Source of the DNA: Bacteriovoracaceae bacterium
Lineage (GTDB): Bacteria > Bdellovibrionota > Bacteriovoracia > Bacteriovoracales > Bacteriovoracaceae
DNA: 52,363 bases
Assembly: GCA_017858255.1 (NCBI GenBank)
Contig: JAFMBV010000016.1
Coordinates: forward strand, 1 to 52,363
Reading direction: 5' to 3'
Positions 1-52,363 of this stretch are shown piece after piece. The translations under genes were made by a program, and so were the position numbers. The notes beneath the pieces are model-generated. The model was not told where the DNA came from, searched no databases, and saw only the letters and a list, made by a program, of their open reading frames with translations. Every line of letters starts with the position of its first letter. Position 1 is the first letter of the stretch.

Positions 1-59
1 AGAAGATTGAGAAAATTGTAAGTTACTGTAATTACAAAGGTGCTGAAGGGAGTGATTAT
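1..59 (-). CDS. possible 5' end of a GT2-like gene, cut by the window edge
   Basis: Downstream of the ABC ATPase stop the same minus-strand frame stays open to the edge. It reads ITPFSTFVITVTYNFLNL, and the VITVTYN part resembles the first beta-strand of GT2 glycosyltransferases. No ATG, GTG or TTG is in frame; the only candidates are ATA at 59..57 or the ATC that follows it. No good Shine-Dalgarno is visible. A glycosyltransferase would fit a glycan-export operon, but only about 19 codons can be seen, so this is tentative. Confidence 0.25.
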   Translation of the reverse strand, partial: MITPFSTFVITVTYNFLNL

Positions 60-71
60 CCAATTTTGTCT

Positions 72-872
72 TTACTGACCAGTTTTGTAGCCTCCTCCGT
101 GGAGGGACTTGTAGAGGGCCAGGCCTTTGGTCACATTTTTGCCATCATAAATAATCTTTTTATCACTTAATACAATGGCCCTATTACAGACTTGGCCCAC
201 GAGATCAGCATTGTGGGAGATGAAGAGCACGGCTCCAGATTTCTCAATCACCTTATTCATTCTTTCTTGCATTTTAATTTGAAAGAATTCATCTGCACCA
301 TCATAAACTTCATCAAGAATGAGAAGCTCTGTTGGCCTTGCAGTGACAACAGATAAAAAGAGGCGCGCCTGCATGCCACGGGAGTAGGTAAAAAAGGGAG
401 CTTCAAGAAATTTGCCCAATTCCGAAAATTCAAGCGCCTCTTCAATAACTTCTTTTAATTCTTCTTTATTTAGGTCTGGGAAAATCAGTTCTCCCAAAAG
501 AAAAGCATTTTCTCGACCTGTTAGGGAAAAGTGGATGGCACTGGCCGTAGAAAAGATAGCTTGAATATTTCCCTTTCTTTGAATGGTTCCCTGTTGAGGG
601 AGAATCATCCCTGCAACACATCGGCAGAGGCTGGTTTTTCCAGAGCCATTTTCTCCAATCAAAGCGGCTTTTTCACCGACCTTTAATTCAAAATTAATAT
701 TCTCTAGCACCTTGTGAACCTCTCTTCGGCCAAGAACTGATTGGAGCGGGTGGGTGAGAAGATTTACAAATACATCACGAACCGTATGGCCCTTTTGAAG
801 ATCAAGATCAAAGGAGAGGCTTAAGTTTTCGACTTTTAGAATTTGTGAATCAGATGTAGTAGTAGAGGTCAT
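72..872 (-). CDS. ABC transporter ATP-binding protein, polysaccharide export (Wzt/KpsT/TagH type)
   Basis: This is the nucleotide-binding subunit expected to energise export of a lipid-linked glycan across the inner membrane with the permease encoded just upstream. Visible motifs are Walker A GENGSGKT near residues 73-80, the Wzt/KpsT-style signature YSRGMQARL near 163-171, Walker B LLILDE near 183-188, and the H-loop FISH near 217-220. At about 266 residues it lacks the C-terminal carbohydrate-binding extension of long Wzt proteins, so it is closer to KpsT/TagH. The start is ATG 872, preceded by GGAG and AAAAA; an ATG at 911 lies deep inside the permease gene. The gene overlaps the permease 3' end by about 23 bases, which suggests translational coupling. 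The substrate is inferred from the neighbouring glycosyltransferases. Confidence 0.9.
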   Translation of the reverse strand: MTSTTTSDSQILKVENLSLSFDLDLQKGHTVRDVFVNLLTHPLQSVLGRREVHKVLENINFELKVGEKAALIGENGSGKTSLCRCVAGMILPQQGTIQRKGNIQAIFSTASAIHFSLTGRENAFLLGELIFPDLNKEELKEVIEEALEFSELGKFLEAPFFTYSRGMQARLFLSVVTARPTELLILDEVYDGADEFFQIKMQERMNKVIEKSGAVLFISHNADLVGQVCNRAIVLSDKKIIYDGKNVTKGLALYKSLHGGGYKTGQ

Positions 873-1608
873 TTTTTCTCCGATTCCAGTAAATAAAAGA
901 AATGAGTGCAAAACCGAATGAGACTAACGCAGCTTTTCCTAGTGCAGGCCAAAAGAATAGGGGGTCGTAGCCGTAAACGGCACTTCGAAAGGCCTCAATG
1001 AGGTAGAACAGTGGGTTTAGATCAATTACCCAGCGGTACTCTTGGGGGACAAACTCAACAGGGTAAAAGATTGGCGTTATAAAATACATAATATTTAAAA
1101 CAAATGTCAGGACAAACTTTGTGTCCCGATAAAATACATTCATTAAACTGGCCAGAGAGGATATCGCCGCAATTCCTACGAGCAGAACAAGGATCGGCAG
1201 TGGAAGTAAATAAAAGGCCGTGTCGGTATAAGGCGAAAATATTGTCACTGGTATTAGAATGACCAAAAAGGCGACAACAAAATTAATGAAATTATCTAAA
1301 ACCTGACAGAGTATGAGCAGAAAAGGATTGATTCTAAATCCCCTTAAAAGATTATGACTGTTATAGAGATAGGGAATACTCATTTCAAGTGTATTGGTTA
1401 TAAAAATCCATGGAAGTAGACCGCCCATAAGGAAAAGAGAATAGTCGGGGACATCTATTTTTAAAATCTTTCTAAAGACGATACTCTGAACTGAATAAAG
1501 AATAATTGGGTTTAGAATAACCCAGATAAAACCTGCTAAGGTTTTTCGATAGCGGGCCTTCATATTGGCAAATGTTAACGATATAAGTTGGCGTATAAAA
1601 ATTTTCAT
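850..1608 (-). CDS. ABC-2 type polysaccharide export permease (Wzm/KpsM/TagG type)
   Basis: This is an inner-membrane permease of 252 residues with about six hydrophobic segments. It starts with a short cytoplasmic stretch and the RYRKTLAGFIWVILNP motif near residues 19-34, typical of Wzm/KpsM/TagG permeases (YR.S.LG..W...P). Length fits the family. It is followed by the overlapping ATPase gene and preceded, with only a six-base gap, by an S26-like peptidase gene, so the three probably form one minus-strand operon. It probably exports an undecaprenyl-linked polymer made by the glycosyltransferases of the island; that role is inferred from position. Confidence 0.9.
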   Translation of the reverse strand: MKIFIRQLISLTFANMKARYRKTLAGFIWVILNPIILYSVQSIVFRKILKIDVPDYSLFLMGGLLPWIFITNTLEMSIPYLYNSHNLLRGFRINPFLLILCQVLDNFINFVVAFLVILIPVTIFSPYTDTAFYLLPLPILVLLVGIAAISSLASLMNVFYRDTKFVLTFVLNIMYFITPIFYPVEFVPQEYRWVIDLNPLFYLIEAFRSAVYGYDPLFFWPALGKAALVSFGFALISFIYWNRRKNDLYYYI

Positions 1609-1614
1609 ATTGAT

Positions 1615-2001
1615 TTAGCTTAACAGAAGAACTTTAAGCTTATGCCAAAAGCTTAATTTTTTATTTTTTATTTTACCAATTATCTCACTTCGTTTGAGCG
1701 GGTAATCTTGATCCCCTGATATTTTTAAAGATCGAGTGATAAATTGATCTTCTATCTTGTCTATTTTTGTCAGGAAATGGGTGTTGAGCCGACCTCCTTG
1801 ATAGAACAAAATGATATCGAATATTTTAAGACCAATTTCTTCATTTATCGCCGTTATGTGGATCTCCTCACCCACAAGGATAAGGGGGCTCATGGAATCT
1901 GAGACTACAGTAAGAGTCTGATCTCTGCCTGAAGCTAATTTCCTTTTGAGAACTTCTAAATCAAACTGTGAATTTTTTGAGGAAGAAGGTTTGTGTTCCA
2001 A
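1615..2001 (-). CDS. S24/S26-family peptidase-like protein, Ser-His type
   Basis: This 128-residue protein resembles the catalytic core of signal-peptidase-like S24/S26 proteins. The SDSMSP motif near residues 34-39 provides a candidate nucleophile (Ser36). Then come an acidic box (FDIILFYQGG), NTHFLTKI with a histidine at 75 in the general-base region, the KISGDQD box near 93-99 and EIIGKI near 106-111. A His instead of Lys in the base position resembles SipW/ER-type signal peptidases. There is no N-terminal membrane segment, but the C-terminus (LSFWHKLKVLLLS) is amphipathic. Start is TTG 2001 with AAGGA five bases upstream. A related protein lies at 10316-10699. Proteolytic activity is inferred; a non-catalytic role cannot be excluded. 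Confidence 0.7.
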   Translation of the reverse strand: MEHKPSSSKNSQFDLEVLKRKLASGRDQTLTVVSDSMSPLILVGEEIHITAINEEIGLKIFDIILFYQGGRLNTHFLTKIDKIEDQFITRSLKISGDQDYPLKRSEIIGKIKNKKLSFWHKLKVLLLS

Positions 2002-2032
2002 AGATTTCCTTGATTTATAGAGGATTAGACAA

Positions 2033-2061
2033 TTGGTTGGGTTCTAAACCCATGATATCAT
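2033..2061 (+). promoter_or_regulatory. probable sigma-70 promoter of the glycosyltransferase operon
   Basis: TTGGTT at 2033-2038 and TATCAT at 2056-2061 are separated by 17 bases, and TG precedes the -10 box in the extended -10 position. The next gene starts at 2101, so a leader of about 33 bases is expected. The stretch 2002-2100 separates divergent genes and holds nothing else I recognise. Confidence 0.4.
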
Positions 2062-2100
2062 ATAGTAGTTGTCAAAATATATGAATTCCTCGGACTTGTT

Positions 2101-3423
2101 ATGAAATTAGCTCTCATTAAAAAAAAGGATTCCTCTTTTTGGAGAAGCTGCCAAAGTATTACGAGCAATTTGGAAGAGTCCTATCTTAAATTGTGCCAAA
2201 ATAGTGGCCACACCTGCGAAGTTTTAACTTATGAAACTCATGCTAATAGTCTTGAGTCACACGATCTTGCCACCTTGGTTTTAGAAAAGGGCTTTGATCA
2301 GGTCATATGGCTAGATCATTATCCTCATCCTCAAAACCTCATTAAAGTTCTATTAAAGCATAAAGGAAAATTGCCTAAGTTTATTATTCACCTTTTTGGT
2401 GATTTCATTCTTCAAGCTCCATTGTGGAATAACGTACAAGATGAAATTGAAAAAAGTAATCATGACTTTGAAATGCATTTCGTCTGTGCCTCTCAAAAGC
2501 AGAAAGAGTTGGTCCACTCTCTCTTAAATAGCAGTAATTCTGAAGACGTCTCTGTTATTCCCTTTCCTGTAGATGAATTAACATTTTTCTATAACGAGGA
2601 AGATCGTCAAAAAAGACGAATAGAGCTAGATATTAAAGAAGATGAGACGCTCTTTTTCTATAGTGGTCGCTTAAGTTATCAAAAAAATATAATCGATGCT
2701 ATTTATACTTTTGCTACCTATTCAAAAACGTTTGATCCCAAAGCTAAGTTAATTTTAAGTGGGCCTATGGATGATCTTGGTGTGCCCTATCTCGGTAAAG
2801 AAGCATTAGATGGTACTTTCTTTTTTCATTGGGAAGAGTGCTTAAGAGAGCATACTGATCTCGTCGACAGCAATCGTATTATTTATCTAGGAAACTTAAC
2901 TCATCGTGATTTGGCCGCCACCTATTGTGCGGCCGATGTCTTTCTCTCATTGAGCTGCCATAATGACGAAGACTATGGCATGTCTCCTGCTGAAGCCCTT
3001 TGTAGTGGTTTACCATGCTTACTTACAGACTGGGGTGGCTATGGCTCTTTTAAGGCCTACGCTCCGGATAGCGTTTGCCTAGTACCTGTTTTGCCAGGAG
3101 AGCAGCGTCATGGACCACATCGATCATTGGCCGTTAAGGGATTGGCCTCCCTTGGCACTCCTCAAGACCGAGGGGCTTTGACTAAGCTTTCACATAAGAA
3201 AATGGGAATTGAGGCCGTTTCAAAAGAGCTTGGTGTGTTATGCACAAGTATCGATGAAAATAAAAAACTCTTCGCTGGTTTTAATAAGAAATTTTTTAAA
3301 CTTTGTTCGTTATTTGAGAATAATCCTCGCGCACCCTTTAGAGGACCAAATGGCCAGTATAGTCTCTTCTATCATGAATTATACGGTGCATATTGGAAGA
3401 GTTCTGAGGAGGCCACGAAATGA
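2101..3423 (+). CDS. GT4-type glycosyltransferase
   Basis: This is a predicted cytoplasmic GT-B glycosyltransferase of 440 residues. The C-terminal half carries GT4 landmarks: FFYSGRLSYQKNI near residues 185-197, a YLGNLTHRDLAATYCAADVF segment before the acceptor loop, and an E-x7-E-like motif in DYGMSPAEALCSGLP with the following TDWGG. The N-terminal half is an atypical Rossmann domain. It starts a run of overlapping plus-strand genes: its stop overlaps the ATG of the next gene at 3420-3423. A second GT4 with the same organisation lies at 7175-8554, so the locus probably adds at least two sugars. Donor and acceptor cannot be read from sequence. Confidence 0.85.
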   Translation: MKLALIKKKDSSFWRSCQSITSNLEESYLKLCQNSGHTCEVLTYETHANSLESHDLATLVLEKGFDQVIWLDHYPHPQNLIKVLLKHKGKLPKFIIHLFGDFILQAPLWNNVQDEIEKSNHDFEMHFVCASQKQKELVHSLLNSSNSEDVSVIPFPVDELTFFYNEEDRQKRRIELDIKEDETLFFYSGRLSYQKNIIDAIYTFATYSKTFDPKAKLILSGPMDDLGVPYLGKEALDGTFFFHWEECLREHTDLVDSNRIIYLGNLTHRDLAATYCAADVFLSLSCHNDEDYGMSPAEALCSGLPCLLTDWGGYGSFKAYAPDSVCLVPVLPGEQRHGPHRSLAVKGLASLGTPQDRGALTKLSHKKMGIEAVSKELGVLCTSIDENKKLFAGFNKKFFKLCSLFENNPRAPFRGPNGQYSLFYHELYGAYWKSSEEATK

Positions 3424-4454
3424 CAATAAAGAATAATAACGACTGGTCTGAACTTGATTTCTTTGGTGATAAGGCCAATGAGGAGACCAATTTATTTAAT
3501 AGAAAGATAAGCTGGAATGAAGAAGATCCTTTAGATGAAAAATATATAGAGTTTTTGGCCCCACATTCTCGCCGTTATTTTTCACGCCTAAGGCCTCTCT
3601 TTAGTTTTGAGATTAAGAACCTAAGAAGCCTAAACGGTTTTTCTCACATCTTGTTGAGAGATGGTATTCTTTTTTTACTGAGGTTTTTTCAACGATTTCC
3701 TGAGCCAACGGGGTTTCACTCTTTGCTCTTTATTCAAGAGGATTTGGCGTTTATCGTGCCTGAAGCGTGGTCTTCAAAGGTTAATTTATATAAGACTGTT
3801 ATGTACGAGCGAAAAAATCCCTCTCATCCAGAAAACTTAGTTTTAATTCTTAATCTTCATGAACTCCAATCTCAAGAAATACTTCACAAACTTGTAAAAG
3901 ATAACTCTAACGGTGTTAAGTCTCTGGCCATTCTTCCCTTCTTTAATCAAATGAGGGGAGAGGATTATTTGGACTATAATCGTGCAGAAAACTTAAATGT
4001 ATTAAATGAATTGTTTTCTAACAATGTAGACTTGATAAATCAGACCGATATTGGTTCCTTTAGTGAATCGGAGCATTTCTTTATTAACGGTAACCCACAA
4101 ATGATTTATTATTCAGATTCAAGCCTCACTCATAATTTTCTGCGCAGTGGTTGGACAAGCCCAGTTTATGACACCATACCTAAGGGAACTGATGATGTAG
4201 TAAGTCTTAGTCCTTATCATGGAATGAAATTATCGAATTATAAGGTTCCTTCTTGGCAAGAACCTCTTAGGAAGAGGTTATTTGAGGATTTAAATTTTCC
4301 AAGGGGAGAGTTCTTTTCAAATGAGCCAGCATTAAATCGAGACGTAGAAGATTATTTTAAAATTTTCTACTTCTCTAAGGACCTGCTGCAACTTAGTTAT
4401 GAACTTGGTCGTGAGTTGTATTCTAATAAAAGTGGATCGGGTAGGGCGTTTTGA
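3420..4454 (+). CDS. unrecognised 344-aa protein of the glycan island
   Basis: I do not recognise this family. It is predicted soluble, has no signal peptide, and is acidic at the N-terminus. It has an arginine- and phenylalanine-rich region near residues 45-95 and a conserved-looking late segment (LSPYHGMKLSNYKVPSW near 262-278). The start is an ATG overlapping the preceding glycosyltransferase stop (ATGA), and its end overlaps the TTG of the next gene by four bases, so it is translationally embedded in the operon. Placement between a glycosyltransferase and a nucleotidyltransferase-like protein suggests a role in making or modifying the same product, but no reaction can be assigned. Confidence 0.8.
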   Translation: MTIKNNNDWSELDFFGDKANEETNLFNRKISWNEEDPLDEKYIEFLAPHSRRYFSRLRPLFSFEIKNLRSLNGFSHILLRDGILFLLRFFQRFPEPTGFHSLLFIQEDLAFIVPEAWSSKVNLYKTVMYERKNPSHPENLVLILNLHELQSQEILHKLVKDNSNGVKSLAILPFFNQMRGEDYLDYNRAENLNVLNELFSNNVDLINQTDIGSFSESEHFFINGNPQMIYYSDSSLTHNFLRSGWTSPVYDTIPKGTDDVVSLSPYHGMKLSNYKVPSWQEPLRKRLFEDLNFPRGEFFSNEPALNRDVEDYFKIFYFSKDLLQLSYELGRELYSNKSGSGRAF

Positions 4455-5488
4455 TTAAGAGGTTAGGTTTTTTACAAACACTTGCCGTTAATTTAGGTAA
4501 AATACTTCCTTATAAAATTGGCGAATTATTTTATTTAATACCCTTTTGGATATTTAGACTATTACTAAAAAGCCATTCTGGAACTCTATGGTTTCGCAAT
4601 AGTTTGGCCTTTAAAGATATAATCTTCGGCTTTAGTGATATTGATTTAACTTTCTATTTTGAGTCCAGCTTTGATCGTAAATCTGTTCTTGAGATTGAGA
4701 AAAAACTAAAGCTTCTAAAATATGTATTTCCCCATTTAGGTGAGATCTCTTATTACGATCATGAATTATTAAGTGAGTTTCTTCCTTACGCAAATCCTCT
4801 AGAATTGGCACGAGATCCCATGCTTATAAAAAGAGAAAATTTAAAAGACCATTTATTAATTAATCACTGCGATAAAATTGTCTTTGCTCTTAATTGGTTA
4901 AGAAATGACCTTCATAAAATGAAAAAGTCTTTCTCCAGCAGAGAGAAGAAAATTAAGCGTTTTTTGAGTTCACTGGATATCAAAGAAGACCTTTCTGAGC
5001 TACAAAAGTGGAGTGATGTTCTCTTCGTTGTTCAAAAAAACGTTTTTAAAGTTGTTGTTAAAAAAGAAGAGCTTTTTATTAACTTTTTTGCAAAGTTCTA
5101 TGTGATTGACATTAAGGATGAGCAGTCCATTAATGAGTTCTATAATGAAAACCCTGATCTACGAATATGCTTTTTAATTTGTTATCCACAAATTTGGATT
5201 GGGCCTGCCCTTAAATTTGAAGGTTTTGAGGATGATCTTGACCTGCTGAAAGGATGTTCGGAAGATTTAGTCGCGGTCTTTAAGGCTCAAATTGCTTGGG
5301 AAGAGTGGGGACTCTACGGGCAATGGATGCAATCAGGAAGTGATATTGATTTTCATATTCACGTAGAAAATCTACTTCGCTGTATCAATTACTTTCATAA
5401 AGAAGAAGTTTTTTTAACAAGGGGATTGACGTTACTAAGTTCCCTTCATGAGGAGAATAATCTCTTTGTTGATAGAGATGCTGGTTAA
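4451..5488 (+). CDS. nucleotidyltransferase-fold protein
   Basis: Residues 48-72 contain WFRNSL followed by GFSDIDLTFYF, matching the Pol-beta-type nucleotidyltransferase core: a G-x-S-D-x-D metal-binding motif with Asp63 and Asp65 after a strand-turn. The rest of the 345 residues is helical and hydrophobic near the start (LPYKIGELFYLIPFWIFRLLL). A second SDIDFHIHVENLL motif near residues 297-309 is unusual and may be a repeat of the metal-binding motif or a decoy. Related uncharacterised nucleotidyltransferases occur beside PqqD and S24-like genes in some lasso-peptide clusters (family knowledge). Start is TTG 4451, overlapping the previous stop; the gene ends one base before the carbamoyltransferase ATG. 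Confidence 0.65.
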   Translation: MIKRLGFLQTLAVNLGKILPYKIGELFYLIPFWIFRLLLKSHSGTLWFRNSLAFKDIIFGFSDIDLTFYFESSFDRKSVLEIEKKLKLLKYVFPHLGEISYYDHELLSEFLPYANPLELARDPMLIKRENLKDHLLINHCDKIVFALNWLRNDLHKMKKSFSSREKKIKRFLSSLDIKEDLSELQKWSDVLFVVQKNVFKVVVKKEELFINFFAKFYVIDIKDEQSINEFYNENPDLRICFLICYPQIWIGPALKFEGFEDDLDLLKGCSEDLVAVFKAQIAWEEWGLYGQWMQSGSDIDFHIHVENLLRCINYFHKEEVFLTRGLTLLSSLHEENNLFVDRDAG

Positions 5489-5489
5489 G

Positions 5490-7178
5490 ATGAAATATCT
5501 AGGTTTAGGAAAAAATATTTATAATAGCAATGTCACAGAACTCACGATTGATGACAGTGGTAGTTATGAATGGACAACCTGTCTGACAGAAAGACTAATG
5601 AGAAAAAAGTGGGCGGGTGACTGGCCAAAACTCGCCCTTGAAAAATTAGATGTAACGTCAAAACATTATGAGGGAATTGCAGAAAATAGAGATATTACCA
5701 CACCGAAGTTTATGGAGGATCTTTATCAAAAGAAAGGTCTCTTTTATGAATTGATAAAAAATAATAAGCTTGATCGTTTCTGCTCTCACTTTAATAAGGA
5801 GTTACAATTTATCCCACATCATCTCGCCCATGCCTTTAGTGCTATGGCGCTTATGCCGTATCAAGAAGCATTGATTCTGGTTATGGATGGTGGAGGGAGT
5901 GCTCTTGACGAATATAAGAATGGGCCCTTTGAACGTTTCGGTAATGGAATGGGTGAAAATATTGAGCACACAACATTATTTCATTGGAATGGATCTACCC
6001 TTGAAATTCTTCATAAAGAGGTGCTTCAGTATAGGGATTATTCTGGGATTACTAAAAAGCTAAGCGAAGGAATAGGCTCTTATTATGAAAAGATGGCGGA
6101 ACTTATTTTTAACGATAACCTAAGCTCTGGTAAAGTGATGGGGCTGGCAGCTTTCGGTCAATCAAATTTTAAAAAAGAGGACAATCTTACGCTTCAAAGA
6201 AATATCGACTGGTCGAAATCTTTTAAAGGGCAAAGTAAAAAAGAATGGCAAGAAAGCCCTGATTTAAACTATTGGAAGGATCAGGCAAGTACCGTTCAAG
6301 AGGCCTTCGAGACCAATCTTATGAGAGTTCTAACCATCATAGAAGAAAAATCTCTTAATAATTTACCCCTCGTTTTCACAGGGGGCTGTGCTCTGAATTG
6401 TACTGCTAATTATAAACTCTATAAGAAAAAGGTATTACCTGAAATTTTTATCCCTCCCAATCCAGGTGATGAGGGCATTAGTTTAGGCCTCTCTTTTGGA
6501 AAGGCCTATATCGATCACAATTTGGTACCACAGGTGCGGGGTCACGAAATTCAAACCTCTGCTCTCGGTATAGTCGAGGATTGGTCCCAAAAAAAGCAGC
6601 TCTTTAAGGACTTTTATTGTTACGAGTTAAAAGACTTCAAGAAAGTTGCTGAAATATTAAAATCTGGTGAAGTTGTTGCTTGGTTTCAAGGTCGCAGCGA
6701 GTGCGGTCCAAGGGCACTGGGCCATCGCAGCCTTTTAGTTCGTCCCGATCGATCTGGGGTAAAAGATGAACTTAATAGGACAATAAAGTTCAGAGAAGAT
6801 TTTCGCCCCTATGGGGCCACTATTTTGTGGGAAGAAGGGCATAATTATTTTGCCATTGAAAAAGGTTTTCAAAATCCCTTTATGTCATTTGCTACACCAG
6901 TGAATCAAGAACATCGAGAATTATTAAAAGAAGTCACTCATATTGATGGAACTTGTCGTATGCAAACGATCATGAAGAGTCAAAATGATAGCTTCTATTC
7001 ACTTATTAAGATTTGTTTTGAACTCGGAATGCCACCTCTTCTTTTAAACACGAGTTTAAATATTATGGGAGAGCCAATCGTGGAGTCTCCAGAGGATGCA
7101 TTAAACTTTCTCTCAAACTCTGTTGTGAAATACTTAGTTTTTAATGATGTATTAATCTCAAAGGTAGTATTGAGATGA
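5490..7178 (+). CDS. NodU/CmcH/TobZ-family carbamoyltransferase
   Basis: It probably transfers a carbamoyl group from carbamoyl phosphate to a sugar hydroxyl. The N-terminal Kae1-like domain shows HHLAHAF (metal/adenylate site, near residues 110-116), a following VMDGGGS and FTGGCALNC near 300. The C-terminal YrdC-like domain shows WFQGRSECGPRALGHRSLL and RPYGATI, highly typical of the family. About 562 residues fits. The usual HDxS segment of the first strand is replaced by an IYNSN-containing stretch, so that part is degenerate. I chose ATG 5490 (MKYLGLG), one base after the upstream stop; ATGs at 5448 and 5478 are alternatives. It overlaps the next gene by four bases. Confidence 0.9.
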   Translation: MKYLGLGKNIYNSNVTELTIDDSGSYEWTTCLTERLMRKKWAGDWPKLALEKLDVTSKHYEGIAENRDITTPKFMEDLYQKKGLFYELIKNNKLDRFCSHFNKELQFIPHHLAHAFSAMALMPYQEALILVMDGGGSALDEYKNGPFERFGNGMGENIEHTTLFHWNGSTLEILHKEVLQYRDYSGITKKLSEGIGSYYEKMAELIFNDNLSSGKVMGLAAFGQSNFKKEDNLTLQRNIDWSKSFKGQSKKEWQESPDLNYWKDQASTVQEAFETNLMRVLTIIEEKSLNNLPLVFTGGCALNCTANYKLYKKKVLPEIFIPPNPGDEGISLGLSFGKAYIDHNLVPQVRGHEIQTSALGIVEDWSQKKQLFKDFYCYELKDFKKVAEILKSGEVVAWFQGRSECGPRALGHRSLLVRPDRSGVKDELNRTIKFREDFRPYGATILWEEGHNYFAIEKGFQNPFMSFATPVNQEHRELLKEVTHIDGTCRMQTIMKSQNDSFYSLIKICFELGMPPLLLNTSLNIMGEPIVESPEDALNFLSNSVVKYLVFNDVLISKVVLR

Positions 7179-8554
7179 AGAGAATTATTCTTCTAAAAAC
7201 TGATCAAAACCTGGTATGGACCTCCATGCAGGAAATACTACCGTGTATTTATGAAGCCTGGATGAGCGCTTCCCAACAAATGGATATTGAACTCATCACT
7301 ATTAACGTTGACGAGGAAAGGCCTCAAGCTTTTGTGAAAGAGTTTTTGAGTTGTGATTTAATTGTGGTAACTGCTTTTAATGGCAAAGTGGCCCAGTTTT
7401 TAAGTATTGTTAGAAAACATCTGAGAGTCGATTGTCCTTGGTACTTTTACATGCACAGCTTAGCGACGGTTGGGCTGTGGCCTCTCCATCTCCTAGGGCT
7501 TGGCTACCTTATTAAAACGAATGATACCTTCGTAGGTACTTGTGAGGGGGATGGTTTGTGTTTAAAAGAATCCTACCCCATGGCCGATTACCAAGAGGCC
7601 ATATTCTTTACTGATAAATCTCCCTCGGAATTACCTCAGCTTAAAAAGAAGGCCATTAAAGATATTGTTTATGTAGGAAGGATTTCTCGTCAAAAAAATC
7701 TTCATTCACTTTTAATGGCCTTTAAACTTCTAAAAATGGAAGTTCCAGATATTTCGCTTCACCTTTATGGGAAAGAAGATAATCTCGGTTGCCCAAATAT
7801 GGGACTTAAAAAGCCAGGTTATTTAAGCGAACTTAAGGAGCTCTTAAAAGACCAAAAAATTTCAGATGTTACTTTTCATGGTTTTGTTAACCGAGGCGAA
7901 ATTGAAAAGGAGTGGGTTGATAAGGACTTTGCCTTTTGTAGCCCAAGTCTACACAGTGATGAAAACTTTGGTATGGCCGCCTTAGGGGCACTTGAGCAAG
8001 GCGGGTGCTTAATCCTTAGTGAATGGGGTGGGCATAAGAATTATATTTCTAAATATCCAGAACGGGTCAAAGGTGTTCCCGTTAAGCAGAGTCCTTTTGG
8101 ACCTTTTATCGAAATATCCTCATTAAAGGTGGCGATGAAGGAAGCATTAAACCATGGGGGGGCTAAGTCGACGAGCAACTTTGCGACCAAGGACCATGCT
8201 GTTGAATTAGTGAAACAATTCTTAAATTCTAAACCTAAGAAATCACAATCCCTAATCGCCAATTCTCTTATTGAAGAGATGTTAAAAAGGCGCAAGAAAA
8301 ATGCAGAAGTGAGTGAACTCTATGCTCAACAAGTATTCGAAGGCTTTGAAGATCCTCATGCTCATTTATTTTTTAAATGTTACGGGGCTACCACCATAGA
8401 TAATAAAGAGCTAGCTTTGGACTCTCAACTAGTGCCATGGGCCAGATATCTCGATAATCAAAAATTAATGGTAGAAGTGAATGATCCCCATAAAGGGGAT
8501 TGGAGTGGTAGTGCTCAGGAAGCATTTGAAAACGGTTACTTTTTTAAGAGATAA
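7175..8554 (+). CDS. GT4-type glycosyltransferase
   Basis: This is a 459-residue GT-B enzyme and the last gene of the plus-strand operon. The C-terminal domain shows IVYVGRISRQKN near residues 165-176, LHLYGKEDN, VTFHGFVNR, and the NFGMAALGALEQGG acceptor/donor loop followed by LSEWGGHKNYI. The pattern mirrors the protein at 2101-3423 and suggests paralogous enzymes using related substrates. ATG 7175 overlaps the stop of the carbamoyltransferase (ATGA). The gene runs convergently against the PqqD-like gene with only two bases between the stops. Confidence 0.85.
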   Translation: MKRIILLKTDQNLVWTSMQEILPCIYEAWMSASQQMDIELITINVDEERPQAFVKEFLSCDLIVVTAFNGKVAQFLSIVRKHLRVDCPWYFYMHSLATVGLWPLHLLGLGYLIKTNDTFVGTCEGDGLCLKESYPMADYQEAIFFTDKSPSELPQLKKKAIKDIVYVGRISRQKNLHSLLMAFKLLKMEVPDISLHLYGKEDNLGCPNMGLKKPGYLSELKELLKDQKISDVTFHGFVNRGEIEKEWVDKDFAFCSPSLHSDENFGMAALGALEQGGCLILSEWGGHKNYISKYPERVKGVPVKQSPFGPFIEISSLKVAMKEALNHGGAKSTSNFATKDHAVELVKQFLNSKPKKSQSLIANSLIEEMLKRRKKNAEVSELYAQQVFEGFEDPHAHLFFKCYGATTIDNKELALDSQLVPWARYLDNQKLMVEVNDPHKGDWSGSAQEAFENGYFFKR

Positions 8555-8556
8555 TT

Positions 8557-8844
8557 TTAACTGATTTGAATAAGGTCACGTCCCTTTAGGTCGTTAATAA
8601 ACCCTTCAATATCGCCTAGAAGTTGCGTGTCATCTACATCGTAATTTGATTTAATATCGGCAAAAATTTGTTTGAGGTTTTGGTTTTTATTTAAGCCCTT
8701 CCATACTTCTGCGGCCACACCTTCGATCTTAAAGAATAGATTAGACTCATCCATTCTCATCACAACAATTGTTCCATCGTCATTATTTCTTGCTACTAGA
8801 TCTGGTTGAACCTTTACTGTTTTGTCGAGTATTGTCGCGCTCAT
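8557..8844 (-). CDS. PqqD-like RRE (RiPP recognition element) protein
   Basis: This 95-residue protein has PqqD-like organisation. A beta-hairpin region (VQPDLVARNNDDGTIVVMRMDESNLFF, split here by description only at residues 12-38) leads into the winged-helix part, including the family-like GVAAEVWKGLN near 42-52. A helix then carries FADIKSNYDVD and the final LLGDIEGFINDLKGRDLI near 75-92. PqqD proteins bind leader peptides and present them to radical SAM or other modifying enzymes. Start is ATG 8844 with AAGGA eight bases upstream. It is divergent from an adjacent radical SAM gene, the classical partner, but no precursor peptide gene is visible beside it. A PqqD-like role outside RiPP synthesis remains possible. 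Confidence 0.75.
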   Translation of the reverse strand: MSATILDKTVKVQPDLVARNNDDGTIVVMRMDESNLFFKIEGVAAEVWKGLNKNQNLKQIFADIKSNYDVDDTQLLGDIEGFINDLKGRDLIQIS

Positions 8845-8986
8845 GAGTTAATCCTTATGTAAGTCTGTAAGCTAATATACTATATGAGACGTTCTCTCTT
8901 CAGCCCTTTGATTTGTCTTTGGAGAGTGTCATAATAGATGTTAATTGAGCAAAGGCCTCCTTTGCAAATTTCGGGAGAAAAGTAAT

Positions 8987-10336
8987 TTGAATAAAGAGTC
9001 CCATCAGGAAAAAGTTGATAAAATTAATGGGGTTTCCCCATCTTTTTGCTTAGCAAAATGGACTCAGGTTACTTTAGACTTACTGCATGGAACCAATCAC
9101 AGCTGTCATCACCCTAAAAGACATATCATTGACGAAGCGGCGATTGAAAAGGATCCCTGGGCACTCCATAATACGGCCTTTAAAAAGGAAGTAAGAGAGC
9201 AAATGCTCAATGGCATTAGACCAAAAGAGTGTGGCTATTGCTGGAATATCGAAGACACTCCTGGAGAGCATCATTCCGATCGCATAGTTAAATCCTTAGA
9301 TCCTTGGTCATATCCTTTTCTTGATGATGTTCTGGCCTGTGGCAGTAAGGGGAATTACGCTCCTCAATACTTAGAGGTGATGTTTGATAATGCCTGTAAT
9401 TTTGCTTGCAGTTACTGCCTTGCGGATATTAGTAGCTCTATAAAAAAAGAAATGCAGGATTTCGGTCGCTATCCCATTCAGCGCTATCATCATCGGATGG
9501 AAGATCCCGAATGGAAGCGGTCTTTTAAAGCAAAAGATAATCCCTTCGTTACAGCATTTTGGAAATGGTTACCTGAAATTTGGGAAAAACTTCTCGTTTT
9601 TCGTATAACGGGAGGGGAGCCCCTTCTTAGTAAACACACTTATAAAGTACTGGATTATTGCCTAGAACACCCTCAAAAAAATCTTGAGCTGGCCGTAAAC
9701 TCCAACTTAGGAGTTGATAGGGAGAGGATTGAGCGCTTTCTAGGGCTTATAGAGGAAGTAAAGGCCAAGGATGCCATAAAGTCATTTGGGCTTTATGTCA
9801 GCGTTGATTCAGTAGGTTCCCAAGCGGAATATATTCGCCAAGGCCTTAATTATGATTTCTTTATCCATAATCTTCAGATCTTTTTAGAAAGTAAGGCCTG
9901 TAAAAAAGTGACCCTGATGGTGACCTTTAGTGTTCTCTCTTTGCCTAAAATTCATGAACTCGTAAAGGAAGTAGAAAAACTAAAGAAAACCTATCCCCAC
10001 CTTGTGTTGGATATGAGCTACTTAAGAGAACCAGAGTATTTACGCGCCAATATTGCTGGTGAGGAATACAGCACTTCAATTATAAAGGCTTTAGAAGTGA
10101 TGGATAAGAGTGAAGTCTTTAGTGATTTCGAGAAAAATAAATGTCGAAGAATTTATCATTGGCTTAAAGAACCTATTGAAGAGCAGGAGAAGGCAAGTCT
10201 TAGGGCCGACTTCTTTAGCTTCGTTAATGAGTATGACAGGCGCTATGGTAAGAACTTTCTTAAAACCTTTCCGGAACTAAAGAACTTCTACATTGAATGT
10301 AAAAAGGCGCGTTTCCTATCTGGTCAAGCGCCATAA
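8987..10336 (+). CDS. radical SAM protein with N-terminal twitch-like domain
   Basis: The radical SAM [4Fe-4S] motif CNFACSYC (C-x3-C-x2-C) falls near residues 137-144, followed by the glycine-rich TGGEPL loop near 212-217. Ahead of it is a cysteine-containing domain (FCLAKWTQVTLDL, NHSCHHP, CGYCW near residues 21-86), resembling a twitch/SPASM-like auxiliary-cluster domain placed before the core rather than after it. I chose TTG 8987 because GGGAG lies nine bases upstream; an in-frame TTG at 8945 has no Shine-Dalgarno. The 3' end overlaps the convergent peptidase-like gene by 21 bases. The substrate is unknown; with the nearby RRE, peptide modification is a reasonable inference, but sugar chemistry is also possible. 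Confidence 0.85.
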   Translation: MNKESHQEKVDKINGVSPSFCLAKWTQVTLDLLHGTNHSCHHPKRHIIDEAAIEKDPWALHNTAFKKEVREQMLNGIRPKECGYCWNIEDTPGEHHSDRIVKSLDPWSYPFLDDVLACGSKGNYAPQYLEVMFDNACNFACSYCLADISSSIKKEMQDFGRYPIQRYHHRMEDPEWKRSFKAKDNPFVTAFWKWLPEIWEKLLVFRITGGEPLLSKHTYKVLDYCLEHPQKNLELAVNSNLGVDRERIERFLGLIEEVKAKDAIKSFGLYVSVDSVGSQAEYIRQGLNYDFFIHNLQIFLESKACKKVTLMVTFSVLSLPKIHELVKEVEKLKKTYPHLVLDMSYLREPEYLRANIAGEEYSTSIIKALEVMDKSEVFSDFEKNKCRRIYHWLKEPIEEQEKASLRADFFSFVNEYDRRYGKNFLKTFPELKNFYIECKKARFLSGQAP

Positions 10337-10699
10337 CTTTAAGCGCCACCAAATACTTATCTTTGGTTGGATAATCTCTCCCAAAAAATACTTTTGATCA
10401 ATGGGTCCTAGAACTTCATCCTTATTGAGAAATTTGGCCTTAAAACTTTGATCAGAGAAAACCTCTGAAATTAGGCAAGGGTGAAGGATGTCATCTTTCC
10501 AAAAACAGGCCAATTGACCCTTGCGTACTTGGGCCTTGATAACAATTAAGCCCATGCCAAACTTTAGAAGGGGAAACATGGAGTCGTGCACGACATCGAG
10601 TCCCAATGGCCCCTTTAGTGAGAGGTATTTCTTCGCCTCGATAAATAAGAATTTATCAATATAAATCTGAGTAAAATCAGTAGGTTGTGTAGAACTCAT
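10316..10699 (-). CDS. second S24/S26-family peptidase-like protein, Ser-His type
   Basis: This 127-residue protein is a paralogue-like partner of the one at 1615-2001. HDSMFP near residues 38-43 gives a candidate nucleophile Ser40, and HPCLISEV provides His73 in the base position, again replacing the usual lysine. The tail (KISIWWRLKLWRLTR) is amphipathic and basic, matching the position and character of the other copy's tail and perhaps binding the inner membrane. There is no N-terminal anchor. It converges on the first radical SAM gene with a 21-base overlap and is divergent from the second. The start is ATG 10699, only six bases after an extended -10 box. Confidence 0.65.
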   Translation of the reverse strand: MSSTQPTDFTQIYIDKFLFIEAKKYLSLKGPLGLDVVHDSMFPLLKFGMGLIVIKAQVRKGQLACFWKDDILHPCLISEVFSDQSFKAKFLNKDEVLGPIDQKYFLGEIIQPKISIWWRLKLWRLTR

Positions 10700-10705
10700 G
10701 GCCTA

Positions 10706-10714
10706 AGTATAACA
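10706..10714 (-). promoter_or_regulatory. extended -10 promoter, probable leaderless start
   Basis: On the minus strand TG-T-TATACT (a TGnTATAAT-like box) ends six bases before ATG 10699. Transcription would begin at or next to the A of the start codon. Confidence 0.5.
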
Positions 10715-10751
10715 TAGGTTTTTTCTTCTTTGCTCTCTATTAGGTAAAAAG

Positions 10752-10760
10752 TGATAAACT
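10752..10760 (+). promoter_or_regulatory. extended -10 promoter, probable leaderless start
   Basis: TG-A-TAAACT ends six bases before ATG 10767, and no Shine-Dalgarno is present. It is back to back with the divergent extended -10 at 10706-10714. Confidence 0.5.
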
Positions 10761-10766
10761 GATTTC

Positions 10767-11879
10767 ATGGAAAAGTATCCAACACCGCTCGAGCTTCTGG
10801 GGTTATTCGCTGAAAATAATTTGCCAGAGAAGTTCTGTATAGTGCCATTTAGTAATCTTATTTTAAATCCTAATGGAGATATTGGCGTCTGCCGTCAAAA
10901 AGGCACGAAGCATGTTGTTGGCAATATACAAACACAGACATTGGACGAGGTTTGGAATAGTGAATATTTACAACAATGGCGTAATGAGTTTTTAACAGGT
11001 GATATAAAAATTTGTGCCAAGGAAATTAAAAATGATTCCTGCCACTTATCGCCTGATAACTACACTCTCTTTCCTCACATTGAATTTAGTGCCACACAAT
11101 CACAGCCTATTCTTAAGTTAACAGCGAATTTTAATGGTCAGTGTAATTTAAAATGCACCATGTGCGATATTTGGATGATGGAAAATGGCCTCTACGATCG
11201 TATTGGTTTTTGGGAAAGGGCCGAAGAAGATTTCTTTCCCTATATAAAAGAAGTGGAACTTTTAAGTGGAGAACCCTTTATTCAAAAGGATACCTACCGT
11301 CTTATTGATAAAATCTCTGCCGTGAATCCTAACGTCTTGTGGTCTTTCACCACTAATGCCCATTGGAAATTGACTGATAAAATTAAAGATTCTCTTGATA
11401 AAATCACCATTAAAAATATTATTTGCTCAGTAGATAGTCTCGACCCATTGGTATATCCTCAAATTCGAAAGGAAGGCCGCTTAGAGGTAGTCTTAAAGAC
11501 GATTAAGGATCTCAAAAAATATGAATCTGAGCGTCGATCAAAAGGACTTAGCGACTTATTCTTAACGTTGCACTTTTTGGTTATGAAAAATAATTGGCAT
11601 GAATTACCTGACGTCGTCGACTATGTTGAAGAGTCTGGTTTGCGCTTAACCGTCAATAATTGCTATGAGCCTAAGGAGGTTTCTTTGTGGAATCTTCGGC
11701 CAGAGGAAGAGCTTGAGGTGGCGATAAGTGTCTTAAAAAAATGTGATTCGATTAAGCTAAAGCGTCTGATGAGGTTCTTTCTTTCAGTTGCCAATGATCT
11801 TCCAAAAGACCTTAAGGCGCTACTTTTGTTGAAGATAAAAGATCTTCAAGAAGAGTACAAGACAGAGAAGAGAAAATAG
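10767..11879 (+). CDS. radical SAM protein with N-terminal SPASM/twitch-like domain
   Basis: The 370-residue protein begins with a SPASM-like segment normally found at the C-terminus of such enzymes: FCIVPFSNLILNPNGDIGVC (Cys24, Cys42), VVGNIQTQTLDEVWNS, then Cys83 and Cys92. The radical SAM core follows, with CNLKCTMC at residues 126-133 and LLSGEPF near 153-159. A later VDSL and a long helical region complete a TIM-barrel-like core. This inverted order matches the protein at 8987-10336. Its 3' end overlaps the convergent membrane-protein gene by 68 bases. Peptide or sugar modification is inferred from the RRE and glycan genes nearby. Confidence 0.85.
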   Translation: MEKYPTPLELLGLFAENNLPEKFCIVPFSNLILNPNGDIGVCRQKGTKHVVGNIQTQTLDEVWNSEYLQQWRNEFLTGDIKICAKEIKNDSCHLSPDNYTLFPHIEFSATQSQPILKLTANFNGQCNLKCTMCDIWMMENGLYDRIGFWERAEEDFFPYIKEVELLSGEPFIQKDTYRLIDKISAVNPNVLWSFTTNAHWKLTDKIKDSLDKITIKNIICSVDSLDPLVYPQIRKEGRLEVVLKTIKDLKKYESERRSKGLSDLFLTLHFLVMKNNWHELPDVVDYVEESGLRLTVNNCYEPKEVSLWNLRPEEELEVAISVLKKCDSIKLKRLMRFFLSVANDLPKDLKALLLLKIKDLQEEYKTEKRK

Positions 11880-12381
11880 TCTGCTTACTCTTTAAGAGTT
11901 CAACCTTTGCCTTTGGATTATCTTTCTGTCTTAGAGGCGCTTTAAACTCGGTGGTGTTACCAAAGATATTGACTGACCAGAAGAGATTGCCATTGGCGAT
12001 ATGATAATTTCTTATGAACTGAGGTTTAGTCGCCGGTGGAAACTTAATACTCTTAACCCCTGCATGTTGGACCCAGGCCTGTACTTTCCCATTTTTTTGA
12101 AAACGAAAAATAAAGACTTGGTTATCTTGAATACCACAGAAGTAGCTCGAGAGTTTTCGGTTAATATCGTGATGGGGCAGGAGTGATAGCTCGTCTTGTA
12201 TTTCTTTTGGTATTTCTTCTGGCCGCTCAGGATTGAGATTCTCAAGAAAGTTTAGCTTGTTATTCATGGGTCTTAGGTCTAATTGGAGATCAATAATTGC
12301 TAGAAGAAGGGCAACTAGGACAGTCAAGTAAAGGACTTTATCTCCTTTATTTGTTGTAAAGAACTCTTTGATGGTCTTTAT
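11812..12381 (-). CDS. small membrane-anchored protein with an apparent ATA start
   Basis: From the first canonical start (TTG 12327) the protein would begin inside its only membrane helix. The open frame continues upstream to ATA 12381..12379, and GGAGG sits five bases before it (12391..12387). The extended N-terminus reads (M)KTIKEFFTTNKGDKVLYL followed by a hydrophobic stretch, a sensible positively charged start for a single-pass anchor. The remaining roughly 150 residues are a soluble, probably periplasmic domain of unknown family. I infer an ATA start or a mutated ATG. The role is unknown. The 3' end overlaps the radical SAM gene by 68 bases. Confidence 0.6.
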   Translation of the reverse strand: MKTIKEFFTTNKGDKVLYLTVLVALLLAIIDLQLDLRPMNNKLNFLENLNPERPEEIPKEIQDELSLLPHHDINRKLSSYFCGIQDNQVFIFRFQKNGKVQAWVQHAGVKSIKFPPATKPQFIRNYHIANGNLFWSVNIFGNTTEFKAPLRQKDNPKAKVELLKSKQTIFSSLSCTLLEDLLSSTKVAP

Positions 12382-12438
12382 GACTACCTCCGAAGCAGTT
12401 TAAGTTTACCGAATATGGCATGCCCTCAATGTTTAGTT

Positions 12439-12444
12439 TACACT
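12439..12444 (+). promoter_or_regulatory. candidate -10 box close to a start codon
   Basis: TACACT ends eight bases before ATG 12453, with TGGCAT at 12416-12421 as a weak -35 (17-base spacer). No Shine-Dalgarno is visible, so the mRNA may be leaderless. Confidence 0.35.
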
Positions 12445-12452
12445 AAAAGCAT

Positions 12453-13037
12453 ATGAAGGCATCTATTGCGATATTAAAGAAATTTTTTCTTTTAACCATA
12501 TTGATCATTACTATTTTGAGTTGGGCAAAATTTAGGGCAGAGCTAGGCCAGCTAAATTTTAGATATGAGTCTGGTTTAAGTTCTTTTTTAGCTACTAGAT
12601 TACGAGATAAAATAAACTACGCTCGTGATCTCACTTTGCCCCTTAGAGAAGACCTAAGAGACAGTTCAATAGGAATGACAACTGAATATTGTTCTCAAGT
12701 TTTGGCGCTTAATAAGGTCTCTTTTATTCTGAACGATGGCCATTACAAGAAATACATTCTCAATGATCACTTTGATTTTCCTCCCTGGGAGTTCTTATTG
12801 CAAAGTGAAGGGCTTTATCACAAGGATGGGGGACAAATTGTTTTTATTCCCTATGCAAGTGAAACTATGGAAAAATTTCCTTTAAAGTTTTTTAAGATGA
12901 ATTCTCTCGTGGGAACGGCGATCGATTACTATGGGGATTTAATGTATGGATCAAATTGTACGATTAACCAAATAGAGCTTCATCAAGAAGTGCGAGAAAA
13001 GTTTAAGGCTTCTAGAGAGGCTTCTAGAGAGAAATAA
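12453..13037 (+). CDS. membrane-anchored hypothetical protein, 194 aa
   Basis: I do not recognise this family. A basic start and hydrophobic segment (MKASIAILKKFFLLTILIIT then ILSW) form a signal anchor near residues 9-25. The rest is a mixed-charge, probably periplasmic domain with two cysteines, near residues 79 and 169, that could pair. The C-terminus ends in a perfect four-residue repeat, ASRE ASRE, from a 12-base DNA duplication. A strong hairpin terminator follows directly. It is divergent from the preceding membrane-anchored protein and may belong with it, but no function can be assigned. Confidence 0.75.
   Translation: MKASIAILKKFFLLTILIITILSWAKFRAELGQLNFRYESGLSSFLATRLRDKINYARDLTLPLREDLRDSSIGMTTEYCSQVLALNKVSFILNDGHYKKYILNDHFDFPPWEFLLQSEGLYHKDGGQIVFIPYASETMEKFPLKFFKMNSLVGTAIDYYGDLMYGSNCTINQIELHQEVREKFKASREASREK
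13008..13031 (+). repeat. 12-bp tandem duplication at a gene 3' end
   Basis: GCTTCTAGAGAG occurs twice in tandem, encoding ASRE twice at the C-terminus of the 194-aa protein. It looks like a simple slippage product. Confidence 0.8.
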
Positions 13038-13041
13038 AAAA

Positions 13042-13066
13042 CCCTCTTTAAAAGAGGGCTTTTTAT
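13042..13066. terminator. bidirectional rho-independent terminator
   Basis: CCCTCTTT and AAAGAGGG form a stem (13042-13049 with 13051-13058). TTTTTATTT follows on the plus strand and a T-run from 13035-13041 follows on the minus strand. It can terminate both the 194-aa gene and the convergent pilin-like gene. Confidence 0.85.
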
Positions 13067-13091
13067 TTAAGTAATGTGTCTATTTAAAATA

Positions 13092-15497
13092 TTAGTAACG
13101 TACGGCACTAGAGGTACCAGAACCGGATCTGGCACAGACTGGGTGCCCATAAGCGATACCAATCATGAAGCCTGAATTATTACAGATGAACTTACCCATT
13201 TTAGTAAAACAGTAATAATTCGTTGTTCCACCTTGAGCGCATATTTTTGAGCCAACAACATGGCTAGTCGCGCTCACGTATGAAGCAGCACTTACGTAGG
13301 TAGTTGATACAAGTCTGGCCGCCGTAGCAATGCCAGTAATATTCGCATTACCACCAACTGTAGCGTCACCAGATGTTATTAATTGGCTCCCTCGAAAGTT
13401 AATCGCTCTCATATCTCCATTTGCCGGAACTCCACCAGAGCCGACTGTATAGAATGATTGCGCCCGCATGAATGTTGAGGCCACGATAGAAGCAGCTGAA
13501 GTGATGGCCCCACAAATTGTTGTCCCTGCTGCCAATGCTGCAGCACTCGAACAGTTGGTATTCTGACAAGTACAGGTATTGCCGGCGGCGTTGTAGCTAC
13601 AGGTCGACGTTTGGCCGGCCGTCGTCAGTCTCATTCCCGTGCACATCCCTGAACGAATGGCATCAAGGGTGTTGTGCTGAGCATATTGGGTAATATTATC
13701 AACAACACTTTGAACGAGACCTGGATTTGATTCAAGGGATCCAAAGACCATTCGGCGCACCCACTGCTTTGTGGGAACTTCTCTTGAAGCAGTTGAACCA
13801 TTGGTAAAAGTCATAGTTGAAGACGCTGTGGATTGATTGCTAATGCGAATAGGTCTGTAGGTACCAGTACCAACTCCGACCTCTAAAACAGCTGTACCAG
13901 CATTATAAAAGTTTGCTGTACCATTGTTATTGATTCTCATTAATTCGGCACCACCACTACGCACTTGTAAAGCGCCAGTGTTATTAATGAGAACGTCCAC
14001 GGTCCCGTCCACAAATTGTGAATAACCAGAACCAACTCTAAAACTAGCAGCAGTATCCATCGTTGCTTGACCTACAGTGATACGGTTACGAACCAAAAGT
14101 TCACCATCACCAGCGGCAGCGTTAATGGGGGTTATACCAGGTCCGATATTGACGGCCCGTTCAACTCGTAAGTCCCTTTGAATGCTGGTGTCTCCTGCAG
14201 TGATTGCAGCAGTGATGGGGGCACCAACATTTAAGAATCCTCCCACTGATTGATTTCTAGTCACGTAATTATCTCTATCGACCCTTAGGTCGCGACCAAT
14301 CGAAGCGTCACCCCAGCCTATTGCCATACTTGCTGGCATACCAACATTTAATGCTCTTTGAGCAAAAATATTATTATCGGCAGTGATATTATTTTTGGCA
14401 CGGATGTCACCTCTTGCCATACTTGATTCAGTGAAAGGAGCTGTAACACGCGCCGATGAATTTCCAGCGCCATTATATGTCACACCTGTGATCATGGTGG
14501 CCGTATCATCATCTTCATAACCAGCGCCAATAGAATGTTCGGCAATGATATTACCGCCGAAATTGCCGGCCTTATTTTGAGCAGAAATCGCCCAGTCATT
14601 ATCTTGGCCTTCTGCGGAGCCTGGAGGACCGATATCAATATCTGAAATTTTTATATTTTTACAGCGGCCATCAACTTCGTCCATGATCCCACCCATGGCA
14701 GTACAATACTGGGCGAGGATGTCGTCACTATTTGATAAACAACGAACAAGTCTTTGCGTTGTTGTGTTCACACGCACGCGAAGAGGAAAGAAGCGCGTCA
14801 CAATAAAGGGGCCAGTTGTTAGTTTGTTACTAAGTCTTTGGGCCTCAACATCTGTCATCCCATTAAATTGAGCATAGTTTCCTCTAGAGAATCGTACCCT
14901 CACAACGACGGTACCAATACTTTCACCAGCACCTGCTACGGGAGTTAGGGAGCCTGCAGTACCGGCGGCGTTATAATTTGCAGCAGTATTGTAAGCATTG
15001 TCGGTTGAGTTATAAAAACCTCGGTATTCGATGGACCTGACAGAAACCGTATTTGAGCCATCCCCATAAACACCAATTTTACTGAGGGGACCCCCATCTA
15101 CCCACTGGCGAAGCGCCACACCCCAACTAGCTTTTTGATCATCAAGCATCTCTGGATTATTGGCGCGATAAATCACGCCATCTGGAACTGCTGTCCAGTT
15201 CACGCCCATATCAGTTGTTGGAACTTGTGGGTCGTCAGCGTCAATGTCAGCGGAAAGAAAGGTTCGTCCACAACCCACAGGATTTCTTAGGGCCTCACGC
15301 AGGTCACCTTCAAGATTTACTAAATTCATCTGTTGTCCCAAGCGCTTTTCAGTCTTGGTACTATTTTGCATGAGCTGCGAAACACCTAAGGAGAGCACTC
15401 CAAGCATCCCGGCGGCGACCATAATTTCAGCAAGAGAGAAACCCTTTTGGTCTGCGGGTAAGCTCTTGAGAAAAGTGATAAAGTTCAGCCTTTTCAC
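13092..15497 (-). CDS. giant type IV pilin-like adhesin with PilV-like stalk
   Basis: The N-terminus has a prepilin leader and cleavage motif, QKGFSLAEIMVAAGML near residues 18-33, with cleavage expected between Gly and Phe and Glu at mature position 5. The 801 residues far exceed a major pilin (about 150), so this is probably a minor or tip subunit. The middle is Ala/Gly/Asn/Thr-rich with repeated NVG...GD(A/T)SI.RDLRV(D/E)R modules, NITADNNIFA and similar, recalling the stalk of PilV/shufflon tip adhesins. A WVRRM motif lies near residues 580-584. The C-terminus is cysteine-rich (CTCQNTNC, then YYCF, ICNN and HPVCAR). Start is GTG 15497 with AGGA upstream. It may mediate attachment to prey or surfaces; that is inference. 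Confidence 0.8.
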   Translation of the reverse strand: MKRLNFITFLKSLPADQKGFSLAEIMVAAGMLGVLSLGVSQLMQNSTKTEKRLGQQMNLVNLEGDLREALRNPVGCGRTFLSADIDADDPQVPTTDMGVNWTAVPDGVIYRANNPEMLDDQKASWGVALRQWVDGGPLSKIGVYGDGSNTVSVRSIEYRGFYNSTDNAYNTAANYNAAGTAGSLTPVAGAGESIGTVVVRVRFSRGNYAQFNGMTDVEAQRLSNKLTTGPFIVTRFFPLRVRVNTTTQRLVRCLSNSDDILAQYCTAMGGIMDEVDGRCKNIKISDIDIGPPGSAEGQDNDWAISAQNKAGNFGGNIIAEHSIGAGYEDDDTATMITGVTYNGAGNSSARVTAPFTESSMARGDIRAKNNITADNNIFAQRALNVGMPASMAIGWGDASIGRDLRVDRDNYVTRNQSVGGFLNVGAPITAAITAGDTSIQRDLRVERAVNIGPGITPINAAAGDGELLVRNRITVGQATMDTAASFRVGSGYSQFVDGTVDVLINNTGALQVRSGGAELMRINNNGTANFYNAGTAVLEVGVGTGTYRPIRISNQSTASSTMTFTNGSTASREVPTKQWVRRMVFGSLESNPGLVQSVVDNITQYAQHNTLDAIRSGMCTGMRLTTAGQTSTCSYNAAGNTCTCQNTNCSSAAALAAGTTICGAITSAASIVASTFMRAQSFYTVGSGGVPANGDMRAINFRGSQLITSGDATVGGNANITGIATAARLVSTTYVSAASYVSATSHVVGSKICAQGGTTNYYCFTKMGKFICNNSGFMIGIAYGHPVCARSGSGTSSAVRY

Positions 15498-15670
15498 GCG
15501 TTAGTCCTTTGTAGTGTTTCTATGTCCTATCGGATATTTTAAGCTAGGTTTGTAATTTTACGGATATTTACTCTTTATTGGGCAATAACATCCCGATATC
15601 TCGTGAACAAGTTGAAAAGTGTGATGATTTCTATATTATTTTTGCCTCACAATCTTGGCGTAAAGGCTTT

Positions 15671-17494
15671 TTATTTCGATTGGCCTGTTTGCTTTAGATA
15701 GGCTTTTTGTCTTTCAAGGAGCGCAATATTTTCAGGCCGGGCCTTTAACATCTGATTAAGATAACCGAGGGCCTCTACATAAAAACCTTTACTTGCGTAA
15801 TAGGACTCTAGATCACTAAGAGCATCGTATGCATACTTTTCCTTAAAGGTTTCTATTTGATTTTTTAATTCTAATGTTTTTTCTAATTCAAAGTTTTGTT
15901 TGATGGATTTATCAACCAAAATAATGGCCTCTTTAAAGCGGTGCAGTTTAAGCATGACTTTAGCTAGTGGAATATAAAGATCAATATCGAGACTTGGTTT
16001 ACTAGAGTTAATATAGTCTGCAACAAAATGGTCCTCGTCCTTTAAAGGACTTAAGTCATTTACATGCATTAGGGAGAGAAGTGCCGCTGAGGAATCGGGC
16101 TCTGCCGCTAGTGCTTCTTTAAAGGCAGCGCGTGCCTGTGTAAAGTTTTGTTCTGAGGCATATTGATTACCAATGGCAATAAGCATGGGTGCCCGTAACT
16201 CTAAAAGAGTTTGGGAGGCCTTAAGAATAATCTTTGGATCTTCCCATTTGGCTATTTGAATAATCGTTAGTGTCGGTAACAAAAGAAAAATAAAGGCTGG
16301 AATAACTGCAAGTGGTATTTTTTTAAAATAAGGACCAACCCAATTCATAAAACACATGAGTAAATAGGATAAGAACATGGAGAAGGCAATCAAGGGTAGG
16401 TTTAGGTAACGATCACTAACGACTGAGATATTATTGAAGTCGTGAAGAACAATGCCTATATGGGGAAAAATTAGGATGATAAATCCTAGGAGAAGTTGAC
16501 CAAACCTTTTCAAGTTTTCTTTAAGAAATAGAGCTATGCAGGTTAGAAGAACAAGTGGTGAGAGGAAGAGCATGGGGGCAATATTTGACGTCTCTTCAAG
16601 ATAGCTAATGTTAAAAGCATTCACTTGATAATCAAATGCCAATTTAAAGGGTAATAAAAGATTGATAAAGTAGGTGGATAGGCTGATTAAGCTTATTTTA
16701 AATCTTAAGAGAAGGGATAATCCATCATAGTAAGTTGTGACAATATCGCTTTGATGGGTAATTAAAAGAAGAAGAGCGCAGATGAGGGCGGCCAAAAGGG
16801 TAAGGGTGAGCCCACGAGACATCCTCCCTTTAGTCATAATGATGAGAAGACTGGCAAATAATAATGTTGGTGCCACCGCAGGATTGGTGAGCATACCCAT
16901 AAAATAAAAGAGAAGGGCAGGCGCTTGCATTGTGAGGCATTGGGATAAGGACCAATTGTCGGCCTCTTCATTAAATTCATTCTTTAATAAGAAACCAACA
17001 CTAAGAAGAGAAAAGCTTGTCGCTAAGAGGGTGCGCATAGAAGATATCCAAACTACGGACTCAACTTGTATGGGGTGAAGAAGGTAAATAAGTACCGCTG
17101 TCCAACAAAGCCACTTCAATTCAATCGATTGAAGCTTTTGACGGGACCAGAAGAGTTCTGCGACTTTAAAAAAAAGAAATCCGTTAAGAGCATGTAGGAG
17201 AATATTAACTAAGCGAAAGTAGCTAGGGGAATTGCCCTTGTCGATTAGGGCAATCACCTTCCAAACGAGAAATGGAATTGGGGTAAGAGAATATTTAAGA
17301 TAATAAAGAAAGTTTTTTAAAGAGGGGTTTAAGACAGTCTGATTATCAAAGATATGGCCATAATCGTCGAAGATAAAGGGAGCAAAAGTTAATGTAGGGC
17401 CATATATAATAAAAGTAATAATGAAGAATATAGCAAAGGGATGAGTCCCAATTTTAGATAACTGTGAAAATATTTTTTCAATCGTACTTTTAAT
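15671..17494 (-). CDS. TMTC/DUF1736-like polytopic membrane protein with TPRs, apparent ATT start
   Basis: This is a multi-pass protein of about 607 residues. Early sequence shows FIFDDYGHIFDN and then SYFRLVNILLHALNGFLFF, HPIQVESVVWISSMRTLLA. These match the TMTC/DUF1736 GT-C pattern (acidic first loop; P.FH..N..LH; HP..VE.V..I..R), suggesting a lipid-linked-sugar O-glycosyltransferase-like role. About ten membrane segments precede a C-terminal TPR-like part (NFTQARAAFKEALAAEPDSS and later repeats). The first canonical start, GTG 17257, would delete the acidic loop and first helix. The frame stays open to ATT 17494..17492, four bases after AGAGGG that overlaps the upstream stop. It follows the DsbA-like gene in one operon. 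Confidence 0.75.
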   Translation of the reverse strand: MKSTIEKIFSQLSKIGTHPFAIFFIITFIIYGPTLTFAPFIFDDYGHIFDNQTVLNPSLKNFLYYLKYSLTPIPFLVWKVIALIDKGNSPSYFRLVNILLHALNGFLFFKVAELFWSRQKLQSIELKWLCWTAVLIYLLHPIQVESVVWISSMRTLLATSFSLLSVGFLLKNEFNEEADNWSLSQCLTMQAPALLFYFMGMLTNPAVAPTLLFASLLIIMTKGRMSRGLTLTLLAALICALLLLITHQSDIVTTYYDGLSLLLRFKISLISLSTYFINLLLPFKLAFDYQVNAFNISYLEETSNIAPMLFLSPLVLLTCIALFLKENLKRFGQLLLGFIILIFPHIGIVLHDFNNISVVSDRYLNLPLIAFSMFLSYLLMCFMNWVGPYFKKIPLAVIPAFIFLLLPTLTIIQIAKWEDPKIILKASQTLLELRAPMLIAIGNQYASEQNFTQARAAFKEALAAEPDSSAALLSLMHVNDLSPLKDEDHFVADYINSSKPSLDIDLYIPLAKVMLKLHRFKEAIILVDKSIKQNFELEKTLELKNQIETFKEKYAYDALSDLESYYASKGFYVEALGYLNQMLKARPENIALLERQKAYLKQTGQSK

Positions 17495-17502
17495 ATTTCC
17501 CT

Positions 17503-18663
17503 CTACTTTTTCTTCACTTGAGATAACTCTAAATCAACAGCTTCAAAGAGACTCGTACCTTCAAGGTCCAGTAAACGACCATTTAAAAAAGCAGTAGGAG
17601 AGACAAGGTTCGGAATGAACTCAAGTTTTCTCTTCGCGCTAATTAGCTTCATTAAAAGTTCGTTTTTAGGGCCCAGATTTTTAGAACAGGTAAAGGCTTT
17701 TTCCTGATCTTCTTTTGGGATTTTTAAGGAAATAAGAATTTTTTGAAAGAAATCTTGAGCTTTTTTTAAATCGTTATTTTTCATGCTTGAGATGGCATCA
17801 CTGCTATTCATCGCGACAGAGTGATAACGCCAAAAGTTTTGCTCGCTGGTATTTTCTCTTAGGCAAAAGGCAGCGAGATTTAGGTAAGAGAAGGTGTCAA
17901 TATCGTTAAAACTCCATGGAATAAATGTCACTCGCAAGTCTTTTAAAGAATACTTTTGAAGGAGAAGACCAAGATCATTCGAAAACTGAGAACAATTTGT
18001 GCAACCATAGAAGCCAATCCAGATGAGGTGATTGGCAGCTTCTTTTTCTCCATAGCTAGGGGAAATGCTTGGTGTGATCAGCCATTCCTCTGGAACCTGT
18101 GGTGAGGAAGGTAGTTTTGCCTGAGATGACTTACGAATCTCGGCAACAACATTAACCATATATTCATAGGCATCATTAGATAAGAGTTCGACTTTTATTT
18201 GCTGCTTAATGACTACAGGATCGTGACCTTTTGCAAATTTGTTCTTATTTTTTTTATAAATACTCTCTACTTTCTCTGCGCCAACTCTTGCCATTGAAAT
18301 CTCTGCTAAGCTTGGGAGTTTTTCCGGATCTACACTGAAGACATCCTTCTTATCTTTAGCTTCTTTGTGAAAGCGAACGAGAAAATCTTTTAAGAGAGTA
18401 TTAATTTTTAGGTGTGAGCGTATTTGTTCATTTTTAATTTGTTTTTGAATTTCTAAGGGAAGGTTATTAAAATTAAAACTTCTTGATTTATATCTTACAG
18501 CATTGAGGTTTTCATCACGTGGCGCCAGTGTTTCAATCTCAACTTTTTGACGATTTAAGAATACATTTTTCTGGGCCTCTTGGCGGCTAATGGTGAGAAA
18601 AACAAAGTAACCCAAAACAATGGTCAAAATAATCACACTAACGATGATATTTTCCCTTTTCAT
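17503..18663 (-). CDS. membrane-anchored DsbA-like thioredoxin-fold protein
   Basis: An N-terminal anchor (IIVSVIILTIVLGYFVFLTI near residues 5-24) is followed by a long charged helical region, a spacer, and a C-terminal thioredoxin fold near residues 205-386. The active site is WIGFYGCTNCSQF (C-x-x-C), and the SPTAFLNGR segment near 357-365 supplies the cis-proline-type loop of DsbA/thioredoxin_4 proteins. The domain is expected to face the periplasm and act on thiols. The long N-terminal region has SurA/PrsA-like charge and spacing and may recruit substrates (inference). Start ATG 18663 has AAGGAAGGG upstream. The next gene begins immediately after the stop. Confidence 0.8.
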   Translation of the reverse strand: MKRENIIVSVIILTIVLGYFVFLTISRQEAQKNVFLNRQKVEIETLAPRDENLNAVRYKSRSFNFNNLPLEIQKQIKNEQIRSHLKINTLLKDFLVRFHKEAKDKKDVFSVDPEKLPSLAEISMARVGAEKVESIYKKNKNKFAKGHDPVVIKQQIKVELLSNDAYEYMVNVVAEIRKSSQAKLPSSPQVPEEWLITPSISPSYGEKEAANHLIWIGFYGCTNCSQFSNDLGLLLQKYSLKDLRVTFIPWSFNDIDTFSYLNLAAFCLRENTSEQNFWRYHSVAMNSSDAISSMKNNDLKKAQDFFQKILISLKIPKEDQEKAFTCSKNLGPKNELLMKLISAKRKLEFIPNLVSPTAFLNGRLLDLEGTSLFEAVDLELSQVKKK

Positions 18664-18772
18664 AAACCCTTCCTTCTAACTCTCAATAATTTCTTTTATA
18701 GACTATTGTAAAAGCAAACGTCGCAAGGCGTAAGAAGAGGAAAAATTGTCGCAGTTTCGGGGAGTTATCGTA

Positions 18773-19438
18773 TTAGCTGAGAATACTCGTAAGGTTTTCG
18801 GCCAGTGTATTTTCTATTTTCGTAATAGGTACAGTTTCATGGTGTTTTTGGAGTTGATAGTAGCGTGTATCAATTGAGATATGTTCATCATCCGTTTCAA
18901 GCAAGACTCTTTCTAAAGGGATTAGCTTCAGAGAATTTTCACAGAAGCTAGACCTCTCTAATGCCCGACCAAGAGAGAAGTAGATACGATTATCTTTTAA
19001 TAGTTGAGAAGTTATGTCGGTATTAGCTCCATAATCGTGAAAGACAATCTTGCCTTTAAAAGGAGTCTTTTTTAAAAGCATAAGGCATTCGGAAAAGGCA
19101 CGTACACAATGGAGAACAACAAAAGCGATTTCATGGGTATGGGCCAAATCGAGTTGGGCCGAAAAGTAAGTCATCTGAGTTTCAAGATCACGGCCTTGAA
19201 GACGATCGAGACCACATTCTCCAAGGCCCACAAAATTTGGTTCACTAAAGTGTTGGGTCAGAGTCTTAAGTGCGACTTCTAGATTATCTGGTAGAAACCA
19301 TGGGTGAAGTCCAATTGTGTAAGGACAGTTATTTTCTTTAACAAATTTAGGAATGGGCTCAGATATTTTAGCATGACTGTAGATAACTTTATCTGCACGA
19401 GATTCTTGAGGGTGATGGCAATGGAAATCTATTTTCAT
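18773..19438 (-). CDS. TatD-family metal-dependent hydrolase
   Basis: This is a short TatD-like TIM-barrel hydrolase of 221 residues; typical members have about 260. Metal-ligand motifs are in order: DFHCHH near residues 4-9, GLHPWF near 43-48, GECGLD near 72-77, VLHCVRA near 107-113, VFHDYG near 133-138, and ETDDEH near 182-187. TatD proteins act as Mg-dependent DNases or phosphoesterases. The start overlaps the stop region of the tcdA gene, indicating coupled expression. Confidence 0.85.
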   Translation of the reverse strand: MKIDFHCHHPQESRADKVIYSHAKISEPIPKFVKENNCPYTIGLHPWFLPDNLEVALKTLTQHFSEPNFVGLGECGLDRLQGRDLETQMTYFSAQLDLAHTHEIAFVVLHCVRAFSECLMLLKKTPFKGKIVFHDYGANTDITSQLLKDNRIYFSLGRALERSSFCENSLKLIPLERVLLETDDEHISIDTRYYQLQKHHETVPITKIENTLAENLTSILS

Positions 19439-20256
19439 TATTTAGATAATAACAGCTCAAGAGCACAATGAGCAGCAGTAAAGCCAAAGCTACCTGTTCC
19501 AAAAGTTGCCGTGCCCATACCCGTGGCACAATCAAGTTTGGCCTGAGATTTATCTTTTAAATCTTTTTTAAAGCAAGTCTTACCTTCATCTGTCGGATAA
19601 ACCGCACGCTCAATAGAGTAAATACAAGTTATGTCCATAGGCCCCGTTCTAGGGAAATCAAAGTCCACTCGTAATTTCTTTTTCATTCGCTTTAAAAGAT
19701 TGTCTTGAGTTGATTCACTGAGATCACCTTTTCTGATGAGAGTAGGATCTTTTTTACCACCGGCGCCACCTACTGTGACCAAGGCAATCTTATTTTGACG
19801 ACAATGAACTGCAAGAAGCGCCTTATTTTTTAGAGAATCAATAGCGTCCACCACAATATCGAAGCCCGGTGCAAAGAGTTCGGCCAATGTGTCGCTCGTT
19901 AAAAATTCCTCAATGGCGATGAAATTACCTTCGGGATTAATTTGTTCGAGTCGCTCTTTTACAACTTGAACCTTGGCGACACCGACTGTCTTTTCTAGAG
20001 CATGAAGTTGGCGATTGGTATTGGTAATGCAGACCTCATCTAAATCGATAAGAGTTATATTTTGAACACCGCTTCGCGCTAATGCTTCAGCAGTCCAAGA
20101 ACCAACGCCACCAATTCCAATGATGGCCACTTTACTTGAGGAAAAAGTTTGTAATGCCTGCTCACCATAGAGGCGAGCGATGCCGGAAAAACGTTGCCCA
20201 TAGGCGTCACTAAGGTTCATATTTTCAACAATATTTTTTTTTACAGGGGTGGTCAT
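19438..20256 (-). CDS. tcdA: tRNA threonylcarbamoyladenosine dehydratase
   Basis: This is an E1-like ThiF/MoeB-fold enzyme that ATP-dependently cyclises t6A37 of tRNA to ct6A. The 272 residues show RFSGIARLYG near 22-31, the ATP-binding GIGGVGSWTAEALARSG near 47-63, the LIDLDEVCITNTNRQ strand near 69-83, GGAGGKKDP near 161-169, and the late TGMGTATFGTGSFG segment. Length and the whole motif order match TcdA/CsdL. ATG 20256 is divergent from the CarD-like gene; TatD follows with a one-base stop/start overlap. Confidence 0.93.
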   Translation of the reverse strand: MTTPVKKNIVENMNLSDAYGQRFSGIARLYGEQALQTFSSSKVAIIGIGGVGSWTAEALARSGVQNITLIDLDEVCITNTNRQLHALEKTVGVAKVQVVKERLEQINPEGNFIAIEEFLTSDTLAELFAPGFDIVVDAIDSLKNKALLAVHCRQNKIALVTVGGAGGKKDPTLIRKGDLSESTQDNLLKRMKKKLRVDFDFPRTGPMDITCIYSIERAVYPTDEGKTCFKKDLKDKSQAKLDCATGMGTATFGTGSFGFTAAHCALELLLSK

Positions 20257-20433
20257 TCTATTAGCAATACATCAAAGTCGATTAAAATGCACCTATGGTG
20301 GGGATTCTTGTAAGTTTTGCTTAGCGTTTCCTAGACTTTCCCATTTTTTTATTGATACGATTAGGAGTACCCAACTTTTTTTAGGCGAAAAGTTTTAACG
20401 CAATGGATTGCTACTTTAACAAAGGAATGTCTT

Positions 20434-20973
20434 ATCGAGACTCAGACAACATCTTCCCTCAAAACAGCAACAACTAAAGAAGTTACGGAGATTTTTGAAG
20501 ACCGCAAATTTTCTCCTGACGATATAGTGGTTTCTCCCAAGTTTGGGATTGGCCGAATGGTTGGCGTTGAGCATATGCCAGGACTTGGACGCTCATTTTT
20601 CACTATTCAAAGCATGCACTCAAAAATGAAGAATATGATTCCTACTGATTCGGATATCCTTATCCGTAAAGTAGCGACTAGAGGTTCTTTTAATCGTTCT
20701 TTAGATCGTGTTCATAAGACAGATGTAAAAAACTCTTATGAAAACCGCAAAGAAAGAATCGCTTGTTACCAAGAAAAGGTTCGTTCTAATCAGGTAACTC
20801 TCGGTAATATTTTAAGCGTAATCAAAGAGATTCATCAGCTTAAAGACAAGGGTGCTGTTGAGCGCCAGTTGATGAATGAACTTCTAGAGACAGTTTCTAA
20901 AGAATACTCATTCGTTTTTGAATGTGATGTTGAAGAAGCGAAGAAAACAATTAAGAAAAGAATTAATCACTAA
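20434..20973 (+). CDS. CarD/CdnL-like RNA-polymerase-interacting regulator, apparent ATC start
   Basis: The N-terminal RNA-polymerase interaction domain reads FSPDDIVVSPKFGIGRMVGVE and ends near SMHSKMKNMIPTD. A helical DNA-binding tail follows (YENRKERIACYQEKVRS, LGNILSVIKEIHQLKD, and others). This is the layout of CarD/CdnL, which stabilise promoter open complexes. The first canonical start, GTG 20527, would cut off the first strand of the domain and has no Shine-Dalgarno. The frame stays open upstream to ATC 20434, seven bases after AAAGGA, giving a 179-aa protein. An out-of-frame ATG at 20427 makes only 16 codons. The non-canonical start is an inference. Confidence 0.7.
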   Translation: METQTTSSLKTATTKEVTEIFEDRKFSPDDIVVSPKFGIGRMVGVEHMPGLGRSFFTIQSMHSKMKNMIPTDSDILIRKVATRGSFNRSLDRVHKTDVKNSYENRKERIACYQEKVRSNQVTLGNILSVIKEIHQLKDKGAVERQLMNELLETVSKEYSFVFECDVEEAKKTIKKRINH

Positions 20974-20982
20974 AAATTAATG

Positions 20983-21020
20983 AAAGGTTGAGGACACTTA
21001 TTGTGGTTCTCAACCTTTTT
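20983..21020. terminator. terminator hairpin between convergent genes
   Basis: AAAGGTTGAG (20983-20992) pairs perfectly with CTCAACCTTT (21009-21018), with T-rich sequence following. It lies between the CarD-like gene and the convergent ATP-grasp gene, whose stop it touches. Confidence 0.8.
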
Positions 21021-22078
21021 TAATGTTCTTTATTCCAGTTAAGTCCCAAGTTTAAAATTTTCTGCAGTACCTTGTGATAGTCCCAACCATTTTCATGAAA
21101 AGAACTCTCAGCAAACTCATCATCTATCGCAATATTAGGGTTGGGATTAGCTTCTATGACGTAAATATTTTCATCAGCATCCATTCTCACATCAATTCGA
21201 GCGTAACCGTTGAGTCCTAGAGATTTATAGGTTCTTTTGGCTATCTCTTGGCATTTTTTTTCTAACTCAGGAGTGAGTACCGCCTTTCCGCTGTCTATGC
21301 CTTTTCTTTGACGATACTTATCATTCCATTTTGCCGAACGAGAATAGAATTCCTTTTCTGGGTTATCGGCTTTTTTATAAAAGACCTCCCAGACAGGTAA
21401 GAGTTCCATGCGATAGTTACCTAGAACACCTACGTAAAATTCCCTTCCCTCAACGAACTCTTCAACAATGGCATCCACGCCAATTTTTTTATGAATGTAA
21501 TTAATTCTTTCAAGGAGCTTCTCCTCACTCGAGACGATGGAGGCCTTAGATAGTCCAAGTGAGGCATCTTCATCGAGGCACTTGACTATAAGTGGGTAGC
21601 GCAGGTTTTTAGGAACCTTGGTTCTTCTGTTTTTTGGAAAGACAGCAAACTTTGGGGTCTTAATCCTGTGGTACATGAGAATTTTCTTTGTGAGTGACTT
21701 GTCCCTTGCAATCATTAGTCCTCTCGGATTACAGCCTGTGTAGGCCATTCTCATAAGTTCTAAATAAGAGACAACATTGGAGTCAAATACGGCCTCGCCG
21801 TCAAATTCTTCTAGTAGGTTAAAAACAATATGGGGTTTAAAAGCTTCAATGGCCTCTCGAATTTTTAAAAGGTCTGAATAAACCCCCAAAGGCTTAACTT
21901 TGTGACCCATGGCCGCTAAGTGGCGAAGAACATCGTATTCGGTAGTCCAAGTGGTTTCTAGGCGATCCTTTTCGGCAAGTTCACCGCCCTCAGGAATTTC
22001 TAATAGACCTTTATGGGCAGGCATTTCTGGGGGCACTAGGTCTGAGTGCATAAGCACGAGAATTCTAAGGGCCTTCAC
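21020..22078 (-). CDS. ATP-grasp ligase, D-Ala-D-Ala-ligase-like
   Basis: Domain order is that of ATP-grasp carboxylate-amine ligases: an N-terminal Rossmann-like domain (LRILVLMHSD to VFNLLEEFDGE), the YPLIVKCLDEDASLGLSK nucleotide-binding segment near residues 161-178, and the C-terminal ARIDVRMD near 292-299 with IEANPNPN near 309-316 for metal binding. At 352 residues it fits the Ddl superfamily but differs from canonical Ddl at the substrate loop (a long RSAKWNDKYRQRKGID stretch). GTG 22078 overlaps the upstream metallopeptidase stop by four bases. The partner suggests peptide or protein modification rather than cell-wall D-Ala-D-Ala synthesis. Confidence 0.85.
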   Translation of the reverse strand: MKALRILVLMHSDLVPPEMPAHKGLLEIPEGGELAEKDRLETTWTTEYDVLRHLAAMGHKVKPLGVYSDLLKIREAIEAFKPHIVFNLLEEFDGEAVFDSNVVSYLELMRMAYTGCNPRGLMIARDKSLTKKILMYHRIKTPKFAVFPKNRRTKVPKNLRYPLIVKCLDEDASLGLSKASIVSSEEKLLERINYIHKKIGVDAIVEEFVEGREFYVGVLGNYRMELLPVWEVFYKKADNPEKEFYSRSAKWNDKYRQRKGIDSGKAVLTPELEKKCQEIAKRTYKSLGLNGYARIDVRMDADENIYVIEANPNPNIAIDDEFAESSFHENGWDYHKVLQKILNLGLNWNKEH

Positions 22079-23115
22079 ATAATGATCCTTGGTGGGCTGC
22101 TTTTTACAAATCCTTCTGAGTTTTTAGTCATCAGAGTGATTAGTTGCTTGCGGCTCTCACCAAGTTTATTACTCACTTTCAAGTTTTCTTGGCGGCAAGT
22201 ATTTTGCACCTCTCGCAACATTTTCTTTATTTTATAATGCTGGAGACGGGTATTTTTGGCAACTTGCCCTATTATTTGAACTTTTGAGTCATTTACAAAG
22301 CGCCAGGCCGGAACTTCACCCTTGAGAGAAAAGATTTTTTTAAGGTCCTTCTTAAGAGGAGATTTTTTGTTGAGTCCAAGGCGTCGTCGTTTTATTTGGT
22401 AATACTCACCCAATGTCATTGTCATTTGAGATATATCATCCATACGGGCCCGCTTAGAAACAATCGGCTTTTCAGATCTTACGTTTTCTAAAATCTCATC
22501 AAGAAGGTTGAGCTTCTTAATGGCCGGCCAGCTAGCATATACACGGCGCCACGAAGAACGGGGTGTTAGCCATACCGCAAAGGTTTCGGCCCAGTCTTCA
22601 TCAGGGTGTGCCTGAGCATAATTGCCGTCAAGGTGGCGCACAAATTGGCGTGATCTAATATTAGGTTGATAAGACACGGGATAGGGTGTGCTAGTAAGGC
22701 CAAAGAGCAACTGACGTCTTTTGTTCTTTCTTAGGTGGTAAGCATTATCGATACAATGGCCAGTTTCATGGCGCATAAGCATCATGCACCAAGCTCGGTC
22801 TCCGCCCTCTGCCTCGCCAATAAGCTCCTGTTCAAGGGCAATTAATCTAGGATGTAGAATGAAAAAAGGAATGGCAAAACCTGGAACTCCATCTGGTGAA
22901 AACCAGTCATCAGAAACCCATACATGGGGTTTTAGGCGAATATCTTTAAGGGCAAGCTCCTCATAAAGTTTCGTAATGCAGCCTTGGGCCCAGGACTTAC
23001 TAAGTTTCAATGGTAGGTCGCAAAGCCTTGTTTGCAACAGATCTTCACGACTGATCGTTCTAAGATCGATACTTTTCTTTGGTTGAATTTGATCCCTTTT
23101 TAGGCCCTTATTCAT
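22075..23115 (-). CDS. putative zinc metallopeptidase (Peptidase_Mx-like)
   Basis: HETGHCIDNAYHL near residues 138-150 is an HExxH zinc motif, and DEDWAETFAVWL near 194-205 offers a third ligand glutamate. The preceding W..D(G)VPGFAIPFFILHPRL segment near 72-93 resembles the conserved core of the Peptidase_Mx family. There is no signal peptide, so it should act in the cytoplasm. The C-terminal 120 residues are lysine/arginine-rich. Its stop overlaps the ATP-grasp ligase start, so ligase and peptidase are made together; they may install and remove the same peptide bond (inference). Confidence 0.8.
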   Translation of the reverse strand: MNKGLKRDQIQPKKSIDLRTISREDLLQTRLCDLPLKLSKSWAQGCITKLYEELALKDIRLKPHVWVSDDWFSPDGVPGFAIPFFILHPRLIALEQELIGEAEGGDRAWCMMLMRHETGHCIDNAYHLRKNKRRQLLFGLTSTPYPVSYQPNIRSRQFVRHLDGNYAQAHPDEDWAETFAVWLTPRSSWRRVYASWPAIKKLNLLDEILENVRSEKPIVSKRARMDDISQMTMTLGEYYQIKRRRLGLNKKSPLKKDLKKIFSLKGEVPAWRFVNDSKVQIIGQVAKNTRLQHYKIKKMLREVQNTCRQENLKVSNKLGESRKQLITLMTKNSEGFVKSSPPRIIM

Positions 23116-23260
23116 AGACTATAAAGTACCAATTTTTAGTGTTCGGTTAAAGAGAAAGTTGATAATTCGGCAAAAAGGTAAAGAGTGTCAAATGTGTTAA
23201 CAGGCCCCATAAAGTCGGATACCTGTCTAATAGTAATGGAGAGTTTCTTCAGCCTTTCAC

Positions 23261-23269
23261 TGCTACAAT
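23261..23269 (+). promoter_or_regulatory. extended -10 promoter, probable leaderless start
   Basis: TG-C-TACAAT ends six bases before ATG 23276 of the lipocalin gene. No Shine-Dalgarno of normal spacing is present. Bases 23116-23275 between the divergent genes hold nothing else I recognise. Confidence 0.5.
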
Positions 23270-23275
23270 AGGCTT

Positions 23276-23833
23276 ATGAAAATGATCCTTCCGGCCCTTA
23301 TTTCCCTCATCTTTATATCAATATCTTCATGTCAGACAGGACCCTATGTTATGCCCAAAGAAATCAAAGAACAGGTAGTTTCTCATGTCGATATTCCGCG
23401 ATTTATGGGGGATTGGTTCGTTATTGCCAGTATTCCGACACCTTTTGAAAAAGGTGTCTACAATGGTCTTGAAACTTATACATGGAATGAAGAGAAGAAA
23501 AGGGTCGATATCTCATTTACCTTCAGGAAAAAGGGCTTCAATGGGAAAAAGGGCGAAATCACTCAGAAGGGTTGGATTGCGGATACCGTTGGTAACTCTC
23601 ATTGGTTGGTGCAACCCTTTTGGCCTTTAAAGTTTGATTACCTTGTGATTGATTTGGCAGAGGACTATAGCTGGACTACTGTTGGAGTCCCAGATAAGTC
23701 TTATGTATGGATAATGGCGCGAAAGTCCTCTATGGGCCCTGAAGATTATCAATTGGCCATAAGTCGCCTAAAAAAGCTCGGTTATAGACTTGATGACCTC
23801 AAGAAAGTTCCTCAAAATGGGGATAAACCCTAA
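23276..23833 (+). CDS. blc: outer-membrane lipocalin lipoprotein (Blc-like)
   Basis: The N-terminus is a lipoprotein signal: charged MKM, hydrophobic stretch, then ISISSC with Cys19 as the lipidated residue; no Asp follows, so outer-membrane sorting is likely. The lipocalin signature GDWFVIASIPTPFEKG near residues 45-60, ETYTWNEEKKRVDISFTF near 66-83 and YVWIMARK near 142-149 match Blc. The 185 residues fit the family. Blc-type lipocalins bind fatty acids and lysophospholipids under envelope stress. Confidence 0.92.
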   Translation: MKMILPALISLIFISISSCQTGPYVMPKEIKEQVVSHVDIPRFMGDWFVIASIPTPFEKGVYNGLETYTWNEEKKRVDISFTFRKKGFNGKKGEITQKGWIADTVGNSHWLVQPFWPLKFDYLVIDLAEDYSWTTVGVPDKSYVWIMARKSSMGPEDYQLAISRLKKLGYRLDDLKKVPQNGDKP

Positions 23834-23912
23834 ATTATTCAATTCACTAAACTTTTCAAGGATTGCTTGCTTAGAGTAAACTATAGGCGTCCTTTTAAAT
23901 TGAGAGTTTATT

Positions 23913-24944
23913 TTGGATTTATCCATTATTGTCCCTGCTTTTAACCGCAAGGAAGTTCTTCAGCCTTGCCTAGAAGCTATTCTTGCTCAACTTCAAGCAG
24001 GGGATGAGTTATTGGTTATCGATGATGCCTCTGATTGGCCCGTGAGAGAGTATTTAGAGGAGCTTGAAAAGGGAAATGAGCAGCTTAAAACTTACCACCT
24101 ACAGGTAAATTGTGGTCAAGGTCATGCTCGCAACCATGGTGCCTCACTTTCAAAAAATGAGATTATCGTTTTCATAGATTCAGATGTTCAGTTACTAGAG
24201 GGCAACTTATCACAGATGCGCCAATTCTTTAGTCTCTATCCTGAAAGCTCCGCAGTGACAGGTCGCTTATCTTTAAAACATCCTTACCATAGTTATTTTT
24301 CTCGTTATAAGAATGCCTATATGAATTATATCTTTGGCCTACAGTCTTTTGATGTAAATTTTCTTTACGGAAGTATTTGCGCCATTAAAAAGAAAGACTT
24401 TCTACCCTGGCCTGAAAAGTTTCTGGGTGTTGAGGATACTGAGTTAGGGATGACCTTAACTGCCCAGGGAAAAAAGATCACTTTTATGCCTGAATTAGAA
24501 GTTGTTCATTTTAAGAATTATTCTTTTGGCTCTTTAATTAAGAATGACTTCTTCGTTCCATTTGGTTTTGCTCGCTCTTTTTGGCTCTTTGAGGGGTGGC
24601 GAGCTTATCTTCCTATTCCATCAAAGGGAAAGACAAAGAATTTTAGCCATATATTACCTACTCAGGTTTATTCCCTGCTAGTCGTAATGATCTCACTTTT
24701 ATCCGCATACTATTTTCCTTGGAAAGTATGGAGTGTGTTCCTTGCAATGTATCTAATATTAAATTTAAAGTTCTTTCATTTCTTGGCAACTGCAGAAGGT
24801 TTCCTCTTTGCCCTACTTAGTGTTCTCTGGACCTTTGTTGATCAATTGGTCATGCTATTTGGTGCGGTATGTGGACTTATCTATCATGGTGCTTATTTAT
24901 TTATCAGACCAATATTTCGTTTAGGAGCAACAATTGAAAAATAG
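23913..24944 (+). CDS. GT2-family glycosyltransferase with C-terminal membrane region
   Basis: The GT-A fold starts at once: LSIIVPAFNRKEVL near residues 3-16, VIDDAS near 34-39, CGQGHARNHGA, and the DxD-type IDSDV near 87-91. GVEDTELG near 170-177 carries the catalytic-base acidic pair. Two or three hydrophobic segments after residue 250 anchor it to the inner membrane. Start is TTG 23913. A possible promoter (TTGCTT and TAAACT) lies just upstream. The 3' end overlaps the next glycosyltransferase by 11 bases, opening a three-gene plus-strand operon. Confidence 0.88.
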   Translation: MDLSIIVPAFNRKEVLQPCLEAILAQLQAGDELLVIDDASDWPVREYLEELEKGNEQLKTYHLQVNCGQGHARNHGASLSKNEIIVFIDSDVQLLEGNLSQMRQFFSLYPESSAVTGRLSLKHPYHSYFSRYKNAYMNYIFGLQSFDVNFLYGSICAIKKKDFLPWPEKFLGVEDTELGMTLTAQGKKITFMPELEVVHFKNYSFGSLIKNDFFVPFGFARSFWLFEGWRAYLPIPSKGKTKNFSHILPTQVYSLLVVMISLLSAYYFPWKVWSVFLAMYLILNLKFFHFLATAEGFLFALLSVLWTFVDQLVMLFGAVCGLIYHGAYLFIRPIFRLGATIEK

Positions 24945-26241
24945 CTCCCAAACGCTCATCTCAATTATTATTCCTGCATATAATGCCGAAAGAACTATTT
25001 TTAGAACTCTTGATTCAATTTATAAAAGTGGATTTCCAAAAGATCAGCTTGAGGTCATCCTTGTTGATAATAACTCTAGTGATGAAACTAATCTTATTGC
25101 AGAACGCTTTCCCATAAAAGTGATTCATGAAGGACGACAAGGGAGAAGCATTGCTCGTAATACGGGTAGTAAGCAAGCTCAAGGAGACTACCTTTTCTTC
25201 CTCGATGCCGACGTTTATGTTGAGCCCGGTTATTTTGAAGAAATTTTAAAGGTTCTTAAACGAACAGGCATTGGCGCTGTTCAGGGAATGATTATTCCCA
25301 GTGATGTAGATGGACAAGAGGGGATTAATCAATACCGTTATCGCACAATCGGTGAAGGGACATCTGAAACATTTTGTCTGATGAACCTTATGGTGCGTGA
25401 GTCGCCGATGATTAATTCTGCCGCTTGTGCTTACCGGCGTGAAGCATTCGAACTTGTTGGTGGTTTTGATGAGGCACTTGAAAGGCATGAAGATATTGAT
25501 CTCGCACGGCGAGTTTCCTATGGAGGTTACACTCTGGCCTCAGCTGAAAAGGCCCGTGCTCATGTCATTTATCATGGGGAGGGCTGGCCCTCATACTTTA
25601 TGAGATCCTTTGCCGATGGGTATACAAAAATAGATTACAACAGAAAGTGGAGTCTTCCCCAAGAATGGCAAGGAATGGAAGGTGACGATGAATATCTTAC
25701 TCAACATGAATTTGATAATGGTGCTGAAGTCGAAGTCTCTATTCCAGATTTCCTTAAAAAGGAAAAAGTAAAATCTAAGAAAAAGGAAAAGTTTAATCGG
25801 CTTAATTATGTATGGTGGGCGCTTCGAGATTTAACCCTTGCCTTAGTGGGCTTCCTAAAGACTTTTGAATCTTTTTATCTGCTTTTATTTATTAATCATA
25901 GCTTTAAGCTAACAGGAAGAGTTCTTGGTCCTCTAAGAAAACCTAGGCATTTTGGGAAATTAATCATTCCTATGGCCGCTGCTGACATTCGTCTAAAAAA
26001 GATAACTTTAAAAAATGGCCAAAAATACTTTCTAAAATCGACGTTACGTTTTGTTCTCTTAAGAAGGTCTCTTTATGTCATTGATATGAATGGGCATAAG
26101 ATCTTAAGTGGTGACAGCACTATGCCAAATTTCTTCTCTTATGCGACATTTCACCACTTAGGACTTTTTGAAGAGTTTAAAGGCGACAAAGATGAAGATA
26201 TGATTTTCCAGTTGTTAAAATATATGGAGCTTCTTCAGTGA
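24934..26241 (+). CDS. GT2-family glycosyltransferase with extra C-terminal domain
   Basis: GT2 landmarks: ISIIIPAYNAERTI near residues 9-22, LVDNNSSDETN near 43-53, GRSIARNTGS, FLDADVYV near 89-96, and ERHEDIDLARRV near 183-194. After about residue 270 there is an unusual region with a lysine-rich linker (KKEKVKSKKKEKFN), a hydrophobic stretch and a compact final domain of unknown type, giving 435 residues against about 300 usual. TTG 24934 has AGGAG seven bases upstream, inside the previous gene. The end overlaps the GTG of the next gene by four bases. Confidence 0.88.
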   Translation: MKNSSQTLISIIIPAYNAERTIFRTLDSIYKSGFPKDQLEVILVDNNSSDETNLIAERFPIKVIHEGRQGRSIARNTGSKQAQGDYLFFLDADVYVEPGYFEEILKVLKRTGIGAVQGMIIPSDVDGQEGINQYRYRTIGEGTSETFCLMNLMVRESPMINSAACAYRREAFELVGGFDEALERHEDIDLARRVSYGGYTLASAEKARAHVIYHGEGWPSYFMRSFADGYTKIDYNRKWSLPQEWQGMEGDDEYLTQHEFDNGAEVEVSIPDFLKKEKVKSKKKEKFNRLNYVWWALRDLTLALVGFLKTFESFYLLLFINHSFKLTGRVLGPLRKPRHFGKLIIPMAAADIRLKKITLKNGQKYFLKSTLRFVLLRRSLYVIDMNGHKILSGDSTMPNFFSYATFHHLGLFEEFKGDKDEDMIFQLLKYMELLQ

Positions 26242-27611
26242 TCGGAGAAACTCTCTTTAAAAGGTTTATGTTAGTCGCCCTTTTTATGGGAATCTTAAGC
26301 CGTATATTTTTATTAGGATACTTTCCTCTAAACTTTGATGAACTCATTCAATATGACGTCTTAAACATTCCTAAGTGGAGTCAGGTCTCTGAGTATCTGA
26401 GGTTACATGAACGTCAACTTCCCTTGGCCTATGCTTTTTATTATCCGATTGTTAAGTTTTTTCCTCATAACCTTTATGCGTTAAGGGTACCGGCAGTCAT
26501 TTTTTCGCTAATGAGCCTTTTTCTATTTTGGAAAACAGCTTTACTAATATTTAATAAAGAAAAATCTTTATTTGCTACTTCCTTATTCTCGATATCTTTT
26601 CTACCACTGGCCTTTACTCATACAATTAGGCCCTATCCCATTTTTCTAATGCTCTCCTTGGCAGGCCTTTATTTTATGGTGAGGCTCTTAAGAGAGGAGT
26701 TAAGTCTTAAATTACTAATAGGATTTACGGCCTCATTATTATTGCTGTGCTCGGTGCATCCTTTTGGTGTTGTTCAAGCCGGTCTCTATGGCCTAATAAC
26801 GTCATTGGTTATCTTCAAGCGCCAACATCTATTTAAGAGAGCACCATTCTTTACGCTCTTGTTCTGGGGAGGGGGATTTTTTGCTCTTCTTATGGGCGTA
26901 GCGTATTTAGTTGAGAATCCAATTTTTGCTCATCCTAATCTTCACTCACCAGATATTTTTAAAACTCTTGGTGCCTTTGTCTTTGCTTCATCAGGTTATA
27001 TTAATGTTTTTCTGTTCATTCTCTTTGCCTTTCTCCAACACATCATTAAAAAGAGAATTTTTAAACAAGAAGTTCTTCTGATTGGTTTGTTTCTTTTAAT
27101 GGGACCATTCATAGCCGCCTATGCTTTTTCTTTTGTTTTCTTTCCTGTGTATGAACTTCGTTTCTTTATTCATACAAGTGCCCTCTTTAGTTTGATATTA
27201 ACTCATTATCTCTATGAATTATGCTGTGATCGAGTAGTGCTAAAAAGAGGATTACAAACGGTCGTTTTGGGATCGACGATCTTATTCTTGTGCCTTAAGC
27301 CATCTTTTTTCTCATTAGAGAATAAAATAAATATACCTCAGATCTTAAGGGATCACCCTCAGATAGAGGGAAGTACCGTGTTGAACTGTGGAAATTGTCC
27401 GTCGTTTTATTTTGATCCAAAGAGATTTCAGTGCTTGCGTGGTTGGGACTTTTCCATCTCATCTGATAAGAATCCGCTTAATAGACCAGATGCAATTTTC
27501 ATTTTTAAAGAGAATAAAAATTTCTGTGAGAGTGTAATCCCAGTGGGGTGGAGAGAGTATTCTTATCCTGGTGTTTCGGTATTTATTTCACCGAGGATTT
27601 TTCCTCAATAA
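26238..27611 (+). CDS. GT-C (GT39/ArnT-like) membrane glycosyltransferase
   Basis: A polytopic protein of 457 residues with about ten membrane segments. The first periplasmic loop starts NFDELIQYD near residues 32-40, the acidic GT-C/PMT-type motif, followed by RLHERQLPLAYAFYY and ALRVPAVIFSL, typical of GT39-like transferases that use lipid-phosphate sugars on the periplasmic face. GTG 26238 overlaps the upstream stop. A short soluble tail holds four cysteines (CGNCPSF and others). Its end overlaps the convergent flavoenzyme gene by 29 bases. Confidence 0.82.
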   Translation: MIGETLFKRFMLVALFMGILSRIFLLGYFPLNFDELIQYDVLNIPKWSQVSEYLRLHERQLPLAYAFYYPIVKFFPHNLYALRVPAVIFSLMSLFLFWKTALLIFNKEKSLFATSLFSISFLPLAFTHTIRPYPIFLMLSLAGLYFMVRLLREELSLKLLIGFTASLLLLCSVHPFGVVQAGLYGLITSLVIFKRQHLFKRAPFFTLLFWGGGFFALLMGVAYLVENPIFAHPNLHSPDIFKTLGAFVFASSGYINVFLFILFAFLQHIIKKRIFKQEVLLIGLFLLMGPFIAAYAFSFVFFPVYELRFFIHTSALFSLILTHYLYELCCDRVVLKRGLQTVVLGSTILFLCLKPSFFSLENKINIPQILRDHPQIEGSTVLNCGNCPSFYFDPKRFQCLRGWDFSISSDKNPLNRPDAIFIFKENKNFCESVIPVGWREYSYPGVSVFISPRIFPQ

Positions 27612-29046
27612 CTTCTTCTAGATAGATCGCATCTTGATTAACTTTCCAGGGATCAAAGCGCTGATGTCCCAAACAAATATTTTCGACAACAAGCATGGCC
27701 GTTTTTATAGAATGATCCTGATTATTATATCTATGCATGCCATTGCGACCAATGAGGTGAAGATTTGGGTAGCTCTTTAATGCTTCTCTAATCTTTAGGG
27801 ACCTTGTTTGATGGTCATGATCATATACAGGGTATGCAAATGGAATACGAATAACCTTGGAATCAAGTTCTTCTTCAGAAAAGGGCAGTCCAATTAAGCG
27901 AACCTCTTTGATGGCAAGCTCTCTTAGCTCATTATCGCTCATGCTCCAGAGTTCATCGTTTTTCTGACAGAAAAACTCTAGGCCATAACTTGTATACTCA
28001 TCACTTGGTACCATGTGGGGAGACCAGTTCTTGTAGTTCTGAATACGAGCTACTTTTACCCTGTTGTCATGAATATAGATCCAATTGTCAGGAAAGCTTT
28101 CTTTCTTTTTGAACATTAAAACTACAGTCAAAAAGTCCCGATAAGAAATTTGAGGCAACTCCCCAATAAGCGTAGAGGGGATCTTTGGTGTTAAAGTTTC
28201 GAGAAGGTGTTTTAAAGGGCAGGTTGATATAACATGATTGCCCTTTATGCCTTCGCTTCCATCTGCGAAAGTGAGATGCCATTCTTCTTTATTTTCATCC
28301 TTATATTTATCTTTATTAAGATGTATGCCACTAACTTCCTTACCTAAATATACCTTTCCACCATTCTCTTCAATTTGCTCCCTAACTCTTTGCCAAAGCA
28401 TTCCTGGCCCTTTCTCTGGATAGTCGAAAGTATCAATTAGGCTTTTGACGACTTCCTTATCTTTAATACCGAAAAGAGTTTTTAAAAATTGAGTAATAAT
28501 TTTTGTGATATTTAGGTTGTTGATTCTTTGTGCTGCCCAGTCTTTTGAAATCTCATGACAAGGCCTACCCCATACTTTTTCTGTATAGCTTTTAAAAAAG
28601 GCCAGATAAAGACCCTTTCCAAAGTTCGCCGTCACCCAATCTTCAAAAGAGACAATATTTTTAAGCGGGAAAATTTTTACTTTTAGGTAACTTAAGAGAA
28701 AATTTAATCCTGTCCACCAAGAGAGCTTTTGAAGAACATCTGCCAGTTTTAAAGGATATTGAAAAAACTTTTGATTATAATAAATTCGAGAGAGTCTCCC
28801 TCGTTTCATAAATTTATCACCTAGAACTCTATGCCAATAGTCAGCGACTTCAGGTGCCTTGGTATAAAACCTGTGCCCCCCAAGATCGAAGGAGAAGCCA
28901 TTATGATTTACTGTTTTTGAAAGACCGCCGACAAGTTCTGGATGGGCTTCATAGATATAGACTTGAAACCCCTTTTCACTTAAAAGATGGCCAGCGGTGA
29001 GTCCAGCAGGCCCGGCTCCAATAATAAGAATGGTTTGTTTATCCAA
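27583..29046 (-). CDS. FAD-dependent oxidoreductase, UDP-galactopyranose-mutase-like
   Basis: ILIIGAGPAGLTAGHLL near residues 5-21 is the Rossmann FAD-binding motif, followed by the ribose-binding Glu (YIYEAHPELVGGLSK) and SFDLGGHRFYTK near 52-63. The middle contains WVTANFGKGLYLAFFKSYTEKVWG, and the end shows HLIGRNGMHRYNNQDHSIKTAM, matching glycan-associated flavoenzymes of the UGM/protoporphyrinogen-oxidase-like group. At 487 residues it is longer than classical UGM (about 370), so a different sugar-nucleotide reaction is possible. Start is TTG 29046. It lies within a glycosyltransferase locus but on the opposite strand. Confidence 0.8.
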   Translation of the reverse strand: MDKQTILIIGAGPAGLTAGHLLSEKGFQVYIYEAHPELVGGLSKTVNHNGFSFDLGGHRFYTKAPEVADYWHRVLGDKFMKRGRLSRIYYNQKFFQYPLKLADVLQKLSWWTGLNFLLSYLKVKIFPLKNIVSFEDWVTANFGKGLYLAFFKSYTEKVWGRPCHEISKDWAAQRINNLNITKIITQFLKTLFGIKDKEVVKSLIDTFDYPEKGPGMLWQRVREQIEENGGKVYLGKEVSGIHLNKDKYKDENKEEWHLTFADGSEGIKGNHVISTCPLKHLLETLTPKIPSTLIGELPQISYRDFLTVVLMFKKKESFPDNWIYIHDNRVKVARIQNYKNWSPHMVPSDEYTSYGLEFFCQKNDELWSMSDNELRELAIKEVRLIGLPFSEEELDSKVIRIPFAYPVYDHDHQTRSLKIREALKSYPNLHLIGRNGMHRYNNQDHSIKTAMLVVENICLGHQRFDPWKVNQDAIYLEEVIEEKSSVK

Positions 29047-29121
29047 GTTCTTTCTCTAATAAATTTGTGTGCCGCAAAATGGTAACATAGCGCCTTTATT
29101 ATTTCAATAAAACCAAAAACT

Positions 29122-29130
29122 TGCGATACT
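29122..29130 (+). promoter_or_regulatory. extended -10 promoter beside a start codon
   Basis: TG-C-GATACT ends three bases before ATG 29134 and six before ATG 29137. A leaderless start at 29137 fits best. Confidence 0.45.
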
Positions 29131-29136
29131 GAAATG

Positions 29137-30045
29137 ATGATTGAGGCTTCAGTAATAATTCCATTTTTCGGTGATCAAAAAACTCTAGAAGTTTGCTTAG
29201 CAAGCTTAAGAGCGATTGTTTGTGATTCAAGCAATATAGAAATTGTAGTGGTCGATAATCATCCTGAAGCAACACTCAAGGAACAAGATTACACAGGTAT
29301 TGTTTTGTGTCATGAGTCTATCCCTGGCTCCTATGCTGCTCGTAATAAAGGGATAAAAGTCTCCAAAGGACAGTTTCTTTTCTTTACCGATGCAGACACT
29401 GTTGTAGATGCTCAATATCTAAAAATGGGGCTTAAACGGCTGAAAGAAAACGCAATTCTATACGGTGGCCGCATAGAGCTAACTTATCACGATAAAGATA
29501 GGCCACGTTCATTAGAGCTCTATGAAAAGATGTTCTATTTTCAACAAAAGTTTTATGTTGAAATTGAAGGTTACGGGGCCACGGCAAATCTCTTTGGTCC
29601 TAGAGATATCTTTTTAAAATTCAACGGATTTGATTCTTCCCTGCGCTCGGGAGGAGATCAGGATTTTTGTCGACGGGCACAAGCGGAAGGCGTTGAAATT
29701 ATCTATGCGGATGAGGTCATCGTATTTCATCCTAGTCGGTATCGCTTTAAAGACTTTCTTATTAGAAGATTAAGGGCCTTTAGTGGCAACTTATATCTCT
29801 TTTATAGACAAAGAGGCCTAAATAATAAAATGGTTAAAGAAAAAATTGGTCATTTTTTAAATCAGGAAAAATTCTATGAGTGGAATGCTGACTGGGACTT
29901 TTACAAAAGCTTGTCTCAAAATGAGCAGAAGTCCATTCGGCGTTGGCATCGAATATTTAGTTTCGTTGATGTTATAACCTTACTGGTCTGCAAGGCGAAC
30001 TATCGTCGTCTTAAAAGTTTGACCCTGATAGATCGCCGTTTCTAG
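29137..30045 (+). CDS. GT2-family glycosyltransferase
   Basis: VIIPFFGDQKTLEVCL near residues 6-21, IVVVDNHPE near 37-45, PGSYAARNKG and the DxD-type FTDADTVV near 86-93 mark a GT2 fold. GGDQDFCRRAQAEG near 179-192 carries the ED-like acidic motif. The 302 residues have no clear membrane segment. Two adjacent ATGs (29134, 29137) are possible; the second fits the promoter distance for a leaderless mRNA. Its stop is one base from the convergent paaZ stop. It is divergent from the flavoenzyme and probably belongs to the same glycan pathway. Confidence 0.85.
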   Translation: MIEASVIIPFFGDQKTLEVCLASLRAIVCDSSNIEIVVVDNHPEATLKEQDYTGIVLCHESIPGSYAARNKGIKVSKGQFLFFTDADTVVDAQYLKMGLKRLKENAILYGGRIELTYHDKDRPRSLELYEKMFYFQQKFYVEIEGYGATANLFGPRDIFLKFNGFDSSLRSGGDQDFCRRAQAEGVEIIYADEVIVFHPSRYRFKDFLIRRLRAFSGNLYLFYRQRGLNNKMVKEKIGHFLNQEKFYEWNADWDFYKSLSQNEQKSIRRWHRIFSFVDVITLLVCKANYRRLKSLTLIDRRF

Positions 30046-32082
30046 TTAGCTACTTTTCTTCGCAACCATCGTTAAGATTGTTCCGAGAGCGACAACTTCT
30101 TGTTCTTCATCAGTGACCTCAACTTGCCACTTAACTACTCCACGAGGAATCTCACCCTCACGGTCTTCTTGATTTACTTTTTCTTTACAGGTTAGCTTCA
30201 CTTTAATGGTGGCGCCAACATAGACAGGTTTAGTAAAACGCAATTCATCGAGACCATAGTTGGCCAGAACAGGCCCTTTGCCTGGGTCAACAAAGAGACC
30301 GGCCGCAGCTGCAATGATAAAGTAGCCATGGGCAACTCGGCCTTCAAAGAACGTACCATCAAAAGAAGTGTCATCAGTATGAGCATAGAAGTGATCCCAT
30401 GATAGATTACCAAAATTAACAATATCTGCTTCTGTAATGGTTCTTTTGTGGGTTGTTAAAGTTTGACCAATTTCAAGTTCTTCAAAGTAATAACGAAAGG
30501 GATGCTTTTCACTCTCTGGACGCGCTCCACCTGGTTGGTAAACACCTGTTACCTTGGTGAGTGTTGAAGGATGGCCTTGAATAGCGGTTCTTTGCATATA
30601 ATGAAAGACTCCTCTTAAACCACCCATTTCTTCTCCACCGCCAGCACGACCGGGACCTCCGTGGACTAGTTGTGGAAGGGGTGAGCCGTGGCCTGTGGCC
30701 TCTTTGGCACAATCTCTATCGAGAAAATATAGGCGGCCATGATGGGAGCCAATATCTATGGCCATTTTACGAGCAAAACTTGAATCATGGGTGACAATTG
30801 AGGCAACAAGAGAACCTTCGCCTCTATTAGCGAGCTCTATAGCGTGGTCAGCATCTTTATAAGGAATTAGAGTTGAAACGGGACCAAAGGCCTCAACGGA
30901 ATGAGGCTCTATTGCTTGGGAGTTCTTACACAAAAGGAGAGTGGGTGCCATAAAAGCTCCCTTTTCTCGGTCACCACCAACAAGATTAAAATCCTTATTT
31001 TGATAGACGACTTCACTTGATTTTTTAAGCTCCTCAATTTTTTCTTGAACTTCTCTTAGTTGGTCTCTTGAGGCAAGAGCACCCATGCGGACACTCTCTT
31101 CACGAGGATCGCCGATGACAATTTTTTCTAAGCGGGCGGTGATGCCTTTGACCACTTCTTCAATACGACTCTCGGGAATAAGTACACGACGAATCGCCGT
31201 ACACTTTTGGCCGGCCTTCGCAGTCATTTCTTTAGCAACCTCTTTAATAAAGAGTTGGAACTCCTCACTATTAGGATCGGCCTTTGGGCACAGGATAGAA
31301 CAGTTTAAGCTGTCCGCCTCCATATTAAAGGGCACAGATCTTTCAATGATTCGCTTATTGGACTTTAACATCTGACCAGTAGTCGCACTTCCGGTAAAGG
31401 TGACAACATCTTGAGAGTCGACAAAATTTAGTAGCTCGCGAGCTCCACCACAAATGAGTTGGACAGCACCTTCAGGTAATATTTTAGAGGCAATGATTTC
31501 TTTAAAGACAATTTCTGTTAGGTACGAAGTTGCAGTTGCAGGCTTTACAACGGCTGGCATACCAGCAAGAAGGTTAACCGCAATTTTCTCAAGCATGCCC
31601 CAAACAGGAAAGTTAAAGGCATTGATATGAACGGCCACACCTTTTTTAGGTGTATAAATATGGTGACCGATAAAAGTACCATTCTTCGATAAGATCTCCG
31701 CTTTTCCATCAACATAGAGGATATCATCGGGCATTTCACGCCGACCTTTTGAGGCCATAGCAAAAAGGTTACCAATGCCACCTTCTATATCAATCCAAGA
31801 GTCTATTTTTGTGGCCCCTGTTTGATAACTTACTTTATAAAACTCATTCTTTTTGCTAGTCAGGTGAAGGGCCAAGGCCTTAAGGGCGCGACCTCTTTCG
31901 TGAAACGTCATTTTATGAAGGGAAGGAGTTCCGACTGTGCGTCCATAATGAAGAATTTCTTCAAAATTAAGTCCATCACTTGATGCTGTAGCAACAACAT
32001 TACCAAAGACGGCATCTCTTAATTCTGAACCCGGGCCCAGGCCTTCTTGCCAGTTTCCCAAACAATAGTTCATCAGTTTCAT
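30046..32082 (-). CDS. paaZ: bifunctional aldehyde dehydrogenase / MaoC-type enoyl-CoA hydratase
   Basis: PaaZ opens the oxepin-CoA ring and oxidises the resulting aldehyde in phenylacetate degradation. The N-terminal aldehyde dehydrogenase domain (about residues 1-520) shows [34 protein letters not shown], the catalytic-glutamate region FNMEADSLN and the catalytic-cysteine region [10 protein letters not shown]. The C-terminal MaoC domain (about 535-675) shows [20 protein letters not shown] and [11 protein letters not shown]. The length of 678 matches E. coli PaaZ (681). ATG 32082 has AAGGGG upstream. No other paa gene is in the window, so its pathway here is uncertain. Confidence 0.93.
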
Positions 32083-32157
32083 GGTTGTGCCCCTTATCTA
32101 AATTTATCAGTAGATCAAAGTTGATTTAAATATTTAGGTATTGTAAGGCCTTCGCAT

Positions 32158-32187
32158 TAGACAGTCTAATGTTCAAGAGAGTACCTT
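32158..32187 (+). promoter_or_regulatory. candidate promoter close to a start codon
   Basis: TAGACA (32158-32163) and TACCTT (32182-32187) with an 18-base spacer precede ATG 32194 by six bases. This fits a leaderless transcript. Confidence 0.35.
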
Positions 32188-32193
32188 TAAGCT

Positions 32194-33858
32194 ATGGCCA
32201 TACGCAAAAGACCTAGTCCTCGGGGCATTACTCTTGAAGAGGGCTACTACTTAACCAATTTTCATAAACTTCTGAGCTTCGTGGAGGAGGTTTATGAGGA
32301 CATCTTGCAAAAAGACGACAAGGTCTTTTTAAAGAAATTTTCACAAGTTAGCGAAAATGGTCAAAAACTCTTTGTGCGTTTGGCCCTGCGAAGCAAATCT
32401 TTTTATCGCCAGTCTAAATTGTCTTACCCCGAAATAGATCTTGATAAAGCGGTGACTGAGTTGGAAGGGAGCGCACTTATTGAGATCAATCCTCTACTTG
32501 AATTTCCAGATTTTTTAGATCCTTTCACTGTGAAAGAGATCGCTAGCTATTTAAAAAGTCATCACCCAGAACTTAAAGTCTCAGGAAAAAGAGATGCTTT
32601 ACTCGAGGCATGTGCTCCCTACGAAGAAGAATGTTACGAGTGGGCAGTTTCGCAAGACAAACTTCTTTGGCCACTTTTTTGTGAGCAGGTTGAAAAATTT
32701 AAACTTCTCTTCTTTGGAAGTCTCGATATGGATATGGCCCAATTTATTTTAGAAGATTTGGGGGTTATGAAATTCGAGAAAATCAAGATTGATAAGGAGA
32801 CCCGTTATTTTGAAGGTAGAGGTCACTTAGAGGCACATTTTAGTTGGGCCGTTCTCCATTCTCATTTATGGGAGGCCTGTGACCTAAAGGACCTAGAAGC
32901 TGCTGAAAAGATTTTCAAAGAGATAAGGAAAATTAAACTAAAGAGCTCTTCCTTACAAAGACGTCTTTCTCGTTCTTATAACTTGATGGCAAAATTGGTT
33001 GAGAGTGAGAAGGTCTATGAATTGGCCTTGAAACTTTATCAAAAGTCTTCATTAATACCCGCCAGGGAGAGAGTCGCAAGACTTTATGATAAAATGGAGC
33101 AACCAAAAAAAGCATTAAAGCAGTGTGAACTTATAATCGAGGCACCTCTATCCGAAGGTGAACGCTATTTTGCAGAATTTTTTAGGGAGAAAATGAAAAG
33201 GAAACTTGGTCTTCCTTATCAATTGGTTAAAAAGTTACCAACACCTGCAGAGGATATTCTTCCCCTCGTTTGGGATAAGTCTGGTCGAGTAGAGAAGCAA
33301 GTTTTAGATCATCTCATCAGTCAGAGCCTTAAGGGTTTTTATTGTGAAAACCATTATTGGACCACGATATGTGCCCTTCTTTTTTGGGAGGAGTTTTGGA
33401 CCAGCGGTCCTGGAGTTTTTTATCATCCTTTTGAACAGGCACCACGTGATTTTTATAGTGGGGGATTTTACCAAAGACAAAAAAAGGCCATTGAGAAAAA
33501 GGTCCTCTATTGGGAGCATCATGAAGCATGGGATAAAGAGATTATTAGGCTTTATGAAGATAAGTGGTCTACTGCTTGTCGTTTAACTGATTGGAAGAGA
33601 ACAGATCCTAAGAACTTAAAAAAAATCTGCAATAATGTTCCCAAAAAAGATGTGCTACAAATTTGTCTGCAAATCCTTAAAGATCCACGCCAATATAAAA
33701 GTGGTTTACCTGATTTATTTCTTTATCGTAAAAAGGGTGATTACTTACTAGGGGAAGTTAAGTCACCGAATGATCAAATACAGGCCTCTCAAAAGAGATG
33801 GATTGATCAATTTAGTGAATTGAATATTCCTTTTAAGATTTATCGTCTGAAGAGTTAA
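32194..33858 (+). CDS. FAN1-like VRR-NUC nuclease
   Basis: The C-terminus holds the VRR-NUC catalytic core: GLPDLFLYRKKGDYLLGEVKS near residues 507-527 (split metal ligands Asp and Glu-x-Lys) then QKRWIDQF near 536-543. Upstream is a helical, TPR-like region and an N-terminal domain (LEEGYYLTNFHKLLSFVEEV, FVRLALRSKSFYR) like the bacterial FAN1 N-part. FAN1 enzymes cut 5' flaps in interstrand-crosslink repair. The 554 residues fit bacterial FAN1. The 3' end overlaps the convergent methyltransferase gene by 26 bases. Confidence 0.88.
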   Translation: MAIRKRPSPRGITLEEGYYLTNFHKLLSFVEEVYEDILQKDDKVFLKKFSQVSENGQKLFVRLALRSKSFYRQSKLSYPEIDLDKAVTELEGSALIEINPLLEFPDFLDPFTVKEIASYLKSHHPELKVSGKRDALLEACAPYEEECYEWAVSQDKLLWPLFCEQVEKFKLLFFGSLDMDMAQFILEDLGVMKFEKIKIDKETRYFEGRGHLEAHFSWAVLHSHLWEACDLKDLEAAEKIFKEIRKIKLKSSSLQRRLSRSYNLMAKLVESEKVYELALKLYQKSSLIPARERVARLYDKMEQPKKALKQCELIIEAPLSEGERYFAEFFREKMKRKLGLPYQLVKKLPTPAEDILPLVWDKSGRVEKQVLDHLISQSLKGFYCENHYWTTICALLFWEEFWTSGPGVFYHPFEQAPRDFYSGGFYQRQKKAIEKKVLYWEHHEAWDKEIIRLYEDKWSTACRLTDWKRTDPKNLKKICNNVPKKDVLQICLQILKDPRQYKSGLPDLFLYRKKGDYLLGEVKSPNDQIQASQKRWIDQFSELNIPFKIYRLKS

Positions 33859-34726
33859 CTTTTTCCATAATGGATAAGTAAAAGGGACCATGGCCTGACT
33901 TATCGGGAAGAAGAATTGTTCCCCATTCTGTGGCCTCTCCTCCGGGAATTTCTGGTCTAGAAATCACTACTTCCTTCCCAAATTTTTTAACAAGTTTTGA
34001 AACAACTCCATCATTTTCTAAAGGTGAAAGAGAGCAGGTTGAATACACTAGGCGACCGCCATATCTTAAGACAAGCCAAGCGGATGCCAGCATGGTCCAC
34101 TGGTTTGCGGCCAATCTCTTCGTGCGTCCAGGACGCCAATCTAATAGATGCGTTGGAGAATCTAAAACGTGTCTCTCTGAACTACAAGGGGCATCTAAGA
34201 GAATCTTATCGTAGGCCTCTTTTTCAAAGAGGCACCAGGAGGAAGCATCAAAACCAGTTATGCGAATAGTTTCTTTATAAACTTCTGGAGGTAGGTAACT
34301 TCTAAGAACTTTCTGTAAGCGAAACCTTCTATTTTCAGATTTATCATTGGCCGACAGATGACCTTTCCCAGCAAGTGCAAAGGCCATGATTAAACTCTTT
34401 CCTCCAGGAGCAGCACAGAGGTCAAGAACCTTATCACCTGGAGAGATATCAAGTGCCAAAGGAGCATAGGCAGAGGCACCATCAAGAAAGTAATAGGGAA
34501 AAAGGTCTTCTCCCTGAGGTTGAGGAAGTTCTTCCTTGCCCACAAAAAGGTTGGGGTGGCCATGAAAGCTAGTGACATTCTCAAGCACTAAGGGGTGATA
34601 GGGGTTTTTTAAAATGACATGTGATTTGGGTCCAACTAAGGACTCTCTAAGTTGAGGCCAGCGTTCTTTGTAGAACTGGGCATAGAATAAATCAAATTGA
34701 TCGCCACCGGATTTCTTTTTGGCCAT
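33833..34726 (-). CDS. RNA cytosine-C5 methyltransferase (RsmB/RsmF/NSUN type)
   Basis: This is a SAM-dependent m5C methyltransferase. LDLCAAPGGKS near residues 101-111 binds SAM, KILLDAPCSSERH near 168-180 holds one active cysteine, and YSTCSLSPLEND near 227-238 the catalytic cysteine. It is 297 residues, without the RsmB N-terminal NusB domain or an RsmF C-terminal PUA extension, so it resembles short NSUN4-like forms. The exact RNA target cannot be read. Its stop overlaps the FAN1 3' end, and its start lies three bases from the MscS-family stop. Confidence 0.9.
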   Translation of the reverse strand: MAKKKSGGDQFDLFYAQFYKERWPQLRESLVGPKSHVILKNPYHPLVLENVTSFHGHPNLFVGKEELPQPQGEDLFPYYFLDGASAYAPLALDISPGDKVLDLCAAPGGKSLIMAFALAGKGHLSANDKSENRRFRLQKVLRSYLPPEVYKETIRITGFDASSWCLFEKEAYDKILLDAPCSSERHVLDSPTHLLDWRPGRTKRLAANQWTMLASAWLVLRYGGRLVYSTCSLSPLENDGVVSKLVKKFGKEVVISRPEIPGGEATEWGTILLPDKSGHGPFYLSIMEKVNSSDDKS

Positions 34727-34729
34727 GTT

Positions 34730-35575
34730 CTAGCTTTCAGCTTCGACAGGTTTTTTTATGAGGTACATCTTCATAAAACTCTTGAGTATCTGCTGCTCAA
34801 TATTGCCCTTGCGAGAGGCAGGAGCTGGGATACGAATAATCATTTCTAGCTCTTTGGGACCTGAAAATTTATAAGTAATTCTTGGCTCTACACTAGGAAC
34901 TTCTATTCCTTCTCTAAACGCTAGTCGCTCCATATTTTCACGTGCCTTTTCCATAAAAGGCAAACACTCTTCTCTTGCTGCTTTCATCATGCAGTCTTCT
35001 GCCTCTTGCCAGTCTTCTTCTCGACCAAAAGAGATTTTAAATACGTGAAGAACGTATTTATGCATAAAGGATTCATTGATCACTGTTTTTGATAAAAAGA
35101 GGGAGTTGGGGATAATAATCGATCGTCCAGTAAATTGGTGAGTAAAGTTACTAGGACCAATTTCTAAAATTTTGGTGATCATCAGGTTGGCATCGAGGAC
35201 GTCTCCACGAATACCATCAATCTCAATTCTATCTCCTACTTTGAACATGCTATTAAATACTCTGAGAAGGCCACCATGAAGACAGAGAATAAGCTCCTTG
35301 CCAGAGATAATGAGTGCACCGGTGATAGCAATGATTGAATAGGCAAAAGTTGTTAGTTCAGTTGCCCAAATAATGAGAAGCCCAAAAACAATTGTCAGTG
35401 AAGACCAATTTCGAATAATGACATACCACTTTCTTTTGTCCTCAGTACGCCAATCGGACTTACGAACCTTCGTCATAAAAAGGCTTCTGAGACTTAAAAC
35501 CAAAAGAAGAAGAGTCAGGGTACTTATGACATGAATATAACCTGATTGGCTCAGTAGCTTAATTATCTTTTCCAT
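34730..35575 (-). CDS. MscS-family mechanosensitive channel
   Basis: Three membrane segments occupy about residues 12-110. The third is the pore-like ALIISGKELILCLHGGLLRVF, followed by the MscS beta-domain VGDRIEIDGIRGDVLD near 117-132 and RSIIIPNSLFLSKTVIN near 149-165. A mixed alpha/beta C-terminal domain follows. The 281 residues match MscS (286 in E. coli). It should open under hypo-osmotic membrane tension. It lies 17 bases after the preceding small secreted-protein gene, in the same direction. Confidence 0.9.
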   Translation of the reverse strand: MEKIIKLLSQSGYIHVISTLTLLLLVLSLRSLFMTKVRKSDWRTEDKRKWYVIIRNWSSLTIVFGLLIIWATELTTFAYSIIAITGALIISGKELILCLHGGLLRVFNSMFKVGDRIEIDGIRGDVLDANLMITKILEIGPSNFTHQFTGRSIIIPNSLFLSKTVINESFMHKYVLHVFKISFGREEDWQEAEDCMMKAAREECLPFMEKARENMERLAFREGIEVPSVEPRITYKFSGPKELEMIIRIPAPASRKGNIEQQILKSFMKMYLIKKPVEAES

Positions 35576-35592
35576 AGTGCTGTTATATTCCT

Positions 35593-35979
35593 TTATTTAG
35601 CATTTGAAGACCCACATTGTTTTTTTTCCATGAGCTTATATTGGATAAAACTGCGTGGTATTTCCAATATCCTTTGGCCAATGATGGTGTCTGCTGGAAT
35701 CTTATACTCTTTGCTTTTATAAGTAAGGTAAATACCCTTTGCAGCACTGTCATTGGGGATAACGCTACCTTGAAAAAGTGAGTCTAAATTTTTATAGAGA
35801 GAAAAATAGTTGCTCTGAAAACACTTTGTCGCATTGATTGTTAGGTAAATATCAATTGTTTTTAGACTAAGTTTCTCTTGATCATAAGTCACATGGTAGG
35901 ACTTCTCTCCAAAGCGATAAGTGAGCTCTTTTGCCTCTATATTACCTAAGCTAATAATAAGACCTATGATTAAAAACAT
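35593..35979 (-). CDS. small secreted hypothetical protein
   Basis: I do not recognise this 128-residue protein. It begins with a hydrophobic, weakly charged signal-like stretch (MFLIIGLIISLGNIEA) and continues with mainly beta-strand sequence (LTYRFGEKSYHVTYDQ). Two cysteines, near residues 53 and 122, could pair. Its start overlaps the end of the metallopeptidase gene by ten bases, so the two are translated together and may act together in the periplasm. Confidence 0.7.
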   Translation of the reverse strand: MFLIIGLIISLGNIEAKELTYRFGEKSYHVTYDQEKLSLKTIDIYLTINATKCFQSNYFSLYKNLDSLFQGSVIPNDSAAKGIYLTYKSKEYKIPADTIIGQRILEIPRSFIQYKLMEKKQCGSSNAK

Positions 35980-37955
35980 TTGCCGAACCTCACGTGATCT
36001 TTATTCGCCATAATGAGTTCTCTACAGGCGGGGCTCAATATTCGGCTTTGATGGATGGCCTCCGTTAATACCCTGAGCGGAGCCTCAGAGTGACGCCCGG
36101 CCAAATTTATCAGGCTGCGATGGTCATAACCCGTATTATATTGATTTGGAATTAAAAGCGCACAGCTTGCTGGGGTAGGTTCTTGACCTTGTGTTCTCAT
36201 TGCCAAAATTCCAATTAAATCCGCAGCATCTTCTTCTGTTTTTTGAGTATCATAGGGATGGACTCCAGGTACTTGCATCATTGGTTCTATGCCTTTGTAG
36301 GCCATGGATGAGCATGAGCGCAGCTGGGTATAAGATTGATAAGATTCTTGGCTCAATCGACCATCCAGAAAGAGGCGGCTTAAGAAGTGTCCCATTTCGT
36401 GCGCTAGTGTTCCTTTTCCGGAACCAAGATGGCTACAGGTATGAGGGGATACCATTATCTCATAAGGACTCTTGCCCTCTTCTGGCTTATTTACTCTAAA
36501 CATATCTCCTCCTAAGTCGGGTCTTTGTCCCTGACAAGGATTGATATTTGAAAAGGCATCCATCTGCCAGTTGATACCTTCTTCATAATTAACCTTTGAA
36601 CCGATGTTTTTTTGAAAGAGCCAAGAGACGACATCTGAACTACTTAAGCTTTTCCTTTGATGGTTAAGAAGTTCATTATTGCTGGCCAATTCTTCAAAAC
36701 TTTGGGTGAGATTATTTTGAATATTACTGGTCTCTGTTTTTATTGCATTTATTTCTAATTCATCTTGAGCAATCTGATTAAAAGCGGCTCTTGAATGGGC
36801 ACTATAATTAGTTAATACATTATCATTAAAGTTTTTTAGGACTTCCGGAAACGCTTCTTTAATAGCACGAGGATCTGGAGTTATAATATTGTCAGCGAGA
36901 ACCTTAAAGCGGCATTGATCCATTATACTCGCGGCCCTTAATGGATTATTTTGAGACTCGATTGTGTTTATGGTGTTTTCGACATCCATTTGATCTAGGT
37001 AGGTTTGGACCCCTTCACGGCAAGGCCCTGTTTGGCAAAAGTTTACTTGGAGGTTTGCAGAGTTCTCGGTGACTTCTGCATGAACTTCGATTAGATCTTG
37101 GGTTACGATTTGAATTTCTTTCAAAGATAAATTATCTAGATTTTCGATAGCTTGCTCAATTCGATCCATTTGCTTTTCCTCATGACTTTCGAAAAAAGTT
37201 CCTAAGGAAAAAATTGAGTCATTATCTAGAGACTCCTTCATTTGTGCTTGCATGGTCTGATAATTTTCCATTAAAAGACTTTTGGCCTCGGTCAGGCTAA
37301 CGCTAAGGTATTTAATCTTCACAAACCAAGGACCTTGGTTAACGTGATTTTTAAGTTGAGAAACAAAATCATTTAAAAAAGTAAGGTGCTCTTCTTTTAT
37401 GTCATTTTGTACGGAGCGATCAATTGAAACCTTAAAACGTTTATCTCTATGTGCTGCCTGATCTTGGTACATTTGGATAAAAGGCCCGTAAACATTATGA
37501 AGAATATTTTGCCAATTCTTGGCACTCATATCATTGGGGTTTACTTGGAGATTATTTTTAACCATTAACTTTCTGGCGGCAGAAATATAATCATAGTTAC
37601 TATCAACTTCTGTTAATACCGCTGCTTGAATCGCCTTATTCATTGATTCCATATTTTTATCAGCATCAGGAAGAACGAATTGATGGATATTATGGTCTGT
37701 TAAGGTTGTTGTTGGGTTTTGTTGAGGATTGCCACAAAGGTCTTTCATGCAGCGGTCAATATGCTCAGGGAATTCAGGTCCTAATTGTTGGTCTATAGGT
37801 CCTGTACGGCAGTAAATTTCCTGTCCTTTAAGGTTTGAAGCGTCCTGATTTAAGGAAATTACGGCCTCTATAAAACCCTGTGACAGGCGCTGGCTCTGCG
37901 AATAGGAGTTAGTTGCGAGAGCAAATAATGGCAGGATCAGGAACATGTATTTCAC
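35970..37955 (-). CDS. secreted zinc metallopeptidase (HEMGH)
   Basis: An N-terminal signal peptide (MKYMFLILPLFALATNSYSQ) is followed by a long helical, Gln/Asn-rich region with paired cysteines. The C-terminus holds GTLAHEMGHFLSRLF near residues 516-530 (HExxH) and KTEEDAADLIGIL near 580-592 supplying a third acidic ligand. Total 661 residues. This is a gluzincin-like arrangement; the family is not otherwise recognised. GTG 37955 is the start, without clear Shine-Dalgarno. A role in degrading periplasmic or prey proteins is plausible for such an organism but is inference. Confidence 0.75.
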   Translation of the reverse strand: MKYMFLILPLFALATNSYSQSQRLSQGFIEAVISLNQDASNLKGQEIYCRTGPIDQQLGPEFPEHIDRCMKDLCGNPQQNPTTTLTDHNIHQFVLPDADKNMESMNKAIQAAVLTEVDSNYDYISAARKLMVKNNLQVNPNDMSAKNWQNILHNVYGPFIQMYQDQAAHRDKRFKVSIDRSVQNDIKEEHLTFLNDFVSQLKNHVNQGPWFVKIKYLSVSLTEAKSLLMENYQTMQAQMKESLDNDSIFSLGTFFESHEEKQMDRIEQAIENLDNLSLKEIQIVTQDLIEVHAEVTENSANLQVNFCQTGPCREGVQTYLDQMDVENTINTIESQNNPLRAASIMDQCRFKVLADNIITPDPRAIKEAFPEVLKNFNDNVLTNYSAHSRAAFNQIAQDELEINAIKTETSNIQNNLTQSFEELASNNELLNHQRKSLSSSDVVSWLFQKNIGSKVNYEEGINWQMDAFSNINPCQGQRPDLGGDMFRVNKPEEGKSPYEIMVSPHTCSHLGSGKGTLAHEMGHFLSRLFLDGRLSQESYQSYTQLRSCSSMAYKGIEPMMQVPGVHPYDTQKTEEDAADLIGILAMRTQGQEPTPASCALLIPNQYNTGYDHRSLINLAGRHSEAPLRVLTEAIHQSRILSPACRELIMANKDHVRFGKCF

Positions 37956-38040
37956 AACTAACTTTTCGGATTAAAAGTGTCGGAAAATGAGGGTTTTTTA
38001 GTCTATAAGTAGCTGAAATTAATGTAAGTTTTGGCGGTTT

Positions 38041-38667
38041 CTAAGATTCTTCTTTCTGAAATACTAGCATTTGGTTATTGGCCGGAAGATCATATTTTCT
38101 GATGAGACTAAGACCCTTTCTCTGGAGTACTTCTTCAATTTCTTCAAAAGATCGTATACCCATTCTCGGGTCACTAAGACGCAGACTTTCATCAAAGCTC
38201 TTATTGCTCTCACTCGTAAATTTACCTTCAAATACAAAGGGCCCATAAATAAGTAGCTTACCTCCACTTTTTAAGTGGTCTCCACCAAACTTTAAAAAGC
38301 TAAGAGACTCTTTCCAGCTCATAATGTGGAGAGTGTTCGCCGTATAAATAGTATCAAATGACTTAATATCAAGGTTGTGCAGGACAGTCTCATCTGTAGC
38401 GGTTATTTGATAGGGTCCTTTCAAATTATCGGGTGCACCTAGAACTTGGCTTCTTTGAAGAAAATTAATGTGAGCTTGTTCGCGATCACCAGCAAAATAA
38501 GTCACTTGTGGAAAGAAGCGAGAAAAGTAAAAAGCATGTTGAGCAGTTCCAAAACCAACTTCGAGAAGATTTTGCTGTGGGCCTAGTTCTTTTTCAAGAA
38601 CCTCTTTTATAGGGTCTTGGTTGCGTTCACATGCTGGTGAGTGGGGAAGTGATAAGTTGAATGTCAT
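38041..38667 (-). CDS. DUF938-family SAM-dependent methyltransferase
   Basis: The 208 residues follow the DUF938 pattern: SPACERNQDPIKEVL near residues 9-23, LLEVGFGTAQHAFYFS near 34-49 (SAM-binding motif I), TANTLHIMSWKESL, LLIYGPFVFEGKFTSESNKSFD (described by position, near 138-159), RMGIRSFEEIEEVL and the terminal LPANNQMLVFQK. The substrate of this family is not established to my knowledge. The start overlaps the stop of the RNA phosphodiesterase by four bases. Confidence 0.88.
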   Translation of the reverse strand: MTFNLSLPHSPACERNQDPIKEVLEKELGPQQNLLEVGFGTAQHAFYFSRFFPQVTYFAGDREQAHINFLQRSQVLGAPDNLKGPYQITATDETVLHNLDIKSFDTIYTANTLHIMSWKESLSFLKFGGDHLKSGGKLLIYGPFVFEGKFTSESNKSFDESLRLSDPRMGIRSFEEIEEVLQRKGLSLIRKYDLPANNQMLVFQKEES

Positions 38668-39212
38668 ACGCTACTCAGAGAGACTCTCTCAACAATGGCA
38701 TAGGGATGTTTTTCCTTTTCAGAATCATAGAGGACGATTTCTTCGGCTTGAAAAGATACTTCTTGTTTCATCTTTCCATTGTCGGCCAAGCGAGACAGGT
38801 TCTTAGGAGTTCGCAAGCGGGCCAAGGTCACATGGGGAACAAAGGGCTTAGGATCATAAGAAATTTCAAGTTCATCTAGTTGACGCCTAATTTTATTGGC
38901 CAATGAAGTGACTTCATCCTGACCCTTTTCACAACCCATCCATAAAACTCGACCATCTTCAAAGGAAGGAAAGGCACCAAAATTACGAATACTAACCTTA
39001 AAGCCTTCACCCCATGAAAATACTTGCAGAAGGCTTTTAAGCTCCTCAAGTTTCTCTTCATTAAGTTGGCCAATAAAGGCGAGAGTAATATGCCAATTGT
39101 TTTGAGGAACGAGCTTTTGGTCCTTATAGCGGCTTAAACCCGGCCAACTCTGGACCTTGAGCTTTTTCTTTATTTCAGAGGGAATAGGGATGCCAATAAA
39201 GTATCTGCCCAT
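38664..39212 (-). CDS. thpR: RNA 2',3'-cyclic phosphodiesterase (2H family)
   Basis: This is a 2H phosphoesterase that opens 2',3'-cyclic phosphates of RNA ends. It shows the family start (MGRYFIGIPIP) and the two HxT motifs, WHITLAFIG near residues 43-51 and HVTLARLR near 130-137. The length from ATG 39212 is 182 residues, as expected for ThpR/LigT. ATG 39221 is an equal alternative with AAGG close upstream, while a farther upstream ATG at 39305 would add an unrelated 31-residue extension. It is co-translated with the downstream DUF938 gene. Confidence 0.9.
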   Translation of the reverse strand: MGRYFIGIPIPSEIKKKLKVQSWPGLSRYKDQKLVPQNNWHITLAFIGQLNEEKLEELKSLLQVFSWGEGFKVSIRNFGAFPSFEDGRVLWMGCEKGQDEVTSLANKIRRQLDELEISYDPKPFVPHVTLARLRTPKNLSRLADNGKMKQEVSFQAEEIVLYDSEKEKHPYAIVERVSLSSV

Positions 39213-39386
39213 ACCTTTCATACCTTGTAAGGGTTCTCGGTGGAGCTTGGGTCTAGGCTCTATGTAATTATAGCATAACTCATATTGATAATGCGATGCA
39301 AACAACTTGATATTTTCAGTTTAGGCCTCTATATTACCGCATTCTTAGAAGTAAACGAGTAGTGACCAAAATCAAAAGGAGATGTC

Positions 39387-39602
39387 ATGGAAGTTGTAAA
39401 GCAAACAAAGGAATTCACAATTCTTAAGAAAAGAAATGGTCGCTTTGGTGTTAAAAACGCTAAAGGGAAGTGGATCAACAAAGAAGAGAAAGTAAAAGTT
39501 CTTCTTGGTGAAGGTCTTATTAAGGTTGCCATGCCAAAGAAAGAAGAAGCGCCAGTAGCTGAAGAAACTACTGAAGCTCCAACTGAAGAATCAGCAGAGT
39601 AA
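39387..39602 (+). CDS. small basic protein with acidic tail
   Basis: The 71-residue protein has a strong Shine-Dalgarno (AAAGGAG, seven bases before ATG 39387). Its N-terminal half is lysine-rich (FTILKKRNGRFGVKNAKGKW) and the final 20 residues are Glu/Ala/Pro/Thr (APVAEETTEAPTEESAE). I do not know the family; a small nucleic-acid- or ribosome-associated protein is possible. Codon usage (many GAA, AAG and CTT) and the strong ribosome-binding site suggest high expression. A hairpin follows directly after the stop. Confidence 0.8.
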   Translation: MEVVKQTKEFTILKKRNGRFGVKNAKGKWINKEEKVKVLLGEGLIKVAMPKKEEAPVAEETTEAPTEESAE

Positions 39603-39610
39603 TTGTGTTG

Positions 39611-39633
39611 GCCCTCTCTTTCGGGAGAGGGGC
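39611..39633 (+). terminator. hairpin after the small basic protein gene
   Basis: CCCTCTC (39612-39618) and GAGAGGG (39625-39631) form a 7-bp stem with a TTTCGG loop. No T-run follows (GCAAATATTT), so it may be a processing or attenuation element rather than a full terminator. Confidence 0.5.
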
Positions 39634-39650
39634 AAATATTTAAGGTTCAT

Positions 39651-40106
39651 ATGTTTAAATTTCTATGTCTCACTCTAGTCCTTACTTTTTTCCCTTATAA
39701 GTCTCTTGCCCTTAGTTTTGAAATTCAAGACCCCTGTACTGGCCATTCAATGTATTTAGAGAAGGTTGAGGCCGATTATTCTGACGTTGGTTCTTTGACA
39801 ACGACGATGTTGGATAAACTTGGTGTTGAGTATATTGGTAGTGACCTTGGTATTAATACAATGCTGGGAACTCCTGTCGGAGAAGAGGCCATAGAGATTA
39901 TTAATAGACTTGAGATGCGCTCTTATGGCTGGTGCTATGAAGTTGATGGGACTATTCCTGAAGTACTTCCTCCTTATTTTACTCTTGAAAAAAGTATGAA
40001 GAAAGTGACTTGGTTTTTTGGATTTGCTTATTACAAGGCAGGCGAGTGGTTAAGCCAATGTGAAAGAGTAAGTAAGTTAAAACCTGGCTTTATTTGTCTT
40101 CGATAA
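39651..40106 (+). CDS. secreted DUF4430-like hypothetical protein
   Basis: A signal peptide (MFKFLCLTLVLTFFPYKSLA) precedes a compact domain of about 130 residues. The segment GWCYEVDGTIPEVLPPYF near residues 95-112 followed by VTWFFGFAYYKAGEW near 122-136 resembles DUF4430/cobalamin-binding-like folds. Four cysteines could form disulfides. I chose ATG 39651 because the earlier GTG would place the signal peptide behind a non-hydrophobic stretch. Function is unknown. Confidence 0.7.
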   Translation: MFKFLCLTLVLTFFPYKSLALSFEIQDPCTGHSMYLEKVEADYSDVGSLTTTMLDKLGVEYIGSDLGINTMLGTPVGEEAIEIINRLEMRSYGWCYEVDGTIPEVLPPYFTLEKSMKKVTWFFGFAYYKAGEWLSQCERVSKLKPGFICLR

Positions 40107-40252
40107 TACTCTGATTTGATTGTGTGTTTTGCTGCGGCGCTCACGCTCTTAAGTGAATACGATCCCCTTTATTTGTAAAGTCTCTGTCAATTCGCTCTAG
40201 CGAAGTATCAACTTTTTCGTCCACGTACTAAATTGAGTTTAAGGAATGATTG

Positions 40253-40561
40253 ATGGTTGGATCAATCTTAGCTCTAGGTGGCACCGTGATTAATGCTCTT
40301 CTTATTTTTCTTTTGGTTTTTATAACCAGTCTTGTATTAATCACTATGTGGTTTTATCACAACACCAACACTCGCCTTATTGTCCTACCGATAGGGGCTC
40401 ACGGTGCCACAAATTCTAAATCAACATCTACTCATTCGTCCCTGCAAAGAGTGATGAGTAAGAGAGATTATGGGTCCTTCAATGTCTCCGGTCCGACGAA
40501 TGACGGCCATGGATTTTATAATGAAGGACCTAAAAGTATATTTTCTAAAAACTCCCTGTGA
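40253..40561 (+). CDS. small single-pass membrane protein
   Basis: One long hydrophobic segment (ILALGGTVINALLIFLLVFI and onward, residues 5-35) is followed by a polar Ser/Asn/Gly-rich tail of about 65 residues. ATG 40253 has AAGGA seven bases upstream. No family recognised. Bases 40107-40252 before it hold no gene I can see. Confidence 0.65.
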   Translation: MVGSILALGGTVINALLIFLLVFITSLVLITMWFYHNTNTRLIVLPIGAHGATNSKSTSTHSSLQRVMSKRDYGSFNVSGPTNDGHGFYNEGPKSIFSKNSL

Positions 40562-40631
40562 CTAACAGGCAAAGAAAAGTTCCCTCCGTCTTTTCTTTAT
40601 AGTCACATTCTTCTCCACACACTTCGATGAG

Positions 40632-40663
40632 GAAGCTGGGCAAGGTCTACTTGTCCAGCTTCT
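40632..40663. terminator. long perfect-arm hairpin between convergent genes
   Basis: GAAGCTGG-G-CAAG and CTTG-T-CCAGCTTC pair around a GTCTA loop, a 13-bp stem with one G-T wobble. A second small hairpin with TTTT (GAGAAGTTCTCTTTT) follows on the plus strand. It is likely a terminator shared by the convergent genes. Confidence 0.55.
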
Positions 40664-40683
40664 GAGAAGTTCTCTTTTAAAAA

Positions 40684-41622
40684 TCAATTAATTTGAACAG
40701 ACTTTAAGGCGAGGCCATTTCCTCTCCAAAAGAAGTTTTCACTGGTGTAATGCAAGTAAGAGAAGAAAGCATTAGCGAGGAAAAAGATCTCCCAACTGTC
40801 TAAAAAAAATGCCAAAGGTATGGTTAAGAGAGGAAGGAAATAGCCTTTCATAAAGTTAGGGAGTGGGAAAAAACGCACCAACCAGTTATGATCAACATTT
40901 TTATTTCGTATCCTCGAATGGTTCATGTAAAAAAGAAAAGCAGTCACGTCGTGAGGCAGGCGAAGGCATAGAATAGAAATAAAAGGATAGTTTAGTTGTT
41001 GAAAGCTATAAATAGAATAGGTCATTAAAAGATTGGCAAGAATATAAACTTTACCAACCTTTTTATCACAGCTCCTATAAATCATTAGCCCAGTTACAGT
41101 TGAGGTAAATAATAGAGCTAAAATCAAGTGATCGAGACCACCATCAAAATAAGTGGAAAACACTTTATACTCGATGGCCCTAATCGCGGTTATTGCGATA
41201 ACAATTCTAGTGCTCCATTTCCAAACACTATAGAATCTCCTATCGAAGCTAGAGAAAAGGGTGGCTATGCCGACTTGTTGTCCAGCTGCATGAAAAGAGG
41301 AAATTCCATATTCCATGGTTATAAAGACACCAATACCAAGCCCCGAGATAATACTCCAAGGAAAGAGCAAACTAAAAAGACAACAAATGACAATGCCTGT
41401 CTTATGAAACTTAATGTATTCATTATCAAGAAGTTGAATGTTCCCGGCCAATACATGGGGGAGACCAAAAATAAGATTAAAGATAAAAAGTGAATGAGGA
41501 TCTGTTGGAGTGGAGTTTTGAAACCATAAATTTAAAAAAAGATGATCCGTTAATACAATGATGACTCCTAATGGAATCATCAAGTAGCTCAGAAGAATAT
41601 GATTTTTAGAAAAGAAATTCAT
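40684..41622 (-). CDS. polytopic membrane protein with conserved-looking histidines
   Basis: This 312-residue protein has about eight hydrophobic segments. Histidines lie at membrane edges in motif-like contexts: FGLPHVLAG near residues 52-60, ISSFHAAGQQVGI near 107-119, LRLPHDVTAFLFYMNHSR near 222-239, and SYLHYTSENFFWRGNG near 288-303. The arrangement recalls His-rich membrane metal enzymes such as Brp/Blh-type carotenoid oxygenases, but I cannot confirm a family. ATG 41622 follows an extended -10 box by seven bases. Confidence 0.75.
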   Translation of the reverse strand: MNFFSKNHILLSYLMIPLGVIIVLTDHLFLNLWFQNSTPTDPHSLFIFNLIFGLPHVLAGNIQLLDNEYIKFHKTGIVICCLFSLLFPWSIISGLGIGVFITMEYGISSFHAAGQQVGIATLFSSFDRRFYSVWKWSTRIVIAITAIRAIEYKVFSTYFDGGLDHLILALLFTSTVTGLMIYRSCDKKVGKVYILANLLMTYSIYSFQQLNYPFISILCLRLPHDVTAFLFYMNHSRIRNKNVDHNWLVRFFPLPNFMKGYFLPLLTIPLAFFLDSWEIFFLANAFFSYLHYTSENFFWRGNGLALKSVQIN

Positions 41623-41629
41623 CGCGACT

Positions 41630-41638
41630 ATTTTAACA
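41630..41638 (-). promoter_or_regulatory. extended -10 promoter, probable leaderless start
   Basis: On the minus strand TG-T-TAAAAT ends seven bases before ATG 41622. No Shine-Dalgarno is seen. Confidence 0.45.
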
Positions 41639-41643
41639 CGATT

Positions 41644-42738
41644 TTAAAGAGGCATAAGTTCAACTTTAGTCCATTCTTCTAAAATGGGTTCAAGGTCTCC
41701 GTTCGCTCTCTCTAATGCTGTCTTCGGGGCAATAATTAGTTTTTTAATGGAGCTAAGTGGTGGTTTAAATGTATCTCTACGCTCTTTTACGAATTGAACC
41801 CACGCTTTTGGAGGCTCTGTGATGGCGACCAGCTGCTCAAGCCGATGAATACGGTATGGAAATTTCGTCTCAACTGTTCCTTGTTGTATGCCATATTGCC
41901 ATCCCTCAATAGACGCCAACCAAGAAGAATTCTCTTCTTTAACAATAAACTGTAAACTTGATGATTCTTGATAAGTATCAAATAAGAAGTATTTTTCCCA
42001 GGGGCTTAAGTTTTGTAAACTAAAGCCTTTTTGAGAAAGTAGAGCTGATTGTGACTTTTTAATAAGCTCCTGCTCACGTTCTAATTGTTCGCTACAGTTA
42101 GAAAGCTGATAAACATTAATATTTGGATTATGTCTGGTTCCTGTAAGGGGGAGTTCGTCTAATTTCTTGAGAGTGGGGAGTTGATCTTCTAAGTAGTTAA
42201 TAAGGTCGCCGTGAGACTCGATGACATAGAGAAAGGGAACTCTCTTGATGGAATGGTTTTTTAGTTGGTGAATAATATGTTTTAGAGTCTCTCCAACAGG
42301 AAGGTAGATAAAGTAGGCGTCAAGTTGAGGAAGCTGATAGCTTTTGAGATCCGCCTCGATGAGTCCTTCGTTGTCAGTTAGCCCAAGAGATTGGTAGCAA
42401 CTACGGGCCGCAGAAATTCTTTCAGGAACAAATTCGAAAGCAACAGAAGAAAAGGGCGCTTGTATTAGGTCAAAAAGAATTTTAGAGCGACAGTTCCCTG
42501 CACCTAGGTCACCAAAACTTTTAAGGTTCCTTTTAATAAGATCATCATGGATGGTCAGAAAATCTTGGTAGCTCGTAAAGAGGGCATCAACACCAGTAAG
42601 TCCATCGCTGTAAGACTCTTTGTCCTTATCTTGGAACTTAGATTTTAGAGGTGAGGTGAGACCGATGCTTTGATCGATCTCACTGTCCTGATATTTCTCT
42701 AGGGCGTCTCTATAATTGAGGGAGTTTAGTAATGCCAT
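41644..42738 (-). CDS. putative SAM-dependent methyltransferase-like protein
   Basis: The N-terminal half shows a Rossmann-type core: FGDLGAGNCRSKILFDL near residues 75-91 (motif I-like), VAFEFVPERISAARSCYQSL near 99-118, and LDAYFIYLPVG near 138-148, similar to DOT1/class-I methyltransferase layouts. The C-terminal 170 residues are unassigned. The 364-aa gene overlaps the menB 3' end by 13 bases, so it is cotranscribed. No substrate can be read. Confidence 0.7.
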   Translation of the reverse strand: MALLNSLNYRDALEKYQDSEIDQSIGLTSPLKSKFQDKDKESYSDGLTGVDALFTSYQDFLTIHDDLIKRNLKSFGDLGAGNCRSKILFDLIQAPFSSVAFEFVPERISAARSCYQSLGLTDNEGLIEADLKSYQLPQLDAYFIYLPVGETLKHIIHQLKNHSIKRVPFLYVIESHGDLINYLEDQLPTLKKLDELPLTGTRHNPNINVYQLSNCSEQLEREQELIKKSQSALLSQKGFSLQNLSPWEKYFLFDTYQESSSLQFIVKEENSSWLASIEGWQYGIQQGTVETKFPYRIHRLEQLVAITEPPKAWVQFVKERRDTFKPPLSSIKKLIIAPKTALERANGDLEPILEEWTKVELMPL

Positions 42739-43625
42739 GGAAAAGAGCTATAATCTTGGTCTCTCTTCTCAAGAAAAGCGTCTCTACCTTCTTTGGCCTC
42801 TTCACTTGCATAGGCCAGGCGAGTGGCTTCGCCTGCAAAAAGTTGCTGACCGACAAGTCCATCATCCGCTAGATTGAAACCATATTTAAGCATACGCATG
42901 GCCGTAGGGCTTTTTGAATTAATAAGTTTTCCCCATTCTAAAGCAACCTTTTCAAGGTCTGTATGAGGAACGACCTTGTTGATCATTCCCATTTCAAAGG
43001 CCTCTTGAGCTGAATAGTTTAGACCTAAGAAAAAGATCTCTCTTGCCCTTTTTTGACCACACATTTTTGCTAAATAGGCAGAGCCATAGCCAGAGTCAAA
43101 ACTCGCAACATCTGGATCAGTTTGTTTAAAGATAGCATGCTCTTTTGAGGCAATGGTCATATCGCAAACGACATGAAGAGAGTGACCGCCGCCAACCGCC
43201 CAGCCAGGAACAACAGCGATGACAACTTTTGGCATAAAACGTATAAGGCGTTGAACTTCTAGAATGTGAAGACGGCCTAGCTTGGCCGGATCAATTTTTC
43301 CTTCGCCTTCATACTTATAGCCGTCTTTGCCACGAATTCTTTGATCGCCGCCACTACAAAATGCCCAGCCACCATCTTTTTCAGAAGGTCCGTTGCCGGT
43401 AAGGAGAACACAGCCGACATCACTCGTTACGCGAGCATGCTCTAGCGCCTGATATAATTCATCTACGGTATGAGGACGAAAAGCATTTCTTACCTCTGGT
43501 CGGTGAAAAGCAATACGAACTGTTCCCTGATTTTTTGCACGGTGATAAGTGATGTCTGTAAAAGAAAACCCAGGTACTTCAAGCCACTGCTCGGGATCAA
43601 AGATAGGGGAGATTGAATCGGCCAT
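42726..43625 (-). CDS. menB: 1,4-dihydroxy-2-naphthoyl-CoA synthase
   Basis: This crotonase-fold enzyme closes the second ring in menaquinone synthesis. Diagnostic MenB features in the 299 residues: FCSGGDQRIRGKDGY near residues 88-102 (oxyanion-hole Gly), VPGWAVGGGHSLHVVCD near 138-154, QTDPDVASFDSGYGSAYLAK near 167-186 and the C-terminal EEAKEGRDAFLEKRDQDYSS. Length fits. The start follows the YbaK-like gene stop by three bases. No other men gene is in the window. A menaquinone-dependent respiratory chain is implied. Confidence 0.95.
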   Translation of the reverse strand: MADSISPIFDPEQWLEVPGFSFTDITYHRAKNQGTVRIAFHRPEVRNAFRPHTVDELYQALEHARVTSDVGCVLLTGNGPSEKDGGWAFCSGGDQRIRGKDGYKYEGEGKIDPAKLGRLHILEVQRLIRFMPKVVIAVVPGWAVGGGHSLHVVCDMTIASKEHAIFKQTDPDVASFDSGYGSAYLAKMCGQKRAREIFFLGLNYSAQEAFEMGMINKVVPHTDLEKVALEWGKLINSKSPTAMRMLKYGFNLADDGLVGQQLFAGEATRLAYASEEAKEGRDAFLEKRDQDYSSFPWHY

Positions 43626-43628
43626 TGT

Positions 43629-44105
43629 TCATCCTTTTTTAGTGAAGCTTGCTAATTGAGCATGATCCTTAACAAGCTTATACCAATCTTGCGTATTCAT
43701 AATAAAAGAGCAAGTCAGAAGACCTGCATTAAAGGCTATTTTGTCATTGTCGAGGACAGATGGGTCAATATAGAGGTCAAAATTTTGTAAGGGGCGGCCA
43801 AATGGAGGCAAAGTGCCGCTAATGGCACCAGTATGTTTAAGGAGTTCTTCTTTGGTTGCAAATCGTAATTTATGACTTTTTAATATTTGACGAGCTTTTT
43901 GAGAGTCGAAGTTTAAAGCGGCACTCATGACAAAGAGACGAAAGTCCAATTTATCTTTTAATAAAAGAGTTTTTCCGCCAATTTTCTTATCTTCTCCACG
44001 CGCTGCCGCCGAAGCTGCACATGTCATAGTTGAGGCATGTTCTATTGAGGTGTAAGGGGTATCAAATTCTTTGAGGAGATTAGTGAGTTGCTGATGCAGG
44101 TTCAT
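43629..44105 (-). CDS. YbaK/ProX-type aminoacyl-tRNA deacylase
   Basis: The 158 residues follow the YbaK/prolyl-tRNA-synthetase-associated fold. YTSIEHASTMTCAASAAARG near residues 18-37 precedes the IGGKTLLLKDK segment with the conserved lysine. SGTLPPFG near 95-102 is the characteristic loop, followed by LYIDPSVLDNDKIAFNAG. Such proteins hydrolyse mischarged tRNAs (for example Cys- or Ala-tRNAPro). It lies ten bases after the mipA-like stop and three before menB in one direction. Confidence 0.88.
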   Translation of the reverse strand: MNLHQQLTNLLKEFDTPYTSIEHASTMTCAASAAARGEDKKIGGKTLLLKDKLDFRLFVMSAALNFDSQKARQILKSHKLRFATKEELLKHTGAISGTLPPFGRPLQNFDLYIDPSVLDNDKIAFNAGLLTCSFIMNTQDWYKLVKDHAQLASFTKKG

Positions 44106-44115
44106 AAGCTATTAA

Positions 44116-44973
44116 CTATATTTGTTCACGGGAACTCGATTCATAAAACCACCAAACAAAACCAATTGCTGCTGAAAAGTTATCCTGTTTTTTAAATAAA
44201 GGAGACTCACTATTTGCAGTACCTCTTAGGTTGGTCCAATTGACGCCTACGAAGGCATTAACTTCACCAAAGAGAAGTTTACTGAAGCCTTGTGAAAAGG
44301 TTGTTCCTAAATAACCGGACTGTGCTGCATAAGTCGGTCTGGTGGGAAGAGCGAATTGAGGATCGACTTGATAGAAAACTCTTTGAAATTTTTGAGATGT
44401 AACAACACTGGAAATACTAGAAAACGTAAAGACTCTCTTTCCGACGAGATTCTCCGTGATGAAATAAAGAAGGGGATTAAAGACAAGCCCTCGTTCTTTC
44501 GCCTCAAAGAAGTCAACATTGAACGCCACTCTTAGGGGAATATTGAGGCCGAGCTTATAACTTTGGACGCCTCTTTTTCTCCAAAGAGTGGCCAGAAGAC
44601 CAGGGCCTAACTCAACCATCGTTTTTAGGCTTGGCATTCCTGAGCGTGCCGCCACATCTTTTGAACTCGCAGGTAATGAACCACCAATACTAAGATTGAT
44701 TTCAAAGTCTTCTGTCTTGAGGAAACGACCACGCATGCCACCTTCCTCATCCGCACGAATAACATCTCCACGGTAAAAGAAGGTTGGTATTGGTATGAAG
44801 AAATTATTGCTGTCTTCGGAGCCAGGGTAGGCCGGGACATTTGCGGCAACAAAACCGGCTCCCGCTTCCCATAAAGGTTGGGCCTTTCCATTGAGACTTT
44901 TTGTTATTTGTGCGTAAGAGGGCCTAAGAATTAGGCATAAAAGGGCAACTATATACAGGGCTTGTCTCTGCAT
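44116..44973 (-). CDS. MipA/OmpV-family outer-membrane protein
   Basis: A cleavable signal (MQRQALYIVALLCLILRPSYA) precedes a beta-barrel of about 265 residues. WEAGAGFVAANVPAYPGSE near residues 35-53, FFIPIPTFFYRGD near 58-70 and the terminal FSAAIGFVWWFY are MipA/OmpV hallmarks, ending with aromatic strand residues. ATG 44973 has GAGG five bases upstream, within the small overlapping upstream gene. MipA-like proteins take part in murein-enzyme scaffolding or as channels. Confidence 0.88.
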   Translation of the reverse strand: MQRQALYIVALLCLILRPSYAQITKSLNGKAQPLWEAGAGFVAANVPAYPGSEDSNNFFIPIPTFFYRGDVIRADEEGGMRGRFLKTEDFEINLSIGGSLPASSKDVAARSGMPSLKTMVELGPGLLATLWRKRGVQSYKLGLNIPLRVAFNVDFFEAKERGLVFNPLLYFITENLVGKRVFTFSSISSVVTSQKFQRVFYQVDPQFALPTRPTYAAQSGYLGTTFSQGFSKLLFGEVNAFVGVNWTNLRGTANSESPLFKKQDNFSAAIGFVWWFYESSSREQI

Positions 44974-45110
44974 TTTTCCTCAGGGGGCGTGGAGTCTTTT
45001 AATGGGTCCTCTAGCATATCCTGATTGGAGAAAATTAGTCCACCAACAAGGAGGCTCACGAGGAGTCCAAGGGCAGGCCATGGTAATTGGGTTAGTATTA
45101 AATTTGTCAT
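44949..45110 (-). CDS. candidate 53-aa small membrane protein
   Basis: An ATG at 45110 opens a 53-codon frame with a single hydrophobic helix (LPWPALGLLVSLLVGGLIFS, residues 9-28) and a charged tail ending EKCRDKPCI. Its 3' part overlaps the MipA-like start by 25 bases in another frame, and the MipA Shine-Dalgarno lies inside it, which allows translational coupling. No clear Shine-Dalgarno precedes this gene itself, so it needs support from conservation. The rest of 44974-45208 holds nothing I recognise. Confidence 0.45.
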   Translation of the reverse strand: MTNLILTQLPWPALGLLVSLLVGGLIFSNQDMLEDPLKDSTPPEEKCRDKPCI

Positions 45111-45208
45111 GCGTTTAAAATGGGGTTCAAAGTTTGAAGCGCAAGGGTGAGTAGATTATAGCTTGATGATTCTGACTCTTAGCAGCAGATTGCCTGTATT
45201 ATTAATGA

Positions 45209-46003
45209 TTACGAACTCGCAGAGTCGTAACGCCTAAGGCCAACTTTCCACGTAGCTAATAGGACAAACGTCAGGATCACTAAGGCCACTACCATTGTGG
45301 CGAGAAGTTGCCAGGCATTTTTATCGAGAAGAAAGTGAACGGGGCCAGAACCGACTAGCAAGATGGGTAAGACTACTGTTAAGACCTTGCGAATGAGTCC
45401 TTGGTAAATAAAGTTAGGCCAACGAGCAAGTTGTTGCATCTGCATTCTAAGGAAGTTAATTCCCATGCCGTCTGTTAGCCAGAACATCGAAGTACTCAAG
45501 ATAAATTCAATAACAACCAGAAGCGCTAGTGAAAGGACGATTAAAAAAGGCAGCATGACCCAATCAAAGGCCGTTAGGTTAACCTGAATTCCATAGTAGA
45601 TTAAATACCCTAGAAAGAGCGGAGTATTAAAAAGACTGGAAGCTCTGAAGTGGCGAAAGAAAACACTAAAGATTGTATTCATAGGTTTTAAAATAACGTA
45701 ATCGAGCTGGCCTGTTTTAATATGAAAGGAAAACTCCCAAAAACTTTGAGAAAAGATCATCATGTGAAGATTATCAATCATCAGCATAAAGGTGAGAAAA
45801 AAGAGAAGTTGATTCTTTTCCCAAGGACCAATATTTACAACATGGTCAAAGATAAAGCTTACGGAGCCTATTGAAGAAAAGAAGAAGAAGAAGTCCATAA
45901 AGATCAGCAGAATAAAGCTTGTACGGAAACTAGTTTCTACAGAAACGGAAGTGGAGACAAATTTCTTGTAAACGTCCCAGTAGTGGGAAAGTTTTTTCAG
46001 CAT
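45209..46003 (-). CDS. ABC-2 family permease, second subunit
   Basis: The 264-residue protein has about six hydrophobic segments. The stretch FSFHIKTGQLDYVILKPMNTIF (by position, near residues 92-113) matches the GxLDxxLxKP-type motif of the ABC-2 PF06182-like permeases. I start at ATG 46003, two bases after the stop of the first permease, rather than at 46084, which would overlap that gene deeply. It forms a heterodimeric exporter with its neighbour and the ATPase. Confidence 0.85.
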   Translation of the reverse strand: MLKKLSHYWDVYKKFVSTSVSVETSFRTSFILLIFMDFFFFFSSIGSVSFIFDHVVNIGPWEKNQLLFFLTFMLMIDNLHMMIFSQSFWEFSFHIKTGQLDYVILKPMNTIFSVFFRHFRASSLFNTPLFLGYLIYYGIQVNLTAFDWVMLPFLIVLSLALLVVIEFILSTSMFWLTDGMGINFLRMQMQQLARWPNFIYQGLIRKVLTVVLPILLVGSGPVHFLLDKNAWQLLATMVVALVILTFVLLATWKVGLRRYDSASS

Positions 46004-46005
46004 CT

Positions 46006-46821
46006 CTACATCCCCGCCGCAGTATAAAGCTTGATGCCTTTTTTCCAAACCAAGTGATTGATAATGGCAAAGACAATCGTCCAAAAAGAAATGATATAAA
46101 GACCCAATGAAAGGTTTGTGAGTTCTCCCATGAAAATTTTAATGGGGTAATAAGTCAAATAAGGAAAGGGTGTGTAGTTGAGAATATCAACAATCCACTT
46201 AGGGTATAGGTCTAGCGGAATAATCGCGCCGGAAAGGAAGTAGGCAACAGTATTCAACATGACTCTTAAAATCCATGTTTCTTCTAGCCAGAAGGCCATG
46301 ACTCCCGTGAGGTATTGGAGCGTAAACCAAAAGAGCGAAATAAATAAGGTGTAGGCCACGCCAATAAGAAAATAATCGAAACTTGGAAAGATCAGAAGAC
46401 CAAAATAACTAATGATTCCCAAGGTGAAGGCAGCAATAATCATCTGGATAACTTGAAAAGAAAGCCAACTCGCGGTGTGAAATTCCCAAAAGTTAAAAGG
46501 ATAAATTAAATAGCTTGAAATACGCCCTAAACGAATATCCTCTGCAAGATTCCAAGAGCCGTGTCCTTGGGCAACAAGCGCCACAACAAAAGCCCAGATA
46601 TGGTAGTTGATCATCTTTTCAAAGTTAAAACCACGAATAATTTGCTCACTGTCTCCTGCATAAATAGAGGCCCATAGGTTGTATTTAACAAAGAAGAAAA
46701 CCAGTGCTGGGCCTATAATTTGTAAGAAGAAATTAAGACGATAGGCCGTGTGCTTAACCCAGCTGATTTGAATGGTGATCCACCATTTTCCAATATTTGT
46801 TAGAGTTAGGTCTTTAAACAC
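46006..46821 (-). CDS. ABC-2 family permease, first subunit
   Basis: The 271-residue membrane protein has about six segments. ISWVKHTAYRLNFFLQIIGPALVFF near the start and LAEDIRLGRISSYLIYPFNFW near residues 87-107 match the ABC-2 PF06182-type permease pattern seen in its partner. The overlap with the ATPase gene (46814-46821) and the two-base gap to the second permease show a tight operon. Substrate unknown; lipid or peptide export is plausible. Confidence 0.85.
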   Translation of the reverse strand: MFKDLTLTNIGKWWITIQISWVKHTAYRLNFFLQIIGPALVFFFVKYNLWASIYAGDSEQIIRGFNFEKMINYHIWAFVVALVAQGHGSWNLAEDIRLGRISSYLIYPFNFWEFHTASWLSFQVIQMIIAAFTLGIISYFGLLIFPSFDYFLIGVAYTLFISLFWFTLQYLTGVMAFWLEETWILRVMLNTVAYFLSGAIIPLDLYPKWIVDILNYTPFPYLTYYPIKIFMGELTNLSLGLYIISFWTIVFAIINHLVWKKGIKLYTAAGM

Positions 46822-47839
46822 TTTTTAACGAACCTCTTCTTTGGCGCAAGATTTCAGGATTATTCATGAGTTCCTTCATCACGCGTTCGATGGGAAGTTT
46901 TTCTGTCGCAAAGTCTTCAACGGGAAGGTCACTTATAATTTTGGCGCTTAGAAGGCAAAGGTCTTCTTCAGGGAGTCTGATATCAACATTCGTTCTTTCG
47001 TCATTCCAGGTAGTGTCTAATCCTTGAAAAAGAGGATGTTCAAGATTCTGAGCTTCCTTAAAAGAAAAGGAAACGCTCTTGTCACTGCCTAAGATGTCTT
47101 CGAAATCTTCAAGTGTACCGTCGTAACCTTTTTCACCATCAAAGATGAGGACCAATCGGTCGCAAAGTGCATTAACATCTTGCATGTAATGGGAGGTAAT
47201 GATGATGCCGCAATCTGTTTCACGATGATAATCTTTAATAAAGTTGCGAATATTTTCTTGGGCCACAAGATCAAGGCCAATAGTGGGTTCATCAAGAAAG
47301 ATAACTTCTGGATTATGTAGAAGGGAGGCCATTAGTTCCATCTTCATTCGCTCTCCCAAGGAGAGTTTTCTTACATGAATATGGAGTAGCTCCTCGACAC
47401 CTAAGAGAGAGCTCATTTTATCAATACGCTGCTTGAAGTGATCATTTGAAACTTCGTAATACTTTTGAAGCAAAAGAAAACTATCCATGGCCGGAATATC
47501 CCACCAGAGTTGAGACTTTTGGCCCATGACAAGTGCAATTCGTTTTCTGAAGTTCTTATCACGCTCCCAGGGATTGGAGCCGAGAATTTTTAGCTCACCT
47601 TCTGTGGGGACGATAATACCCGTAAACATTTTCATTAATGTCGTTTTGCCGGCTCCATTAGGGCCAAGCAGGCCCACTATCTCACCTTTATTGACCTCGA
47701 GGTTAAATCCTTTCACAGCGTCTTTATAAACGGGATTTCTCTTAAAAAATGAGGTAAAGCTTCCCATGATACCGGGATTTTTTTTATAACTAATAAATTG
47801 TTTGCGAAGCCCATGAGCTTTTATAAGTGGTGTTGTCAT
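46814..47839 (-). CDS. ABC transporter ATP-binding protein (DrrA/YbhF-like)
   Basis: GPNGAGKTTLMKMFTGI near residues 59-75 is Walker A, LSLGERMKMEL near 159-169 the signature, VIFLDEPTIGLD near 179-190 Walker B, and TSHYMQDV near 215-222 the H-loop. A roughly 80-residue C-terminal extension (from about residue 260) with beta-like sequence is typical of the DrrA/daunorubicin-type subfamily. 341 residues. It energises the two downstream ABC-2 permeases. The start ATG 47839 is divergent from a pseudouridine synthase. Confidence 0.9.
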   Translation of the reverse strand: MTTPLIKAHGLRKQFISYKKNPGIMGSFTSFFKRNPVYKDAVKGFNLEVNKGEIVGLLGPNGAGKTTLMKMFTGIIVPTEGELKILGSNPWERDKNFRKRIALVMGQKSQLWWDIPAMDSFLLLQKYYEVSNDHFKQRIDKMSSLLGVEELLHIHVRKLSLGERMKMELMASLLHNPEVIFLDEPTIGLDLVAQENIRNFIKDYHRETDCGIIITSHYMQDVNALCDRLVLIFDGEKGYDGTLEDFEDILGSDKSVSFSFKEAQNLEHPLFQGLDTTWNDERTNVDIRLPEEDLCLLSAKIISDLPVEDFATEKLPIERVMKELMNNPEILRQRRGSLKSV

Positions 47840-47897
47840 GTGGCGAAGTTTGCCTTAATGGTATTAGCGTGTCTAGAGCGTCCTCAAAGGGAAAGTG

Positions 47898-48752
47898 ATG
47901 AAGAAGAAAGTTATCTTTAAAAAGGCCGTTCCCAAGGGAGACGATGTCCAAGTCATCGATTTTCTAGATAGTGAGCTACCGCTTTCAAAATCAATTTTAA
48001 AAGAGGCCATGATTCAGGGCTCCTGTTGGCTAAAAAAGGGAAATAGCAAGGCCCTCAGACGGGTCCGTCGCGCAAAGAGTCCCATCAGAGCAGGAGATAT
48101 TGTTGAGTTTTACTATGATCCGATGCTTTTTGAGCGCCAAAAAGAAGCCGATGACCTAGAGCCACAATTGATAAAAAATGAAAGAGACTGGAGTGCTTGG
48201 TACAAGCCTGCCGGTCTTCTCTCACAAGGTACGAAGTACGGAGATTCCTTGTCGTTGCTTCGTAGGATTGAAAAACAGACTAAAAATGAGCCTTTTCTTA
48301 TTCACCGGCTTGATAGGGAAACGGACGGGGTGATGGTTGTCGCTCATAATGCAAAATCAGCAAAACTTCTGAGCGCGAAATGGCGTGGGACTCTTGTGCA
48401 GAAGATCTATCATGCTTGGGTGTTGGGCGAGGTTGCTGAAGAAGAGGGAAGGCTCGATGAGATGATCGATGGTAAAAAGGCCATTACCTACTTTAAAGTT
48501 GTTGAGCGTTTAGAAAATCGTACTTACTTAGAACTACGCCTTGGTACTGGGCGGACCCATCAGATTCGTAAACACCTCGAAGGTGCTGGTCACCCAATTA
48601 TGGGCGATCCTGCTTATGGGCGTAGAAACAAAGACCATCGCGGCCTGCAGTTGCGTGCCAGTGGTTTAGTCTTTGATTGGCACGGGACTCAAAAGGTTAT
48701 TGAAACTCCAGAAGAGGTATCAGCTCTTGATCCTTGCCTGAGAGATTCATAA
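47898..48752 (+). CDS. RluA-family RNA pseudouridine synthase
   Basis: An S4-like N-terminal part (about residues 15-75, LPLSKSILKEAMIQGSCWLKK) is followed by the catalytic domain with IHRLDRETDGVMVVAHN near 134-150, whose Asp is catalytic, and LGTGRTHQIRKHLEGAGHPI near 220-239. About 284 residues, a normal size for RluA/RluD-like enzymes; which uridine is modified cannot be told. GTG 47895 and ATG 47898 are adjacent; AAGGGA upstream favours 47898. Confidence 0.92.
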   Translation: MKKKVIFKKAVPKGDDVQVIDFLDSELPLSKSILKEAMIQGSCWLKKGNSKALRRVRRAKSPIRAGDIVEFYYDPMLFERQKEADDLEPQLIKNERDWSAWYKPAGLLSQGTKYGDSLSLLRRIEKQTKNEPFLIHRLDRETDGVMVVAHNAKSAKLLSAKWRGTLVQKIYHAWVLGEVAEEEGRLDEMIDGKKAITYFKVVERLENRTYLELRLGTGRTHQIRKHLEGAGHPIMGDPAYGRRNKDHRGLQLRASGLVFDWHGTQKVIETPEEVSALDPCLRDS

Positions 48753-48794
48753 GCGGCCACTTTAGACAAAAGCCTTGAAATCGCTTATTTTAGA

Positions 48795-48809
48795 GAGGTT
48801 TTAAACCTC
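48795..48809. promoter_or_regulatory. 15-bp inverted repeat before leuS
   Basis: GAGGTTT and AAACCTC are perfect arms around one T. It ends just upstream of the leuS start codons and contains the only AGAGG-type Shine-Dalgarno-like sequence there, so it could be an operator or a small stem affecting ribosome access. Confidence 0.35.
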
Positions 48810-48826
48810 CATTGAATGAGTGCGTT

Positions 48827-51613
48827 ATGAGCTATGATTTCCTAGAAATTGATAAGAAGTGGCAAAAGTATTGGGCCGAAAATCAGACCTTTAAAACGGA
48901 GTCTGAATCAAATAGACCTAAGTATTATGTGTTAGATATGTTTCCTTACCCATCGGGAGCGGGTCTGCATGTCGGCCACCCCCTTGGTTATATTGCATCA
49001 GATATTTATGCTCGCTATAAACGCAATAAAGGTTTCAATGTTTTGCATCCCATGGGCTACGATGCCTTTGGTCTACCCGCCGAGCAATATGCTATTCAAA
49101 CGGGTACTCATCCTGCCGTGACGACGGAAGAAAACCTTAAACGTTATCGCGAACAGCTCGATAAAATTGGCTTCTCTTTTGACTGGAGTCGCGAGGTAAA
49201 GACTTGCGATCCTAAATATTATAAGTGGACCCAATGGGCCTTCACTCAAATGTTTGAACATTATTATGATGTTTCAGCGGATAAGGCCCTACCCATTTCC
49301 CAATTAACTTCTTCCTTTGAAAAGACTGGGACAGAATCTCTCAAAGCATGGGGCTCACAAGAGCTTAGTTTCACAGCGAAGGAATGGCAGGACTTTAGTG
49401 AAGAGAAAAAAGAAGAGACTCTTCAAAATTATCGAATCGCTTATTTAGATGAAGTTCCAGTTAACTGGTGCCCGGCACTAGGTACAGTGTTGGCCAATGA
49501 TGAAGTAAAAGATGGTCTGAGTGAAAGAGGTGGTCACCCCGTTGAACAAAAAGTAATGAAGCAGTGGTGTTTGCGAGTATCTGCTTATGCTCAACGACTA
49601 CTTGATCGTCTCGATAGTCTTGATTGGTCTGAATCCATGAAAGAAGTGCAGCGCAATTGGATCGGCCGCTCAGTTGGGGCTCAAATGAAATTTGAGGTGA
49701 AAGATAAAGACTTTGGTTTTGATATCTTCACCACTCGTCCCGATACTATTTACGGTGTGACCTTTATGGTCTTAGCTCCAGAGAGTGATTATGTTTCTCA
49801 AGTTACATCTGATGCTCAAAAGACTGCCGTTGATAATTACCTTGAAGATTGTAAAAAGAAATCTCAACGTGAAAGGATGATGGATACAAAAACGATGACT
49901 GGTGTTTTTACTGGTGGTTATTGTATTCATCCGTTTACAGGTAAAGAAATACCTATTTGGATCGGTGACTATGTGCTTGGTGGCTACGGCACAGGTGCCA
50001 TTATGGCAGTCCCGGCCCACGATGCGCGTGACCACTTATTTGCCAAAACTTTTGACCTTCCCATCATTCCGGTCATTGAGGGAGTAGGTACTGAAAATGT
50101 TCAAGAAGCTTCTTATGATGCAAAGGATGGTGTTTGCATAAACTCTGATTTCATTAATGGTCTGACAGTAAAAGAGGCCATCGTTAAAATGAACGATGAA
50201 GTTGAAAAACGCGGCCTTGGTACTAAGAAAATTAACTATCGCCTACGAGATGCTATATTTTCTCGCCAAAGATATTGGGGCGAGCCCTTTCCTGTTTATT
50301 ACAAAGAGGGAAGGCCTAATATGCTCGATATTTCTGAGCTACCTCTAGAGTTACCTGAAGTTGATGCTTATCTTCCGACTGAAGAGGGAGCGCCACCATT
50401 AGGACGAGCAAAGAATTGGCACACAGCTGATGGAAATCCTTATGAGCTTTCCACAATGCCAGGCTTCGCTGGTTCAAGTGCTTATTATTTACGTTACATG
50501 GATCCTCATAATAATGAGGAGCTAGTCTCTAAAGAGGCGAATCAGTATTGGAAGAATGTAGACCTTTATGTGGGAGGTCCCGAGCACGCCACAGGCCACC
50601 TTATCTATTCACGTTTTTGGAATAAATTTCTTTTTGACCTTGGCACCATTTGCGAGGATGAACCTTTTAAGAAAATGGTGAATCAAGGAATGATCCAAGG
50701 ACGTTCAAATTTTGTTTATCGCCTTAAAAATGACCAAAAAAAATATGTCTCAGTTGGTTTAAAAGATCAGTATGAAACGCAAGAAATTCATGTCGATGTA
50801 AATATTGTAAGTAATGATGTTCTCGATGTGGAGGCCTTCAGGTCATGGCGAACTGAATTTAAAGATGCAGAGTTTATCCTTGAAAAAGAGGGCGAGCAGG
50901 AGTTTTATAAGTGCGGTTGGGCCATCGAAAAGATGAGTAAGTCCAAATACAATGTTGTGAATCCTGATATCATCGCTGAGAAATACGGTTCGGATACATT
51001 GAGACTTTATGAAATGTTCTTGGGACCTTTGGAACAATCAAAGCCGTGGAACACCAATGGTATCGAAGGCGTTTATCGTTTTTTAATAAAGCTGTGGAAC
51101 CTATTCCATGAAGGTGAGGACTTAAAATTATCTGACGATAAAGCGAATGGCGAAGAGCTTAAAATATTACATACTTGCTTGAAGAAAATTGGCGAGGATA
51201 TAGAGAATTTCTCATTTAATACCTCTGTCTCGGCCTTTATGATTGCTGTTAACGAACTAAGTAAGCTCAAATGCAATAAGAAAGAAGTCTTAGAGCCACT
51301 TGTGATTTCTCTTTCTCCTTTCGCCCCTCATACTTCCGAAGAATTGTGGAACTTACTTGGCAATACAGACTCTGTGTCTCAAGCAAGTTGGCCAGACTCA
51401 GAGGAAAAGTACCTTGTCGAAAGCACATTTAAATATCCAGTGTCTTTCAACGGAAAGATGCGTTTCTTATTAGACCTGCCAATTGAACTTGGGAAAGATG
51501 AGGTAGAGAAAGCTGTTTTGGAGAGTGAAACTGCTCAAAAATGGTTAGAAGGTAAGACTATTAAGAAGGTTATCGTCGTACCTAAGAAAATCGTAAATAT
51601 CGTTGTTGGATAA
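48827..51613 (+). CDS. leuS: leucyl-tRNA synthetase
   Basis: This is a class I synthetase charging tRNALeu. The HIGH-type motif is in [15 protein letters not shown] near residues 42-56, and the CP1 editing domain shows [29 protein letters not shown] and [14 protein letters not shown] appears in [11 protein letters not shown] near 705-715. At about 928 residues it is longer than E. coli LeuRS (860). Extra segments ([20 protein letters not shown] and the [20 protein letters not shown] stretch before KMSKS) match the LeuRS form I associate with Bacteroidetes. ATG 48827 gives the usual start [15 protein letters not shown] 48812 or ATG 48815 are alternatives. Confidence 0.96.
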
Positions 51614-51620
51614 TTGTAGG

Positions 51621-51647
51621 CCTTCTCATTAATGAGAGGGGGCTTTA
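51621..51647. terminator. terminator hairpin after leuS
   Basis: CCTTCTCATT (51621-51630) pairs with AATGAGAGGG (51631-51640) with one wobble, followed by GGCTTTACTTATTT. It sits between convergent leuS and the Cys-rich gene. Confidence 0.55.
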
Positions 51648-51648
51648 C

Positions 51649-52350
51649 TTATTTGGCACTGGCTCCACTAGCAGAATCTGAATCCTCATAGAAAGCTCTC
51701 TGAAACTCAACAATATTGTTGTAAACACCATTTGGGTCTCGAGAATGATCCATGATCTCCTTTGTTATTCCCTGTTCTTTATCGCCAAAGGAGACCGAGT
51801 TAAAGGCCTCCTTGCAGGTTGAAACGCTGGGAATATTGCTTGTGAACTGACAGCGTTTTTCTTCAATAGATTTCTCATAGGCCGCGCGTGCTTGCCTACA
51901 TTCGCTATGGGAATTCCAATAACGACCTTTATGACCATCACAGTTAAAATTACGATCATTGAATACGTCGTTATATGTTTCAAAACCTGGGCAGCGCCAA
52001 GCGACGCTGTCTAAAAAGCGATTTGTATTGGCACATGTTCCTGGTTGATTGGGGCCTGTGCTCCACTCGTAAACACAGCTGTTGCGATTGGTCCCATTAG
52101 GAGGGGAATTCTCTGAAATGCAGTCTTTATAAGTTTGGCATGAGGCATATTCGTCAATTTGTTGAGGGCACTTATGACGTAGATCTTGGCAGAGCTTTAA
52201 GTTTTTACAAGCAGAGTCGTGATTGTTGCATTTAGCATAGAAGTCCCCTTCTAAGTCCTTACAGCTCATTGAACTCGCAGATATTATAAAGCCAAAGGTA
52301 AAGATAAAGATAAAGATAAAGAGCTTTGGTATAAAAATTTTTTTAAGCAC
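51649..52350 (-). CDS. secreted cysteine-rich hypothetical protein
   Basis: The 233-residue protein has a long hydrophobic signal (IFIPKLFIFIFIFTFGFIIS) followed by a mature part with at least a dozen cysteines (CNNHDSACKNLKLCQDL, CPQQ, SCQTYKDC and others), implying several disulfides in the periplasm or outside the cell. No family recognised. GTG 52350 has GGGAGGG about seven bases upstream, at the window edge. A hexamer repeat lies within the signal-peptide code. Its oxidative folding would need a periplasmic thiol system. Confidence 0.75.
   Translation of the reverse strand: MLKKIFIPKLFIFIFIFTFGFIISASSMSCKDLEGDFYAKCNNHDSACKNLKLCQDLRHKCPQQIDEYASCQTYKDCISENSPPNGTNRNSCVYEWSTGPNQPGTCANTNRFLDSVAWRCPGFETYNDVFNDRNFNCDGHKGRYWNSHSECRQARAAYEKSIEEKRCQFTSNIPSVSTCKEAFNSVSFGDKEQGITKEIMDHSRDPNGVYNNIVEFQRAFYEDSDSASGASAK
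52299..52322 (-). repeat. TAAAGA hexamer microsatellite in a signal peptide
   Basis: Four perfect TAAAGA units on the plus strand (TCTTTA on the coding strand) encode alternating Ile/Phe in the hydrophobic core of the signal peptide. Gain or loss of a unit would alter the core by two residues without a frameshift. Confidence 0.85.
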
Positions 52351-52363
52351 TTTACCCTCCCAA

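Follow-up and report, generated by a model that had tools for sequence, protein, structure and literature searches.

A gene island at the beginning of a Bacteriovoracaceae contig is a genuine, apparently undescribed version of a known kind of cluster, and we propose that a RiPP-type pathway in it is coupled to the making and export of a surface glycan, giving this coupled model as a whole a probability of roughly 0.55. The window (the whole stretch of 52,363 nucleotides that was analyzed) carries all 12 genes that a sequence-only reading had named, including the glycan-export genes, the RRE and two radical SAM genes, and every one of them was located at positions 72-11879. Base 1 of the window is the contig end, and the island runs on onto contig C21. 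The features are as follows:

1..22, unstranded: junction with contig C21 (window 4-22 equals the final 19 nt of C21)
72..872, minus: Wzt-like ABC ATPase, 266 aa (PF00005, ABC_tran, 1e-19)
850..1608, minus: Wzm-like ABC-2 permease, 252 aa (PF01061, ABC2_membrane, 2e-14)
1615..2001, minus: S26a, small archaeal/SipW-type signal-peptidase-like protein (TIGR02228 4e-7, below cut-off; residue alignment)
2101..3423, plus: GT4a glycosyltransferase, 440 aa (PF00534, Glycos_transf_1, 6e-15)
3420..4454, plus: U344, 344 aa, no family match (predicted model weakly GT-B-like)
4451..5488, plus: putative nucleotidyltransferase-fold protein, 345 aa, SDxD (motif and predicted palm)
5448..7178, plus: O-carbamoyltransferase, TobZ/NodU type (Carbam_trans C/N: PF16861 2e-56, PF02543 8e-18)
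7175..8554, plus: GT4b glycosyltransferase, 459 aa (PF00534 5e-17)
8557..8844, minus: PqqD-like discrete RRE, 95 aa (PF05402 43.3 bits, cut-off 23.4)
8945..10336, plus: rSAM1, twitch-domain radical SAM, 463 aa, CxxxCxxC (NF033640 3.5e-92)
10316..10699, minus: S26b, catalytically dead S26-like paralog, 127 aa (residue alignment)
10767..11879, plus: rSAM2, radical SAM with N-terminal SPASM, 370 aa (PF04055 9.5e-12, PF13186 3.6e-11)
13092..15497, minus: pilin-like (GFSLAE) fibre protein, 801 aa (N_methyl 5e-4, just below cut-off)
C21:22127-22576, minus, adjoining contig, outside the window: fam4, ~150-aa protein
C21:20957-22108, minus, adjoining contig, outside the window: rSAM3, third radical SAM gene

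The cluster is a real unit, beyond chance: its gene set is syntenic among same-genus genomes and recurs across genera of the class, while the island families are absent from 20 random 20-kb control loci, save for a generic ABC ATPase in 4 of them. The genomes compared are mostly MAGs. Because the search profiles of GT4a and GT4b overlap, as do those of rSAM1, rSAM2 and rSAM3, these labels on the neighborhood map are not orthology calls. In the neighborhood comparison, relatives keep the RRE, radical SAM and peptidase genes linked to the glycan genes, the point on which the earlier reading stood or fell. The join between C21 and the window is based on a 19-nt overlap plus synteny, and the gene order across it is matched in genomes G031, G033, G030 and G035. 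Across this junction the fam4 gene lies ~150 nt from the Wzt gene. A precursor inside the window was rejected, since no ORF with the leader motif was found in its first 12 kb (1-12 kb); the likely precursor lies past the contig end.

The fam4 proteins consist of a leader, KKxYxFGGIxxFNLExIExEVLNDSVYLDVFA, followed by a Peptidase_S74 domain with an SDxxxK motif (PF13884, 1e-14 to 5e-17; 54-62 bits against a cut-off of 22). The motif reads SD..FK (CD..FK in one member), and the sequence VFA|GSD is invariant. Only a hydrophilic N-terminus of ~45 aa precedes the S74 domain, with no signal peptide, N-terminal beta-rich domain or fibre stalk ahead of it. Across 129 genomes, fam4 and PqqD co-occur strongly (both/fam4 only/PqqD only/neither = 25/1/4/99, P = 2e-21). 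PqqD is present in 25 of the 26 fam4 genomes, often as a neighbor of fam4, and three genomes encode PqqD-fam4 fusions; in the one fam4 genome left over, G023, PqqD went undetected. All 26 fam4 genomes also carry U344, and 25 of them carry the nucleotidyltransferase. Related PqqD islands that lack fam4 contain precursor-like ORFs of 50-85 aa that share the leader core FG[GSE][ILV] but have unrelated tails. Leader-motif ORFs number 34 in 1.43 Mb of island DNA versus 0 in 400 kb of random DNA, and none occur in 143 kb of other radical SAM loci from the genome of the window. Some PqqD islands with leader-core ORFs also carry YcaO or JmjC enzymes.

The RRE-like protein is indeed PqqD-like (43.3 bits to PF05402, above the cut-off) and is the sole PF05402 match in this genome; its best NCBIfam match, lasso_PqqD_Bac, falls below cut-off. 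Given its co-occurrence and adjacency with fam4, the fusions, and the leader core in sister islands, its role as a RiPP recognition element is very probable. On the same evidence fam4, a ribosomally made protein with a conserved leader and genetic linkage to the RRE, is likely the precursor or substrate of the peptide-tailoring pathway, although its tail is a folded domain rather than a variable core, which counts against the coupled model. We found no description of a precursor that joins a leader to a self-cleaving, trimer-forming S74 domain. Among open-licence papers we found none that joins S74 with radical SAM enzymes or RiPPs, and none on islands of this sort in Bdellovibrionota.

The putative modifying enzymes have their catalytic motif, CxxxCxxC, which is kept in rSAM1, rSAM2 and rSAM3. 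rSAM1 scores 310 bits to N_Twi_rSAM (NF033640; cut-off 170), and rSAM2 matches both Radical_SAM and SPASM above cut-off. The earlier proposal that RRE plus radical SAM signifies RiPP maturation is supported, beyond what the letters alone could show, by the precursor-like fam4, its adjacency to and co-occurrence with PqqD, the three fusions and the common leader core. It is very improbable, in our assessment, that the radical SAM enzymes modify sugars of the exported glycan and not a peptide, with PqqD and fam4 as accessories. This genome encodes 12 proteins of the large N_Twi rSAM family, most of them distant from any PqqD, and BtrN-like twitch enzymes act on aminocyclitols, both of which would suit a sugar substrate. 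However, rSAM1 falls in a supported clade of mostly PqqD-adjacent copies from other genera (in a quick tree with long branches), and in islands without an exporter it adjoins PqqD and CxC-rich small precursors.

Only one of the two S26-like proteins, both previously taken for peptidases, is a plausible enzyme. S26a keeps Ser, His and Asp in six genus orthologs and is, by sequence, a candidate leader peptidase of the archaeal/SipW type. In S26b, all six same-genus orthologs have other residues at the His and Asp columns and four of the six at the Ser column; its role as an active Ser-His peptidase was therefore rejected. That S26a is a dedicated leader peptidase of fam4 is no more than likely. 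It may not serve fam4, because five loci combine S26 with Wzm, Wzt, GT4 and U344 but have neither PqqD nor radical SAM genes; several PqqD islands have no visible S26.

On the glycan side, an ABC-2 permease, an ATPase and glycosyltransferases are all present (PF01061, PF00005, PF00534). Wzt matches the galactan Wzt model NF050108 at 1.5e-40 and Wzm matches NF050109 at 1.4e-13, both below cut-off; the Wzt-like ATPase has no C-terminal carbohydrate-binding domain, and no priming enzyme was recognized among the 12 island genes. TobZ and GdmN were matched in the PDB by the carbamoyltransferase. The nucleotidyltransferase-like protein lies below the Pfam cut-off and has no sequence match in the PDB. 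Its label is backed by an invariant SDxD (S62/D63/D65) and a predicted model that resembles the Cid1, polbeta and MNT palms (Z 7-9), the fold search having returned only a nucleotidyltransferase palm; in other genomes it is fused to an N_Twi radical SAM protein. The 344-aa protein of unknown type still has no sequence match in Pfam, NCBIfam or the PDB. Its predicted model (AF2, pLDDT 84, pTM 0.88) resembles SenB, Asp1, TarM and SdgB with all Z values under 8, below threshold (Foldseek/VIA), and U344 is perhaps a weakly GT-B-like, degenerate partner of GT4a.

Could the two halves simply share one locus, with Wzm/Wzt exporting a carbamoylated glycan, a RiPP pathway (PqqD, fam4, radical SAM) embedded beside it, and products that never meet? 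We regard this as possible but doubtful. The five loci without PqqD or radical SAM genes are consistent with it, as is the wider spread of U344 (60 of 129 class genomes, versus 26 for fam4). LPPs and paeninodins likewise lie in capsule loci with no known link. For LPPs, their authors call the role there unknown (PMC13381572). Across genera, GT4a adjoins U344 and/or PqqD. Against such separation, in the exporter-less loci L084, L082 and L200 the GT4+U344 pair lies directly beside PqqD and a precursor. Because this pair accompanies PqqD even where the exporter is missing, a glycosylated peptide is favored. Moreover, fam4 never occurs without U344 in the 129 genomes, and the radical SAM-nucleotidyltransferase fusions bridge both halves. 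The link between peptide and glycan that the sequence-only reading had supposed is something we still infer, with the exporter-less loci for it and the five loci against it.

Under the coupled model, the PqqD-like RRE would bind the fam4 leader, a pairing strongly supported at the sequence level, and would hand fam4 to at least one radical SAM enzyme among the three (SPASM/twitch type), as their linkage suggests. By analogy with LppS/LppB, the leader may be cut next to the invariant VFA|GSD by S26a held by the RRE; alternatively, the S74 domain may cleave itself at SDxxxK. S26b would be a non-catalytic paralog, perhaps a scaffold. From family knowledge and linkage, a carbamoylated glycan would be built or attached by GT4a together with its GT-B-like partner U344, by GT4b, and by the nucleotidyltransferase and carbamoyltransferase, the glycan may be joined to the peptide, and Wzm/Wzt would export the glycan or glycoconjugate. 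More tentatively, the cargo may be a conjugate of the RRE-guided, radical SAM- and glycosyltransferase-modified leader-S74 mini-protein, that is, a peptide-primed or peptide-capped glycan on the predator surface.

The pilin-like fibre gene is a conserved neighbor of the island, and its product is a possible partner or target. In six other genomes a homolog is separated from fam4 or PqqD by 47-1960 bp; within the genus the distance is a few kb. S74 domains are normally fibre C-termini (PMC10769870), yet the 801-aa pilin-like protein has none. Conceivably, fam4 acts in trans as an S74 chaperone assembling the fibre, with the RRE merely chaperoning fam4 and the glycan genes decorating the fibre. 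We consider this unlikely: the fam4 N-terminus is hydrophilic without a signal sequence, whereas the membrane is the site of pilin maturation; small peptides without S74 have the leader too, and many fam4 islands have no such fibre gene. In Bdellovibrio, self-cleavage of an SDxxxK-type S74 domain has been demonstrated for Bd3182 (PMC10769870). Bdellovibrio bacteriovorus has S74 fibres termed mosaic adhesive trimers (MAT), and these share with fam4 the self-cleaving S74 domain with SDxxxK (PMC10769870), but fam4 differs from them in its ~150 aa, its lack of a signal peptide and fibre, the leader-like segment before S74 and its RRE companion.

The closest known system is the LPP family, whose capsule-locus clusters combine an RRE with a signal peptidase of the archaeal type. 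LPPs are linear polyphosphorylated peptides of Bacillota (LppA/B/S; Nat Commun 2026, PMC13381572), whose leader is cleaved in an RRE-dependent manner by that peptidase (PMC13381572). Both systems have a discrete RRE, a nucleotidyltransferase (a putative one in the island), a polysaccharide-locus setting, precursors that are conserved at the N-terminus but vary in their tails, and, judging from S26a (TIGR02228 below cut-off), a putative archaeal/SipW-type Ser-His-Asp signal-peptidase-like protein. However, neither the HprK-like kinase (Pfam/NCBIfam; U344 gave no match and its model is GT-B-like) nor the MsbA-like transporter of LPP clusters was found among the 12 island genes, which include Wzm/Wzt. 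The leaders also differ (YxxPxVLxHQxIxFET in LPPs, YxFGG[ILV]xxFNLExIE...VFA in the island). Unlike LPP clusters, the island has radical SAM enzymes, a carbamoyltransferase, GT4/U344, Wzm/Wzt, a dead second peptidase paralog and an S74-bearing precursor. As a possible counterpart of the NTP transferase of the LPP/paeninodin family, its nucleotidyltransferase-like protein has a polbeta-type predicted fold and SDxD.

The earlier comparison with lasso clusters holds in part. Paeninodin/pseudomycoidin-type clusters, in which PsmN is linked to the addition of a hexose to a phosphopeptide (PMC9266682), share the PqqD-type RRE and, putatively, the nucleotidyltransferase, but no macrolactam cyclase (Asn-synthetase-like), B2 cysteine protease or HprK kinase was found among the 12 genes (Pfam/NCBIfam). 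GT4a and U344 may recall the adhesin O-glycosyltransferase pair GtfA/GtfB of accessory Sec systems, in which an active GT4 stands beside a GT-B-like partner that binds the acceptor protein (PMC6973325), although U344 gives only a weak modeled fold match (Z under 8) and showed no relation by sequence. Wzm/Wzt-dependent surface polysaccharide export shares with the island the Wzm/Wzt pair, GT4s and a tailoring enzyme, but the island has no recognized priming enzyme or Wzt carbohydrate-binding domain and is linked to an RRE/radical SAM/S26 module.

RREs, signal-peptidase-like leader proteases and nucleotidyltransferases recur in polysaccharide loci, where their role is unknown according to the LPP authors (PMC13381572). 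Because the island supplies a candidate substrate together with its leader motif and a pair of glycosyltransferases, it makes a link between RiPPs and surface glycans directly testable, and it does so in Bdellovibrionota, predators in which the cell surface determines how prey is recognized. The comparison also showed that, in Bacteriovoracia, several precursor types that look unrelated have a single leader core in common. If the proposed reading is true, the range of RiPP precursors would gain a folded, self-processing domain.

All 12 genes of the sequence-only reading are present, at positions 72 to 11879. Family scans confirmed the ABC ATPase (Wzt) and ABC-2 permease (Wzm), two GT4 glycosyltransferases and an O-carbamoyltransferase of the TobZ/NodU type. 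The PqqD protein scores above the Pfam cut-off, the twitch-domain radical SAM protein scores far above the NCBIfam cut-off, and the second radical SAM protein carries an N-terminal SPASM domain. An invariant SDxD motif marks the nucleotidyltransferase-like protein (NTase), and the structure predicted for it (pLDDT 89) matches polbeta/Cid1/MNT palms at Z 7-9. For U344, a protein of 344 aa, no related sequence turned up in Pfam, NCBIfam or PDB; about 200 residues of its predicted model (pLDDT 84, pTM 0.88) align with the GT-B enzymes SenB, TarM, Asp1 and SdgB at Z of only 4.5-5.6, a resemblance that may be just a common arrangement. Elsewhere in the window, a second run of glycosyltransferase-2-like genes (23913-30045) is accompanied by a membrane GT-like protein and an NAD(P)/FAD amine-oxidase-like one.

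For 31 other genomes, mostly MAGs, we compared the genes around the PqqD homologs. Same-genus genomes have the identical gene set in identical order, and many other genera carry recombined versions. None of the island families occurs in 20 random 20-kb loci of the same genomes, except for a generic ABC ATPase in four. Because the set is conserved in relatives while the random loci lack all but that ATPase, the proposed linkage of the PqqD, radical SAM and peptidase genes to glycan genes holds, and the opposing possibility, that they are unlinked in relatives, fails. In a quick tree, the first radical SAM protein falls in a supported clade of mostly PqqD-island copies, with two paralogs from its own genome inside and the rest outside. 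In that genome, 12 proteins pass the cut-off for N_Twi radical SAM (on contigs C183, C10, C207, C195, C141, C101 and C123); several of their genes form tandems or pair with a different radical SAM gene, and most have no PqqD nearby.

The window starts at the first base of its contig, C108, and the island is therefore truncated. In same-genus genomes, the Wzt gene is followed by a gene for a candidate precursor of ~150 aa (fam4) and a third radical SAM gene. In the window's genome, the end of contig C21 carries both genes, with fam4 at C21:22127-22576. The final 19 nt of this contig are identical to window bases 4-22, which places fam4 ~150 nt from Wzt. The N-terminus of fam4 is nearly invariant (KKxYxFGGIxxFNLExIExEVLNDSVYLDVFAGSD) and precedes a Peptidase_S74 domain (54-62 bits vs a cut-off of 22) that retains SDxxxK, with Ser replaced by Cys in one member. 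S74 domains act as intramolecular chaperones of trimerisation, and the one in Bdellovibrio Bd3182, with SDxxxK, self-cleaves at Ser (PMC10769870). We rejected fam4 as a mosaic adhesive trimer fibre, as it has no stalk. One fam4 (L104, G063:C193:40814-41242) has an extra YxFGGI segment upstream of its normal leader, possibly a leader that was duplicated or has decayed. Leader-bearing fam4 occurs in 31 of 369 phylum genomes, of which 26 belong to the window's family and 5 to two further families, and all informatively named members of 23 loci from GTDB r220 are of Bdellovibrionota type.

Full-length fam4 is found in 26 of 129 class genomes, 25 of which have a close PqqD; 99 genomes have neither (P = 2e-21, kinship ignored). 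Beyond the genus, fam4 and PqqD are frequently neighbours, and three genomes from two other families encode them as a single fusion protein of 252-266 aa (L138/L195, L141/L196, L197). PqqD islands without fam4 encode other small proteins that share its leader core and differ in their tails.

Leader-core proteins of related loci
L082, PqqD island without fam4: small leader-core protein MEDKKEYNFGELEVENFEVEEDESSSLLLKAYARIPADCSDSMPADFCMAP
L166 (8371-9967), PqqD island: tandem Cys-rich pair with FYFGG[IV]..[VI]FA, beside GT2
L084 and L085, PqqD islands without fam4: Pro/Gly-rich pair
L168, PqqD island: small leader-core protein ending PINCIGPITFGPFGPFGS, beside a YcaO protein
L203:13977-14171, L211:13708-13896, L200:3609-3770, L206:12325-12477 and L212:16353-16532: five 50-64-aa ORFs with FGSLxPLTxxQII leaders

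The FGSL ORFs, for which we saw no Pfam or NCBIfam model, are precursor-like and lie near or beside PqqD and GT4/U344; four of the five end in Cys-Tyr (e.g., AGACACACACGGPCY). Island DNA (1.43 Mb) contains 34 short ORFs with FG[GSE][ILV] behind a hydrophilic N-terminus, as against 0 both in 400 kb of random loci and in 143 kb of the genome's other radical SAM loci, counts that illustrate rather than prove the core because the pattern was set after the first examples and the hits are mostly fam4. Independent evidence comes from the fusions and the FGSL set, both found later than the pattern. Taken together, co-occurrence, adjacency, fusions and the common leader core make it highly probable that PqqD is a RiPP recognition element (RRE).

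Other Bacteriovoracia PqqD islands combine YcaO with a peptide rich in Gly, Phe and Pro (L168:6527-9910), or JmjC and repeated cupin-like genes with Pro/Gly-rich peptides (L084:10126-13666). NTase is fused to an N_Twi-type radical SAM domain at L136:6702-9038, L141:998-2968 and L197:13822-15909. Another locus type (L158, L159, L162, L086) combines PqqD, an S26-like protein and a weak radical SAM profile match beside genes for giant proteins (2100-3000 aa), possibly substrates.

U344 and NTase are more widespread than fam4. Of the 129 class genomes, 60 encode U344 and 48 encode NTase, as do 26 and 25, respectively, of the 26 with fam4; the RiPP part is therefore nested in a broader glycosyltransferase module. 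Five loci (L207, L208, L209, L214, L215) carry Wzm-Wzt-S26-U344-GT4 without PqqD or radical SAM genes, which weakens a tight RiPP-glycan coupling; they adjoin a gene for a ~853-aa M16-type peptidase-like protein (HFLEH motif). Conversely, the first GT4 gene and U344 adjoin PqqD and a precursor even in exporter-less islands (L082, L084, L200), which argues that the pair may act on the peptide. In GtfA/GtfB, an active GT4 is paired with a GT-B-like acceptor-binding partner (PMC6973325). An 801-aa fibre-like protein with a pilin-like N-terminus (GFSLAE; window 13092-15497) may be a partner of the pathway; in six other genomes its homologs are encoded 47-1960 bp away from fam4 or PqqD.

Of the two claimed S26-like peptidases, the first (S26a, 128 aa, 1615-2001) keeps Ser, His and Asp in six same-genus orthologs and weakly matches archaeal-type signal peptidase I (TIGR02228, 4e-7, below cut-off), but its paralog (S26b, 10316-10699) is, by its residues, a pseudo-peptidase, since His and Asp are lost in all six orthologs and Ser in four.

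We found no description in the open literature that we searched of an S74-bearing precursor, of the FG[GSE][ILV] leader core, or of three radical SAM enzymes and Wzm/Wzt combined with them. A lasso cluster was rejected for want of a cyclase and B2 protease, and a linear polyphosphorylated peptide (LPP) cluster because kinase, transporter and leader motif do not match.

We propose that, most likely, PqqD would bind the fam4 leader and hand fam4 to the radical SAM enzymes, after which the leader would be cut between VFA and GSD. Several leaders end in small-aliphatic/aromatic/Ala (VFA, IFA, AYA, AFA), ends that would suit signal-peptidase preference. The cutter could be S74 self-cleavage, whose site is two residues off, or S26a, by analogy with LppS. 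LPP clusters, the closest demonstrated mechanism, are embedded in capsule loci; their protease LppS, which resembles archaeal-type signal peptidases (S29, H68, D93), is given the precursor by the RRE LppB, and cleavage requires both (PMC13381572). S26a has the corresponding residues. The product would then be glycosylated and carbamoylated, and exported with or on the glycan. The island resembles an RRE-guided RiPP pathway placed in a polysaccharide locus.
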